Assembly: GCA_025617745.1 (NCBI GenBank)
Contig: CM046855.1
Span: 44,507,313-44,571,312, forward strand
Source of the DNA: Heliocidaris erythrogramma
Lineage: Eukaryota; Echinodermata; Echinoidea; Camarodonta; Echinometridae
DNA length: 64,000 nucleotides
Reading direction: 5' to 3'
A program made the position numbers and the translations under genes. A model generated the notes under the pieces. The model saw only the letters and a list, made by a program, of their open reading frames with translations, had not been told where the DNA came from and ran no database searches. Below, one piece after another: positions 1 through 64,000 of this stretch (position 1 is the first letter of the stretch; each line of letters begins with the position of its first letter).

Positions 1-236
1 GACATGACCTGAAGAAACCGAAATCTTTGTTATTTTATATGTTTAAAATAAGCTTTCTGACAAGGGCTAAATCTCCTTTTATCCCCTCAGACTAAACTTG
101 TGAACACAATACAAAAAAATAATCATAAAGGCATACGTCCACCACTCATAACGTATTAGGTGGCGGAGCCTGGAGGCTACATCCCCCAGTAATAATTATG
201 AAATATTCGTGCAGCCAGGTGTGTTTAATAAATGTT

Positions 237-453
237 CTACACTCTTAGAAATGTTGGGTAAATGCCACTGGGTAAATGAAGATTGGGCATAGGTTGGTTA
301 AATCTTGCTCAACTTTTACATGCATTTACCCAACATTGGTCAAAAATAAGAATGAAATTGGTAAAGTTTACCCAAAAGTTGGTCGGACTCATAAGGACCC
401 TCATATTGGGTAAAATTTGGGTAAAATTTTGCCCAATATTTCTAAGAGTGTAG
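237..453. mobile_element. 217-bp MITE-like element with 16-bp perfect TIRs
   Basis: The ends read CTACACTCTTAGAAAT (237-252) and its exact reverse complement (438-453). The interior repeats a motif close to TTGGGTAAA on both strands. There is no coding potential, so this looks like a short non-autonomous DNA transposon. No clear target-site duplication was found. Confidence 0.7.
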
Positions 454-504
454 CCTATACCTATAGTCTACAGAAATTACATTTGTCTGGCAACCTCGCT
501 GCCC

Positions 505-905
505 GAATATAAAGTGGTGGTTGTCCGAATATCGGAACCTGAAAATCCTCGGGGGAGGGGGCTGCAGCCTATTGCCGAAGGCAGGTGCATTTTGCCCGAA
601 TATTAACTTTTCCGTTTCTGATTTCTGGCGAGCGAGCGAAGCGAGAGAGCATTTTTTTTTTCAACATTTCGTAGAGAATATGTACAGAAGTTACATACAG
701 AATTTACATAACTTTATCTGGGAAACACGCTGCTCAAAATATTCTTTCTCCTCGCTGCCCGAATCATGGTGGTGGTTGCCCGAATATCGGAAATTTGAAA
801 ATCCTCGGGAGGGGGGGAGGGGGGACCCATTGCCGAAGGGGGACGCCTTTTGCCCGCTTATTAACTTTCTAGTTTTTTGTGAGCGAGCGAAGGGAGCGAT
901 CAGAA
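505..905. repeat. Tandem duplication of a GC-rich repeat ending in GAGCGAGCGAAG-type sequence
   Basis: Two diverged copies (about 505-650 and 765-905) share in order: a CCCGAATATCGGAA motif, a CTCGGG/G-run, a TTGCCGAAGG motif, a TTGCCCG-TATTAACTTT motif and a GAGCGAGCGAAG motif. They are separated by about 110 bp. No protein family was recognised in the overlapping open frames. Confidence 0.55.
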
Positions 906-914
906 AAATTGGCC

Positions 915-1265
915 AGTTTTTCCTTCCTTTTCTTTCCTTCTTTTTTCTGTTTTTTTTTCCTTTTTCCTTTCCCTTTTCCTTTTTCTTCTCCTTTCTCTTT
1001 GCCCCTTTTCCCTTTCCTCTTCCCTCTCCCATTTCCCCTCTCCTTTTTTGCCGACAGAGGTGGTGCATTTGCCGACAAAAAGTTTGAGTTGGGGTGTGAC
1101 GCGGGGGGGGGGGGGCACCGATTTTACCCGATGAGAGGAGGGTGCGGAAGAGGTCTTATGATCTACTTTCCTCGTTCGATCCCCCCCCCCCCCTCTTTCC
1201 TTTATCTCTATTCCCTGGGGGGGGGGGGGGCACGTGGCTTCGAGCCCCCTCCCATCCCCGTATAG
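915..1265. repeat. Polypyrimidine tract and poly-C/poly-G runs
   Basis: About 130 bp of CT-rich sequence is followed by runs of 9-14 G or C near 1103, 1183 and 1216. Long open frames on both strands here are compositional artefacts rich in K/E/R or F/P/L. Confidence 0.7.
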
Positions 1266-1269
1266 CTAC

Positions 1270-1950
1270 GCCACTCCATTTTCGTAGTTCTACGAGATGA
1301 GATGGGTAATAGAATCGATCTTGTACGTTTATAGAGAAATGTAATTTAAACAAAGTTAACGTTGCAATAAATACATGTTATGATCATATTGTTACCAAAG
1401 GTAATGTTGATGTATATGTAATAATTTCCTGCAATAGTTTTTTAAATGTTCGATGTCAGTCTGTTTATTGTGAGTTTTGGTAGTTATATGTCCTCCAGAC
1501 GGAATTTAAGAAAACTTTGACAGCCCGCGCAGGTTCAGCACTATAATGATAGTGAAGCTATCTATTGCTGGTCAGGTCAAAATCCTCCTAAATGGCATCA
1601 GTGAGTCCATCGTCAATTCCGATATATTTCCTCAAATTCATCACTGATAAAGTTTAACATCCACATAAACATCAAGATATCGAAGGTATGCGAATAATAT
1701 CATGACAAAAATGCATCTTGCACAACTCCTGACCGTGCCCTGCATGTATTAGTTCTGTACAATGTCGCCCTTTTCGATATAAGTTGAATCGAAGTGGTGG
1801 TAAAAAGAAACCATTATTCTCTTTTCAGTTAATCATAGACCATTAAACTTTTTTTTCAAAGGTAAACTACGACTTGTATCATATTTTAGGATCCTTTTTT
1901 GTACAATAATTCCCGTTTTCACCCATTTTCACATTATTACTCCGATGCAG
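1270..1950. other. Non-coding stretch, nothing recognised
   Basis: AT-rich unique-looking sequence. No ORF, repeat or RNA gene could be supported. If the exon that follows is real, this is intron. Confidence 0.4.
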
Positions 1951-2084
1951 GGATGGTGAAGGACAGGACTGCTTCCTATACGGTGGTATTCCTATTCCTT
2001 GTTGCCATCAACTGCGTTACTGTTCTCACTGCTGTTGCCTTCATGATTGCTCCACGGAGGTGGGATGTAAAACAACAGAAATAA
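1951..2084 (+). CDS. Possible terminal exon of a membrane transporter (MFS/monocarboxylate-transporter-like), partial
   Basis: A splice acceptor (CGATGCAG, ending at 1950) precedes an open frame that reads G-MVKDRTASYTVVFLF and ends at a TAA at 2082-2084. It holds one strongly hydrophobic helix of about 24 residues (YTVVF...AVAFMI) followed by a short basic tail (APRRWDVKQQK). The pattern of D-x-T-x-SY followed by F and a helix resembles the last transmembrane segment of SLC16-type major facilitator proteins, and a short cytosolic tail suits a final exon. No upstream exon is visible in the 1.9 kb available, so the rest of the gene would lie left of the window. It could instead be a chance ORF; the family call rests on one helix. 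Confidence 0.35.
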
Positions 2085-2129
2085 TGAAGGGGGTCTTCTA
2101 AACATATTCATTCTCGGAACCAAAAAAAA

Positions 2130-4330
2130 AAAAGATTTCAGATGAGGAGGAGAAAGGGGGCTGAAATAGAAAACAAATTGCTGGAGAAAGGGAGAAAAGA
2201 AAACGAAGAGGAGTAGGGGATGCTCGGATGCAGGGAAAAGAGGTGAAAGAGAAGAGGAGGTTGCCGGGAAAAAAGGAGGAGGAAGAGGAGAAGAGGGTTT
2301 CGGGAGAGAACGTGCTAAAAAAAATTCATCATCTTCCCCTACTCCTAGAAGGGGAAGATGATGCCCCAAAAAAGTGCCGAAAGAGAAGCAGGAAGAGGGG
2401 AAGTGTGTTCCGAAAAAGTATGTGCTGTAAAGGAGAAGAGGGTGCCAAACAAGAAGGAGGAAGAGGAGAGGAAGGGGGCCGGAAGAGAAGTGCTAAAGGA
2501 GGAAAAAGAGGAGAAGATGATGTAGAAAAAGATGGTGCTGAAAAATTTGGTGCTGGAAAATTGGGAGGAAGAGGAAATGAAGGAACCGGAAGAGAAGGGG
2601 GGGGGGGGGTAGGAGATTGCCGGGAAAAAAGAGGGAAAGGTGCCAAAAGAGGAAAAGAGGGTGCGGGAGACAATGTGCTAGAAAAGGAGTACGAGTACGA
2701 GAAGATGATGCCGAAAATGGTCCTGGAAGAGAAGGAAAAGAGAAGATGCAGTGAAAGAATGAGCTATAGGAAGACTACGAAGAGGATGTCCGAAAGGGAA
2801 TTAGATAAGATAAGGGTGCTGGAAAAGAAAGAGAAGAGTGTGCCGAGAAAAAATAATACCAGAAAGAGAAGAGGAAGAGGGTGCCGGAAAGGAAGGTTCC
2901 GGAAGAGAAGGAAGGAGAGGAGAAAGGGATGCCAGAAAAAAAGGGACAGGAAAAGAAAAAATGAGAGGAGGGTATAAACATAGGCCCAGAATATACAATA
3001 ATATAGTAAAAGGAAGAAGAGGAAGGAGAAGAGAGTGTCGGGAAAAAAGATACTGGAAAGAATAGGGAAGCGAGGAGGAAGAGGGTACCGATAAAGAAGG
3101 TGCCCGAATAGGGGAAGTGGAGAATGAGAAGAGGAATGCCAGGGGAAAAAAAACCATCCCGGAAAGTGAGGAGGAAGAAGAGAAGAGGGTGCCGGAAAAG
3201 AAGGTACCAGAAGAGAAGGAGGAAAAGGAGAGGGGTCTGCTGGAAGAAAATGTACCGAACAGGAGAAGATGGTGCGGGGAGAGAATGTGCTACAACATGA
3301 GTACGAAAAGAAAACGAAATGGTGATGCCGGAAAAGAAGGTCCCGGAAGAGAATGAGAAATAGAAGTAGGAGCCGCTAAAGAATGGGCAGGAAGAAGAGA
3401 AGGAAGAGGTCGTCGGGAAATGAAGATGATGTTAGGGGCCAGAAAAGAAGGTGCCCGAATAGAGGTAGAGGAGAATGAGAAGAGGATGCCCCCCTCCCCT
3501 GAAAAAAAGAAAGATAACAGAAAGAAAGGAGGAAGAGAGTGCCGGAAAGGAAGGTTCCGGAAGAGAAGGAAGGAGAGGAGAAGGGGGTGCCAAGAAAAAA
3601 AAAGGGCAGGAAGAGAAAAATAAGAGGAAGGCATTGGCGGATCCAGGGGGCCCGTGCTCCCCCCCTTTTGGAAGAAAAGTATGCACTTGGACCATAAAGA
3701 ATCCGCCCTTTTGTTGATTGTGCCCCCCCCCCACCCTTTCAGAATTTCTTTTTTTTTTTTTGCTTGTCAGAGAATTAGGTCTGGCGAAAAAAAAAATTTT
3801 GTCGCCCCCCCCCCCCCCATTGAGCGACTTTTCGAGAGGCTGGCATGACCAAAATAATACAGGTCACCTTTTCCAAAAGTTGACAAACCTGCACTTGTGT
3901 GCCCCCCCCCCCCCCCCGTATACTAAATCCTGTATCCGCCCCTGGAGGAGGGTATTAATAAAATAGTACCAGAATATACAATAATATAGTAAAAGGAAGG
4001 GAAGAAGGAGAACAGAGTATCGGAACAGAGATACTGGAAAGAATGTATCGGGTGAAGAGGATGCCCCCCAAAAAAGGAGTAGGTGCTGGAAATGGAGGAT
4101 TAAAATGATAAAAAGGAGGTGGTGAAAAAGAAAAGTGCTGGAAAAGAAGAAAGGGGAAGAAAAGAGAACAGCGGGGGAGGGGGGGGGGGGGTTGCTGGAA
4201 AAGGAGGAAGAAAAGGAGGAAGAGTTACAGGAAAAGAAGGTATCGGAAATGGAGGAAGAAGAGAAGAGGGCCCTGGAAAAAAAAAGATGTGCTGAAAGAG
4301 GGGGAAGAGAAAATGCTGAAAAATAGAGTG
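2130..4330. repeat. 2.2-kb purine-rich (GA-rich) minisatellite-like tract
   Basis: The plus strand is almost entirely A and G, with degenerate reiterations of units such as AAGAAGGTGCCGGAAGAG and GAGGAAGAGGAG. Some longer blocks recur, for example around 2878-2930 and 3535-3590. A different element interrupts it at 3631-3945. Open frames here on both strands reflect composition only. Confidence 0.8.
3631..3945. mobile_element. Insertion in the purine tract bounded by inverted GGCGGATCCAGG / CCTGTATCCGCC ends
   Basis: The surrounding purine composition stops abruptly. The left end contains GGCGGATCCAGGGGG and the right end TCCTGTATCCGCCCCTGG, imperfect inverted repeats. The interior is non-coding with long poly-C runs near 3721, 3807 and 3901. 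A related left end (GGGGCGGATACAGG) recurs at 58143, so this is a dispersed family. Confidence 0.6.
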
Positions 4331-4669
4331 TTGGAAAGCAAAGGGTAAAGCAATCTTAGTTAGAGTTAGTTAGAGTTATTTAATTACATACGATTTCCTA
4401 ACCTGCCAACATCAAGTACGGTATAAAATGTGGCTGCCCTCCCTGCTCCCCCCCCCCCCGGTTGGAATCTGTCAGGAGGGGCAAATTACCCCTCCCCCCC
4501 CCACCCCTCCATCCTCCTTCAAATACTCGTACATGTACTCTTAATCATGATTCCTACTGTTAATAAATATGAATGAAAAATGTACCTCAGTGTGCATTTT
4601 CATACATGTATTATGTTATTCACGATACACATAATACTGTTTGTCATGATTTTGATTTCTTTTTGTCGA

Positions 4670-5350
4670 GGTAGATAGAAAGAAACACATATAGAGAGAT
4701 GGAGAAAGAGAGAGAGAGAGAGAGTGTGTGTGGAGAGACAGAGAGATGAAGAGAGAGAATGAGATGTATAAATACTAAAACAGACGGACAGAGATATACA
4801 AATATACATGTACATGTACAAAGGAAGAGAGACATAGAAACTCATAGGCCCGTATTCTGAACTCCGGTTTAACTTAAACCATGGTTTAAATCTGTGGTTT
4901 AACTATGGGTAGCCAAAAATGTCAAAACTTTGTTTACACTGTATGTTCCTTATGTTTACTGGATTCTGGTCTCATGCTTTAATGGTCAAGAAAACTATTG
5001 TACTTTATTCCCAGACAGTTTTTAAAAGTTTGAGTACCAAAAATGCTGATAAATTGAACATCTACTGTTAGAGATTTGTGTCACATTTGGCTGCCATAGT
5101 TAAACCACCCATTTAGACCATGGTTTAAGTTAAACTGGAGTTCAGAATACGGGCCCATAGGGGTGGAAGACAGAGGGATAGAGAGTGAGAGAAAAGGACA
5201 GAGATAAAGAAATAGAGAGAGATAGAGAGAGAGGGGGGGGGGGGGGGAGAGACATAAAGAGGGGTGGAAGGAAGAGAGAGACAGTGAAGAAGAAATCAAG
5301 GGTGACAGAAAGAGACAAAGATAAAGAGAGAGAGAGATAAAGAGACAGAA
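4670..5350. repeat. GAGA-type microsatellite tract split by a MITE
   Basis: Imperfect (GA)n/(GAGAGACA)n sequence covers 4676-4770 and 5160-5340, with a G-run at 5231. It is interrupted by the inverted-repeat element at 4847-5155, so both halves were probably one tract before the insertion. Confidence 0.7.
4847..5155. mobile_element. 309-bp palindromic MITE with CATA target duplication
   Basis: The termini GGCCCGTATTCTGAACTCC and the matching inverted end at 5137-5155 continue into TTTAACTTAAACCATGG-type inverted sequence. The tetranucleotide CATA flanks both sides (4843-4846 and 5156-5159). No coding potential. Confidence 0.75.
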
Positions 5351-5433
5351 AAATATACAAAAATAAAAATATAATTACAAAGATGGACAGAGAGGTGTAC
5401 AGAGGAAGAAAGATATGGAAACAAAAGATCGGA

Positions 5434-6034
5434 GGCCAAGTCCGCCTCAATATCAAGTTGATTTGAATAAACAGAGTAAAATTAAACAAGCATAACAGTA
5501 AAAATTTCACTGAAATTGGATGTAAAATAAGAAAGTTATGGCATTTTGAAGTTTTGCATTATTTCATGAAACAGTGATATGCATAGCATGGGCGGTATGC
5601 AAATGAGTGAACCGATGATGTCACACACTCACTTTTCCTTATGTATTTTATTATATGAAATTTCAAATATTTCAATTTTTATAGATGTGATAATAAAGAA
5701 TCCCTTCCTTGTATGAAAATAAGTTACAATAATGATGATTTTACATGTTCCATATGGAGTCAAACCATGTTTTACATTATTGAAGCAAAAAAATGAAATA
5801 TATGATATTTCATATAATAAAATACATAAGGAAAAGTGAGTGCATGACATCATCGGTTCACTCATTTGCATACCGCCCATGTTATGCATATCACTGTTTC
5901 ATGAAATAATGCAAAACTTCAAAATGCCATAACTTTCTTATTTTACATCCGATTTCAGTGAAATTTTTACTGTTATGCTTGTTTAATTTTACTCTGTTTA
6001 TTCAAATCAACTTGATATTGAGGTGGACTTGGCC
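5434..6034. mobile_element. About 600-bp near-perfect palindromic (foldback) element
   Basis: A left arm of roughly 250 bp beginning GGCCAAGTCCGCCTCAATAT is repeated in inverse orientation up to 6034, with only scattered differences, around a loop of about 100 bp. The ORF spanning the centre has no recognisable domain. A related element with GGTCCACCC-type ends lies at 47796-48337. Confidence 0.8.
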
Positions 6035-6865
6035 TTTAAAAATTGTATTTCCCATTAATTCCCACATTTCCATACAAAAAGTCTGTTGGGACTTCATCAC
6101 CATGCTGTAAATCAGTTGCATGCTCTTTGAAATGTCTGTTACAAACCATAACTTCCACCATGTTTAAAGGGAAATTAACCTCAGCGTATGAATTAGCTTA
6201 TTTTGAATGGTGTAGTATATGCCTCTTATTTGATACATGCAATTTCATGTAAAAACACAGGATATAGATATAAATCACTATTTTCCAGCCAAGTTATCGC
6301 CTGCTAGCAATAATAAGGGGGCTGCCATTACTTTATGTGTACACGAACATATTTTTCATCCCAAGTAAAATTTCCTTCATCGTTAACTTGTAATTGATTT
6401 TTAGAGGACAAATATATATTAGATAAAGTCACATATTCTGAAATGTAAGTTTAGTTTTATATATTTTTTAAAAGGTCTTAATTTGTTCATAAAAAATATA
6501 CTTCATAAAAAATATACGTCAAGGACGGAGAATTGACGTCAAGGACGGAGACAATCGTAACAATACCAAAACAAAGCGAGGAATCTGCTTTACAGGATGG
6601 CTATTAGAACTCATGGGTCGTCAATTATCTAGGCCCATGGCCAATAACAATCGTAATACAATCAGAACAAAGCGACGTATCTGTTGTAAAGGTAGGCTAT
6701 TATCAATGCATATGGTACCTAATGATCCGTGTCATGCACAAAATGGCAGCCTCCATGGAAAGACGTAGCAGACAATAGGTGCATCTAGAATATCACGTGG
6801 GGTTAATTGTCCTTTAACAATCAACACATAATGCAGGGTCATGTATCAATGTACACCAACACATT
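6035..6865. other. Non-coding stretch; small tandem repeat near 6500-6560
   Basis: A short tandem duplication of the TTGACGTCAAGGACGGAGA type lies at about 6515-6550. Otherwise nothing could be supported. Confidence 0.4.
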
Positions 6866-7085
6866 GGCCTGAATTCACAAAGGAGGCTTATTTTAAACCA
6901 TGGTTTAAACCCCTTCCTGGGTTTTTTAAGCGTACGTGCGCACGGAATCCAAACCAATTACATGTATATATTTTCTTTAAGCGAGCACATGGGCAATGTG
7001 CGCTTATTTACGCTTATTTTATTACACTTACAGAAGTTTAAACTCAATTTACCCATGATTTAAACCTCCTTTATGAATTCGGGCC
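6866..7085. mobile_element. 220-bp MITE with GGCCTGAATTC inverted ends
   Basis: The left end GGCCTGAATTCACAAAGGAGG and the right end CCTCCTTTATGAATTCGGGCC are imperfect inverted repeats. TTTAAACCATGG-like inverted sequence lies inside. It resembles the element at 4847-5155 in design. Confidence 0.65.
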
Positions 7086-8415
7086 ATTACGAATAAAATC
7101 ACAAGGTCATTCGATGCTAAATTCTTACAACAAAATCTTTGCTACTCCTTTATTCAAAATGACCTTTCATAGCACATATTGATATATTTTTCTGATTTTC
7201 CAAAGATATTATAAGGAATAGAGTTTGTCCATTCATTAATACCAGTTTTTATTTTTTTAAATCCCAATATTCGTGAAGCTAGCTGGGCATTAAACAAAAA
7301 CTCAAAATACAGTAAATGTACTTGGAAACCCATACACATTGATCATTTGACAAAATAGTTTTAAATGTATTCAAATATGGGCACAACAAATCAATAAAAA
7401 AAATTCAGATGCTATGAATATTGTTCCAATAATAAAAACAAAATCATATAAAGTTGTATACTTCCATGTCTTACATGGTACATGTATCAGATTCATGTAA
7501 TTCTTATTTCAGGACTTACAGTATTACATCTTTTCAAATAAAACTTCATATTATACACAACAAACTACTCTTTATGTTGGAACAAGTATCCAAAAGATGA
7601 ATTCTAATCCAGGACTGTGTCAAAATATTTGCTCATTAAAGTTTTGTTCAATGACAGTTTTGCATCCACTTATGTAAGCATCATTGTTAATGAATTTAAA
7701 CATGAAAACCATTGGTTGATATATTGTAGGATAGTGAAGTAAATTGGTTTAATACCGAAATTGATTTCATATGTCAATTTGGCCCCATTCAAGGAAAATG
7801 ATACTTTCTTTGAATGTACAAACATGGTATTGAAGGAAAGGATATCATGTCTATGAACATAAGTTGCAAACTTATTCTTAACTTTATGAACTGAAGCTAT
7901 CAAATTTAGGCTTCAACTTTTCAATGGGGAATTTCATGGATATCTTATATGAAGTTTATAACCAAGCAAAAACATCATGAAGGCAAGTGAACATGTAATT
8001 CCTTTTTCATCCACCAACATTTTGGATTACACCATACAATGGGCCCTACAATTCAACCTTTTTTCATTCCCATTACAAAACTTATTGTTATGGGATGTAA
8101 ATATTAATATCATCCGATATCTTTTCATACGAATGTCCTCGGGATGAGATGTTTTGAAGCATTTATATCATAAACCTACTACAGATTATAATTGAGCAGC
8201 ATTATGACAAACAACAAAGTTAGACTGAATCATAGAGATATTTCCCAATGAAATCAATAGCTTGAACTCAGATTGAATCATATCCTATTGAACTCGATAG
8301 CTTGAACTCATGATGACAAGCATGCTAAATTTCAATTTCAAAGGTTTACTTGCTCTTATCATGTACAGCATCAAGGGCTACAAAGCCAAAACTATTAAAT
8401 CTATGATCAATTAAT
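7086..8415. other. Downstream flank and possible 3' UTR of the COX7A2L-like gene
   Basis: AT-rich sequence without coding potential. It lies 3' of the minus-strand gene ending at 8416 and may include its 3' UTR. The polyadenylation site cannot be fixed by eye. Confidence 0.35.
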
Positions 8416-10559
8416 CTATTTCTTGAAAGAGAGCTGATAAAGCGAGTAGCAACTCCAGAGGGTCCCTACGGTAGTGAGACCCATGGCGAAGACGAAGGTG
8501 ATTCGATCACGTCCCAGCTTAATGTGAACTGGTAATCCATCAGCAACCTGAGGAAAGACACAAAGTCACCAGAAAATAAAACTAATAGGCTTACCATCTC
8601 TTGAGCAGAAGGGGAAGTTCTTGTAAAGACAGTCTTCTTTTTATAAAAAATTAAAACCAACGTCATATCAGAGTGCACTTTCGCTTCAAATGTTCTATCC
8701 CCTCAATTTCTTGACTATTACAGTACATACTCATGAAATCAATTCTATGATCATCATTCATAGATCTGCATTTCACTTGTGAAAAAAAATCATTTCATAT
8801 TCATCAAAACTATGAAATATCACTGTCACCGCCAGCATCATCAGTCACTACATGTATCTTCACAAGTTCAAATATTCTGTGTTCTGTTCAACTTCAATTA
8901 CTTCAAATATTCTGTGTTCTGTTCAACTTCAATTACACTACCCTGAATTCAATAGTTTGGTATCTACCCATTTACTCTGGGTGCTATATTTTTCAGCACG
9001 GTAAACACAAAATATATTGACCTCCAAGCTACACACTTGCTAGTTCTCTTTTACAACCAATGTAATAATCTGTTATGAAAGAATGGTCATTTATAAAGTT
9101 GATACTACATGTATTTTACCCCTTTTTTATAACATAATCTTTTTGGCTTCCACTACAAACACGTTAGCACATGTCCATTGTAAAATAGGCCCAACTTACC
9201 CCAAACCTTGACTGGTTGAAAGTGATTTTGTTTTTGAACAATCTCCCCATAGCTCCTGCAGGTGCTGGTTTCTGTGCAAACTCAATTGGAGGAGCCTCTT
9301 TAATTTTTGTTTGTGTCAAGCCCTGAATGTGAAAGTGAAACAATAAATAATTGAATGGTTTTCAAAACTTGAAAATACATGTCTAGCAGATTACTTGCTT
9401 GTGCTTTTCTATATCATCTATAATTATCACTAGCAACTACATTGTATTATCACATCATTACAGTGAACAAAAAAACAACAAAAACTCCTTGCTACATTAT
9501 TAAAATATTAGAATGGAACATTTTCAGAAGTGGACTGCAGCGACAATGAGCGATAAAAGTGGAAAAGTTTCTGCTGAAGAAGTCTAGGCCTAGGCCTATT
9601 TCATATTTGGTCGTAGACCGATAATTCTGTCTCTCGTTCGTTAGCCTCATATTTGGATATGGTCGGAAGAGCCGACCCTATCCAAACATGCCAAATAAGA
9701 GGCTAACGAGAGACAGAATTTTCAGTCTAATTTGGTCGAGATATGACATCCACTTTTAGTTTTACCACTGTTGGTAGTCCATTTCTGAAAATGTTCAGGT
9801 CTCTCTTTCGGATTTGGGAACTTGTAAAGACTGTCCACTTCTAGTACTAGTAGTATGGCTAGAGTGCCCAAGTCTGCGCACACGCGTAACTGCGCGATTC
9901 TAATAAAACAAAACACGCAACGAACACAAACATTTCATCTTTATCATTGCGATAGGTATTCATGCAAAAAAACGGGTAAAAATATTGAAAAAAGGTCTTA
10001 TTTCATGCATTTTATTCACAAGCCTCAAAATGTTGTCGTTCACGTAAAAACTCCCGAACTGCGTGTAAAATGAATGAGTGCGCAGACATGGGCACCATTG
10101 TTTTTTTCAATGTTGAAATGACACGGCCGCCGTTTCTTGTGTAAATGCCATTGTTTTTGTTCTAATTTTGACGAGAATTTTTGCAAACTTACACTTTAGA
10201 ATATCAGGAATAATATAAAATTAAGCTTTAGAGGAATATTAAAGAAATTCTTGTGAATTTCAGGACAAAATCTTAGGTGCGCAGACATAGGGCTCCCATC
10301 ATAGTATAATTTGGCTGTCCAGCACTGGCAGCAATGTCCAGGTACCGGCCCGGCCCTGGAGCTGGCCTGGGCATGCGACATGTCGACATCATTACAATAT
10401 ACATTACAAAACAAACAACAATGTCAAACAATAACGAAAAAGAGAGATTATTAAGACTTCACTTAGTGTAAAATAGTTAGTTTTTACCGCTGGATTATAT
10501 GCAGATAATGGGTCAGCACTCGATACTTTTCCACTAGCAGGATTATGCTTGTATGCCAT
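8416..10559 (-). CDS. COX7A2L: Cytochrome c oxidase subunit 7A-related protein (COX7A2L/COX7RP-like), 3 coding exons
   Basis: Three exons with GT/AG borders and all introns in phase 0 join into a 108-residue protein: 10559-10488, 9322-9200 and 8547-8416 (stop TAG 8418-8416). It starts MAYKHNPASGKVSSADPLSAY. Exon 2 contains KEAPPIEFAQKPAP, matching the EAPP-I-FA segment of vertebrate COX7A2L. Exon 3 contains VADGLPVHIKLGRDR followed by one hydrophobic helix and ends LSFKK, matching the ADG-PV-LK signature and membrane anchor of the COX7A family. Human COX7A2L has 114 residues. Family members sit in the mitochondrial inner membrane; COX7A2L is known for binding complexes III and IV in supercomplexes. 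The longer N-terminus points to the COX7A2L branch rather than plain COX7A, but the two are hard to separate by eye. It lies head to head with DDX28. Intron 1 holds a MITE. Confidence 0.85.
9623..9720. mobile_element. 98-bp hairpin MITE in COX7A2L-like intron 1
   Basis: AATTCTGTCTCTCGTT at 9623 is matched by the inverted AACGAGAGACAGAATT ending at 9720. Inner arms with TTAGCCTC/GAGGCTAA and GGTCGG/CCGACC close almost the whole element into a hairpin. Confidence 0.7.
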
Positions 10560-11005
10560 TGTTTACAAATTAATTTCGAAGTCAAGATTGGGATCTCTCA
10601 ATACTCACTACTCGGCCGGCTGTAGTGAATCCATGAAAGTTGGTATTTCGGCATATCATGGAAACAGAAAAATTTATTATCAAAATTATCCTTTGAAAAA
10701 TATAAAATTTTAATAATTTTATTTTTTAAATCCTGAATATATTTATTAATGCTCCGTATGATTCAAGATTTGTTTTAAATTTAATACTAAAAACATTACA
10801 TAACAAAAACACGTGAACGAGTATAACATGGCAGCGCCCATTGCCAAGTTTTTTTCAACCGCATGCAGAGCACTGCACAGAGGCGTGTACATGTATTTTG
10901 GTTTTTGGGGTATTTTAGCTCGCTACACTGCCCACAGCCTACAGAGTACAGGTGTATGTAACACAGAAACCATTTAGAATTTTCAGATATCGGTATGTCA
11001 GGCAT

Positions 11006-11226
11006 TATCGTGGTTGAGGAAACCGAGGAAACCACCACTGACCATTCACTCCACACAGAACTTCAGTTCAGAAGCGCTTCATAACTTGGTCTTAACTTAA
11101 GTTCATTGCGTTATCCCATTGCATTGGTTTTCTCATTCCCCATTCAGTTATCAGTAATAGTAGGCCTAGACCCTCTACACTATATTTTTGCGTGCTAATG
11201 AATGAGTGGTTTCCTCAACCACGATA
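11006..11226. mobile_element. 221-bp element with 19-bp perfect inverted repeats
   Basis: TATCGTGGTTGAGGAAACC (11006-11024) is exactly inverted at 11208-11226. It has a non-coding interior and lies in the COX7A2L/DDX28 intergenic gap. Confidence 0.65.
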
Positions 11227-11304
11227 TAGCCGTATGTCGCATGATATGATTGTAACTTTGTAGGAACATGAGGAATGGGGAAATTATTGGTGAATAATTA
11301 GAAG

Positions 11305-11894
11305 CTATGGCATAAGTGAGTTGGTGGTTAATTGGATTGAAGCATTTCTAAAATCTAGTTGGGAGAAGACAGCGTGTATGTGTGAATGGAGAATATTCCA
11401 GTTGGGGTCTTGTTGCAAGTGGAATTCCACAAGGTAGTGTTCTTGGGCCCGTGTTGTTTGTGTTGTATATAAATGATCTACCTGACACGATTTCTGAGAG
11501 TAAGCTGAATATCCCTACCTTGGCTTACAGGAGGGCTCGAGGCGATATGATTGAAACATACAAGATTTTTAATAAATACGATTCTGATGTAACCCCAAAT
11601 CTTGAATTACAATCCAGAGATCAGACAAGAGGACATAGGCCTAGTAGAAAATTGTTTATTCCTAGGACCAAAACTCAGAGATACAAAAATTCTTTCTATG
11701 TACGAATACGTAAACCATGGAATAATCTTCCCAACGACACCATTACTGCCCCAAGTGTGCACAGTTTTGAAGTAGCTTTGGATAGGTGCTGGAAAAATGA
11801 GCCCATTAAGTACGATTACGAATCGCCTGCACCAGGAAATGATCCAGCCATCTTGAAGAGGAAAAAGAACTTGGAACTGAATATAGAGGCGTAG
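11305..11894 (+). pseudogene. LINE (CR1/Rex-like) reverse transcriptase fragment with frameshift and internal deletion
   Basis: The frame at 11382-11894 contains the RT motif SGIPQGSVLGPVLFVLYINDL, the hallmark of non-LTR retrotransposon polymerases. It then jumps after ISESK directly to NIPTLAYRRARGDMIETYK and the C-terminal tail typical of CR1-type LINEs (FYVRIRKPWNNLP). The catalytic FADD/YADD block between them is missing, so there is an internal deletion. Upstream, about 11305-11365 encodes a matching WIEAFLKSSWE-like segment in another frame, indicating a frameshift. It is not functional. It sits between the two mitochondrial-protein genes. Confidence 0.8.
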
Positions 11895-12000
11895 TGCCTG
11901 CGTTCAGTATCTTCCCGAGGTATCCCTAGGTATAATGTCAGTTTAAGACTTTCTTTATCATGAAATATGTTGGGGCAGGGCAGGGCAGGGGCCAGGGCAG

Positions 12001-12177
12001 CGTTTCATCAAACGGTCATAAGTACAACTACAACTTTGTACAAGTTGTTCGCCGACATCCCATTGAAACGTGTGTATTAACACTAACAATAACATGCGTT
12101 TCAATGGGATGTCGGCGAACTTGTAATTATGCCAGTTAATGAGTTATCATGGTTATGGATGACAGTTTGATGAAACG
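12001..12177. mobile_element. 177-bp palindromic MITE
   Basis: The outer ends CGTTTCATCAAAC (12001-12013) and GTTTGATGAAACG (12165-12177) are exact inverted repeats. A second long inverted block (GTTCGCCGACATCCCATTG at about 12047 against 12099-12119) lies inside. Confidence 0.75.
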
Positions 12178-12596
12178 ATGCCCAGGACGCCAGGGCCAAG
12201 CCAAGGCATGCAAGGCCAGAATCCGTTTTCAATCAAACTGAGTAGAGTCTGAGTTAATTAAGCCTACGGTATTCACCCGTTAAAACTATTGTGGAGTACA
12301 AGCTTATCTTCAGACATGTCAGATGAGCTTGTACATGTGTAAGTGAATAGTGTCATTTTCCCCTCTTGCTCACAGAACCATCTGTACGTTCGGCTGTGTC
12401 AGTTTTCGCCATGGTCATGGGGGGGGGGGGAGGGAATTAAAGCATTAATTACTATAAAAGATGATTTAGATCTACCTGTAAAGTGTAAATTAAGCCTACA
12501 TTTTTGACAATCGGTAATCACAATTACTTTTAAGTGACAGTAGAGTAGGATTAAGCCACAAAATAAATGTTTTTTATCTTTTCAGGAATTGACATC

Positions 12597-15500
12597 ATGG
12601 AGATCTGTTATAGATGTGTATTGAGATTCCACCGAGTAATGTGCCATCCAACTCTATATAATGCAGGATATTACCCACTTAGATACATGGTAAGCATTGT
12701 ACTCGGTCTGATCAAGCACTGGTAGATTTAGAGGGCATGATTCCCCCCCCCCCCTGGTTTTAAAAGATGAATATCAGTGAGGTAGCAAGACCAATCTTGA
12801 TCTGGGGTGTTTCTTTCTGGTTCTCTTATAAATGAATATAAGTTCTGCCCCTAGTCTTGATCTCGAGACCCCAAATCTGGACTACACACCTGATGAGTAC
12901 TAGCATGAGTTTACCATTCCCAACTGATGGTTACCCCAATAAATTTGGGGGCAAGATTTTGATTTCAGCTACATGTAGTCATATCATTAAAAAAAAAAAT
13001 TATGAGTAGAACAATTACAAGAACAATTGTGATGCTTTCAGTACTTTTGAAAAGGTTTGCAATGTTTTGAGAAATTGATGCTTTGCTTAATTCTTTCTCA
13101 TGATGTTACAGAGTTCAAGGCCCAGCGCCAACTCTGACATCCCAGTGATCCGGGTTCCCAAAGCCTTGCAGAAGAAGGCCCAAGATATCCAGAAGAGCCA
13201 GAGGAGAGGTCCAGTCAAGTGGAAGGGCAGGATCTTCACAGCTAGACCTGGCACTGAGATCATCTCTTCCAAAAAGAAGGAGTTCAACCACTATCTCAAT
13301 CAGACCTACGAGAAGTTGTCCCCTCCGAAGCTAGCATCACACGGCTGGAAGTCTAACAGAGCCATAGGGGACTACTTCAACATTGTAGCCTACAAAGGAG
13401 TGAGTAATTTGTTAGATACGCAATCAGTTCACAGGACACTTGTATTGCTTTTAACTCATATCATGTGCAATGCTTTATTCCACATCTCCGTGTGTCTGTG
13501 TACAAAGTATGGTAAGCCAAGTGACTGACTAATGACTATGAGATGCCAGTACATAACATAATTCTTTATGTTGGAGCAATTTAAAGAAAAGATCTCATTT
13601 GTTCAAGGAAGCTCCTTCTAGATTTGCAACAATGTTTGTCTGTGTGTAATTGGGTTTAAAAAAACCTCAATCTTGATTTGATTATATACCTTCGGGGATC
13701 AACCTGAAACATCACTATTCCAAAATGAGACTTCTTTTTTTGAACTTGGGTTCATCAGAGTCAGTTTGTTTAAAAAGACAGCTAACCAACTCACACCTGT
13801 TGTAAACTTTGGTAAGGCATTAATCCTCGATTACTAAGTCCTTTGGATAGGCCTTAGGGTCGTAGATCCACTGGTTGCATTTTAACAAAGTTATACTTCC
13901 TTTCTCAGCAGTCTAGTAGAAAGAAAAACAGTCGATCAATAAAAAGTGATATATGCTCCCAGTGATTTTCTCTTCGCTTTTACCACAGCTCTTTTCACTT
14001 AGGGGGAGGATGAGGGAATATGAAAGTTGCTAAATACAGTAATTCTGCTAGAGAGAAACTTATTCCGTAATCCTAGCTTAAGATTAGAGGTGACATGCGT
14101 TATTCTCAATCTGCAAATGCAACCGCTGTTACTCTATGTATGTCTCTGTCTCTCTTTCCCCTTCCCTCTCTTTATCTTTCTTCCTTTTCTTTAATTCTCT
14201 ATATTTTGTCCTGTCAACTCTTTGTCTCTGTCTGTCTGTCTGTCTGTTTCTCTCTTTCCTTTCCCTTCCCTCTCCATCCCCCCTCTCTCTACTCCTTCTC
14301 CATCTCCCCTCTTGTCTTCCTCTCTAACTCCTCCCCCTCTCTTTCTACTCCCGTCTCCCTCTACTCCCCTCTCCCTCTACTCCCCTCTCCCTCTACTCCC
14401 CTCTCCCTCTACTCCCCTCTCCGTCTTCCCTCTTGTCTTCTTCTCTCTCTGTCTCCTACCCCCTCTCTCTGTCTCTCTCTTTATCTATCTCCCTCTCTGG
14501 ATATCCCTCCCTGGATATCCTTCCTACAGAATCCATCAATTGCCAAGATAGAAGACAGTGAACCAAAGGGTCAGGATAAGAAAGCCCAGACTTTTCAAGA
14601 CCTGAAACTCCATCCTTCCCTCACTAGAGGATTGGATTTTATGGATATAGTTGCACCCACCAGTATACAGGTATGTTACTAGGGCTGTCGTGGCACCGAT
14701 TTTCTCCATCACCAATACGACTTTGCCCATTGTCAACACTGTAAAACCAAATTCAAATAGTTTATACAAGTTGGTCTTCACAAGTTGTTTTTTGATAACC
14801 ATAAAGTTATATATGCTATTAGAAGTTGCCTTTCTACGAAATATTTTTCTCTGTCATTTTTGTCTATTATCACAATATTTATTTTTATTAGAACATCACA
14901 GGAGAGTCCTGTATCTCTCAAGAGTCCCTGTATTTCTCCCCCCCCCCCGCTTTCCATATAGTTGTCTGCTATACCAGTCATCCTCCAGGGTAAGAACACA
15001 TTATGTGCTGCGGAGACTGGTAGCGGGAAGACCTTGGCATACCTGCTTCCATTGATGCAGAGGCTGGTGGAGGAGTCTAAGCTGACGGACACCGCTGCTG
15101 CTGCCGAGTTGGGTCTGCCCAGGAGTGTCGTACTCGTCCCAGTTGGGGAGCTCGTCCGTCAGGTTTGGGTAAGGATCTAGCCATGCCTTTCTAGGCTGAA
15201 TGATATTTTTCTACCTTTTCAAATTTGAAAAGTATAACATATGTAGACTGCTCCTTTATTTGTTCAGCTTTGTTAAGTTTTATTTGGCAGTTGACTACTT
15301 TAAAAGCAGATATTTTCATGTGCATGAAACATGAGTGCAGATTCGCAAAAGTTTGTATTTATACTGTTGTAACACTAGGAAACCTGATGTCGAAAAGATG
15401 ACACTTCACACTGTTCCTTGTGTTGAGGTTCTTTTATTCTCATGTGCATTAAGAAAAAGCCTGAATAATATAAACAATTTAAACAGTTAAATAGGACTTA

Positions 15501-18500
15501 TATAATACTCAAATGAAAGATTTAAGTAGTGAATTATGCCTCATTTTGTAAAATACAAATAATGACTATCAACACACATTTGTTTGTGACCCTAAGATAC
15601 GCATTTCAACAATATGACGTCAAGTATACTCATGATAATAAATGATAAACATGATGTTTAGGTCCCCTTCATTAACATTTAATCGATATTGCATAAAATG
15701 TATCCAATCACCCTCATAATTCATCCATCGTTATGGATAACTATCCCAATAAATATATAAATCAAATATCAAATGTGTTTTATCCAACAATTTACCACGA
15801 TTTTAACTATAATGAACCTGTGGTTTATATGAGAACCACTCACCCTGGCAATCTGGCCTAAAGGACTATTCTCCGCTCAAACCCGCTTCTTATATACATG
15901 TTGATGCTGCTCGTCACCAATAATCTAAAGGAACAATCAATTACATAAAATTGTGAATTCTTACTCTAAAATCTAGAACTGAACACTGTACTACAACTGG
16001 ACTTCACATTAACCCAAACTGTTAAGTGTAATTAAACTCCCAAAATATAAGTATTTCAAGTACCTCAATGCATTATAAGAATACATCTCTTAGAACTACA
16101 AGTAGGACAACGGATTATACTGTATAAAATACATACATGGAATAACATCCATATTCTCCACAAAGCATGAGTCAAATTATTGAATTAAGTCATAAGACTA
16201 CACTCAAAGATTTCCCACTTTAACAAATAACATGCCCCCTTGGTGAGAAACATTATTTTAGCAACCAATTATTTCTTACAAATAATACCAATATTATCAA
16301 CTAACACCAGACTACATAAGCACATTATTAATGAAATACAGTAGGTAACATAACACACACAAAATCTTCTTACCTAACGTAAACCCAAAGTCGGATGAGA
16401 TGAGCTCTGTCTCTGTTTCTCTCTGCCTGCCCCAACAGGGGTGCAGTGCAAGAGTGAAACAAACTGTATTACTTCTACCCTTCTTATACACACTGACTGA
16501 AAGTTGGCGACCCTGACCAGCAACTGACCGAATGTCATAAAACTTTCTCCTTGCTGTGGAATGTGGTTGTTTTGACTCCAATGACCAGAATGTATCAGAT
16601 TACTTGGAAAGATTGTGAATCACATTTCTCCAGAAGTACATTAAACCATAAACTTACTGTGGTTATCTACAGGTTCTTAACAATCATAGATAAGTATGAA
16701 ATGGACTTTTCTATCAAATTACAGTATAAATTTGGTCTGTTACACAATTCAATACAATTCAATTTTATTTCGCAAGATAAAATCAATATACATGGTATCA
16801 TACATACATATAAAAAATTATGCGGGGCTTTCCATGAAGGTTAGAAAACCTGTAGAATTTGGATCGCCCATTAGACAATAGAAAAACAGAACCAAATTAT
16901 TTTAGGCACAAAAACAAAAACAGTGCATTGAATTTCATTACAATACTTTACACTGTACAAGTGAATCGACTCATAATGGTGCAAGTATGGTAGGCATCAC
17001 TGCAAAATGTACATCCATTTCAATGAAACTGTCTCAGAGGCATCAAAACAATTGATTTCTGACATTGTTACAAGATTTGATTTGATAAACCCCAAAATAT
17101 CTCTGTACAGTGTGCAGCAAAACACATCCAAGAAAACAAGACCTTTCTGGTTTTCTGGCACACCAAGTTCCTCCTTGGTTTTTTGCCATGTACGGGAGCA
17201 GGATCTTCTGCACATGCGCTTTATCAAATCTGAATTCCTCAATGTGTCGGTGTGTGGTGGACATATCCCACATGTAGCAGTCATCGGTAAAGTTGAATTT
17301 CGGGTGGCATGCCGGTGTTTTGCTTTGAAGCAATAGCTGCAGTGGTAGAAGTTTTCCACTTGCAGTGGCTGCCAGCAGTGTCGTTATTTGCCGCTTATCT
17401 TCAGGTCCAACATTGGCACTTGCTTGCTTCCTTCTTCCTCTAGTGTCCAATTAGACACCAGGACAACAGGCACACGAGTCTGGTCGAAATTCAGGATCAA
17501 GTCTTTGGGGATGTCATAGGTGTGCATGGTATGGGAAATTCTTTGAAGAAATGTGTTCATCAGTTCCAAGAAATCATTGGGCAATTTCCTTGCTGCCTTG
17601 TGCCTCTGCGCTTAACATATCCCATACGCAGCAGAAATGATTGAGCCCATGCTCAAGTCATCTCATTAGGTCCACCATGATTTGCTGAGGAGGTTCCTCT
17701 TCTCCTCTGCCTTCACAATACCTTTGGCATGCTCAGCGATCACAATATTTGCGATTCACAATACTTCCTGCCTAGGAAGGCGTGAGAAATGTTTAGCTGC
17801 TCAGGTATTGCCGTTTTCAACTGCATACTTTGTCATTTTGGCACGCTGCTCTGCTGTGTACTTAGCATATCCGTCCCAGACTGCGTTTTGTTTCCGGCAG
17901 TAGCTTAGACCATTAAGCACCACTCAGTACTTGACTACTTGACTGCTACTATTTCCACTACAGTTCACACAGAGGAAATGCAGAAAATTCAGAAATTCAA
18001 ACAGGTGATGATACTATTAACAGGGACTGGTACACACAGGCCCACAAACTTTCACTCGAAATGTCTGAAATATATAAAAAGATAAACAGAGCCCTAATAT
18101 TTTGCTCTGGACTCCCAGAAAGGATGGGGAGTGTGCAGTCTTGTAAAATTGAAAAATAATATTCATTTTTTTTTTGTTCTGCCCCACCCCTGTCAACCTT
18201 TGCGAAGAGTGCTTTTATAATGATATTTTTCCTTCTTGTATTGTCAGGAAGTTTCCAAGATTCTTGCAGACTCTGTTGGGCTGTCAGCGGAGTATGTTGA
18301 TGGAGAGATGAGCTTGGTAGGTATCTCTTCTAGAGTTCTCAAATTATGATCCTACTTCCTTTCAACATATGATATAAAGTACTTCTTTGTTCTCTTGATC
18401 TCTTTCTTCTTTCATAGCCTGTGTCATAGCATAAGCTATTGATATACCATACAACTGATGGAGTGTATTAGTGTATGCAAAAACAATAAAAGATTAAACA

Positions 18501-21500
18501 AAATTAATACTTCAATTATGTCATACAACTTGAGACACAATTCTCAACATCCCTCTGCAGTTAGTGATTAGAGGTAGGTATTTTAGCATAAGATGCGATC
18601 TTAAATAATAACGTTATTAAAAATCTGCATATTTTTCAGTAGTAGCCTAAACTGTTAGTTATCCTATGAAATCTAGCTATTTTCTTAGAGTATACATGTA
18701 GCTCAGTGATTTTTTTGTGATTCTCATACTAATCCAGAAAAGCCTAGAGAAGAAGTTCAGTTCATCTTTAGACGTCATCATATCTACTCCTGGACCCATT
18801 ATAAATGCTGTAAGACAGGGTGAGTAGATTTTTATATATGCAAGTGACCGGAAATGCCAGACTAATTTTCCCCCATAGACTCAGTGTTAGAATAAAGCGT
18901 ATGGCCATACGCTTTCGTAAATGGGAGTATTCAGTCATAGATATCTTAATAATAGCATTATATATTTGAAAACCTTTCTATGCCTGGCTATTTATTTATC
19001 CTATTTATCTGAACATGATTATACAAGACAGATATCAAAATTCAACAATTTATTAAATCAAACCTCCACAAAGTTACCGAATCCGTTTAACCCATTGCCT
19101 ACGGGAATCGGATGGTCCCTGTATCAAGTCTATGGGAATTAGATAATCCAGTAATGAACGGGTTAAGACTCTGTAACCTGTTGAATACTAGATTCAAGAT
19201 GATGAAACTTGGGCTGGAAAATGTGTTTTGTAAGAAAATCAGACATCTCTTCGAATGCAGTCAGGTAAGTTTACAGTTATTGAATTGACAGGCTTTGTTT
19301 TCTCCTGCAGCACCTCAGAATAGCTTGCTAGATCGATGGCGCATTAATAAATGCTGTATTTATTATTGTTCTTTCTGTGTACCAGGTTTTGGCAGCCTGG
19401 ACTCCGTATCTCACGTAGTGATTGACGAATCAGACACCATGCTTGACGATAGCTTCATTCAACAGACCCTCAAGATTTTGAGAAGGGTCAATGTGAGTAT
19501 ATCAATTGTTTAGAGGTACCGGTAGTTAGTTTCCCCTTGACGTTGCAAAATTGTGAAGGAACCTTGGGGTATTAGGAAGTGCATTTTGAGAACTATATTG
19601 TGTTGCTTAGAGCTTCCCTGATAAAGTTGTACAGACTTTGAACAACACCTGGGCAATGTCAGTTTTTGGCGACAGAGGAGGCATTCTGTTGTAGTGCCAA
19701 ATTTAATCTGTGGGTGTAGCAGTGTACATATGGAGACTTTGGAGCTGCTTTTTTCAGTCTAGCTGCAATTCCTAAAGTCTTGCCGCTTATGTTGCTGGCA
19801 CCATAGTATCGTTTGCCAATGAGTTTCAGGAGAGTGAAGTTAAGTGATATCTGATTCTGTGTAGCAAGTTCATACAGATGTTTACCAGTTTGAGAGAGAG
19901 TATCATAAAATCGTAATAATCTCTTCTTGATACATCCATTTGCATAATCCATTTGCACAACTAATGAACACTCGTTCTTAGTGGCTAATGTCAGCACTTT
20001 TGTCTATAATGATTGTTGTAAAATTCAGAAGGCTGCTTCCTCACAGACTTTTGATATACTGATCCCCGTACAGCCTTAGAAGCTCCATCTGCATTGCCAG
20101 TGATAGCCAATAAGTGTCTATCTTCTTTCCTTCAAAGCATTCCTTCAAGCCATAGTTGTCGGCACATCTTAGTCTGAGAAATTCTAAAAAGTTGCCCCTG
20201 CTTTTTTCTGGAGCTACCGCAGGAGTTTCAATGATGAGCCTGAGATGGGAACGAATCTGCGCAACTTCTCTTTGATGGATCATATCTTCTGTGTGATAGA
20301 TTCCCCGCAAAACACTAGAGTCTCTGTGATGAATTTGTGATAAGAACGATTTTATGTGATTTCATCTTGATGGATTGTAGAGAGCTTCTATTGCGATGAA
20401 TGATATGAAACTTTGCATGAGTCTCCAATGAAGCCATTTTGTCACAGCATCTTTGTGGTTTCTACTTTTGCATGGTTCTTGAACTTCTTTACTCCTTTTT
20501 TCCAGTTGCTAAAACCCTCCTCTACACAAAAATCCTCTTCCTTGCGAGTCCCCTTGATCCAAGAACATTCTTCATGTAAAGCAATACGCATTATCACTTT
20601 TTTAAAAAATTGTAGTGACTAGTCCAGCCTTGGGAATCTTCCATACCATGCATGCTGAAATTAGCGCTGAAACTTATCGTCCTTGAATGTACGCCTTGAA
20701 TACTTAATGTCATATTACCAGTAATAAGCATGGATAACAGAACAGTCTTTAAAATGAAATACTAGTTGTGGTGGAATTACAGAGACGAAAGAAACCGTCT
20801 AGACGTCGGTCCGAATGTTCGATTACCCTAGACCTAGTTTAGCAAATATAATGTGCATCATTCGGTTATAAGAAAATGACACTAATATTATTAGCACCTG
20901 ACCCTCCCCCCCCCCCCCCCCAACTACATGTAGTATGCCATTGAGGGGATATGATAGTCAAGGGAGGATCTAACCTGATACAGAAAAGATGCTACAGTCC
21001 TATTGCAGCTGAAAATGGAACAAATTACATTTTTCTCTTCTTTCCACCAGATTGGAGAAGGGAAAGCATGTAAGGTGACAGCCCCAGGAGAAGCTCAGTT
21101 GACCATGGTAGGGGCCACCATGCCACGTAAGGCTACCAACATCCTGGCTGACATCATTCCTGTAAGTTGAAGTTTCTCCTTCTTGTGATAAAGTAGTAAC
21201 ATGATTATGTCTTTTATCTATACATTTTATCCCGAAAGGTAGAATATCTTGATATGGCCATTGAATACTATTTTATTCTGGTATCACTCCCATTATTCAG
21301 GGTCATGCTACATGTGTAGGTGTAAAAAAAATTTTGACACTTTTGATTGTTAATAACTCCAGGTAATACTCGTATCAGACTGAGGTTTTCAAAATATATA
21401 TAATATAAAATTGAAGGATGTCAAATTTATTTGGAATAAGTTTTGTGAAATTTCCTTCTTTAATATTCTTAAAATAATGCTCTGAATATTTAATTAGATT

Positions 21501-24500
21501 TTCACTTTCTGAAAAATTGAGACAACGAAATCTGTGTGTGTCAGCCTTTTGCTTTCCGATGTCATTAATGATTCATGACAAAGGAGGTGCTCTGGATTTT
21601 CAGCTGCAATGCTCTTTGGCAATTGTTGTGCTCTGAATTAATTACTGATACACACATATTTTGTGGCCTTGCTTTTCAAAAAGTGAAAATTTAATGAAAT
21701 ATTCAGAGCATTGTTTTAAGAATAGTATTCACAGAGATGTCATAAAACTTACTCCAAATAAATTTGACATTATTCAATTTTACAGCGTAAATACCTCAGT
21801 CCCATGCAAGTTATATTAACAAGAAAAAGTGTCATTTTTTTTTTGTACACCTAGTATAACCATGAATAATTGGAGTGATACCAGAAAGAAATATTCTTCA
21901 ATGGCTATATCAAGATATTCTTCGTTTTTGGATAAAATATATAGATAAAAGGCATATGGTGTACATGATACATTGCATGGAATCGCCCAAATGACTTGTG
22001 ATAAAAATACTTGCAGGAAATCTTCTTAATAACAGAAGTTGCAATCACAGACTGACCATTTTCTATAGGTTTATGTGTATATTGATTTTCTATCTTATGT
22101 AAACACACTTCACTTTTAGGCTGAGAATCTGGAGGTGATCTCTACCCCTCATCTTCATCGCATCATGCCTCATGTTCATCAAAAGTTCCTGAGGTTGCAT
22201 TCACAGGACAAAGCAGGTATGTCATTGTGCTTGATTGTGATTTGATATTGATTTGATTTTAATTTCAATTTTTATGTTCTTTATCTGATCTGATCTGATT
22301 GAGTCAATTTGATATAAATTGTTCTGATTTGAATGTAATTTGATTGTTATGATTTATTCAAATGCATCTTCATTCATAATTCAATTTTGAGGTTTTCAAT
22401 AAAAGTTTAATGTGGTACGAGAAAGTTATTTAAATTCTACCCCAATATGCTATTCTTTGATGCTTTTTCTTTCTTGCTCCTCTCTCTCTTTCTCTCTCTC
22501 ACTCCTATCTCTCACTCCTTCTCTCTCTCTCTCACTCTCACTCCTTCTCTCTCTCTCTCTCTCTCTCTCTCTTTGTAATTTCTTGCCCTTCTCAGAACCA
22601 CCAGTCTGTTTTTATTTCTCTGTTAGGCACTTTTCTCCCAGTATGATTCCATGTTGTACATTTTTTTCTCTTTTTCACTTTTTTATCTCCTACCAAATTC
22701 TTGATTTTCTCCAAATCATTTTTTCCATCTCTGCAGTCAAGATCCTGGAGCATCTGAAGAGAGAGCAGAAGAGACGTGTACCCACCATGGTGTTCTGTAA
22801 CACAGCGTCTACCTGTGATTGGTTGGCTCACTTCCTCACAGAGAACGGTGTCCCAGCGCTCAGATTGCACTCTAAGATGGGTGGCAAGGTATGATGATGA
22901 TGATATACTGTTATGCCTTCACCCCCTAATGTGATGCCAGGGGCATTTTGTTTTCAGGGTGTTCTTTCTTTCATTAGCAAATTGTTAAAAATAGGAATTT
23001 AAAACACCTGAACCTAAAGTGAGCCAGTCACCAAACTATATTATGTTCTCAATGTTTAAGGTTCCATGCCAGTCTGCTACATGTATATTCAGAATATCAG
23101 CTTCAAATATTTCATTTGAAAGAGAGATTGCATATTTTATATACATGAGTAGACTACTCAACAAACCTGTAGTTGAACAAAACCCAAGTGGTACTTGAAT
23201 TGCATGCACATTGTTTTCTCCTTATCCTGTATTTTCATCATGCTCTAAAAAATGTTCTCCCTAAAAATGTTGTGATCTTGTCCATACTAGCTGTACACAA
23301 ATTATTTTTAAGGTGACTGGTCCCACTACAGTTTAAGTAATATATGTCATGTATTTCTATTGATAGACAAAGGCTTACAAAGGTAAATGAATCAATTTGA
23401 TGGTATGTAATCTCAGAAATTTAGGGGCTGAGCTTTCTTGTGTTGAAGATTTGAAAATTCCAGAAAGTAATGACATTAATTTTGATTTATGAATATTGGA
23501 GGAGTGTTTCAGCAATCAAGAAGTTATGCCATTAACTGCATGTAAACTTTACTTTTCTGTTGAATTTAAAGTGAAACTGTTGATAGGTACAAAGTGAAGT
23601 TAATTATAATACGTCATGCACTCCGCAGGTTCCAAACCAGCCAGGCTGAATACTACAATTACATTTATTGGCCCTGTAATTTGCAATATTCAAACTGATT
23701 TCGGTTTGGCTGCACTCACTCTGAATATTGTTGAAGTTTCAAAATAGTTTGTTCTGAATAGAGACTACTGAGTGCTGAGATTGATTGGTAACTGACGGTC
23801 GTGTTTTGTTATCATATTGCATTTGTCCAGTCTCGTAGTGGAATAATGGAAGCATTCAAATCAGGGGAAGCTAACATACTGGTCTGTTCAGACATTGCTT
23901 CCAGAGGAGTGGATACAGTTCAGGTATGGTGAAGCAAATCGTAAATATCATTGTGATGGTCAAATGAAACAAAGATGAATTCTCAGTTCGACTCTGCAAG
24001 ATTTTGATGATTATTCTCCCTCGAATCATACTGTTTAAGACGGTGGACTATCTATATGGGAAATCACACCCCAATTATTCCTGGAAGCCTTATGATAAAT
24101 CGGTACAGTTTGGATTTACAGCTGACAGGTCTTACATCACAGGCAATATCATTAAACAACTTCAAACAATCTGCCCCTAAGCGGGAAATTTATCATAATA
24201 AAATTTCCTGAAGCAATACGAATGCTCTGCAATCCCTAACATAGTTCTCACTGAAATAAAAGATAAAAAAAATCTCGGAATACCACCCCTGAGATATATT
24301 AATATCTGATTTTTTTCAGAAAGTTTTAAAAGAGGCATTTATTTTATCTCATTTACAAGTAAATTTCCTTACTGATTCTCAGAAGACAACATTGTTGATG
24401 CTGATTTTGTCATTCTTTCTCACAGGTTCAGCATGTGGTGAACTTTGACTTCCCTACCTTTATGTCCGACTACATCCATCGAGCTGGGAGGGTGGGGCGT

Positions 24501-24623
24501 GTCGGGAGCCAGGGGAGCGGTCATGTGACCAACTTTGTGGTACACAAGTGGGACGTGGAGCTGGTCAATAAGATTGAGGTGAGCCAAAGACTGAAAACAA
24601 CCAGGGTTCATAAACAGTTGTGA
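12597..24623 (+). CDS. DDX28: Mitochondrial DEAD-box RNA helicase DDX28-like, 12 coding exons
   Basis: Exons: 12597-12689, 13112-13399, 14530-14670, 14962-15168, 18248-18316, 18738-18819, 19386-19492, 21051-21161, 22120-22216, 22737-22888, 23831-23923 and 24426-24578. All borders are GT/AG and every phase joins. The protein has 531 residues to the last clear donor, or 545 if translation runs through it to TGA at 24621-24623; human DDX28 has 540. The N-terminus is Arg/Cys-rich and could be a mitochondrial targeting peptide. Family signatures: [22 protein letters not shown], motif [10 protein letters not shown] (190-198), Ia PVGEL (234), Ib TPGP (283), II DESD (307-310), III GAT (350), [10 protein letters not shown] (469) and [12 protein letters not shown] (496). 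DDX28 is a matrix RNA helicase needed for large mitoribosomal subunit assembly. Oddities: motif Ia lacks the usual Arg of PTREL, motif II is DESD not DEAD, and the 3' end is uncertain because GTGAGC at 24579 is a good donor. Confidence 0.9.
14140..14520. repeat. CT-rich microsatellite/minisatellite in DDX28 intron 2
   Basis: Polypyrimidine sequence with several tandem copies of CTCTCCCTCTACTCCC at about 14340-14425. It directly precedes the acceptor at 14529. Open frames here are compositional. Confidence 0.75.
15169..16989. other. DDX28 intron 4, left part, no gene seen
   Basis: AT-rich intron. A (CAATT)-like repeat at about 16748-16765 (ATTCAATACAATTCAATTTTATTT) resembles the tail of a retroelement in reverse orientation. 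Nothing else could be supported. Confidence 0.4.
16990..17905 (-). pseudogene. Decayed DDE-superfamily transposase (Tigger/pogo/jerky-like), antisense in DDX28 intron 4
   Basis: Read on the minus strand from about 17905 downward, broken frames give in order: [20 protein letters not shown] (helix-turn-helix-like N-terminal segment), [35 protein letters not shown] (the first catalytic Asp lies in NFDQT), [21 protein letters not shown] and [14 protein letters not shown]. This order is that of DDE-1 endonuclease transposases. Stops and frame changes are frequent, so it is a fossil. A neighbouring frame contains the [13 protein letters not shown]-like segment. The opposite orientation to the host gene suits tolerated intronic insertion. 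The exact subfamily is uncertain. Confidence 0.75.
19650..20640 (-). pseudogene. Decayed hAT-family transposase (TTF zinc finger plus DUF4371-like), antisense in DDX28 intron 7
   Basis: Minus-strand broken frames read in transposase order: [20 protein letters not shown] (TTF-type zinc-finger region of ZMYM1/hAT proteins, about 20560-20490), then [19 protein letters not shown] and [14 protein letters not shown] (about 20310-20130), then [20 protein letters not shown] and [14 protein letters not shown] (about 19820-19690). GxxxDGASNMSG and HCxAHxLNL are hallmarks of hAT transposases; here the first reads YYGASNISG, so the catalytic Asp position is Tyr. Frameshifts separate the blocks. It is inactive. 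Confidence 0.8.
21211..21951. mobile_element. 741-bp palindromic element in DDX28 intron 8
   Basis: Arms of about 300 bp are inverted copies: CTTTTATCTATACATTTTAT at 21211 is matched by the inverse ending at 21951, and the AGAATATCTTGATATGGCCA, GGTATCACTCC and AAATTTATTTGGAATAAG blocks recur inverted. Arm divergence is roughly 10-15% by eye. The intron transcript could fold into a long hairpin. Confidence 0.75.
22470..22580. repeat. CT microsatellite in DDX28 intron 9
   Basis: A (CT)n tract with CTCACTCCTTCTCTCT interruptions, about 100 bp. Confidence 0.8.
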
Positions 24624-24639
24624 TTGAATCAAACTGGTC

Positions 24640-24825
24640 TTAACCCCTTCCATGCCACCAGATTTTTGAGCAAAGTGGGCAAAGATTTATTGCATAGGAA
24701 TAAACATATTGGAGGCACAGGTTTCTGTATGAGGAAGAATTTTCAAGCCATTCTGAGCCTAAACAAAATGTTCAACACTCACATTTTAGGGCGGGATTTG
24801 CCGCCCACGGCATGGTAGGGGTTAA
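24640..24825. mobile_element. 186-bp MITE with TTAACCCCTTCCATGCC ends
   Basis: The terminal 17 bp match in inverse orientation at 24809-24825 with one mismatch. A fragment of the same end (GGCATGGAAGGGGTTAA) is seen near 41468-41485, and a shorter TTAACCC...GGGTTAA pair lies near 19087-19165. It lies just past the last identified DDX28 exon. Confidence 0.7.
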
Positions 24826-26170
24826 GTCTCAAATCAGTTGTGATTGAAAAGTGTCTTGATCAGTTCTAATCAAGTGCAATTCTTGTTAAAAAGGGGCCTA
24901 GGCTTATTCAGAAAATTGGGTGTGGACAGGTTTATGTACAGATAGAAAAAGAAAAATAGTAACATGGATTTGTGGATTGAGTGAGAGAGAAGAGGAGAAA
25001 AAGAGAGAAAAGGCAGGATATCTTATTATAACTGATGAAAGAAAAGTAATGGCTGATATATTGCATGGTGAGAGCCAGAAGAACACTAACTATGTGTGGC
25101 TAAGTGATATGACATCAGTAACGCCCTTTTGGCTCTCTGCAAATGATATATTTAGAGTCTGTGCATTGTATGGTGGTCAACTCTTATGCAAAATGATCTC
25201 TCTCTCTGACTCTTGAAAAGGTGCCATTATTGTTCAAACAATAGTGTTTTTTTTTTAATATTTAAAAAGTAAACACTAGTGTTTAATATTGACTCATGCT
25301 TTACATTCCATACTCATATTAAAGGGCTGGTCAGTCCTCACCAATAATAATAGCAATATTAGATTTTCACTCTTATTATATTTTGTGTACGTGTGAGTAT
25401 GCTCGTGAATAGTAGCGCAGCTGTAACTTTACTGAACAATCTTGTTATTGTTATTGGTGAGGTCTGAGGGCAGCTCTTTAGTATTTTTATGCCACTGCAT
25501 GTACCAAGGAAGACAAGGCATTTCAAAGTACTGCACATTAAGATCCCGTTTTATATTCATGATTATGCTTTATTGTGTATATTTGAAAGAAGTACCTGAT
25601 GCTATTAAAGTGACGGTACATTGGCCTGTTGTCTTGAACAATTAGATATTACAGCATGGTGTGCTAAAAAAGGATTCATCATGATATCCAATTTACATAT
25701 TGTACAACATGATGAAGATAATGATCATTTTCCTTGAAAATTGTAAATTACAAAGAAATGTTAGCTTACATTCATTGAAGTTCATTTCAAACTTGGCATA
25801 ATGCGCTGTTTTCAGTATGATGGAATTGTTATTTCTAACAGCACACACTGGATCATGCCTGGATTTATTAGGATATATTTCTGATGGAGCTGCCTCTGAA
25901 TTGAGATAGTTTTGATATTTTTGGTAATTCATTGGTGTAATGTGTTCTTCAATTTTTGAAGCCCATTTGTAATTTTGACATTTATTATGCTTATCGCTAC
26001 ATAATATACTATGTAGTAGATATTACATACATATACAGTACATGTATACGTTAATAGATGGACAAGTCCAAGCTATTTTGTTGCATACATTACCGATGAC
26101 ATCTAAGATTTTAGTATAGCTAAGCCTGCTTTTAATAGCGGCCACCTGTATACATATAGAAAGACCACCT
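24826..26170. other. DDX28 downstream region, no gene recognised
   Basis: AT-rich. If the donor at 24579 is used, a short terminal DDX28 exon should lie here, but none could be identified with confidence. Confidence 0.35.
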
Positions 26171-26305
26171 GTCTATAAAGACCACAATTTTTGTTTCCCT
26201 TGAAAAATGTTTCTCATTGAAACGTGTATTGAAGGAACCTATACATAAAGACCACCTGCTCATATAGACCGCTTTCCTTGTCTCCCTTGAGTGGTCTTTA
26301 TAGAC
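26171..26305. repeat. Inverted repeat GTCTATAAAGACCAC / GTGGTCTTTATAGAC
   Basis: Perfect 15-bp inverted copies at 26171-26185 and 26291-26305, with further GACCACCTG copies between them. Probably a small non-autonomous element. Confidence 0.5.
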
Positions 26306-26515
26306 AGTTTTAACAGTATATTTGAGGACTATCAAACTGACAGCCCTCCTCGAGCATGGATCAGACAAAATATCAAGTAAAATGATATTTTATGTCAATT
26401 CATGTTCACAATTCCTTACTACAGTTCCATAATACTTGGTAACGTATTGGACATACCGTGGACTTGCCCTAATAGATGAATAATACATAGTGAAATTCTG
26501 TATTAAAAAAAACGT

Positions 26516-27110
26516 TTGACATAGATCTAAACAATCTTTAACTATCTTAAACTTTGTAAACCAGCAATGCTTATTGATTATACATAACTCTACATAAATG
26601 ATACACATGATAGCAGTAGTATATAAGATATACATGTAGTCAAGTAAAAATGAAATGAATAGCAAAGCATTTTTAGAGAAAACATATTTTACATTTACCA
26701 GTTCATTCTATATTTAAGAAAAAAGAGATGTAATGTTTGACATAGATCTAAACAATCTTTAACTATCTTAAATTTTCTAAACCAGCAATGCTTATTGATT
26801 ATAACTCTACATAAATGATATACATGATAGCAGTAGTATATAAGATATACATGTAGTCAAGTAAATAAATGAATAGCAGAACAATAAGAGAAAACATATT
26901 TTACATTCACCAGTTCATTCTGTATTTAAGAATAACGAGATGTAATGTTTGGCATAGATCTAAACAATCTTAACTGTCTGCAATGCTACATAACTCTACA
27001 TAAATAATACACATGATAGCAGCAGTATATAAGATATAGATGTAGTCAAGTAAAAAAGAAATGAATAGTAAAACAATTTAAGAGAAAACATATTTTACAT
27101 TCACCAGTGT
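26516..27110. repeat. Three tandem copies of a roughly 215-bp repeat
   Basis: Each copy begins TTTGACATAGATCTAAACAA (26516, 26735 and, with one change, 26947) and contains CATGATAGCAGTAGTATATAAG and AGAGAAAACATATTTTACAT. The third copy carries deletions. It lies 3' of the first Ig-like receptor gene. Confidence 0.8.
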
Positions 27111-27499
27111 TCTACTTTTGGCATGGACATGTACATGTACATTCTGCATAATTTATTGTAGCATTTACACGCTTTTCATGGTTTAGGGTTACTTGGACAG
27201 ATTGCAAAGTTACAGAGGGCATTTACACAATCATGTATTTGCTTTTTGTAATAGAAAATAGATATTAGCTACAAAATGTTCTCTATTCCTGTGCACTTTG
27301 TCCTACCTTTTTAAAATCTTATTTCATGGCAGCTACCTTTCCACAATGTAGTAATCTTGCTATTCTTTATTAAAATTTATTCAGTTGGCATGAAATGGTG
27401 AGGCTTTTTCTATTTAGTTTATAGTCCATGATGTATTGTAATCACTGTGATCATTTGTGACTGCCAAGATGTTAATAATTTCTCCAAATCTCAAGCAGT

Positions 27500-28567
27500 T
27501 TATCCCACTGGTGTACTGATTCTGAAAGGTTCAGTTTCTTCTGCAGAACATTTTCCATTTTTCATTGTTTGAGGTGAGTTTTTCACTCTCTTATTTACTA
27601 GCATATGTACATGTAGCTCTCTGAAGATTCTCTTAGATTCCCTGATCAAATACATATGCAGTACATACAAAATTATGATTAACAAAAGCATGATGACAAT
27701 AACAACTTGTTCCCAGATCATTACATGTACATAATTTGAAGAGGGCTTAGGGAAAAGAGCCATTTGTGTTTGTTCTGCTATCAAATTGGATGTGAGGATA
27801 GAATGTTCACTGTTCTCTGTAGGGTTGTAGAACGGTGTTGAACTTGCCGTAAGTGGCACTTCGGGACAAGGTTCTAGGACGTTGGCTACTGCTTTATTGA
27901 GATCAGGGTCCCACCCGCAATCCTTACATTCACACCTGTCTTTAATGTGTTCAACAAGAGAAGAACAACAGAACACAGTACCTGCCAACTTGACCAACAT
28001 ACGCTGGTAGAGAGCTCCAGCCTGTTCAGTGGGTGCAGTCAATGGGGGAACTCTGCTGCCATTTTGGTAGCATACAATATGCCCCGATAGAGTTCCAACT
28101 GGAGCTGTACATTGCAGTGAGACCCAGTCCCCATCAATGTACTTGGTACTTGAAGCACATGATGCTTTACCCAGGTGATAATCAACACGCAGACCAATTC
28201 TTGGGTAGTCAGGTAGTATGTGGCCATCCTTGTATGCATTGAGAATGTATGTACCTTGGTCAGTGCTTGAGACTGGATTAATCTTAAGGTGAAAAGAACA
28301 GTTGTCACTTTCACTCTCGTTCTGATTTATGAGGACTTGATTCTGAGATAATGACATGGCTTCTGAATTCACTGAATTATAAAATGGGGCTTTATTTCCA
28401 TGTTGCAGTGTGACTTCTGTACTGTCACAAGGATATGGGAAATTTAGTTGTGCCTCCTGCCCCTCCATGACTTTCAGAATTCTAGATTTACATGTTGCCA
28501 TTGTGGTCAATGCAACAAGAGTAATGAAAGCACTTATTTTGATTTTGAATAGAACCTCTTGCAACAT
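27500..28567 (-). CDS. Type I membrane protein with Ig-like ectodomain, paralogue 1 (355 aa, single exon)
   Basis: The frame is continuous over 355 codons. Residues 1-28 form a signal peptide (hydrophobic ISAFITLVALTTMA). An N-terminal Ig-like domain (about 29-130) has LNFPYPC and SSTDQGTYIL; the position usually held by Cys after D-x-G-x-Y is Leu, and a Cys in the preceding strand (DNCSF) may pair instead. A second Cys-rich domain (about 131-228) contains VSLQCTAP, VFCCSSL and RCECKDCGWD. A stalk follows, then one membrane helix (about 285-308, VVIVIMLLLIIILYVL) and a 47-residue tail without Tyr. N-glycosylation sequons include NES, NCS and NGS. Paralogue 2 is at 50903-51928. The role is unknown; surface recognition or adhesion is a family-level inference. 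Homology to a named family was not established. Confidence 0.8.
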   Translation of the reverse strand: MLQEVLFKIKISAFITLVALTTMATCKSRILKVMEGQEAQLNFPYPCDSTEVTLQHGNKAPFYNSVNSEAMSLSQNQVLINQNESESDNCSFHLKINPVSSTDQGTYILNAYKDGHILPDYPRIGLRVDYHLGKASCASSTKYIDGDWVSLQCTAPVGTLSGHIVCYQNGSRVPPLTAPTEQAGALYQRMLVKLAGTVFCCSSLVEHIKDRCECKDCGWDPDLNKAVANVLEPCPEVPLTASSTPFYNPTENSEHSILTSNLIAEQTQMALFPKPSSNYVHVMIWEQVVIVIMLLLIIILYVLHMYLIRESKRIFRELHVHMLVNKRVKNSPQTMKNGKCSAEETEPFRISTPVG

Positions 28568-28739
28568 CTTTCAAAATCCCACAAAATAACAAGAAAGGTG
28601 TTATCTTTTCAACAATACAGATCTACAAAACAATATATGTTGCAAGTTGCGACAATATGATATGTATAATGTACCCAAGCATAAACAAGTTTTGTTTACA
28701 AGGAATCTGGAAATGTTCTTGCATCAAGAACTAGAGCTC

Positions 28740-29190
28740 TGTAATGCTGATCCTCAGAGCTTCTGTTGCATCGGTTTCTTCTTTTAGACATGCAGTGCTG
28801 TTCGGTTTCATACAAAAAAAAGGTGTTGCTTCGGTTATACAGATCTTCTCTTTAGATTTTCTAATTTACAATCGATCAAGATGTAGCATCTAGTTTTAGA
28901 ATCAGAGTTAATGCTGCTTCAGAATGAGTTGCTAGAAGAAGTCTCCTATTGATGATGTGTCAGTCTGGTTTAGTTGATCTTTGATCATGTTGTAAACAGT
29001 ATTTTTTTGATATTCGAAAGATTATACTCAGAATCAGGTCCTACAATCCAATATCAGATGAAATTCTTCATAGCATCTAAATATATGAGAAATTTAAGCT
29101 GGAAATGTTTCGTCTTCTGTAGTTGTGTATTGTAGTTCTTTGGCCAGGGTTGGTTGATCAGTGTCTGCAGTTGGTTAAGGAAAACTTTCA
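28740..29190 (-). repeat. 5' flank of Ig-like gene 1, duplicated at 52085-52530
   Basis: By eye these roughly 440 bp are identical to the region upstream of Ig-like gene 2, from CTCAGAGCTTCTGTTGC to the last shared bases TTGGTTAAGG. Homology stops sharply there in both places. A diverged third copy lies at about 29935-30250. It probably carries promoter and 5' UTR sequence of the receptor genes. Confidence 0.85.
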
Positions 29191-29369
29191 GTCTTACACA
29201 GAAGAGGATGCCCTGAGGGAATTGATATTTGGTTCCAACTCTTGGATTTCTTCAACACCTCTTTCCAGCTCACAAGCATATGTTGGGCTGAAAGAATGAG
29301 TTGAAAATACATTTTGAATATTTGAATAAAATGGACATATTACTGCATCTAAAAGCAACAACATTATTT

Positions 29370-31999
29370 CAATTTGAGTCTTGTTAAAACTGCTTTCTCT
29401 CTGTCTGTCTCTCTCTCCCTCTCTCTCTCCCTCTCTCTCCCTCTCAACTGTGTGTGCGCCTGCCTCGGAATGTTTTTTTTTTCTCTCTCTCTCTCTCTAT
29501 TAAAAATGTATTTTAATTTTTTAAAACTAAACCAATTCCTAAGAAATATGAATTTAAGACTGGTTGATAGCTCAGACTCGGCAATTTTAGAGGTAATTGT
29601 GGTGCTTTTTAAATACTCCCATGGTCATTGGATCTTTAGGAACAAAATTATGCAATTATCTAAACCAAAATTCTTACTGAATTCGATTAGAATTAAGGCA
29701 TTATGAACGAAATTGAATGAAACTTCCACTTTACCTTTCACTGGTATTTCTAATTCATTTGAAGTAAATGAGCTGCTGACACAACAAGCCAAGATATTCT
29801 GAGCACAGTGGTACTTATGTTTTCTTTTTATATCGTTTTGCCCAATCTATTTTTACATTATTGTGCTTACTCGAAAGTCGAAACCGCAGCTGTATTTATT
29901 AGTAATTTTTATTAGTAATTTGGTTAATATTTAAACTGCTTCAAAGTGAGTTGCTAGAGGAAGTCTCCTTTTTAATTTCTGTGTGGTTTATAACTGATCC
30001 TTGTTGATGTTGAAAACAATACTATTATGACAGTCTAAAAATTAAACTCAGAATCAGGTCCTGCATTCTAATATCAGATAAAATTCACAACGGCATAAAT
30101 TATAAGAATTTAAGCTAAGATTTATTGTGTATTATGTAGTCCTTTATCGTATTTCTTTGGCCAGGGTTGGTTGATCAGTGTCTGCCATGAAGGAAAGTTT
30201 CTTTCAGTCTTTCACAGAAGAGGATACTCCAGGAGTTGATATTTGGTTCCTTCTCTTTTTCAATTCAATTCAATTCGGTATATATTTCCAGTTCATTAAA
30301 AGTGATACAAACGAAAACAAACAAATGAAGAAACAAAACAAGTGAAAAACATGTAAATAAAACATTAACATAGACTGGCAAACAAACAAAGTAATGATAA
30401 AAATAGCGTTGGTACAACGTACGTAATGGCAATATGATAAGTTGAAGAAAATGAATGGAAATTGGGCATGTACTGGAAAAGCCAAGAGGAAGGCTTGTTA
30501 AATCACACACACCCAGAACATCTGGATTATTTAAATAATTATAGTAAGAATGTGGCAAGTACCGAGTAATATAGATGAAACTCAAAACTTAAAATATAAA
30601 CACTTTAAGAAAAACAGAACAAAACAAACAAGAAAAACTGGTCATTTCGAAGTAATCAATAATTAATTAATATGCTCAAATCCAAATCATTTCCATAAAG
30701 TGGGGCAAGGTGTCGAATTGAATGTCTTGATCTACCATTTGAGAAGGTCCATCTGTGAAATTGATTAACTGATCTAGTATAGTGGCTGTGAATGTTAGAA
30801 TAAATTGAGAATATGTTAATTAAATATGATGATAAAGTTTTTGAGTGGTAGCATTGCATAATCGAAGCAATTTGAAACTTTGTGATGTCTGGCAATTTAA
30901 GCGTACGTAATGATTTAAATAACTGAGTATCTTTTGTAGTATAATTAATTTTTGTAAATGGGAAGAATATGTGTGACCCCAGATTAATTTAATGGCTCTC
31001 CCCAGCTCTTACCAAATGACAAGGGAATATGTTCGACTGAAAGAATACATAAGTTTAGTTGAAGATGGTGTTAGAGCCATTTTGGATTTGTGGATAAAAT
31101 GACCATGATGCTACATTGAGAATATAGGCCAAGAACCTTTAGAGGAGCCCAGTAAAAATAATTTTTTATCCATCTTCCTACCTTCTGTCTTTATTTCTTT
31201 TTACACCCTCTCTCTCTCTCTCTCTCTCTCTCTCCGACCCAAATGTTTTATATCTTATAACCCTAATATACTATGTAATATGAATTACGTCTCTATGCAT
31301 TTCTAAAGGGTAATTTTTTAAAATAATTCTTCCATTATCGTAGCTGTAGTAATGTATTTTGATAGTTAATGAAGTATATATTCATTCTAAAGTTGATTAG
31401 AATTAAGGAAGATTTAAAAAGTTTGAGTAAGATATTCATGTCAATTCACCTTACCTCTGTCACCGGCATGTCAAACTCTCTTGTAAAGCTTCTTCGAGAC
31501 ACAAAGGTTGCTGACATTCTAAGCACAGTCATACTTTGTGTTTTGCTTATAAAATCTTTCACACTTGTTTGCTCTCTTGGTTAATGTTTCAAACATCGGA
31601 ATTTCTCAAACTTCAAAATTTTTTGTATTTTTTTTCAAAGGTGGTCAATATTGGAACAAAGTTTAATTGTTGACTTTAGGGATGGAGGTATTTTAATTGA
31701 AGATGATTTTATTAAAGGGTAAGCCAAACTAAAAGGAAATTGCTCTGCAGCATAGGAGAAAAATCAGTGGAACAAAGTGGTGAAGTTTGAACAAAATTGG
31801 AAAAACAATGAGAAAAGACAATGGCATAGTTTTGACTGAAACAATACAAGTTTAGTTGAAGATGGTGTTAGAGTCATTTTGGATTTGTGGATAAAATGAC
31901 CATGATCAGTGCTACATTGAGAATATGTCAAGAACCTGTAGAGGAGCCAAGTAAAAATAATTTGTATCCATCTTCCTACCTTCTGTCTTTATTTTTTTC

Positions 32000-32038
<39 letters not shown>

Positions 32039-32312
32039 ATCCCATATGTGTTATATTTTATAGGCCTAATATACTAAGAAATATGAATTAAATCTCTATG
32101 CATTTCTAAAGATTTTTTTTAAATTCTTCCATTATCGTTGTAGCTCTGGCAATAATGTATTTTGATAGTTAATATATGAATTCATCCTAAGAATTAAGCA
32201 ACATGAAAAAAAATGAATAAAATAGTCATGTCACCTTATCTCTGTTACTGACATATCAAACTCTCTTTTAAAGCTGCTTCAAGACACAAAGGTTGCTGAC
32301 ATTTTAAGCTCA
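29370..32312. repeat. Decayed tandem units derived from the receptor 5' flank
   Basis: Recurring blocks: (CT)n tracts at about 29395, 31205 and 32000; GTTTAGTTGAAGATGGTGTT at about 31055 and 31853; and AGACACAAAGGTTGCTGACAT at about 31497 and 32283. The copy at 29935-30250 matches the receptor 5' flank. These are tandem duplicates without a surviving receptor ORF. Another unit continues at 41485. Open frames within them are not conserved between units. Confidence 0.7.
30258..31000 (-). pseudogene. 5'-truncated LINE: C-terminal RT tail plus 3' UTR with (AATTG)n tail
   Basis: Minus-strand frames encode AIKLIWGHTYSSHLQK, then LPDITKFQIASIMQCYH and SRHSIRHLAPLYGNDLDL, the usual end of CR1/Jockey-type LINE polymerases (IYN-HYTR, SI-Y-GP-LWN). 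A frameshift separates the first block. The 3' UTR ends in a TTGAATTGAATTGAAA tail (plus-strand CAATTCAATTCAATTC at 30259). The element interrupts the third copy of the receptor flank: sequence homologous to 29210-29300 stops near 30256 and resumes near 31000, which fixes both junctions. Confidence 0.75.
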
Positions 32313-32995
32313 GCCTTTGACGAGAAGGCCCCCCCCCCCCCCACTCGGAGGTCGAAGGGACTGCATGCGTGTTCCCAAAATCTCTGGTAAAGGGGTACTT
32401 TTTGGGCGACACAATCCAGCCCGTGAATTGTTAAAAAGGGGGTGTTTTTTATCTTTTATCTTTCACCCAGAGATTTCATTAAAAAAGGGGGTGTTTTTCT
32501 TTCTCTCTCTTCGACACCTGAGAAATTAAAAAAGGGGGGTTATGAAATATCTTGAAAAATAGATCAAATCCCAGGATCAAATTCCTGAAATTCCTGCTAG
32601 TTTTGATAGCTCATTCTGATAGCTCATTCAGCCAGGATTATTTCATTTTGAAAAGTAGAAACACTGGCCCCCAGTCCCATCCAGTCCCACCCAGTCCTCC
32701 CCAGTCCTCCCTCGATTGTAATGACAGCTTACTTGGGAGGGGGGTTGGTGTCTGCCCTGAGATATGGGGTTGGAATGAGAGCTCACCTGAGATAGGGGGG
32801 TACATTGAGCAGTGTTCTGAATTTAGGGGGGTCTCCAAGGCAGGAAAAGCCCGCGCAAAGCCCGCGCAAAGCCCGCGATAGGGGGGTTCAGAAATTTTGG
32901 CAGCCCTGAGATAGGGGGGTGCTTTCAAAGGGAGGGAACAAGCATACGCGTACCCTAAATAATACTGAGTGGGGGGCCGGGCGAGAAGGTTGAGT
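32313..32995. repeat. Poly-C/poly-G-bounded repetitive block with reiterated GAGATAGGGGGG motifs
   Basis: The left edge GAGAAGGCCCCCC...ACTC and the right edge GAGTGGGGGGCCGGGCGAGAAGG are roughly inverted. The interior reiterates GAGATAGGGGGGT, CAGTCC(C/T)(A/C)CC and AAGCCCGCGC. No coding content. The family is unknown. Confidence 0.5.
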
Positions 32996-33054
32996 TTTGG
33001 GAAAGGCTAAAAATAATTTGTGAGCTTTCTCATTCCTTTTATGTCAGTATGGGA

Positions 33055-33531
33055 TGATGATGATGATGATGATGATGATGGCTTCTTCTATAGCGCCGGT
33101 ATCCGCCTCAATTGGGCGCTCATGGCGCTTGCTCAGGATGTCTCACAAATTTCAGTGTTTTCAGACCGTGGTTGAAATTCTGTTCCTTTCCAAAAAATTG
33201 TCTTGATAGTCATACATGTAAGTTATTCTTGTGATGGTGTTGCAGTGGGGAACAAATAGGTTTTCAGGTATGATTGAAAAGTTGATGGGGTCTCTGCTCT
33301 CCTAATGAATTGGGGGAGGCTATTCCACAGCTTAGGCCCGGAGATGTACATGTAGAAGGCTCTATCACCCCAGGTTGTGTGGCTGAGAGATTCGGTCAGC
33401 AGCGCTTGGTTGGCTGATCTGAGACTACGTGCCGGCTCATGCTTGGTCAGGAGCTTGGATATGTAGGATGGCGAGGCTTTTGCTAAACAGTCGGGTAACG
33501 TCGCGTCGCGTTGGTAGAAATTTTCGAACAT
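33055..33531 (-). pseudogene. LINE (CR1-like) 3' end: C-terminal RT tail, 3' UTR and (ATC)n terminus
   Basis: A 102-codon minus-strand frame (33531-33223) ends with the non-LTR polymerase tail: ARSLRSANQALL, WGDRAFYMYISGPKLWNSLP and IRRAETPSTFQSYLKTYLF. It is followed by about 160 bp of 3' UTR with GGCGCTATAGAAGAAGCC, and ends in (ATC)n, seen as (GAT)n on the plus strand at 33056-33079. Short tandem-repeat 3' ends are typical of CR1/L2-like LINEs. Everything upstream of the tail is missing. Confidence 0.8.
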
Positions 33532-35689
33532 TTTTCAGGAAGGTGTCTTCAAGGGGACAAATTGAAAAAGAGTCCATCTCAGTATGATTTTTCCCGTTTT
33601 CATGCTAAAAACGACAAACAAGGGAATAAAGAAAACAATAGAAGGATAATGCAAAAAAAAACTTGAACTATAAAGAGAGAATAGAAGGGTAGGAAGGATG
33701 GAAGAAAATATGATGAAAGGAAACAAAGAATACAACAAAAGGAAAGTTGGAAAGTAAAAATAAGTGGATAAAAACAAAGAATAACATAAAGAAAGATAGA
33801 GACATAAATGATAGAAGGATAAAGATATTAAGAGTAACATAAAGAAAGATAAAAGAGAAGATGATAATTTGAATAAAGGAATAACATAACGAAAGAAAAG
33901 ATGAAAGGAAAACAAAATGATAGGATAAAAGCAAAGAATGTTTTAAGGAAAGTAAGTAAAGATGGGAAGCAGAAAATGATTTTAAAAAGAACAATATGAA
34001 AGATAGAGAGAGAAATGATAGGATAAATTACGTGTGTGTGTCCCTCCGTCCGTCCGTCCGTCCGTGTGTCTGTCCGTCCGTGTGTGCTCAAAAAGTTAGA
34101 AAATGCTACTTCTCCGTCATTTCTTGGCCGATTTTGATTCTGATTGTTTTATCTGATAGGGCTGAGTGGGGGCTTCCAAACTTCTACACAAAATCATGAA
34201 ATCATCAATTATGCAAATTTTTGCAAATTTATTCAAAATCGACGAAAAATGCTACTTCTCCTCTATTTCACACCGTATTTTGAATCTGATTGTTTTATCT
34301 GATAGGGCTGGTTAGGGGCTGTCAAACCTCTATACACAGAATTTTGAAATTCATTAATAATTATGCAAATTTATTGTAATTTATTCAAAATCAACAGAAA
34401 ATGCATTTATAATCATAAAACATTAATTAGGTGATCTGTCGTAGTCGACAGATCACCTATTGTATTCGTACGAATTGCCTTTCTTGGTCTTTTTTTTTTC
34501 TCCCACTTTCTTGTTGCCACGAAATCTCAAAAACTTTTCAATTTTCATGACATTTCCGTCAGTCATCAGGTCATATAAGGTCAAGCTCCAAAATCTTTTT
34601 CAAGGTCATCAGGTCATCGTGACGTCATCCAGACGCCATTTTGTAAAATGACATTATCGATCATATCTTCATAACGAGTCATCAAAAATGAACCATATTT
34701 GACACACATGAACTTCAGGTCAAGGGTCAACATAAAATGTCATCAAAATCCGCGCACGCGTCATGACGCGCACGTACGCGCGCGTCAAAATTTTAAAATG
34801 CTCAAAATCACTTTTTAATCAAATTAGAGTACGGTTCAGCACATTTTAAGCATTTCAAAATTTTTCGTCCGTACGCGTCCGTCCGCGCGTTATGCGCGCG
34901 CGCAGCGCGTAAATAACTTAAAAACGCCGTTTTTTCGATTGATTTGCAATCCTGACACTTTTTTTTCATCATTTCCATCAACTTGGAATCAATTTCAATC
35001 AATAATAAGGTCGTACGGGCGCGTCAAAGTTCAAAATCGATGCGCGCATCTATGGTGAAAATAACGTAAAAACGTTCAAAAACATGCCTCTACAAAATTA
35101 ACTCTAGCTCTTTAAATAGTCCATAAACCCCCCAATTTTTTTTCATCATAAGGTAGGGTATGAATCATGAATATGATTTCATGTATCATTTGACCCTTAT
35201 AAACATTATGACGTCATCAAAATGGCGCCAGAATTCAAAATTTCCATTTTTCATGTTTTCACGTCATCACATTTAAGCAAATTTGGCTCTAAATTCGTAA
35301 TTATTGGTCGTTTTTCACCCAGATTTTAATATGTTATAGCTGAGGCAATTTCCTACAAAATCAGTTACACCATTTTTCATTTTGATGACGTCATCACAGT
35401 GAAATTTTCAATTAAAGATGCCATGTCAGAATTTTCCCTATTTGCGTGTTATGTCTATGGAAGATGATTTTTTTTCGAATCATGAATCTACATGACATTG
35501 TTCTCTGGGCAGTATCTCAGTAATTTTTGGTCTATTTCCTTCCAGATTTTAATATGTTATAGCTGAGACTATAAGCTTTCATAAATGTCGTCTCCAATTT
35601 TTGAACAGATGTCGGGATTATGCCCAATATTCAACTACAAAATGGGATTTGAGAATCCCGTTTTTCGTTTACGTGTTATCTCTATGGGA

Positions 35690-35761
35690 AATATTTTGGT
35701 ATATTGGTCAAAGCACTTGCCTCCCATTCCGGTGACCCAGGTTCGATCCCCGGTGGGTCCA
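35690..35761 (+). repeat. tRNA-derived sequence (SINE-head-like), B box present
   Basis: GGTTCGATCCC at 35740 is a good Pol III B box and TTGGTCAAAGC a weak A-box region. GCCTCCC sits where a Gly(CCC) anticodon loop would be. The 3' side CCGGTGGGTCC does not pair with the 5' side, so it is not a functional tRNA gene. An A-rich stretch follows. Confidence 0.45.
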
Positions 35762-36954
35762 TTAAAAAAAAATTTTTTTTTGCTTCTTTTTGCCTTTCAT
35801 TTTACTATCTTGTTCGACTATTATAACATACACAATCACAAACTATGCAATAAACTGCCTTATTTTGCATGTTATGTCTATTGGAAAGTAGTCTCCAGTA
35901 GTTTGTGTACAACCCTATGGAAATTTTGATTCCCTGTCGTGTATTAGTTCATGGTCATATCTTCATAACGGAAAGTCATTTCTCACTCATATTTGGCAGG
36001 ATTAAAGCTAATACCAATCCGGTCAATTTCAGAAAATTAGACGCGCGCGTACCCTTATGTTCGCGCGTCAGTGCGCGCACAACAATGAAAAATGCCAACC
36101 CCGATAACTCCGAAACAAGTTGGTTTATCTTTCTGAATCTTTCCACAATCATCACATCTTGACCAAACATCATGCACACAAAAAAGCACATTCGTAGCTC
36201 AATTAGTTTTTTTTTTTTTTTTTTTTTTTTTTTTGTGTCGACGTCGTTTTCTTGTCCATCTTTTCCTTAATATCTCCTCCATCCTACCATCTACAACGAA
36301 AAAAATCGTTCAGATTTGGAGGAAATGTGGGACCATTTTACTTACAACTTGAAGATTCTTCACATTTTCGCTCATTTTCCTCCCATTGACAAATGAAAAA
36401 ACGGGGAAAATGGCAAATTCCCTGCTTATTTCACCAAAAACCACCATTTTTTATGCCACTCCTAAAGAAGACGGTCAATCCTTCTTTCCACAATCATCCC
36501 ATCTTCAACAACCCACATGCACACAAGAAAGCAGATTCATAGCTCATTCACTTTTTTTATAAAAAATAATTTATTGTCTCTTGGACCCCCTCCCCCTTTT
36601 TACGGGGACAATAACTCGAAAACGAAACAGTGAATCTTTTTCAAATTCGACACAGCCATGAGACCTGATAAGAAGAATTCACATTAACAATTTGAAGTTT
36701 ACTACGTCATTATGACGTCATCTAGGCTTCATTTAGTGATTTTTTGATGAAAAAATTCCTTTTTCGGACCTCTAACTTCAGTTTGCGTGGTGCTAGAGAC
36801 TTGGGACTTGATTCAGATGATAGAGCAAAATATTCTACACAAAAAAGGCCCAGGTAGCTTTAACGTTTTAACGGACGTTTTCAGGGTGAAAATGGTTTTC
36901 AAAGATAAAACTGCCCATTTTGCCATAGACACACACGTTGTAGGTATTCACCGT

Positions 36955-37195
36955 CATCATGATTATCATCATCACCACTATCATCATGATTATCATCATC
37001 ACATCATTATTATCATGATTATCATCATAACCATCATCAACATCATGATTATCATCATTATCACCATCATAATTATTATCGTCACATCATTATATTATCA
37101 TGATTATCATGACCACCGTCATCATCATCATGATTATCATCACCATCAATTATCATCATTATCACCATCATCATGATTATCATCACATTATCATG
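36955..37195. repeat. (ATC/ATG)n microsatellite, about 240 bp
   Basis: Imperfect CATCATGATTATCATCATCA repeats run up to the right TIR of the nested element. The His/Asp/Ile-rich open frame through it is a repeat artefact. Confidence 0.85.
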
Positions 37196-37429
37196 AGGAC
37201 AGATCACCTAATTCGTCTTCAATGACGAATTAAATTTTTTGATAATTCATTTCTCACATTTATCTTCAAGGTTCTTTCAGAAATTACATAAAGTAACAGC
37301 CATTCCACAGATCTACACTTCTGGCGGGGACATAATATTACGCATCGCGTAATTACTAATTCAGTTGTTTTTAATCCTTTTATTATTTTTTTCTTTCCAC
37401 CTTTCCTTTCATTACGTTATTGTATCCCC

Positions 37430-38965
37430 CGGCAGTATGCCGGAGGATACTTTGGATTCAGCACCGTTTCGCCGCCGCCGCCGCCGCCGCCGCGTCACCG
37501 CCGCGTCACATTCTTGTGTGCGCTCTAGCGGTCACATTTCTCGACGAATTTTTTTCAAACTTCCTGTGGACGTGTATCTTGGTAAAATCTGGACCCCTAT
37601 AGTTTCTGGTGATGCTGCCCCCAGTGTTCCGTCTTTTATAGGGTAAAAGGCCATATTTTTGGGGATAGTTTTTGTGCGCTCTAGCGGTCACATTTCTCAA
37701 CGGATTTTGTTCAAATTTTGTATGAAGGTGTCTCTTGGTAAAATCTGGAACCCTATAGATTTTGGTGATGCTGCCCCCAGTGTTCCGTCTTTTATAGGGT
37801 CAAAGGTCATATTTTGATAGATGTCTTGTGTGTACTCTTGTGTGCGCTCTGGCGGTCACATTTTTCAACAGATTTCGTTCAAATTTTGCATGAAGGTGTC
37901 TCTTGGTGTAATTTAAAAACTTATAGTGTTTGGTGATGCTGCCACCACTGTTCCGTCTTTTATAGGGTCAAAGGTCATACTTCAGGGCATGGCGTGAGTG
38001 CACTCTGCAGGCCACATTTCTCAACGGATTTTGTTCAAATTTTGTATGGAGATGTATCTTGGTATAATCTACACATGTTTAATTTTTGGTGATGCTGCCC
38101 TCATTGTTCCGTCCTTTATAGGGTCAAAGGTCATTTTTCCATTTCTTGCACTCTTACTTCTGCATTTCTTGACGGATTTCGTTCAAATTTTGCATGAAGG
38201 TGTCTCTTGGTGTAATCTAAAAACCTATAGTTTTTGGTGATGCTGCCACCAGTGTTCCGTCTTTTATAGGGTCAAAGGTCATACTTCAGGGAATGGCGTG
38301 AGTGCACTCTGCAGGCCACATTTCTTGATGGATTTCTTTCAAATTCTGTATGGAGATGTATCTTGGTATAATCTACACATCTTGACTGTTTGGTAATGCT
38401 GCCCTCATTGTTCCGTCCTTTATAGGGTCAAAGCTCATTTGTCCCTTTTGTGCACTCTTACTTCTGCATTTCTTAACGGATTTCATTCAAATTTTGTATG
38501 GAGATGTATCTTGGTATAATCTACATATATTTAATTTTTGGTGATGCTGCCCTCATTGTTCCGTCCTTTATAGGGTCAAAGGTCATTTTTCCATTTCTTG
38601 CACTCTTCTGCATTTCTTGACGGATTTCGTTCAAATTTTGCATGAAGGTGTCTCTTGGTGTAATCTAAAAACCTATAGTTTTTGGTGATGCTGCCACCAG
38701 TGTTCCGTCTTTTATAGGGTCAAAGGTCATACTTCAGGACATGGCGTGAGTGCACTCTGCAGGCCACATTTCTTGATGGATTTCTTTCAAATTTTGTATG
38801 GAGATGTATCTTGGTATATCTCTCAACACATTTCTTTCAAATTTTATATGAAGATGTGTCTTAGTGAAACCTACACATCTAATTTCTACACCATCCTTTT
38901 GTTTGAGGGAGGGGATGGGGGAGGGTCTTTGTCCCTCCTTCAAATCGCTGCCAGTGCCGGGGGAT
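37430..38965. repeat. Tandem array of a roughly 147-164-bp unit, about nine copies
   Basis: Each unit contains GTGTTCCGTC(T/C)TTTATAGGGT followed by CAAAGGTCAT, then a CACATTTCTCAACGGATTT(C/T)-like block and ATG(A/G)AG(G/A)TGT(C/A)TCTTGGT. The Tataggg block recurs at about 37627, 37786, 37950, 38108, 38258, 38413, 38563 and 38710. The array is bracketed by CCCCCGGCAGTATGCCGG (37426) and GTGCCGGGGGATAC (38955), possibly the ends of one element. Confidence 0.8.
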
Positions 38966-39788
38966 ACATTTAGCATTGCGCGGCTCCAGCAATGCACATT
39001 TCTAGTTCTTTTATTGCTTTTATCATTTTGTTTTCCTTCTTTCATAATGTTACTGTTTATATTTATTCTTTTTATCCTCTTTTTTTTATTGCTTTCCATC
39101 TTCACTTTGTTATTCTTTGTTCCCTTTTATCATCTTCTCTTCCACCTTTCTTCATGTTTATATTTATCTGTTTATCATTTTTGTCTCTATCTCTTGCTTT
39201 GTCATTTCTTGCTTTTGTCCTTCTATCAATTATCTTTCCATCCTTCCTCTCGTTATGATATTCTTTGTTTCAAGTTATCATTTTCTCCCCCACCTTCCTC
39301 ACGTTAATCTTTATCCTTCTATCATTTCTCTCTCTGTTTTCTTTATATAAGTTAAACTTTTTTATCCTATCATTTCTCTCTCTATCTTTCATATTATTCT
39401 TTTTAAAATCATTTTCTGCTTCCCATCTTTACTTACTTTCCTTAAAACATTCTTTGCTTTTATCCTATCATTTTGTTTTCCTTTCATCTTTTCTTTCGTT
39501 ATGTTATTCCTTTATTCAAATTATCATCTTCTCTTTTATCTTTCTTTATGTTACTCTTAATATCTTTATCCTTCTATCATTTATGTCTCTATCTTTCTTT
39601 ATGTTATTCTTTGTTTTTATCCACTTATTTTTACTTTCCAACTTTCCTTTTGTTGTATTCTTTGTTTCCTTTCATCATATTTTCTTCCATCCTTCCTACC
39701 CTTCTATTCTCTCTTTATAGTTCAAGTTTTTTTTTGCATTATCCTTCTATTGTTTTCTTTATTCCCTTGTTTGTCGTTTTTAGCATGA

Positions 39789-40850
39789 GTCAATATATAT
39801 ATGTACTTATTGCTGCTTAAAACAGCGATTAATTTTAAAAATAAACAGTGGTTTTTACTCAGTTATCAATAAAAATTTTGTTGCACTCATTCTGATCTTT
39901 ATAAAACTGCTGAGCTGATTCTAGAGCATGTAGTCTATGGTAATTTCCAACTGTTTCTATATTCCTTTAATTAGTTCTAATACTTACCCCAGACTCGGTA
40001 CAACGAAAAATCCACTTCACATGAATTCAGGCTAGATATTCAAAGTTTGTGTTTACAATACAAAAGTTGGGCAAGTGGTATCATTAAAGAGCTCATATTG
40101 AGAAAAGAAGTGGTATGCGTTTTTATTTGGTAATATTAAAATCTGTGTATCAAAGAAAACAATCCTTTTTAAATTTTTTAAATAGCTCAACTAGAAAGTG
40201 CATTTAAAAAAAAATAAAAATCACCTTTTTGAGGGTTTGAAATTGTCTCGCAGTCCAATTTCGGCAAAATCCTAGCTTGTTTACTTTTCTATGCAAATTA
40301 GCACTGACGTCATTGGGTATTGCACAACATAGCATTGACTGGCAACCGAGAGTGAAGAGAAACTTTGCTCGACATGATTTTTATACTTCAAAATTATGTT
40401 TCCAAATCCATCAGTTTTGTTTAATATTATATGAAAACTAGTTTACAACATTTTATTCCAACAAGCAACCATTTTTCAGACAGCTCGCACAAGTTTACAT
40501 GCACGAAAACTTTAAAAAGTCGGACCCGTACACATCATGGTAGGCTACATGTACAGCGACGCGGTGAAACCCGTAGGGCTCCGCTTGAGAACTGGGCTAG
40601 ATCTGATACACTGCCGTGGAAGAAAAGAACAGAGCTACTCTACGACAATCGCTCTTTTCTTCCTAATATTGGTCACAGCAGTGAAATATCTGGTGAAACA
40701 CCTAATAAAGGTTAGTTTTAACTTGTCACTTGACATTTTTTGGAAAAAACGATACTATGACTTCGAACTGAGTCCACAAAATCAGCGCAAGAACGACCAT
40801 GTTGGCATTGATTCAACATTACAATTTCACAATACAGCGAAAGTTGCTCA
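39789..40850. other. Between foldback element and THAP fragment; one unrecognised open frame
   Basis: An ATG at 40537 opens MVGYMYSDAVKPVGLRLRTG with a hydrophobic helix (TTIALFFLILVTAV) and a possible donor (AAAG|GTTAGT) at about 40710. This could be a first exon, but no family is recognised and no downstream exon was found. Confidence 0.25.
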
Positions 40851-40852
40851 CA

Positions 40853-41230
40853 TTAGTTCTCAGTCTGACTTCCGACAGTGGTCTCCTGCAGCTTAATTGT
40901 TGGTGTTTTTGAATATTTGATGCTCTGTATTGTGGGCAAGACATCCTTCTTCAACCTAGCCTTGTATTTCGGGCCAGCTACATCTCCAAAGTCAATCTTG
41001 CAGTGACGTTCGAAGGCTGATTTTTCGAAATGGTTGCTACAAATTCGTGCATGCTTGCTGTGTGTTGCTGCTGTGAAATCTTTTTGCCAAATTTTCACAA
41101 ACTTCACCCACAAATTCCGTTGCTTATTGAGCTTTGGAAAGGTGAAGAAACTGATGTTGGGGTTCTTTAAAGCATTGTAACACCCCCCCCCCCCCCCCAC
41201 ACACACACACACAACGCAATTTCGTGGCAT
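40853..41230 (-). CDS. THAP-type zinc-finger domain protein fragment with a microsatellite in the zinc loop
   Basis: The 125-codon frame matches the C2CH THAP domain: start MPRNC, then CYNALKNPNISFFTFPK, W in NLWVKF, ICSNHF with the paired Cys and His, FE in SAFERH, and the closing LKKDVLPTIQ. THAP domains bind DNA and occur in transcription regulators and P-element-like transposases. In the normal domain C-x2-4-C spans the start; here the two Cys are separated by VVCVCVGGGGG, encoded by a (TG)n(G)n run (plus strand C-run and (CA)n at 41180-41213). The frame survives. A stop follows the domain at about 40853 unless a splice removes it. It is either the first exon of a THAP gene or a transposase relic. 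Confidence 0.65.
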   Translation of the reverse strand: MPRNCVVCVCVGGGGGCYNALKNPNISFFTFPKLNKQRNLWVKFVKIWQKDFTAATHSKHARICSNHFEKSAFERHCKIDFGDVAGPKYKARLKKDVLPTIQSIKYSKTPTIKLQETTVGSQTEN

Positions 41231-41484
41231 TTTGCCACAAAACGTAAGGATTCCCCCAAAAGAAAGTGACTCTCGTTGATGTTTTTTTTACACACGATTT
41301 CAATAGTGCACGTTATGCACCGGATGAAACCTGTCTGTCCAATATAATGTTTATTCCTCTGCATTTCTGCAATAAGTCTTTGCCCAGTTTGCTCAAAAAA
41401 AAAACCCTTTGAAAGTTAATATTTTACTCTTGAAAGTTCATTTTTGACAATTCCTCCAAAATTTGGTGGCATGGAAGGGGTTAA

Positions 41485-42045
41485 AGCTGCTTCAAGACAC
41501 AAAGGTTGCTGACATTCTAAGCAAAGTTGTGACTGTTTATTTAAAATAATAAGCTGATCAATATTTGAACAATTAGAAATTATTAACTATAAGAATGCAG
41601 GTGTCTTTTACGTAGGCTTAAATCAAACTTTATAGCAAGTGCAGGACAGGAGAAAAATCAGTGGAACAAATTGGTAAAATTTGAACAAAATGGGAAAAAA
41701 CATTGAGAAAGTTTGAGAGTTTGAGATTTGCAATCACTACACAAATGTGAATTTCAAAGCTGGCGAAAATCCCTCGAATATAATGTTGGACACATTTGCT
41801 CCTGCATTATTTCTCTAAATGTTATTGTATGCTCTGCAGGATCTTTTCTCTATTTGAGGACATATCACAGCATGCTATCCAGAAAATCTCTCACCTTAAA
41901 GTTGATTAGAATAACGAAACAAAAAAAATTGAATAAGATATATTCGTGATAACTCACCTTTTTTTTTCAAAGATAAACCTGGTGACACAAAGGATGCTGA
42001 TGATCTGAGCACAGTGGTATATGTTTTTTCACTTTTTATGTCTTT
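41485..42045. repeat. Further decayed unit of the receptor-flank tandem array
   Basis: GCTGCTTCAAGACACAAAGG at 41486 repeats 32271, and AGGAGAAAAATCAGTGGAAC at about 41649 repeats 31757. The intervening 9 kb therefore separate parts of one tandem family. TAAAGTTGATTAGAATAA at 41897 matches 31389. Confidence 0.65.
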
Positions 42046-42179
42046 CATTCATTTTTTATATTTGTGTGAACTTTTCAAACTCATTGAACTTTTAATCAAC
42101 ACCTGATGATGGATTACTTCCTCTGTTGACTTTTTAAGCAGCAATAAGTATTTGACTTTGAAAATAGAATAGAGGTTTG

Positions 42180-42254
42180 TGATGCCTATTAAATGGGGAA
42201 ATTTCATCTCTTGTTAATTGTTTTTGGTGTTTTTTCACGTTCTAGTTTGAAGTA
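42180..42254. repeat. Left part of a PLE target site, paralogous to 46030-46205
   Basis: GTGATGCCTATTAAATGGGG through TTTTTTCACGTTCTAGTTTGAAGT matches two copies at 46029-46092 and 46126-46200. The TTTGAAGTA at 42246-42254 is the left target-site duplication of the Penelope-like element. Confidence 0.7.
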
Positions 42255-42338
42255 TTATAGGATTTGAAGGTTTGCATGGTGAAGTTGTAATTCAGAAAAA
42301 GGTTTGCGGTACAACCATGTGAGTTGGAATAACTCCAC

Positions 42339-42369
42339 GTTCCGGTCAGAATGCTCTGGCCGTCGTCAG
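42339..42369 (-). ncRNA. Candidate degenerate hammerhead-ribozyme core in the PLE 3' region
   Basis: On the minus strand CTGACGA (42369-42363) is followed by CGGCCAGAGCATTCTGACCG, which can fold as a stem II hairpin (CGG/CCG and CAGA/TCTG with one mismatch), then GAAC, one base from the conserved GAAA. Penelope-like elements are known to carry hammerhead motifs. Stems I and III cannot be fixed convincingly by eye. Confidence 0.3.
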
Positions 42370-43071
42370 GAGAATGAGAAGAGCGAATAAATCAGCAGAA
42401 TTTATATATGAAGCAGCAATTCACTAAATAAAATGGATGCAAACAAATAACATAGAAAGAAATAGTAACAGTAACATCAAAGTACCTACATTGAAAGGAT
42501 AAATAACATCAAGGTACCTGCATTGAAAGGATAAGTGACATCAAACGAATCCTGTGTTGAAAAGAAAACAATGAAAGCAAGTGAACAATAGGACTAAGAA
42601 ATCAATTAACCGTCTGGATAAGCTGGAAACAAAAGGGGGATTGGGACCGTAGGTAATCTGTGGAGAGAAACATGACATCCTGTTGGGGAAAGAAATTAAG
42701 GTTAAAACATACATATGGAAAAGGTGAAATATTGACAACAGAATGAGTATACTAATAATAATTGTTATGAAAGAAATTAAGAGAAAATGATAATGAACAA
42801 ATTGAGGAGAGAAACATGAAATCCTGTCGGAGATAATCTGAGGAGAGAAACAAGTCATCCTGTTGAGGAAAGACATTAAATTTAAACATACCTGTGGAAA
42901 AAAGGGTGAAATAATGACATCAGAATGAGTATCCTAATGATGAATATAATGAATGAAACAACAAAAAAAACAAAAAAACAAAGGTAATGAACAAGTTGAG
43001 GAGAGAAACATGAAATCCTGTTGAGGGAAGCAATAGTGGTTAAAATACATAAAAAATTATAGCACTAGTTA

Positions 43072-44322
43072 TTATTGGAAGAGTGAAAACCATATGTCGC
43101 TGATCTGTAAACCCTTATCCTGTGTAACTGTGTCATGTTTGTGAATCTCGACCCTCCTGGTATACCAGTTGGAAGCGGGGGCTACAAGTTTGGTGTCTTC
43201 CCAGTTAATCTGGTGATCACGAGTGACAGAATGATTGATAATGGCAGATCGGTCGTAGTGACCAAGTCTCCCATGGGCACGGTGTTCCTTGATGCGAGAT
43301 TTGATGTCCCTCCCAGTCTCTCCGATGTAGACCTGACCACAGGAACATGGTATGCGGTACACTCCTGGTTTGCTGTCGGGAGAAGCTGTGTCTTTGTGTG
43401 TGTAGAGAGACTTGTGAAGTTTGTGTTTAGAACTGAAGAAAACCCGTATGTTGGCCTTCTGCAGGACTCGTTGAATGCGGTGAGAGACATGACCTGTGAA
43501 GGGAATAGTGCAGGACGAGATGTGTCTGGTTGGTGGGGGAGCATGGGGTTTGTTGACAGATGTGCGTATTTCCTGAGGAGGGAAACCATTGTTGACTAAG
43601 GCTGCTTTGATGTGTTTTAACTCGTCGTCAAGGCTGGTAGAGTCGCAAACGTTGTGAGCTCTCCTGATCAGGGAACTGGAGACCGAACGTTTGACGGACG
43701 GATGGTGGAAAGATCGGAAGTTTAGATAGCGGTCTGTGTGGGTAGGTTTACGGTAAACACTATGGGAGAGTGAACCGTCAGGCTTGTGGGTGATCAAAAC
43801 ATCAAGAAAAGGAAGAGAGTTATTGTTTTCTGCTTCTGACGAGAAGCTGATGGAGGGGTGATGTTTGTTGAGAAAATCCTGGAAGTTGTTCAGCTTTTCC
43901 GGACCGTGCGGCCAAATGACAAACGTGTCGTCAACGTAACGGAGCCAAAGTGTGGGTTTATACGGTGCTGTGGAGAGAATAGTAGTTTCGAATTGTTCCA
44001 TGAAGAGATTAGCTATAACTGGGGAGAGTGGCGAGCCCATGGGGGCACCTTCTGATTGGTTGTAGTACTTATCCCGCCACTGGAAGCTGGTGGAGGTAAG
44101 ACATAGGAGAAGAAGGTCATATATCTGTTGGGGAGATAGTGGGGTTCTGTCCTGGAGATCAGTGTCATGTTGTAATCTAGTTCTGGTGATGTCGCAAGCT
44201 TCTTGAATGGGGATGCTGGTAAATAAAGAGTCAACATCAAAACTAACTAGTATGTCTGTGGAGTTGAGCTTGATGTCATTGATGATTGTGGTGAAGTGTT
44301 GAGAATTGCGGACATTTTTTTC
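43072..44322 (-). CDS. Penelope-like RT plus GIY-YIG endonuclease ORF, N-terminus missing (416 codons)
   Basis: The frame is open from the insertion junction at 44322 to the stop at 43072; the first Met is at 44040, well inside the RT domain. RT motifs in order: VSFDVDSLFTSIPI (A), EGAPMGSPLSPVIANLFMEQ (B), WLRYVDDTFVIW (C, catalytic Asp pair) and LPFLDVL (D/E). A linker with RHISSCTIPFTGHVSHRI precedes the endonuclease: GVYRIPCSCGQVYIGETGRD with the CxC insertion typical of Penelope GIY-YIG domains, RIKEH carrying the presumed catalytic Arg, and RRVEIHKH with the presumed Glu. All visible catalytic residues are intact and no frameshift is seen, which suggests a young insertion. It cannot move by itself without its missing 5' part. 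Confidence 0.85.
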   Translation of the reverse strand, partial: EKNVRNSQHFTTIINDIKLNSTDILVSFDVDSLFTSIPIQEACDITRTRLQHDTDLQDRTPLSPQQIYDLLLLCLTSTSFQWRDKYYNQSEGAPMGSPLSPVIANLFMEQFETTILSTAPYKPTLWLRYVDDTFVIWPHGPEKLNNFQDFLNKHHPSISFSSEAENNNSLPFLDVLITHKPDGSLSHSVYRKPTHTDRYLNFRSFHHPSVKRSVSSSLIRRAHNVCDSTSLDDELKHIKAALVNNGFPPQEIRTSVNKPHAPPPTRHISSCTIPFTGHVSHRIQRVLQKANIRVFFSSKHKLHKSLYTHKDTASPDSKPGVYRIPCSCGQVYIGETGRDIKSRIKEHRAHGRLGHYDRSAIINHSVTRDHQINWEDTKLVAPASNWYTRRVEIHKHDTVTQDKGLQISDIWFSLFQ

Positions 44323-45151
44323 TTTGAAGTAGACTGATTTTGTTTAATTTTCTCTCAGAGGGCCTGTATGTCCAGGGAGCGTCCGGGGCTGGTGTTGCAC
44401 GTTTCGTTGCCTATTAGTTACTGAGTGTGAATGATTTCTTCGCTTTCGTATTTTTGGAGAGAATAATCAGACTGTCAGACTGTCAGACAGCCGCAGGGAT
44501 TGTTAAAAAGTTGTCATATTTTCTATTTCAGATTTAGACTTTTGGTACCAAATCCGAATGTTACTTTTCTAGCGTTTTTAGAGTGATTTTTGCATAATAC
44601 GAACTAAGTTAGATATCTTCTTTCTGTCAGACTTCACAAGCTTCATCAGCGGTTTTGTATGCAGTCCTTCTAAATAGCGAGCAAACCATAGACAAATAAC
44701 CTCGCTATTCATAAGGACCTCCATTCAACGCATGCTAAATGAATAGCGGGTCCTTATGAATAGCGAGCGGACCCCCAAATATGTTCCCTTCATTTTCATT
44801 AGCATTGATAACATCAACAGTATCTCCAATGAATCATCTTAATCATCAACCATCAATCACATCACTGACTCTGCAACACCTGATCTCTATCATCATTGCT
44901 GATATCACCTTGGCGGCGTCTTCACCATCACCACATTCCCTCTTGCTCTGCCGTCTCTGTCATTATTGACACAACAACAAGCATCTGCATGTAATATACC
45001 CAACCAACCTCAACATTTGTCATCAAATCAACAACATATTTCCTGTCATAAATAAATTTATTCAATTTGTCTCCAACGGCCCACAGGGGGGTGTGACACA
45101 CGCTACTGCTGTGTGATAGGTTGCCCGGGTCTGTGAAAAAAATCACAGGCG

Positions 45152-45223
45152 GAACCGGGCGGGATTCGAACCCGCGACCTCTGGATTACTAGACCAGTGT
45201 CATAACCACTAGACCACCGGAGT
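45152..45223 (-). tRNA. tRNA-like SINE head, copy 1 (Thr-AGU-like anticodon, degenerate)
   Basis: Minus strand: A box TGGTCTAGTGG and B box GGTTCGAATCC, T stem GCGGG/CCCGC, and anticodon loop CTAGTAA giving AGT. Only four acceptor pairs form (CCGG/CCGG) and the anticodon stem has a T-T mismatch. A T7 run lies downstream. It is probably a Pol III promoter head, not a decoding tRNA. Confidence 0.5.
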
Positions 45224-45414
45224 GCCCTGAGTGATCAGGTTCAAACTATCCCAATATGGGGACTATCAAGTCAAAGGTATTGAATTAATCCGTCGGGTGA
45301 TATAATGTCATAAATAAATTTATTCAATTTGTCTCCAACGGCCCACAGGGGGGTGTGACACACGCTACTGCTGTGTGATAGGTTGCCCGGGTGCTGTGAA
45401 AAAAATCACAGGCG

Positions 45415-45486
45415 GAACCGGGCGGGATTCGAACCCGCGACCTCTGGATTACTAGACCAGTGTCATAACCACTAGACCACCGGAGT
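45415..45486 (-). tRNA. tRNA-like SINE head, copy 2
   Basis: Identical by eye to the head at 45152-45223, in the second unit of the array. Confidence 0.5.
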
Positions 45487-45677
45487 GCCCTGAGTGATCA
45501 GGTTCAAACTATCCCAATATGGGGACTATCAAGTCAAAGGTATTGAATTAATCCGTCGGGTGATATAATGTCATAAATAAATTTATTCAATTTGTCTCCA
45601 ACGGCCCACAGGGGGGTGTGACACACGCTACTGCTGTGTGATAGGTTGCCCGGGTGCTGTGAAAAAAATCACAGGCG

Positions 45678-45749
45678 GAACCGGGCGGGATTCGAACCCG
45701 CGACCTCTGGATTACTAGACCAGTGTCATAACCACTAGACCACCGGAGT
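45678..45749 (-). tRNA. tRNA-like SINE head, copy 3
   Basis: Identical by eye to the heads at 45152 and 45415, in the third unit of the array. Confidence 0.5.
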
Positions 45750-46028
45750 GCCCTGAGTGATCAGGTTCAAACTATCCCAATATGGGGACTATCAAGTCAA
45801 AGGTATTGAATTAATCCGTCGGGTGATATAATGTCATAAATAAATTTATTCAATTTGTCTCCAACGGCCCACAGGGGGGTGTGACACACGCTACTGCTGT
45901 GTGATAGGTTGCCCGGGTGCTGTCATTACCACCATCTACAATGCCCAACGGTAACAATGAGAAAATTGCGTCACTTGCGTGTGTTTTCAATGCATGCGGC
46001 GCGTCTAACCAGCATAGCTCTCATTATG

Positions 46029-46225
46029 TTGTGATGCCTATTAAATGGGGAAATTTCATCTCTTGTTAATTGTTTTTGGTGCTTTTTCAGCAATAAGTAT
46101 TTATTGACTTTGAAAATAGAGGTTTGTGATGCCTATTAAATGGGGAAATTTCATCTCTTGTTAATTGTTTTTGGTGCTTTTTCACGTCCTAGTTTGAAGT
46201 GGATTGATTTTATTTAATGTTCATT
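46029..46225. repeat. Two copies of a GTGATGCCTATTAAATGGGG block; empty PLE target site
   Basis: Copies at about 46029-46092 and 46126-46200 match 42180-42250. The second continues CTAGTTTGAAGTGGATTGAT without interruption, where the copy at 42246 is broken by the Penelope-like element. Confidence 0.75.
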
Positions 46226-46965
46226 CAGAAAGGTGCCTCATCCATCATGGAATACAATGTCAAGTATTTGTTTACATTACATCACACACCTGTCCAAAAA
46301 GTTTAGATTGCAGACATCCTTTACCAAAAAGATCATGAGTTCATTCCACTCGTCCATTTTTTGGGGGTGTTAGTTATGTTCAGAATATAGCACAGGCTCC
46401 GAAGCTCTAAACCTGCTTTCACTTGATTTGGGGATCTTTCTCAATTCTTAAAGTAGTCATTCAAAGAAAAATCACAACAACTGAAAATTAGTGACAAATT
46501 ATATATGGATGGAAAGATTACAACTTGAAAAACACAAATGATCTGCTGAAAAGTCATATAAATATCCTGGAAAGGCTTAAAATGTAATTTCTAGAGACCC
46601 TTCTCAGACCCCCAAACTAAGCCAAACAACGGTCGTAGCGAGGTCTGAAACGTGACGTCACACCCTGGACAGATATGATCTATGGGTTGTGCACGAACGC
46701 TGTACTCTGGTTTGTTTACTACACTAGAGTACGTTTGTTTTCTTGTGCTATGTATTGTCGCTCTTTCAGTTAATTATTTGATATCATTCGACATATCACT
46801 CAGGAGTGTGTCATCTTGAAACATAGAATATATCTGCATGATTATTTCAACTTTTATGAAGCAATAATTGGCTATAAACCAATTTCGCGAGTTTGACAAC
46901 TTCAGCTTAGTAATTGGCTTTGGCGGCTTGTGAAGTAAAGTTCAGGGCCTGTATGTCCGGGAGCT
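46226..46965. other. Non-coding stretch, nothing recognised
   Basis: Unique-looking sequence between two duplicated blocks. A short palindromic CGTGACGTCACACC lies near 46650. No ORF or RNA gene supported. Confidence 0.35.
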
Positions 46966-47395
46966 ATTCATAAGGACCTCCATTCAACGAATGCTAAATG
47001 AATAGCGGGCGGACCCCCAAAGTTCGCTTCATTTTCATTAGCATTGATAACATCAACAGTATCTCCAATGAATCATCTTAATCAACCATCAATCATATCA
47101 CTGACTCCCTGATCTCTATCATCATTGCTGATATCGCCTTGGCGGCGTCATCACCATCACCACATCCCCACTTGCTCTGCCCTCTCTGTCATTATTGACA
47201 CAATAACAAGCATCTACATGTAATATACCCAACCAACCTCAACATTTGTCATCATCAAATCAACAACATATTCCCTGTCATCACCACCATCTACAATGCC
47301 CAACGGTAACAATGAGAAAATTGCGTCACTTACGTGTGTTTTCAATGCATGTGGCGCGTCTAGCCAGCATAATAGCTCTCATTATGTTGTCCAGC
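46965..47395. repeat. Copy B of the 420-bp duplication (uninterrupted)
   Basis: Matches 44697-45049 joined to 45920-46025. It lacks the SINE array and so shows the ancestral junction CCCTGTCATCACCACC. Confidence 0.8.
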
Positions 47396-47508
47396 TTGTG
47401 ACGTCACTCATCGCGACACTCCACGGAGGACTGCTGAAGGCAGAAAATCTGGATCTCACAAATACCTTTTTTGAAAGATCATTACTGCCGTCCCAAAACA
47501 TATCTTGA
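47296..47508 (+). CDS. Unrecognised 70-codon ORF, partly duplicated at 45940-46025
   Basis: It starts MPNGNNEKIASLTCVFNACG and ends SLLPSQNIS. The first 30 or so codons exist also in copy A with a few substitutions and the frame kept, before that copy diverges at 46026. It contains no known domain. It may be a first exon, or simply an open frame in a repeat. Confidence 0.25.
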   Translation: MPNGNNEKIASLTCVFNACGASSQHNSSHYVVQLVTSLIATLHGGLLKAENLDLTNTFFERSLLPSQNIS

Positions 47509-47528
47509 CCTGGGAAGTTGTTATACCT

Positions 47529-47711
47529 GGGGGGTGTTTCATAAAGCTGTTCGTAAGTTACGCACGACTTTACGCACGACTTTACGCACGACTGGTGATC
47601 AGTTCTTGTGCTAAATGATTGAGAATCTGATTAGTATAGCACCCAAGAACATGTTCCAGTCGTTCGTAAAGTCATTCGTAACTTTACGAACAGCTTTATG
47701 AAACAACCCCC
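47529..47711. mobile_element. 183-bp palindromic MITE (GGGGGTGTTTCATAAAGCTG ends)
   Basis: The left end GTTTCATAAAGCTGTTCGTAA and the right end TTACGAACAGCTTTATGAAAC are inverted. Inside are repeated GTTACGCACGACTTTACG motifs. Confidence 0.75.
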
Positions 47712-47795
47712 TGATCAGTAAAAGCTTCTCCTTCGATGTGGTATGAATTTTGCAGCAATTCAAAACACTTTAGACTCTTCGAGTGACTACTTTAA

Positions 47796-48337
47796 AGGGG
47801 AGGTCCACCCTGATATCAAGTTGGTTTTAAAAGGAGGGGGAAAATGAAAGAACCAAATCAATGAAAGCTTAAGCAAAATCCAATAAGAAATAAAAAAAGT
47901 TACACATTTTTGAAGTTGTAATAGATCCCACACAAATTGGCACCTCTTTGACGGATCGTGCAAGGTCCTCTCCTATTTGCCCTGTACTACAAAAATCATA
48001 TATTTTCCATATTCTCTATAGAAAATATTTGATCATGCATGCACTGTTGATATAACATTGCACATATGTTTTACACAAAATCTGTATGAAACAAATCTAT
48101 TCCATCATCAACAACTAAGAAAAAAATGAAAATTTATGAAATTTTCTATACTGAGCAAATGGGAGAGGCGCTCGCAAGATACGTCACAGAGTTGCCAATT
48201 TGTGTTTGACTAATTTCAACTTCAAAAATTCATAACTGTCTGTTTTCTTATTGGATTTTGCTCAAACTCTCACTAATCTGTTTCTATAATTTTCTGCTTT
48301 TACTGAAATAAATGAAATTCTGGGGTGGACTTCCCCT
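47796..48337. mobile_element. About 540-bp palindromic element with AGGGGAGGTCCACCC ends
   Basis: Arms of about 200 bp (TCAATGAAAGCTTAAGCAAA, CCAATAAGAAA, TTTTGAAGTTG, CAAATTGGCA) recur in inverse order up to GGGGTGGACTTCCCCTG. It is related in design and end sequence to 5434-6034. Confidence 0.75.
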
Positions 48338-50210
48338 GTAATAAACTACTGAACTGAGTCTGAGTCTAGACTAATCTCACACTATTTCTATCTTTCCTTG
48401 ATTTAGTTTAAAATGTACCAATCAACAAAAAATATTTTGTGTTGTATGTTAGCGGATCTATGTCGATATACTGTATTCAAAATATGAGTTTCAAATGTTG
48501 ATTCTGTAAAGAGATATTGCAAGTTGAAAAAAAGAAAATACACTCCCAATAAACAATACAGCGGCTTGTCAGGAGGCTCGTCGATGCACCCGTATGCGCT
48601 CTCATTGTATATTAAAGGGCCCCGCGCAGAACCAAACTTGCAGTTAGGTTCCGTGCGTGGGGTGTTATGTTTTCCTTCAACTTTTTCACACTCCTTAACC
48701 CATAGAAGGCAAGGTAAAGTGTTTTGAGGTTGATTTTATGCATTCTAGCTGTAGACGAATTATTTTTTTAGGTGATTGGTACAATTTTTAATGCCTACAT
48801 GTGCTCCACATTCTGTACTACTCAATCTAATTGCCGACACCACAAATACACTCCACATGAAATCAGGTGAGAGATTACAAGCTTCAAAAAAAAAAAAAAA
48901 AGAAGTTTCATGCTGTACTGATATTACAAAGTTTGGGCAAGTGGTATCATAAAACAAAACACAAAAAAAATAATTGAAGAGTTCAAACATATTGACCATA
49001 ATTGTTTTTCAATCACAAGAGACACTTCAACCACTGTTTTTAATAATACATGTGACTTTTGTTGTCATCACATGGGAGATGGCCCTTTGCAATTATTTAT
49101 ACAATTATATTTCCAAAAATAGTGTTTTGGTAATGACTAGTGCTTTAGGAGTTTATGTTTGATAATCTCAGTATTTTATGCCTCAACCAAGGGAGATACG
49201 ACACTTCAAAGAACTACAAAGTGATATCTAGTTGTATAGTATTTCATGATTTATGTTTAATGTAGTAACTGTTACAGTACATTGTACATTGTCCTATTGA
49301 CATGATTGTTCTCTGAAATATTAGAGTATGATGTACTAAAAGTGTAATACACTGGAAATATAATTTTGAATATTCACAACATGATTTGCATACTGGTACT
49401 GTTAATTCTAAGGAGATCATTTTGATTGAAAATTGTGAGTTACAAAATGCTTTTAAAAGTAAATGGAAGTAAACGCAAGCAATTTGTTTAATTATTACCT
49501 ATACAAGGCATTTTAGCTGCCAAATAAAAAGCTGTATTTTGAACGCTACTCCAAATCTGTTACCGGAGGAGGCAATATTTTCCATATTGCCCTCTTCCAG
49601 GTTTTCCCCATAAAACCAGCGCTGTCCTAATAAAGGGGGCAACATTTTGCCATATTACATGTATATCTATATGAAAGTGAATACGCGCAGTATTGTGTAC
49701 GTGTTTAAGTGTACAAAGGTTTAAACAATGGATATGCACGGTAACAATTATGTCACAATTGCTTGGCCCAGATTACATACCTGTATGATTGACCTGAAAT
49801 CATAGGGACTGACAGACAAACAGACTTGTTTGTAATTGCTACAAAATAGGCATATACATGATATAGATAAATATAATAGTAATATTGGCTGGCTCTACAT
49901 TCAGTGAATATAAAAAATATTGCCCTCATCTTCGACTCGGGGCAATATGATTCTGTAGCGGGCAATATATTCTGATATCCCCCTCAAGGCCATCCAACAT
50001 TACTTAAATATCCTGGATCATATTGATATTTTCATGTCGATATTTCTCTGTGAACTACAATTGAATACTAATAATTATGTTATATTTTGTAAATTTACAG
50101 CATAAAATGCTTTCTGCAAATGTTTAAAGCTTTAATTTGTAATTTTCCCATCTACATTACATGCGAGTAGATACATAATATCTGATAAATAAAAAGTAGT
50201 GATATAAATG
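48338..50210. other. Non-coding stretch with a possible GGCAATATT-bounded repeat
   Basis: GGCAATATTTTCCATATTGCC near 49571 is itself a perfect inverted repeat, and GGGCAATAT motifs recur at about 49940-49970, perhaps the ends of a small element. No gene supported. Confidence 0.35.
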
Positions 50211-50663
50211 TTTAAAGACCTCAGCCTGACCGAATTTTGAAATATACCCTTTATTCATCCACGGGGAGCTATATATTTTCTGAACAAATTGAAACCAACT
50301 TCATGAGATTCCGTTTCCTGTGGAATGAGTAACAGCGTCCCGAATGTTGAGCCCCCGTGGTTTTTCTGACGAGGGCCCCGTCTCTGAGGAACGCTACTTT
50401 GCGGGGGGTGAAAATTTGATGACGACATATCGTGTAGACGCACTCGGAGCTGTATACATGACATGTCGTCACACGTCTAGCGACCCCCTGCAGTTTCCTC
50501 TGTTGTTACGTCATAGGGAGGGGCGGACCAAAAAAAATTATCTTTTTTATTTTTTATGGATAAACGGAGACGAAAATTTATGAATACCCAGGGTAATTAT
50601 ATTCTTTGTTTACTAAGCTTTACGTCAATATATGGTTGTTTTGGGTCAGGCTGAGGTTTTTAA
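50211..50663. mobile_element. 453-bp element with ACCTCAGCCTGACC inverted ends
   Basis: The left end TTTAAAGACCTCAGCCTGACC and the right end GGTCAGGCTGAGGTTTTTAA are inverted with one mismatch. It is non-coding and lies just 3' of Ig-like gene 2. Confidence 0.65.
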
Positions 50664-50902
50664 GGAAAAGTTAATTAACTGTTGACATGGTAATATGAAG
50701 AGTGTTAAGCCGTCTCAAACTTAAAACCCATATGATATACATCTAGCAAGAACTACACGTACACGGGGAAAAAAAGAAATGGCAAAATAACGTAATAGAA
50801 AATTATTTCAACATAAATCCATGTGCAACTTTTTAGCATGATAATAGATACACCAAGCTTGATTTTGCCCAACTCTTTGCAGGCAACATTACATCATGAG
50901 TA

Positions 50903-51928
50903 TTAAGCATTAAAACTTTTCCTTTCTGTTTCATGTTGTAGTTTACTTGCTTCATGATATACTTGTCTAGACTGAGCATTTTCATAATGTAGCTTTCTCA
51001 AGAGGCTTTTATTTTGCCTGGTCCAGCAAATAAGCAGTACACTCAAAATGATGATTAACAAAAGTGAGATGGCATGAAAGACGTGGTCCCAGATCCCAGA
51101 ACAGTTTGTAAGATAAAGAGCAATTGGTGTTTGTGCTTTTATCAGAGTTGATGTTTGGATAGAAGCTTCACTATTCTTTGTAGGGTTGTAGAATGGTGTT
51201 GAACTTTCTGTAAATGACATAATAGGACAAGGTTCTAGGATGTTGGCCACTGCTTTATTGAGATCAGGGTCCCACCCACAATCCTTACATTCACACCTGT
51301 CTGTAATGTGTCCGGCAAGAGAAGAACAACAGAACACAGTACCTGCCAACTTGACCAGCATACGCTGGTAGAGAGTTCCAGCCTGTACTGTTGGTGCAGT
51401 TAAAGGGGGAATCCTCCCGCCATTTTGGTAACATACAATATGCCCTGATGACGTTCCAATCGGAGCTGTGCATTGCAGCGAGGCCCACTCCCCATCAAGG
51501 TACTCGGTACTTGAATCACACGATGCTCTACCCAGCTGATAGTCAACAAGCAGACCAATTCTTGGGTACTCTGGTAGCATGTGGCCATTCTTGTATGCAG
51601 TGAGAATGTATGTACCTTGGTCAGTGCTTGAGACTGGATTAATCTTAAGGTAGATAGAACAATTGTCACTTTCACTCTCGTTCTGATTTATGAGGACTCG
51701 ATTCTGAGATAATGACACGGCTTCTGGATTCACTGAATTATAAAATGGGGCTTTATATCCGTGTTGCAGTGTGACTTCTGTACTGTTACAAGGATATGGG
51801 AAATTTAGTTGTGCCTCCTGCCCCTCCATGACTTTCAGAATTCTAGATTTACATGTTGCCATTGTGGTCAATGCAACAAGAGTAATGAAAGCACTTATTT
51901 TGATTTTGAATAGAACCTCTTGCAACAT
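50903..51928 (-). CDS. Type I membrane protein with Ig-like ectodomain, paralogue 2 (341 aa, single exon)
   Basis: Same plan as the gene at 27500-28567: identical signal peptide and first 46 residues, an Ig-like domain with LNFPYPC and DNCSIYL, then a Cys-rich domain with VSLQC-equivalent ASLQCTAP, VFCCSSL and RCECKDCGWD. About 30 substitutions separate the paralogues over the first 235 residues. After EPCP the sequences diverge. The membrane helix is AISLLLIIILSVLLICW, and the 40-residue tail (RQNKSLLRKLHYENAQS...) is unrelated to that of paralogue 1 and has two Tyr, one in YENA. This fits the pY-x-N consensus for Grb2-type SH2 domains (inference). No ITIM or ITAM is present. The function is unknown; a cell-surface recognition role is only suggested by architecture. 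Confidence 0.8.
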   Translation of the reverse strand: MLQEVLFKIKISAFITLVALTTMATCKSRILKVMEGQEAQLNFPYPCNSTEVTLQHGYKAPFYNSVNPEAVSLSQNRVLINQNESESDNCSIYLKINPVSSTDQGTYILTAYKNGHMLPEYPRIGLLVDYQLGRASCDSSTEYLDGEWASLQCTAPIGTSSGHIVCYQNGGRIPPLTAPTVQAGTLYQRMLVKLAGTVFCCSSLAGHITDRCECKDCGWDPDLNKAVANILEPCPIMSFTESSTPFYNPTKNSEASIQTSTLIKAQTPIALYLTNCSGIWDHVFHAISLLLIIILSVLLICWTRQNKSLLRKLHYENAQSRQVYHEASKLQHETERKSFNA

Positions 51929-52084
51929 CTTTCAAAATCCCACAAAATATTTGTACGTTCAGAGAAAAGAAAGAAAGATAATATATGTTGCAAGTTGCGA
52001 CAATGTGATATGTATAATGTACCCAAGCATAAACAAGTTTTGTTTGCAAGGAATCCTGAAACGTTCTTATATCAAGAACTAGAG

Positions 52085-52528
52085 CTCTGTAATGCTGACC
52101 CTCAGAGCTTCTGTTGCATCGGTTTCTTCTTTTAGACATGCAGTGCTGTTCGGTTTCATACAAAAAAAAGGTGTTGCTTCGGTTATACAGATCTTCTCTT
52201 TAGATTTTCTAATTTACAATCGATCAAGATGTAGCATCTAGTTTTAGAATCAGAGTTAATGCTGCTTCAGAATGAGTTGCTAGAAGAAGTCTCCTATTGA
52301 TGATGTGTCAGTCTGGTTTAGTTGATCTTTGATCATGTTGTAAACAGTATTTTTTTGATATTCGAAAGATTATACTCAGAATCAGGTCCTACAATCCAAT
52401 ATCAGATGAAATTCTTCATAGCATCTAAATATATGAGAAATTTAAGCTGGAAATGTTTCGTCTTCTGTAGTTGTGTATTGTAGTTCTTTGGCCAGGGTTG
52501 GTTGATCAGTGTCTGCAGTTGGTTAAGG
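52085..52528 (-). repeat. 5' flank of Ig-like gene 2, duplicate of 28740-29190
   Basis: Identical by eye to the region upstream of paralogue 1, ending at TTGGTTAAGG, after which the two loci share nothing. Nearer the start codon (51945-52080 against 28585-28735) the flanks differ by several substitutions and an indel. Confidence 0.85.
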
Positions 52529-55500
52529 CTTCTTACGGAAAGTTTTGTCACCGTTTTCACCGCGGCCAAAGTTAAAAAGGCCGATTAGCGGGATTATCTC
52601 CCGGATCTTGTCATATCCATCGGCGACTCTAAGAAGTCGCCGTTCAGCGGGATTAGCGCGAGCTTTTGTTTAGAGACCCACCCTGCGATTCCTTCGATTT
52701 CGCCGACTTCCTGTTCTTTATTTTTGTTCTGCCTTGAAGGAAGTTGTATATTTAGTGTTTTGAAAGAGCGCCACTTACGGTTTAAATGGTGACTCATTCT
52801 GCTTCATTTTGCTTCTTATTTTCTTTGGAAAAAGTACGAATGTATTGAAGTCTCCGTCAAAGTACCGTACGTATCATTTGTCATAGTTTTCTGAGAAAAA
52901 AAATAACTAGGTTTGTGCCATGACAAAGTCGGCCCCTAACATTTAATTTTCCCACATCGAGCCCACCACAAAAATATATAGTAATGATAAACGACATAAA
53001 AATTAATACACGAATAAATAAAGGACGGACAACTATTCAAAATATTGCTTTATGTTCCAAACCAAAAAAAAACCTCAACTAATAACAATAAAAATCCAAT
53101 CCCCAAAATACATTGTGTAGTTTCCAAGCAATGCAATTATAAATTCACTTTCACATGTTAATAGCTGTTGTATGTAGCCGTCATGGCTGCGAATAAAAAA
53201 AATGAAATTGAAATATCACAACGAAAAACTTAATGTTCTCGAGTTAAGACCGGATTTCTGAATATAAATACAACTTTACTTTTGCATGGGTCGCGGAACC
53301 AGAACTGGGGACGGGGCCTGGGGGCTGCAGCCCACCCCCTCCCCCCTCCACCCTTTTTTGAGGAAACACATTTCATAAAATGTATGAATTAGCTTAATAT
53401 ATTATCATTAATGAGTGAAATCAAATCAGCCCCACACACACACACTTTCAAAAACGCCCCTGTGTTGAAAGAGTAGCCTTTCTTTCTTTCTTGGCTTTGC
53501 CCTATATTTTTAACGTTTTCGTTATATATGTCAACAACATCTATTGGGTAATTCGGAATAATATTAAGCACACTTTATTCGAGTGCATGAATTAAAAAAA
53601 TATTACTTAGTGCTTTGGGTAATGTTGTTACAAACCAGCATGATTGGGCAGTTATATAATGAGCGCTTTATTGAAATTAAAACATTATCGATGTGTTTTA
53701 TTTTTTGAAATATCGATCTCGATCAGCCGTCTGGTCTTAAAAATGAACTCCAAAATATGGGGAAAATGGGGAGAAAAGTGATTCGATAAGTCCGTTTGTT
53801 GTATTAAGAGGGATCGAGTAAAAGAGCGAGAGAGCGAGGTAATAATTATTAAAGTTATTAAGAATTCCGGAACGATTACAAACTTTCGTGATTGCGCCTG
53901 TCCCCGGATAAGGTTGTTGACTTTGATATGTACGTCGTTAACCTTCATAAGGATCTTTTTCATCACCATGTTTGGTGAGATGCCCTGTCCCATAGGAAAC
54001 TGTAAGTAACATTAAAAATACATGTAGATTGATGTAGAAGATGGATGGCATAAAGAGAGGGAGAGGGTGGAGTGAGGTGGCAGAGAGACAAGGGGGACTG
54101 GGTGGCAGGGAAAGAAAGAGAGAGACTGTCAGGATGAAGGAGAAATTGACCCTGTCTCGGAGAAGTGGAAGTCGTGAATTCGTGAATGCTTTATAGGTCG
54201 ATTCACATTTCACCCCCCCCCCCCTTGTCCCCCGCAATTTTGAGATAAAGATAACGGCTCGTAGAAAACAATTTTTTAGGCGGAAAGTTATAGTTATTTG
54301 GACGTAATACTGCACCGTATGTAACAGGGGTGGGTACAGGGAGGGGAGTCCCCCCCCCCCTTCCCCCGCGAAGCGCGAAAGCTCCGAAGTTTTAGCATCT
54401 TTTTTTTTGGCGGAATATTAGTTCACCGCCCTGGCTGCTTTTCAGTTATTTGGGGCGCAATACTGCATTGTATGTAACAGGGCTGGGTACGGGTCGTAAA
54501 GCCGTAACGATTATAATGTTTCTTCACTCCCCTATTTTTCTTTCTCTCCCCTATTTTTCTTTCTCTCCTTTGCGTTTGCGCCCCCTTCAAGTGTTTCCTA
54601 GTGCACGTGCTCCCCTCCCCCCCCCCCCCAGACACACCACTGAGCGAAGAGACCGAGCAGGGTGGGAGGGAGTATCCCTCTCCTACATCAGGGAATCTGT
54701 CTATAAAACTTGCATTTTAAAGCATACCAAAATGTTTTTAATGAAAACAATGCGAGTGAACTAATTTTCTTCAATATTTTCGTATTGAACTTATGGCATT
54801 TTTTAATTTCCTTTCTTCTAATCATTAAAGAATGTGTTTTTTCAAGATTAAACATGAGTTTAAATAATTATTAGTTTCAAGTTAATGCATCATAATTCTT
54901 ATTTATGTTATCCAAATATATTGGGAGTGATAATACAGGCCATCCTCCCACCTCAAATATTTTGGGGGATATATACGTCCATCCCCCGGGATCGACACCC
55001 ATGGTACAAGGGTGGGCGCGAAAACTTTGACTTTTTTAGCAAATTTTGAGAGCCAGGATAATGGCTTGTAGTGCCTTTTTAGGCATTTTTTCTCTCACTT
55101 CCCCCGCTTTTTCGCTCTCGCTTTTTTGTTGTTGTAGTGGCTGAATAGGGAGGGGGCATGGCCCCCGGTGCCCCCTGTCTACACCAGTGATGATAGGGTT
55201 TCCCCGAAGGTATCAGAGGGTAGTGTTTTTATATAAAGTGTGTACAATAATTGTGTGTGGTTGTGGTGGTGGGGACTGCATCCACCCCAGTTCCTGTTCT
55301 GTGGCCCATGCGAACCATTTGTATCTGCAAGACATTGGAGAACTAGAAAGGCCGTCAAAGGCGGCGCTACAGAGTAGTTGCATTCTTTCCCTAAACTATT
55401 CTTTCCTGTCACTATATTTTATATTTTATATTTTTCTCCTTTTTTATCGCAATAAAGACTTCTAGATTTGGCATAATCTAGTATTTAATACATGCATGTA

Positions 55501-55650
55501 AAATATTATGGTTACTTATTGTTATTATTATGTAATTTGGCACGATACTGGGTGTGAATATATTTGTTTGTGTATTTTACCTTGATTATTGTGAAAAATG
55601 TTATTTTGAAAAAGGAAGTAATAAAATATTCTTAAAAACAAAAAAAGAAC
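52529..55650. other. Repeat-rich region without recognised genes
   Basis: It holds a GAACC-GGGGCTGCAGCCC block near 53300 (also at 60390), and a duplicated block with GC(G/A)TAATACTGCA...TATGTAACAGG(G)(G/C)TGGGTAC at 54303 and 54458. Poly-C runs lie at 54212, 54351 and 54617. Open frames show no family features. Confidence 0.4.
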
Positions 55651-55955
55651 TCTCCGAACTGAAGTTTCTATAACCGATCATCACAAAAAAATCTAATCCA
55701 TTCTTTTCTTGATCGATTCTTTCCTGTCACTATCCGAAATGAAGTTGGGGTCAAAACTTCAAGGTCACACAGAATTTGCAGGGGTCAACCAATCATCACC
55801 AAAATCTAATCGATTCTTTCCTGTCACTATCCGAACATTCCATGAAAATTTGGTGCGTTCACCCGTTCTGTTGTACACAAACAAACAAACAAACATACGG
55901 AGCCTTTTACATAACCCTGCCGATTTCATCGGCGTGGGTAATCACTAATAAAAGA
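55650..55955 (+). mobile_element. RTE-type LINE 3' tail (truncated copies)
   Basis: AATCTAATCGATTCTTTCCTGTCACTATCCGAA blocks (here given in part) occur twice, followed by CCATGAAAATTTGGTG, (CAAA)n at 55878-55895 and ACATAACCCTGCCGATTTC with GGCGTGGGTAAT. This order is that of RTE-like LINE 3' UTRs in many marine animals. No RT coding sequence remains. Confidence 0.6.
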
Positions 55956-56645
55956 TGGTCATTTCCATTCACATGCGCTGTTGTAAAGAAACTCCATATG
56001 CACATGCAGACCTCGATCCCTATACCGATATGCATATTTTGAATCCAGACAAGGAGATAAACCTTTATCTTTTTACAGCAGAAACTGGGGAACTTCCCTC
56101 TCTTTATACCCCAGTGAAATCCCCTATCTTGTTTACACAATATACTAACTGAATGTTTGTTTGCAAAGTTTCAAATTGCAGAACATAAAATTGTATCAAT
56201 TTGTTGCAAAATAACATTCAGATTTATTTTTATCAAAGGCATTCAGTATGTTGAAAATTTGTTATATGATATAAATGAAAAGTCTATTTTTCGGGGTATA
56301 TGGGGTATTGATATCTGAAAAGTGTTATTTTCGTTTCTGGTACTTAAAGGGATAATTCAAATTCTCACTGACTCAGCCCCCTCATTTTCTATAATATATT
56401 TTTTTTATTCATTGAATGTGGAGTGGAATAAGAAAATTGTTGTTGGACAGAAGATTTTCTTCCCCTGAAATGGAACGCCGCAGTTACATCTATAGAAAAT
56501 GTGAATGCCTTATTTCACCTTTGACTTGTAAATCTCTATTGTATAAGAAGATCAAGGGAAGCGAGCATTCGTGTGTTATATTATTGTTTCAATAGAGCCG
56601 GACACGCGTCCGTGATTTGACTCTTCGTCACAAACAATGCGGCAT

Positions 56646-56691
56646 ATGCAAATTTGACCTGGCTTTTGGATCCTTCCGTGGTTTATATAAA
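56646..56691 (+). promoter_or_regulatory. Octamer ATGCAAAT plus TATA box TATATAAA
   Basis: The octamer at 56646-56653 is followed by a strong TATA box at 56684-56691, 30 bp before the start codon of a small ORF at 56721. The initiation site would be near 56715. Confidence 0.45.
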
Positions 56692-56720
56692 GCAGGATAT
56701 CTTTTGACAAGCTTTTCACC

Positions 56721-56867
56721 ATGGATAGCATCGTTTCTTCAAATCAACAATCAAGCGAGAACGAGGATTTCAACATGGAGTCAAGCTGCAGCGACGACTG
56801 GCACTTGGAGATGAGCGAATCCATGGACTCCGATGGGATGACGTCATGTCATTCGTTCTCATTGTAG
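56721..56867 (+). CDS. Small acidic Ser-rich ORF (48 aa) behind an octamer/TATA promoter
   Basis: It reads MDSIVSSNQQSSENEDFN at the start, has SSCSDDWHLEMSESMDSD in the middle and ends with a TAG at 56865. It is rich in Ser, Asp, Glu and Met with no Lys or Arg, and has no signal peptide or membrane segment. A TATA box lies 30 bp upstream, leaving a 5' UTR of only a few bases; an AATAAA lies at about 57224. No family is recognised. It may be a genuine short protein, the first part of a longer product, or chance. Confidence 0.35.
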   Translation: MDSIVSSNQQSSENEDFNMESSCSDDWHLEMSESMDSDGMTSCHSFSL

Positions 56868-58137
56868 TACATGCACAAGTCTATACCAATCCAAAATTAT
56901 AACATGAAAAGAATTATAATATGAACTGAATTATTAATTATTTATGATAAAGAGTGTCGGTACATTTATTCAAATCTTAATTCAAGTCCATGCAAAGAAA
57001 GTAACATGAGGGGAGGGGGGGGGGGGTTGTCACATGTCCGAAAAGTCTTCGACAAGCAACAGCAAAAAGAAAGAAAGAAAGAAAGAAATTGCTGGTGCCC
57101 TTTCGTAGCGAGCTCCAGCCATGGGGCGATTTTGTGTGTTGAGTATCCCCCTTGACCGGACCGTATTTTGGCTAGTTCGACAGTCCATCGTTATGTGTTC
57201 TTTATAAAGGCCGATTGATTGAAAAATAAAGTAAAAGAGAAAATGTAAATATGAACCCTTTACACTGCTTTCTATAAACTAGATGTATATTCTACGTACA
57301 TTGAGGAGATATTACGAGATTCTTTGAGAAAACAAATCCGAGAGAGCTGCCAAGCTTCATTAATTTTTTCATCCGAGGCCTTAAAAACACTGTTTCTATA
57401 AAATATGCATTTTATTAATGATTTGGGTGCGTAGTAATCCAGGACCACACATTTTCGTCATTGTCTTTCATTTCCATCCCCCTCCCCCCCCCCCCTGAAA
57501 GTGCTGCCCTCTATCCGTTCCGTTTAATACACCACTGGACCGTGCGAGACAGAAGAAAGGTTGGTGTAGCAAAATCTGATTATATGGATCTCGCTTTGAA
57601 TTCTGAATTGTAACTTTCTATATCTCACTTATTCACACGATTCATCGTCAAGATCTCTTCATTGCGAAGCTGGTTTAAGCCATCGCTGTTTAATCTATTG
57701 AAAGTAGAGAGGAAATACAAGAGTTGGCTTTCAAAACAGAAGTAAGAAGAACTGGGAAGATGACTTACGAACAACGAAACTATTGATACACGATAATAAT
57801 AAGGGGTAAATTCTGTAATCCTTTGAAAAGCCGAAAAGAAAATAAGCCTTTTAACCAGAAAGAACAGTACATGTATCTGTGTAGAGATTATGAAACAAGG
57901 ACAAAGAGAGAGAGAGAATATCAATAATCGTCTCTTGCTGGAGGTGACTTAATCCTTGTTCTTTGAAAGGGGCGAATTCTCTACCTCTTTAAAACATGGC
58001 GATGAAGAAAAGAAATTAGCTATTAGACACCAGTAGATTGTACACATTTTTTTGGAGTAAACTATAAAGCGGAGAGACTCGATGACTTTCAAGCTAAGAC
58101 GCGCGTTATCTTCATCATGTTCATACTACCTGTTAGC

Positions 58138-58285
58138 CAGGGGCGGATACAGGATTTCCAGAAAGGGGGGCACACACTGAGGAACCCTCCGTTTGACGAA
58201 GCCAAACGGCCATCTGCGGGGTCTGGGGCATACTTTGTCAACACAATACGCCCCTTGCGCGCCCCCCCCCCCTCTGCTTATTCTC
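58138..58285. mobile_element. Insertion of a GGGGCGGATACAGG-ended sequence in the satellite
   Basis: CCAGGGGCGGATACAGGATT at about 58138 begins a stretch absent from the other units, with CCCCCC runs at 58262. The same kind of end is seen at 3636 and 3930. Confidence 0.5.
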
Positions 58286-60380
58286 TTATTCGTTAAAGCC
58301 GAACAGACAAATAGTTAGCTTTCAAAACAGAATTAAGAAGAACAGTCGAAATTTGGATACAGGTGAAAGATTTAGAAGGAGAGAGAGAATTGTCTGGGTG
58401 TCAATTTTTACGAAAAGCAGTTGTCATTATTATTTATATTTTAAGCTCTAGTTAACTAGAGCGGCGCTAAGAAGCAGTTTATCTCTATCCCGCTTTTGAA
58501 CATGACGATAAAAAGCGGCCAATTCTATAACTCTTTTTAACAGTCGAAAATAAAAGAAAATTATTTTTTAAAACTAGAATGAAAATGCCCTCGGTTGCGA
58601 TAATGAAACAAGTATCTGATTTGTTTTAAGATTGAGTTATTGGGCGGGGAGAATCGATAACTTTCAAGCTAAGATGCAGTTTGTCTTCGTCATGTTCATA
58701 CCGCCAGTCAACATGATGATAATTAGCGGCCAAATCTCTTATTCGTTAAAAAAGCCGAACACACAAGACAGAGTTACCTTTCAAAATAGAATTAAGATGA
58801 ACAGTCGAAATTATGATACAGGTGAAAGATTTAGAAGGAGAGAGATTGTTCAGGCGTTAATTTAAAAATTAACAGGTGAAAGATTTAGAAGGAGAGAGAG
58901 AATTGTCTGGGTGTCATTTTTTACAAAAAGCAGTTGCCATTATTATTCATTTTTTTTAAGCTCTAGTTAACTAGAGCGGCGCTTAGAAGCAGTTTATCTC
59001 TATCCCGCTTTTGAACATGACGATAAAAAGCGGCCAATTCTATAACTCTTTTTAACAGTCGAAAATAAAAGAAAATTATTTTTTAAAACTAGAATGAAAA
59101 TGCCCTCGGTTGCGATAATGAAACAAGTATCTGATTTGTTTTAAGATTGAATTAACTATTGGGTGGGGAGAATCGATAACTTTCAAGCTAAGATGCAGTT
59201 TGTCTTCGTCATGTTCATACCGCCAGTCAACATGATGATAATTAGCGGCCAAATCTCTTATTCGTTTAAAAAGCCGAACAGACAAGAAAGAGTTACCTTT
59301 CAAAATAGAATTAAGATGAACAGTCGAAATTATGATACAGGTGAAAGATTTAGAAGGAGAGAGATTGTCTGGTGTCAATTTTTACAAAAAGCAGTTGTCA
59401 TTATTATTCATTTTTTTAAGCTCTAGTTAACTAGAGCGGCGCTAAGAAGCAGTTTATCTCTATCCCGCTTTTGAACATGACGATAAAAAGCGGCCAATTA
59501 TATAACTCTTTTTAACAGACGAAAATGAAAGAAAATTATTTTGTAAAACTAGAATGAAAAGGCCCTCGGTTGCGATAGTGAATCAAGTATCTGATTTGTT
59601 TTAAGATTGAGTTAACTATATGGGGAGAAACGAACTTTCAAGCTAAGATGCAGACACGAAAGAGTTAGCTTTCAAAATAGAATTAAGAGGAACAGTCGAA
59701 ATTATGTTACAGGTGAAAGATTTAGAAGGAGAGAGAGAATTGTCTGGGTGTCAATTTTTACAAAAAGCAGTTGTCATTATTATTCATTTTTTTTAAGCTC
59801 TAGTTAACTAGAGCGGCGCTTAGAAGCAGTTTATCTCTATCCCGCTTTTGAACATGACGATAAAAAGCGGCCAATTCTATAACTCTTTTTAACAGTCGAA
59901 AATAAAAGAAAATTATTTTTTAAAACTAGAATGAAAATGCCCTCGGTTGCGATAATGAAACAAGTATCTGATTTGTTTTAAGATTGAGTTAACTATTGGG
60001 CGGGGAGAATCGATAACTTTCAAGCTAAGATGCAGTTTGTCTTCGTCATGTTCATACCGCCAGTCAACATGATGATAATTAGCGGCCAAATCTCTTATTC
60101 GTTAAAAAGCCGAACAGACAAGAAAGAGTTAGCTTTCAAAATAGAATTAAGAAGAACAGTCGAAATTATGATACAGGTGAAAGATTTAGAAGGAGAGAGA
60201 TTGTTCGGGCGTTAATTTAAAAAAAATTAAAGCTCTATTAACTATAGAGCGGCGCTAAGAAGCAGTTTATCTTTATCCTGCTGTTGAACATGGGGAATTG
60301 ATGATAAAAGAAATGAAGCTTTTTAACCATACAGAAAAGGACCTGTGTGGAGATTATGACACAAGCTCGTGATTGAGAAG

Positions 60381-60535
60381 CAGGGACCGCGGAACCGGGC
60401 TGGGGGCTGCAGCCCCCCTCACTTTTCAGTAAACACGTGCAAACGTATGGCAGTGCAAAAATGTGGTTATACACGCAGCCCCCCCCCCCCCCCCCCCTTA
60501 GCCCCTCCACTTTCCAAGACGTTCCGCGGCCCCTG
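60381..60535. mobile_element. 155-bp element with CAGGGACCGCGGAAC inverted ends in the satellite
   Basis: The left CAGGGACCGCGGAAC and the right GTTCCGCGGCCCCTG are inverted with one mismatch. A C-run of about 20 lies at 60479. Confidence 0.65.
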
Positions 60536-60960
60536 AGAAGGACAATGGGAGAGAAGAAAAATCGATCGTCTCGCGAAGGCAGGATGTGACTTAATCCTTG
60601 TTCTTTGAAAGGGGCGAATTCTATACCTCTTTGATATGGCGAAAAGAAAAGAAAGACGCTTTTATAAACATTTTTTAAAGGTAGAACTAACTAGAGCAGG
60701 ATACAATTTCTTTATTATGATTCTGTTTTATTCCATCGTTGTTTAATCTGGTAATAAGTAAAGAGCGAACCGAAAAGAGAGTTAGCATTCAAAAGAAAGA
60801 AATAAAACTGTGGAGATTATGAAACAGGCGCGTGGTGTATAAGGAGAGAGAGAAAATCGTGTGTTAATTCTTCAGCTTAAGAAAGCGGCGATTTCTATTG
60901 CTCTTTCACAAGACGAAAAGTAAAAAAAGTAAGCTTCATACGCAGACATCAACGATCTCT

Positions 60961-62150
60961 GTCAATATTATTCTTGGTAAAGACTAGTCTAATCAGTAAA
61001 TTTGCCAAAATTGAATGACTTTGCGACAATCGAATCCAAGCTATAAAATGAAAGCAAATAACATTGAAAGAAATCAAGTTTACATGATTAATTTAGAAAA
61101 AGATATAATGATATAAAAACCTCTGAAAGTTTGAACCATAATCTAATAAATTTCCCCGCACAAAATGACAGAATTATAAACCTTTTGACTATAGCTAGGT
61201 TAATCAACCCTTTAAGAAAATCATACCGGCATAGGAAAGGCTCAACGAAAAAAGCATGAAGTTGATGCGGGAAGCTTTTTCAGTGCCGTGAAACTACTTG
61301 ATTTGTTACCCTTTAAAGCGTTAGAATTCATGGCTTAAATGAATTAAAATTCATGTTTTCATGAAAAGAGATCCTAAAGAAACATAAGGACTAGTTTTTA
61401 TTAGAATTAATAAACGGTTGCTAAGGGCTTTATAAAAATCTAGTTGACATTACAAACGAAAATGCTGCATGACTGCAAAACGGAAGTCAAACTTTGGAAG
61501 CGTTTTTCCCGAAGAAATACTTTGCCACAGCCCTACTTTACTCAAGATTCAAGAGCTATTATCTCCACTAATACTCACTCTCTAGAGTTGAACTATATAC
61601 CAAATTAAAGCTTATGAAACGGAGAATAATAATCAATAATAAAATGCAATTTCAAAAAATTCGACTTCTGTCTAATTTTGACGTGACGGGTCACATTTAT
61701 TTTGGGAAATGTGTTTTATTATTTTAGCGAGACTAATTCCACTTTTCTGATTCCTTCTGTATTTTCCATTTTTTTCCCTCGATTTTCAAGCTGTTCAACT
61801 TTGTTGATGTATTTATAAAATATTATAAGATATTAATATTTATAACTTTAGCCGCCTCGTAATAAGAAAAGAGCTACGGTAACCATTTTTACAGTATTCA
61901 TGTGTTTGTTTGTTTTTCTTTATTATAATCATCTTTACAGAATCGTTTCGTGGGTATTCTGTCGTTATCTATTCTCAGTTTTGCCACAGATTATAAGCTC
62001 TCAGCGGTCGGAAGACTTATGAAATCAGAGAGTTCAAAACGGACTAAATCAGTTCAATTTTCGCTAACGTCTAAAAAATATAAAATAGGGGAAAATGTTC
62101 AATAATAACTCCTCTGTTATGATTGGTACGCTGGTACAAGAGTATATATA
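60961..62150. other. Non-coding AT-rich stretch, nothing recognised
   Basis: No ORF above background, no repeat with a visible partner in this window. Confidence 0.4.
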
Positions 62151-62229
62151 TATGAACAATGAACAATGATTGCGTAGCTTAAATCAAAGTTCCCCAGAGC
62201 TGTCCTCCCTTTTTGAAAGCCTGAAAAAA

Positions 62230-62301
62230 CGTCTCCGCCGAGAATCGAACCCGGGTCGTTGGCTTAGAACGTTAATGCCTTAACCACTAGACCACGGAGA
62301 C
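62230..62301 (-). pseudogene. Decayed tRNA copy (tRNA-Arg-UCU-like)
   Basis: Minus strand: acceptor GTCTCCG/CGGAGAC is perfect and a T6 terminator follows, but the anticodon stem reads TTAAC against GCCAA, losing two or more pairs. The T stem is CCGGG/CTCGG. Confidence 0.6.
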
Positions 62302-62632
62302 GGGTTAGTAGTTTCGGCGACACCAGATTCAATTGACCGACAGATTTGACAAATCTTCAACCTTATTAATTAATTCCTTTGTCGGGGCAGGTGAGTTTTG
62401 AACAATGACAAGCCGCATGCCTCAGCTGGATCCAAGCGAATGCTTTGAGATACATGTATACATTAGAATAATTATTAACAATTGTAAGGAAATAACATAT
62501 ACAACAGCTTTGGCAACTCTCGTGGAAATAAATACAATGCGAAAGGAAATGAGAGAATAATGATTGCGTAGCTCAAATCAAAGTTCCCCAGAGCTATCCT
62601 CCCTTTATGAAATTTTTGCAAAGGCTGAAAAA

Positions 62633-62704
62633 TGTCTCCGCCGGGAATCGAACCCGCGTCGTTGGCTTAGAACGCCAATGCCTTAACCACTAGACCACGG
62701 AGAC
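62633..62704 (-). tRNA. tRNA-Arg(UCU)-like gene, 72 nt
   Basis: Minus strand: the 7-bp acceptor GTCTCCG/CGGAGAC is complete, D stem GTCT/AGGC, anticodon stem TTGGC/GCCAA complete, loop GTTCTAA with anticodon TCT, T stem GCGGG/CCCGG with one mismatched pair, discriminator A. A box TGGTCTAGTGG and B box GGTTCGATTCC are present, and TTTTT follows directly as a Pol III terminator. Isotype identity is uncertain because the body resembles Glu/Asp-type tRNAs and SINE heads. Confidence 0.65.
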
Positions 62705-62910
62705 GGGTTAGTAGTTTCGACGACACCAGATTCAATTGACCGACAGATTTGACAAATCTTCAACCTTATTAATTAATTCCTTTGTCAGGAGCAGGTGAGT
62801 TTTGAACAATGACAAGCCGCATGCCTCAGCTGGATCCAAGCGAATGCTATGAGATACATGTATACATTAGAATAATTATTAACAATTGTAAGGAAATAAC
62901 ATATACAACA

Positions 62911-63086
62911 TATATATATATATATATATGGATATTTGACTAACGGGTACATTAAGTCGACACCTAACAATGCAGTTTATTCCGTCATAATAGCGACCCC
63001 TACATTAGGTCGACAGTTGGTACATTAGGTCGACAGTTGAACAAAGAAAAAGAACAAAAACTGTCCTCCTAATGTACCCATTAGTC

Positions 63087-63118
<32 letters not shown>
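62911..63118. mobile_element. (TA)n-bounded inverted-repeat element with TAGGTCGACAGTT repeats
   Basis: GACTAACGGGTACATTA at 62938 is inverted as TAATGTACCCATTAGTC at about 63070 with one mismatch, and both sides run into (TA)n. Inside are direct copies of GGTACATTAGGTCGACAGTT. Confidence 0.6.
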
Positions 63119-63120
<2 letters not shown>

Positions 63121-64000
63121 TTATTTATATATTCGGGATTATTCTTTTTTATAACCACCAACTCCGATCCGCCTTTGGAAAAGCAAGTAATCGAAGATGG
63201 ATATATTTTGTTAGATGCCTTTTGCTGAGTTATATGACTTTCCCAAAACGGGGGGGGGGGGGCAATGTTATTACAACATGGACACCATGCCCATACAGGA
63301 ATTTACAAAATGGGCCCTGAAAAGTAATCAACTTTCGAACTCAGAATACCCGAAACAAGTATTGTGTAATGTGTTCACCACCCTAAACATGAAGGGGGAT
63401 AATGTCAGGCTGTGAAAAGTATAACCCCCCCCCCCCCCTGATTTTAGCATTTTTATACCCATTTCACTGTATTATTATATCATCATGATGGGCACGTTCA
63501 TCGCCGGGTATTGAAAAGAAAAAAAAAACCTTTTAATGTGTTTTTGTGTACAGGCATGGTGCGCACCTTGTCATGGCATTGCCCCCCCCCCCCCCGGAAA
63601 TGGATGTGTAGCGACAATTTGTAGAACACTATTCAACGTGTAAAATGCCCGAATTGGAGCTCCATTGACAAAATCGGGGATTAGCTGAACTGCTTCGTTC
63701 GTATTTTCTTTGTTCTCATCTGCAATGAAAAGACAGGAAATCTATTCATGCTTTTGAAACCGTTAGAACCTAAGCTGCGCTCAGTTTATCGTTCGTAATT
63801 TATGTCGCTTGACTGAATATATTGAGTTCAATAAAATGTGAATAATGTTACTTTTTTTTATACAGAAAAACAATTCAGCAGACGAAGCAATAATGAAAGT
63901 TTGTGTGATGCTGATGATGAGAAATTGTGAACTCCATAATAAACCTATGAATGTAAGAGAAAAAAAGTAGAAGAAATGCCCTCAAAAGATTTTCATCTAT
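63119..64000. other. Window end, no gene recognised
   Basis: AT-rich, with G/C runs at 63250, 63426 and 63582. Open frames at 63072-63415 begin in (TA)n and show no family features. Confidence 0.4.

Follow-up and report, generated by a model that had tools for sequence, protein, structure and literature searches.

Among described systems, the paired receptors of vertebrates come closest to the locus presented here. SIGLEC11 and SIGLEC16 are described as having extracellular parts that are extremely similar via gene conversion, while one of them inhibits and the other activates (PMC5701461). CEACAM1 kin and CD300A/C are likewise treated as paired receptors (PMC2832619, PMC12447643). For echinoids, PMC8634487 describes SpTransformer (Sp185/333) as a clustered, mosaic multigene family, whose genes have two exons with the element mosaics in exon 2, and counts 253 Toll-like receptors in S. 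purpuratus. The introduction of this 2021 paper gives TLR, NOD/NALP (NLR), scavenger receptor, IL-17 and SpTransformer as large immune families of echinoids, and no Ig-receptor family is named there among the expanded ones (PMC8634487).

The family reported here resembles vertebrate paired receptors such as Siglec-11/-16 in that its members are Ig-domain surface receptors, in our case by prediction, with similar ectodomains. It differs from them since each gene is one open coding frame, since copies are far more numerous (at least 155 places) and since none of the 30 tails read carries an ITIM, no tail type being evidently activating or inhibitory. Like SpTransformer, it is a clustered, mosaic multigene family in an echinoid, yet the one open coding frame, the Ig folds and the hydrophobic segment set it apart. 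With the sea-urchin TLRs it shares being a large expanded echinoid family, while the 29 members scanned contain no LRR or TIR domain. Expanded Ig-type recognition families, some of them with unusual V domains, also comprise Hydractinia Alr, tunicate VCBP and fish NITR; the likeness of our family to these is a lead.

Architecture of the locus

The window, i.e. the whole stretch of 64,000 bp of Heliocidaris erythrogramma DNA that was analysed, corresponds to C3:44507313-44571312, and the genome searched is the 1.06-Gb assembly of 26 contigs. The genes concerned and the parts of gene B are:

27500..28567, minus strand: gene A, a 355-aa ORF, paralogue of B
50903..51928, minus strand: gene B, a single open frame of 341 aa
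C3:44582336-44583358: gene C (L010), 24 kb on from B
Gene B, N-terminus: hydrophobic helix, taken as signal peptide
Gene B, residues 26-224: two predicted Ig-fold domains
Gene B, residues 236-275: stalk, predicted to be unstructured
Gene B, from residue 277: helix predicted to hold TM and tail

Where such a gene is called single exon, this means that all parts lie in one frame, as read from DNA alone. Protein identity amounts to 74% between A and B and to 75% between C and B, and C carries a TAG within the part aligned to B's tail. The three genes lie in tandem on the same strand at a spacing of 23-24 kb. Judged from their sequences, they are a tandem array and belong to the same branch of a large family, whose single-frame genes encode apparently transmembrane proteins with two predicted Ig domains.

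Family size, conservation and selection

A genome search with the protein of gene B gave at least 118 scored places among 375 candidates, while the ectodomain of a member from C19 gave at least 150 among 357. Combined, both searches yielded at least 155 distinct family places on 13 contigs, which is a lower bound, with both match lists still highly significant at the last match listed. The earlier note's idea of a large receptor-like family is borne out by this number. No internal stop was present in 111 of the 118 places matched by the B protein, and 109 of the 118 fall into 19 clusters (gaps <200 kb). At C18:762355-787201, four members with near-equal scores to B lie ~8 kb apart, perhaps a very young tandem array.

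Thirty of the at least 155 copies were read; they were picked as those matching B best and are as such a non-random sample. In all 30, a hydrophobic segment follows a stalk of 30-64 residues. A tail is present in 29, while the frame of L022 stops at the hydrophobic segment; the median tail length in the 30 copies is 32 residues. By the family plan, a single open coding frame encodes two predicted Ig-fold domains followed by a stalk, a hydrophobic segment and a short tail. Median amino acid identity over 435 pairs, with gaps counted, was 0.54 for the ectodomain, 0.17 for the signal-peptide part and 0.11 for stalk, TM and tail.

In a 300-bp ectodomain block (28141-28440), the earlier note had counted 22 differences between A and B; this count is exact, and the codon list returned the same split into 16 amino-acid-changing and 6 silent differences. 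However, the ratio of 16:6 is not evidence of positive selection, because replacement sites are about three times as numerous as silent ones and omega over the A-B ectodomain is 0.35. Among the 144 pairs with an ectodomain dS <1, the median omega was also 0.35, and a value above 1 occurred in one pair (1.09). With omega <1 in 143 of 144 pairs and the ectodomain being the conserved part, the proposed selection for ectodomain change is not supported, and positive selection on the ectodomain was rejected from these pairwise counts.

Mosaic structure of gene B

The comparison of B with A and C rests on the following features (strand given where assigned):

52100..52528: F1, 5' flank of B, 429 bp identical to A 28752-29180
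28752..29180: F1 of A, the partner tract, identical to B 52100-52528
51788..51949: 162-bp tract around the ATG of B, identical to A 28427-28588
51950..52099 (in A 28589-28751, 163 bp): diverged patch between the identical tracts, with substitutions and indels
51224..51250, minus strand: codons 227-235 of B with the breakpoint; the sequence is A-like 5' of CDS nt 679-681 and C-like 3' of it
50903..51223, minus strand: C-like 3' module of B with stalk, TM and tail, from DNA comparison with C

An identical 5' flank of about 440 bp had been claimed for A and B, and 429 bp of it are exact. The start of the coding sequence is identical as well, for 141 bp instead of the roughly 130 bp given, these being the first part of the 162-bp tract that also includes 21 bp upstream. 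Both tracts are, however, not contiguous, as a 163-bp diverged patch intervenes. The homologous block of A and B spans 1545 columns with 142 differences or gap events; when these differences were placed randomly, neither the 429-bp nor the 162-bp identical run was obtained in 100,000 permutations each.

Informative sites within the three genes change sides inside B. Up to CDS nt 679, A and B agree at 111 sites versus 16, while from nt 681 on B and C agree at 72 versus 6; this mosaic signal was reached in none of 200,000 permutations. Silent sites alone gave the same pattern, in intervals chosen after seeing the sites. For A-B, dS rises from 0 in codons 1-47 to 0.43 in the stalk (0.39 in the other alignment), whereas for B-C it falls from 0.58 to 0.03 between the same two parts. 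These comparisons show B as a recombinant in terms of sequence relatedness: the flank, the signal peptide and the greater part of the ectodomain resemble A most, whereas stalk, TM and tail are nearest to C, and the breakpoint, as placed by the informative sites, lies at the end of the ectodomain. Thus the suggested exchange of the 3' end holds, B being C-like from codon 227, while its description as the signalling end is unproven, given that an ITIM is missing from all 30 tails read. When 50903-51403 was used as query in a DNA search, five matches lay outside C3, and these cover the ectodomain part of the query alone.

One segment departs from this scheme. In codons 150-191, A and C agree against B at 7 of 11 silent informative sites, compared to 1 of 35 elsewhere; the interval was chosen after the fact, and the mosaic model does not account for it. 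These codons of B may derive from a third source, or an exchange between A and C may have occurred there.

Silent divergence between A and B was examined along the whole gene and found to be non-uniform. In addition to the values for codons 1-47 and the stalk, dS is 0.10 in codons 48-130, 0.46 in one part of domain 2 and 0.15 in the other. Across TM and tail, the value varies with the alignment and the extent used, from 0.27 over codons 281-317 to 0.69 over codons 281-341, the end of which aligns poorly. Hence the A-like part is uneven and lacks a smooth gradient (0, 0.10, 0.46, 0.15). The proposed gene conversion of the 5' part gains from both sides: silent divergence is nil in codons 1-47, reaches 0.10 in codons 48-130 and is higher further on, and the 429 bp of non-coding flank are identical while two other copies reach just 76-78%. 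In contrast, the statement that the proteins share little after EPCP was too strong, as stalk, TM and tail align with indels, and the tails, said to share nothing, show ~70% DNA identity across 95% of the tail CDS, with the last codons poorly alignable.

In a simpler history, conversion plays no continuing part, and one event, either an unequal crossover or a partial duplication, brought the A-like 5' part and the C-like 3' part together. Most informative sites fit a single breakpoint at codon 227, and tandem same-strand genes spaced 23-24 kb apart suit such an event. However, one event would give one age, while silent divergence in the A-like part is uneven and two zero-divergence tracts are split by a diverged patch. 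We therefore regard a single event as unlikely.

Still less probable is that rates alone differ, A and B being simple tandem duplicates with constrained flank and signal peptide and drifting tails, and no conversion at all. Relaxed constraint on the tails is real, since tails and signal peptides are poorly conserved in the 30 copies (0.11 and 0.17 against 0.54). Yet silent divergence varies strongly along A-B, and signal peptides belong to the least conserved parts, so that constraint hardly explains why A and B have identical ones. Besides the low identity of the flank in its other two copies (76-78%), B-C shows the reverse pattern, which already contradicts this explanation.

The 5' flank and the insertion upstream of gene B

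Further upstream, the following features were found, none with an assigned strand:

52527..64000, running past the window to C3:44573304: segment with terminal inverted repeats, 13,466 bp, between B's F1 and X
29177..29463: X, A's upstream continuation, matching the sequence past the insertion in B (C3:44573305 on)
29936..30257: F2, a partial copy of the 5' flank that has diverged to 76-78% identity with F1

The inserted segment possesses exact terminal inverted repeats of 20 bp and two ORFs of at least 130 aa. Its insertion target is TTAA, with the right copy one base short. TTAA targets are used by Piggybac and Kolobok elements. Upstream of gene A, the sequence is uninterrupted at the point matching 52528. 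Between X and the sequence beyond the insertion in B, 9 of the first 179 aligned sites are substituted and indels also occur; a poorly alignable stretch follows and then a block that is 7-15% diverged. Position 52528 was consequently rejected as conversion boundary or end of homology, because the insertion lies there and homology to A resumes beyond it. Two tRNA-Arg(TCT) genes are located on the minus strand within this segment, at window positions 62229-62704.

That the identical tract stems from collapsed or misjoined haplotypes is very unlikely, as judged from the assembly: a single 56.7-Mb contig contains both A and B at a distance of 23 kb, each in its own flanking sequence, the tract is bounded on both sides by diverged homologous sequence, and the insertion is precise at TTAA with its right end one base short.

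A DNA search of the genome with 51932-52528 gave four matches, all in this C3 array. The 5' flank as a dispersed repeat was rejected on this basis, for a search that skips very common words. The two other copies of the flank are 76-78% identical over ~255 bp. No receptor ORF was found beside F2, and the same applies to the sequence adjoining another partial flank copy at C3:44574169-44574423 (L039). Both are possibly spare promoters or relics.

Mosaicism in other clusters

From the 30 genes read, trios were formed of members at least 70% identical in DNA, which gave 13 trios and 78 assignments. Mosaicism was found in all 13, with 41 assignments, spanning every trio, at 0 of 2000 permutations; this null permutes sites and takes the ratio of two site classes as constant along the gene. 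The trios are non-independent: ten are all combinations of five C12 genes, while C3, C17 and C19 contribute one each. In C17 and C19 the signals are short stretches within the ectodomain. In C12, the signal-peptide dS and tail dS are 0.06 and 0.97 for L015-L026, 0.40 and 0.05 for L015-L017, and 0.05 and 0.34 for L022-L031. The dS values thus show that 5' and 3' halves of C12 genes are common to different partners, and the trios that mosaicism recurs in three other clusters, as far as the permutation model holds.

For 16 chosen close pairs, standard DNA alignments often ended near the end of the ectodomain (e.g. +78, +68 and -1 nt), while in some pairs they continued past it. A more sensitive alignment was applied to the 25 pairs with the lowest ectodomain dS. 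In 16 of these, the tail CDS either gave no match or fell short of the ectodomain's identity by 10 points or more; in three the tail was more identical than the ectodomain, and in a fourth it was so over 11% of its length only. Most seemingly missing tails proved to be old homologues with 66-79% DNA identity, so the notion that the tails of several pairs are wholly unrelated was rejected. Because most tails align as old homologues, part of the pattern represents old tails beside refreshed ectodomains and not true swaps. Most commonly, then, the ectodomain is fresh and the tail next to it old, while some genes, including B, show clear exchanges.

Fold and motifs

The predicted structures adopt the Ig beta-sandwich fold. 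Pfam curated cut-offs were reached neither by gene B (Ig_3 17.2 bits, cut-off 30; V-set 16.1, cut-off 26) nor by gene A (Ig_3 15.3 and V-set 18.8 bits, against the same cut-offs). A match of gene A to DUF443 (Pfam, E 0.00065, below its cut-off) was taken as chance. While phmmer of B alone against the PDB gave no significant match (best E 0.37), a profile of 20 ectodomains gave weak Ig matches, the best being Fc receptor-like 5 (E 5e-5). Ectodomains of B7/PD-L1 and butyrophilin show likeness in fold at 11-17% sequence identity, and TCR and IgLON chains tie with them; such modelled likeness to B7/butyrophilin is not membership. Neither LRR nor TIR was among the seven Pfam families matched at E 0.01 by the 29 members.

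In domain 1, the usual disulfide between B-strand and F-strand appears to be absent, as GTYIL has Leu at the position of the usual F-strand Cys (by eye). For this reason we do not file the family under V-set. For the invariant C47 and C90, a different pairing would be required. V-like domains without the canonical disulfide do exist.

No ITIM was detected in the 30 tails, with 1.2 expected by shuffling. YxxL/I occurred in three tails (3.0 expected) and YxN in three (1.6 expected), and tyrosine is absent from 15. Signalling by ITIM or ITAM was rejected for these tails, the other scanned motifs being at about shuffled frequency. Within the 21-residue segment, D, E, K or R is found in two of 30 copies (E in L024, R in gene C). 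The combination known from paired receptors of a converted ectodomain with different tails is seen in A/B/C and in C12, where conversion is read from the pattern. Their signalling set, with ITIM tails in some members and charged-TM partners in others, was not seen in the 30 of at least 155 copies.

Proposed mechanism and meaning

We consider probable an account in which A, B and C are a tandem array and B is a recombinant, as its sequence shows, while the agency of conversion or unequal crossing-over and the role as surface receptors are what we infer. In this model, non-allelic conversion or unequal crossing-over would copy 5' flank and ectodomain between tandem same-strand neighbours. Tracts would extend as far as the sequences match and fade where stalk and tail no longer match. 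Because flank and ectodomain match well and tails badly, tracts would tend to end at the ectodomain border, and the outcome would be similar ectodomains on different tails. Such tracts would account for the identical tracts of A and B, the border breakpoint of B and the old tails beside fresh ectodomains. However, B's C-like tail goes beyond tracts alone and would need a crossover or a second tract, and two tracts or later change would be needed for the diverged patch of 163 bp that interrupts the converted 5' region.

We further infer that these proteins act as receptors at the cell surface, in recognition or adhesion. Were members to bind through the same face but differ inside the cell, a given class of ligand could be read out in more than one way, as with the paired receptors of vertebrates. 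Expression on immune cells would make so large a family, with its conserved ectodomains and shuffled tails, an additional layer of recognition in an animal that has no antibodies. It would then also be a clean system in which to observe how gene conversion shapes receptors, as every gene consists of one ~1-kb open frame.

The matches listed in the open-licence literature include no echinoid Ig-receptor family of this type; it may be in print elsewhere, and the early S. purpuratus genome papers may be such a place. More tentatively, we raise the possibility of a large undescribed germline receptor system in sea urchins, in which non-allelic recombination, often with its breakpoints near the ectodomain-stalk junction, would keep ectodomains alike on different tails, as an independent counterpart of paired receptors.

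Further observations in the window and the assembly

A 423-aa ORF at 43072-44343 (minus strand) contains reverse transcriptase and GIY-YIG domains (Pfam), as in Penelope-like elements. The ORF at 40853-41287 (minus strand) with a THAP domain (E 5e-14) is perhaps transposon-derived. Three tRNA-Thr(AGT) genes follow each other at 45151-45749 (minus strand) with an exact period of 263 bp. The same low-complexity translated stretches occur on opposite strands at 33535-34027 (minus) and 39259-39820 (plus), ~5 kb apart, which suggests an inverted duplication. Outside the window, the short contigs C26 and C25 (L063, L064) look bacterial by eye, C26 resembling exopolyphosphatase, and are perhaps assembly contamination. 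Contig C24 is mitochondrial and shows the gene order of echinoids, which makes a sea-urchin origin of the window most likely, with ND2, 16S (Rfam), COX1, tRNA-Arg, ND4L and COX2 in this order (code 9; proteins identified by eye).
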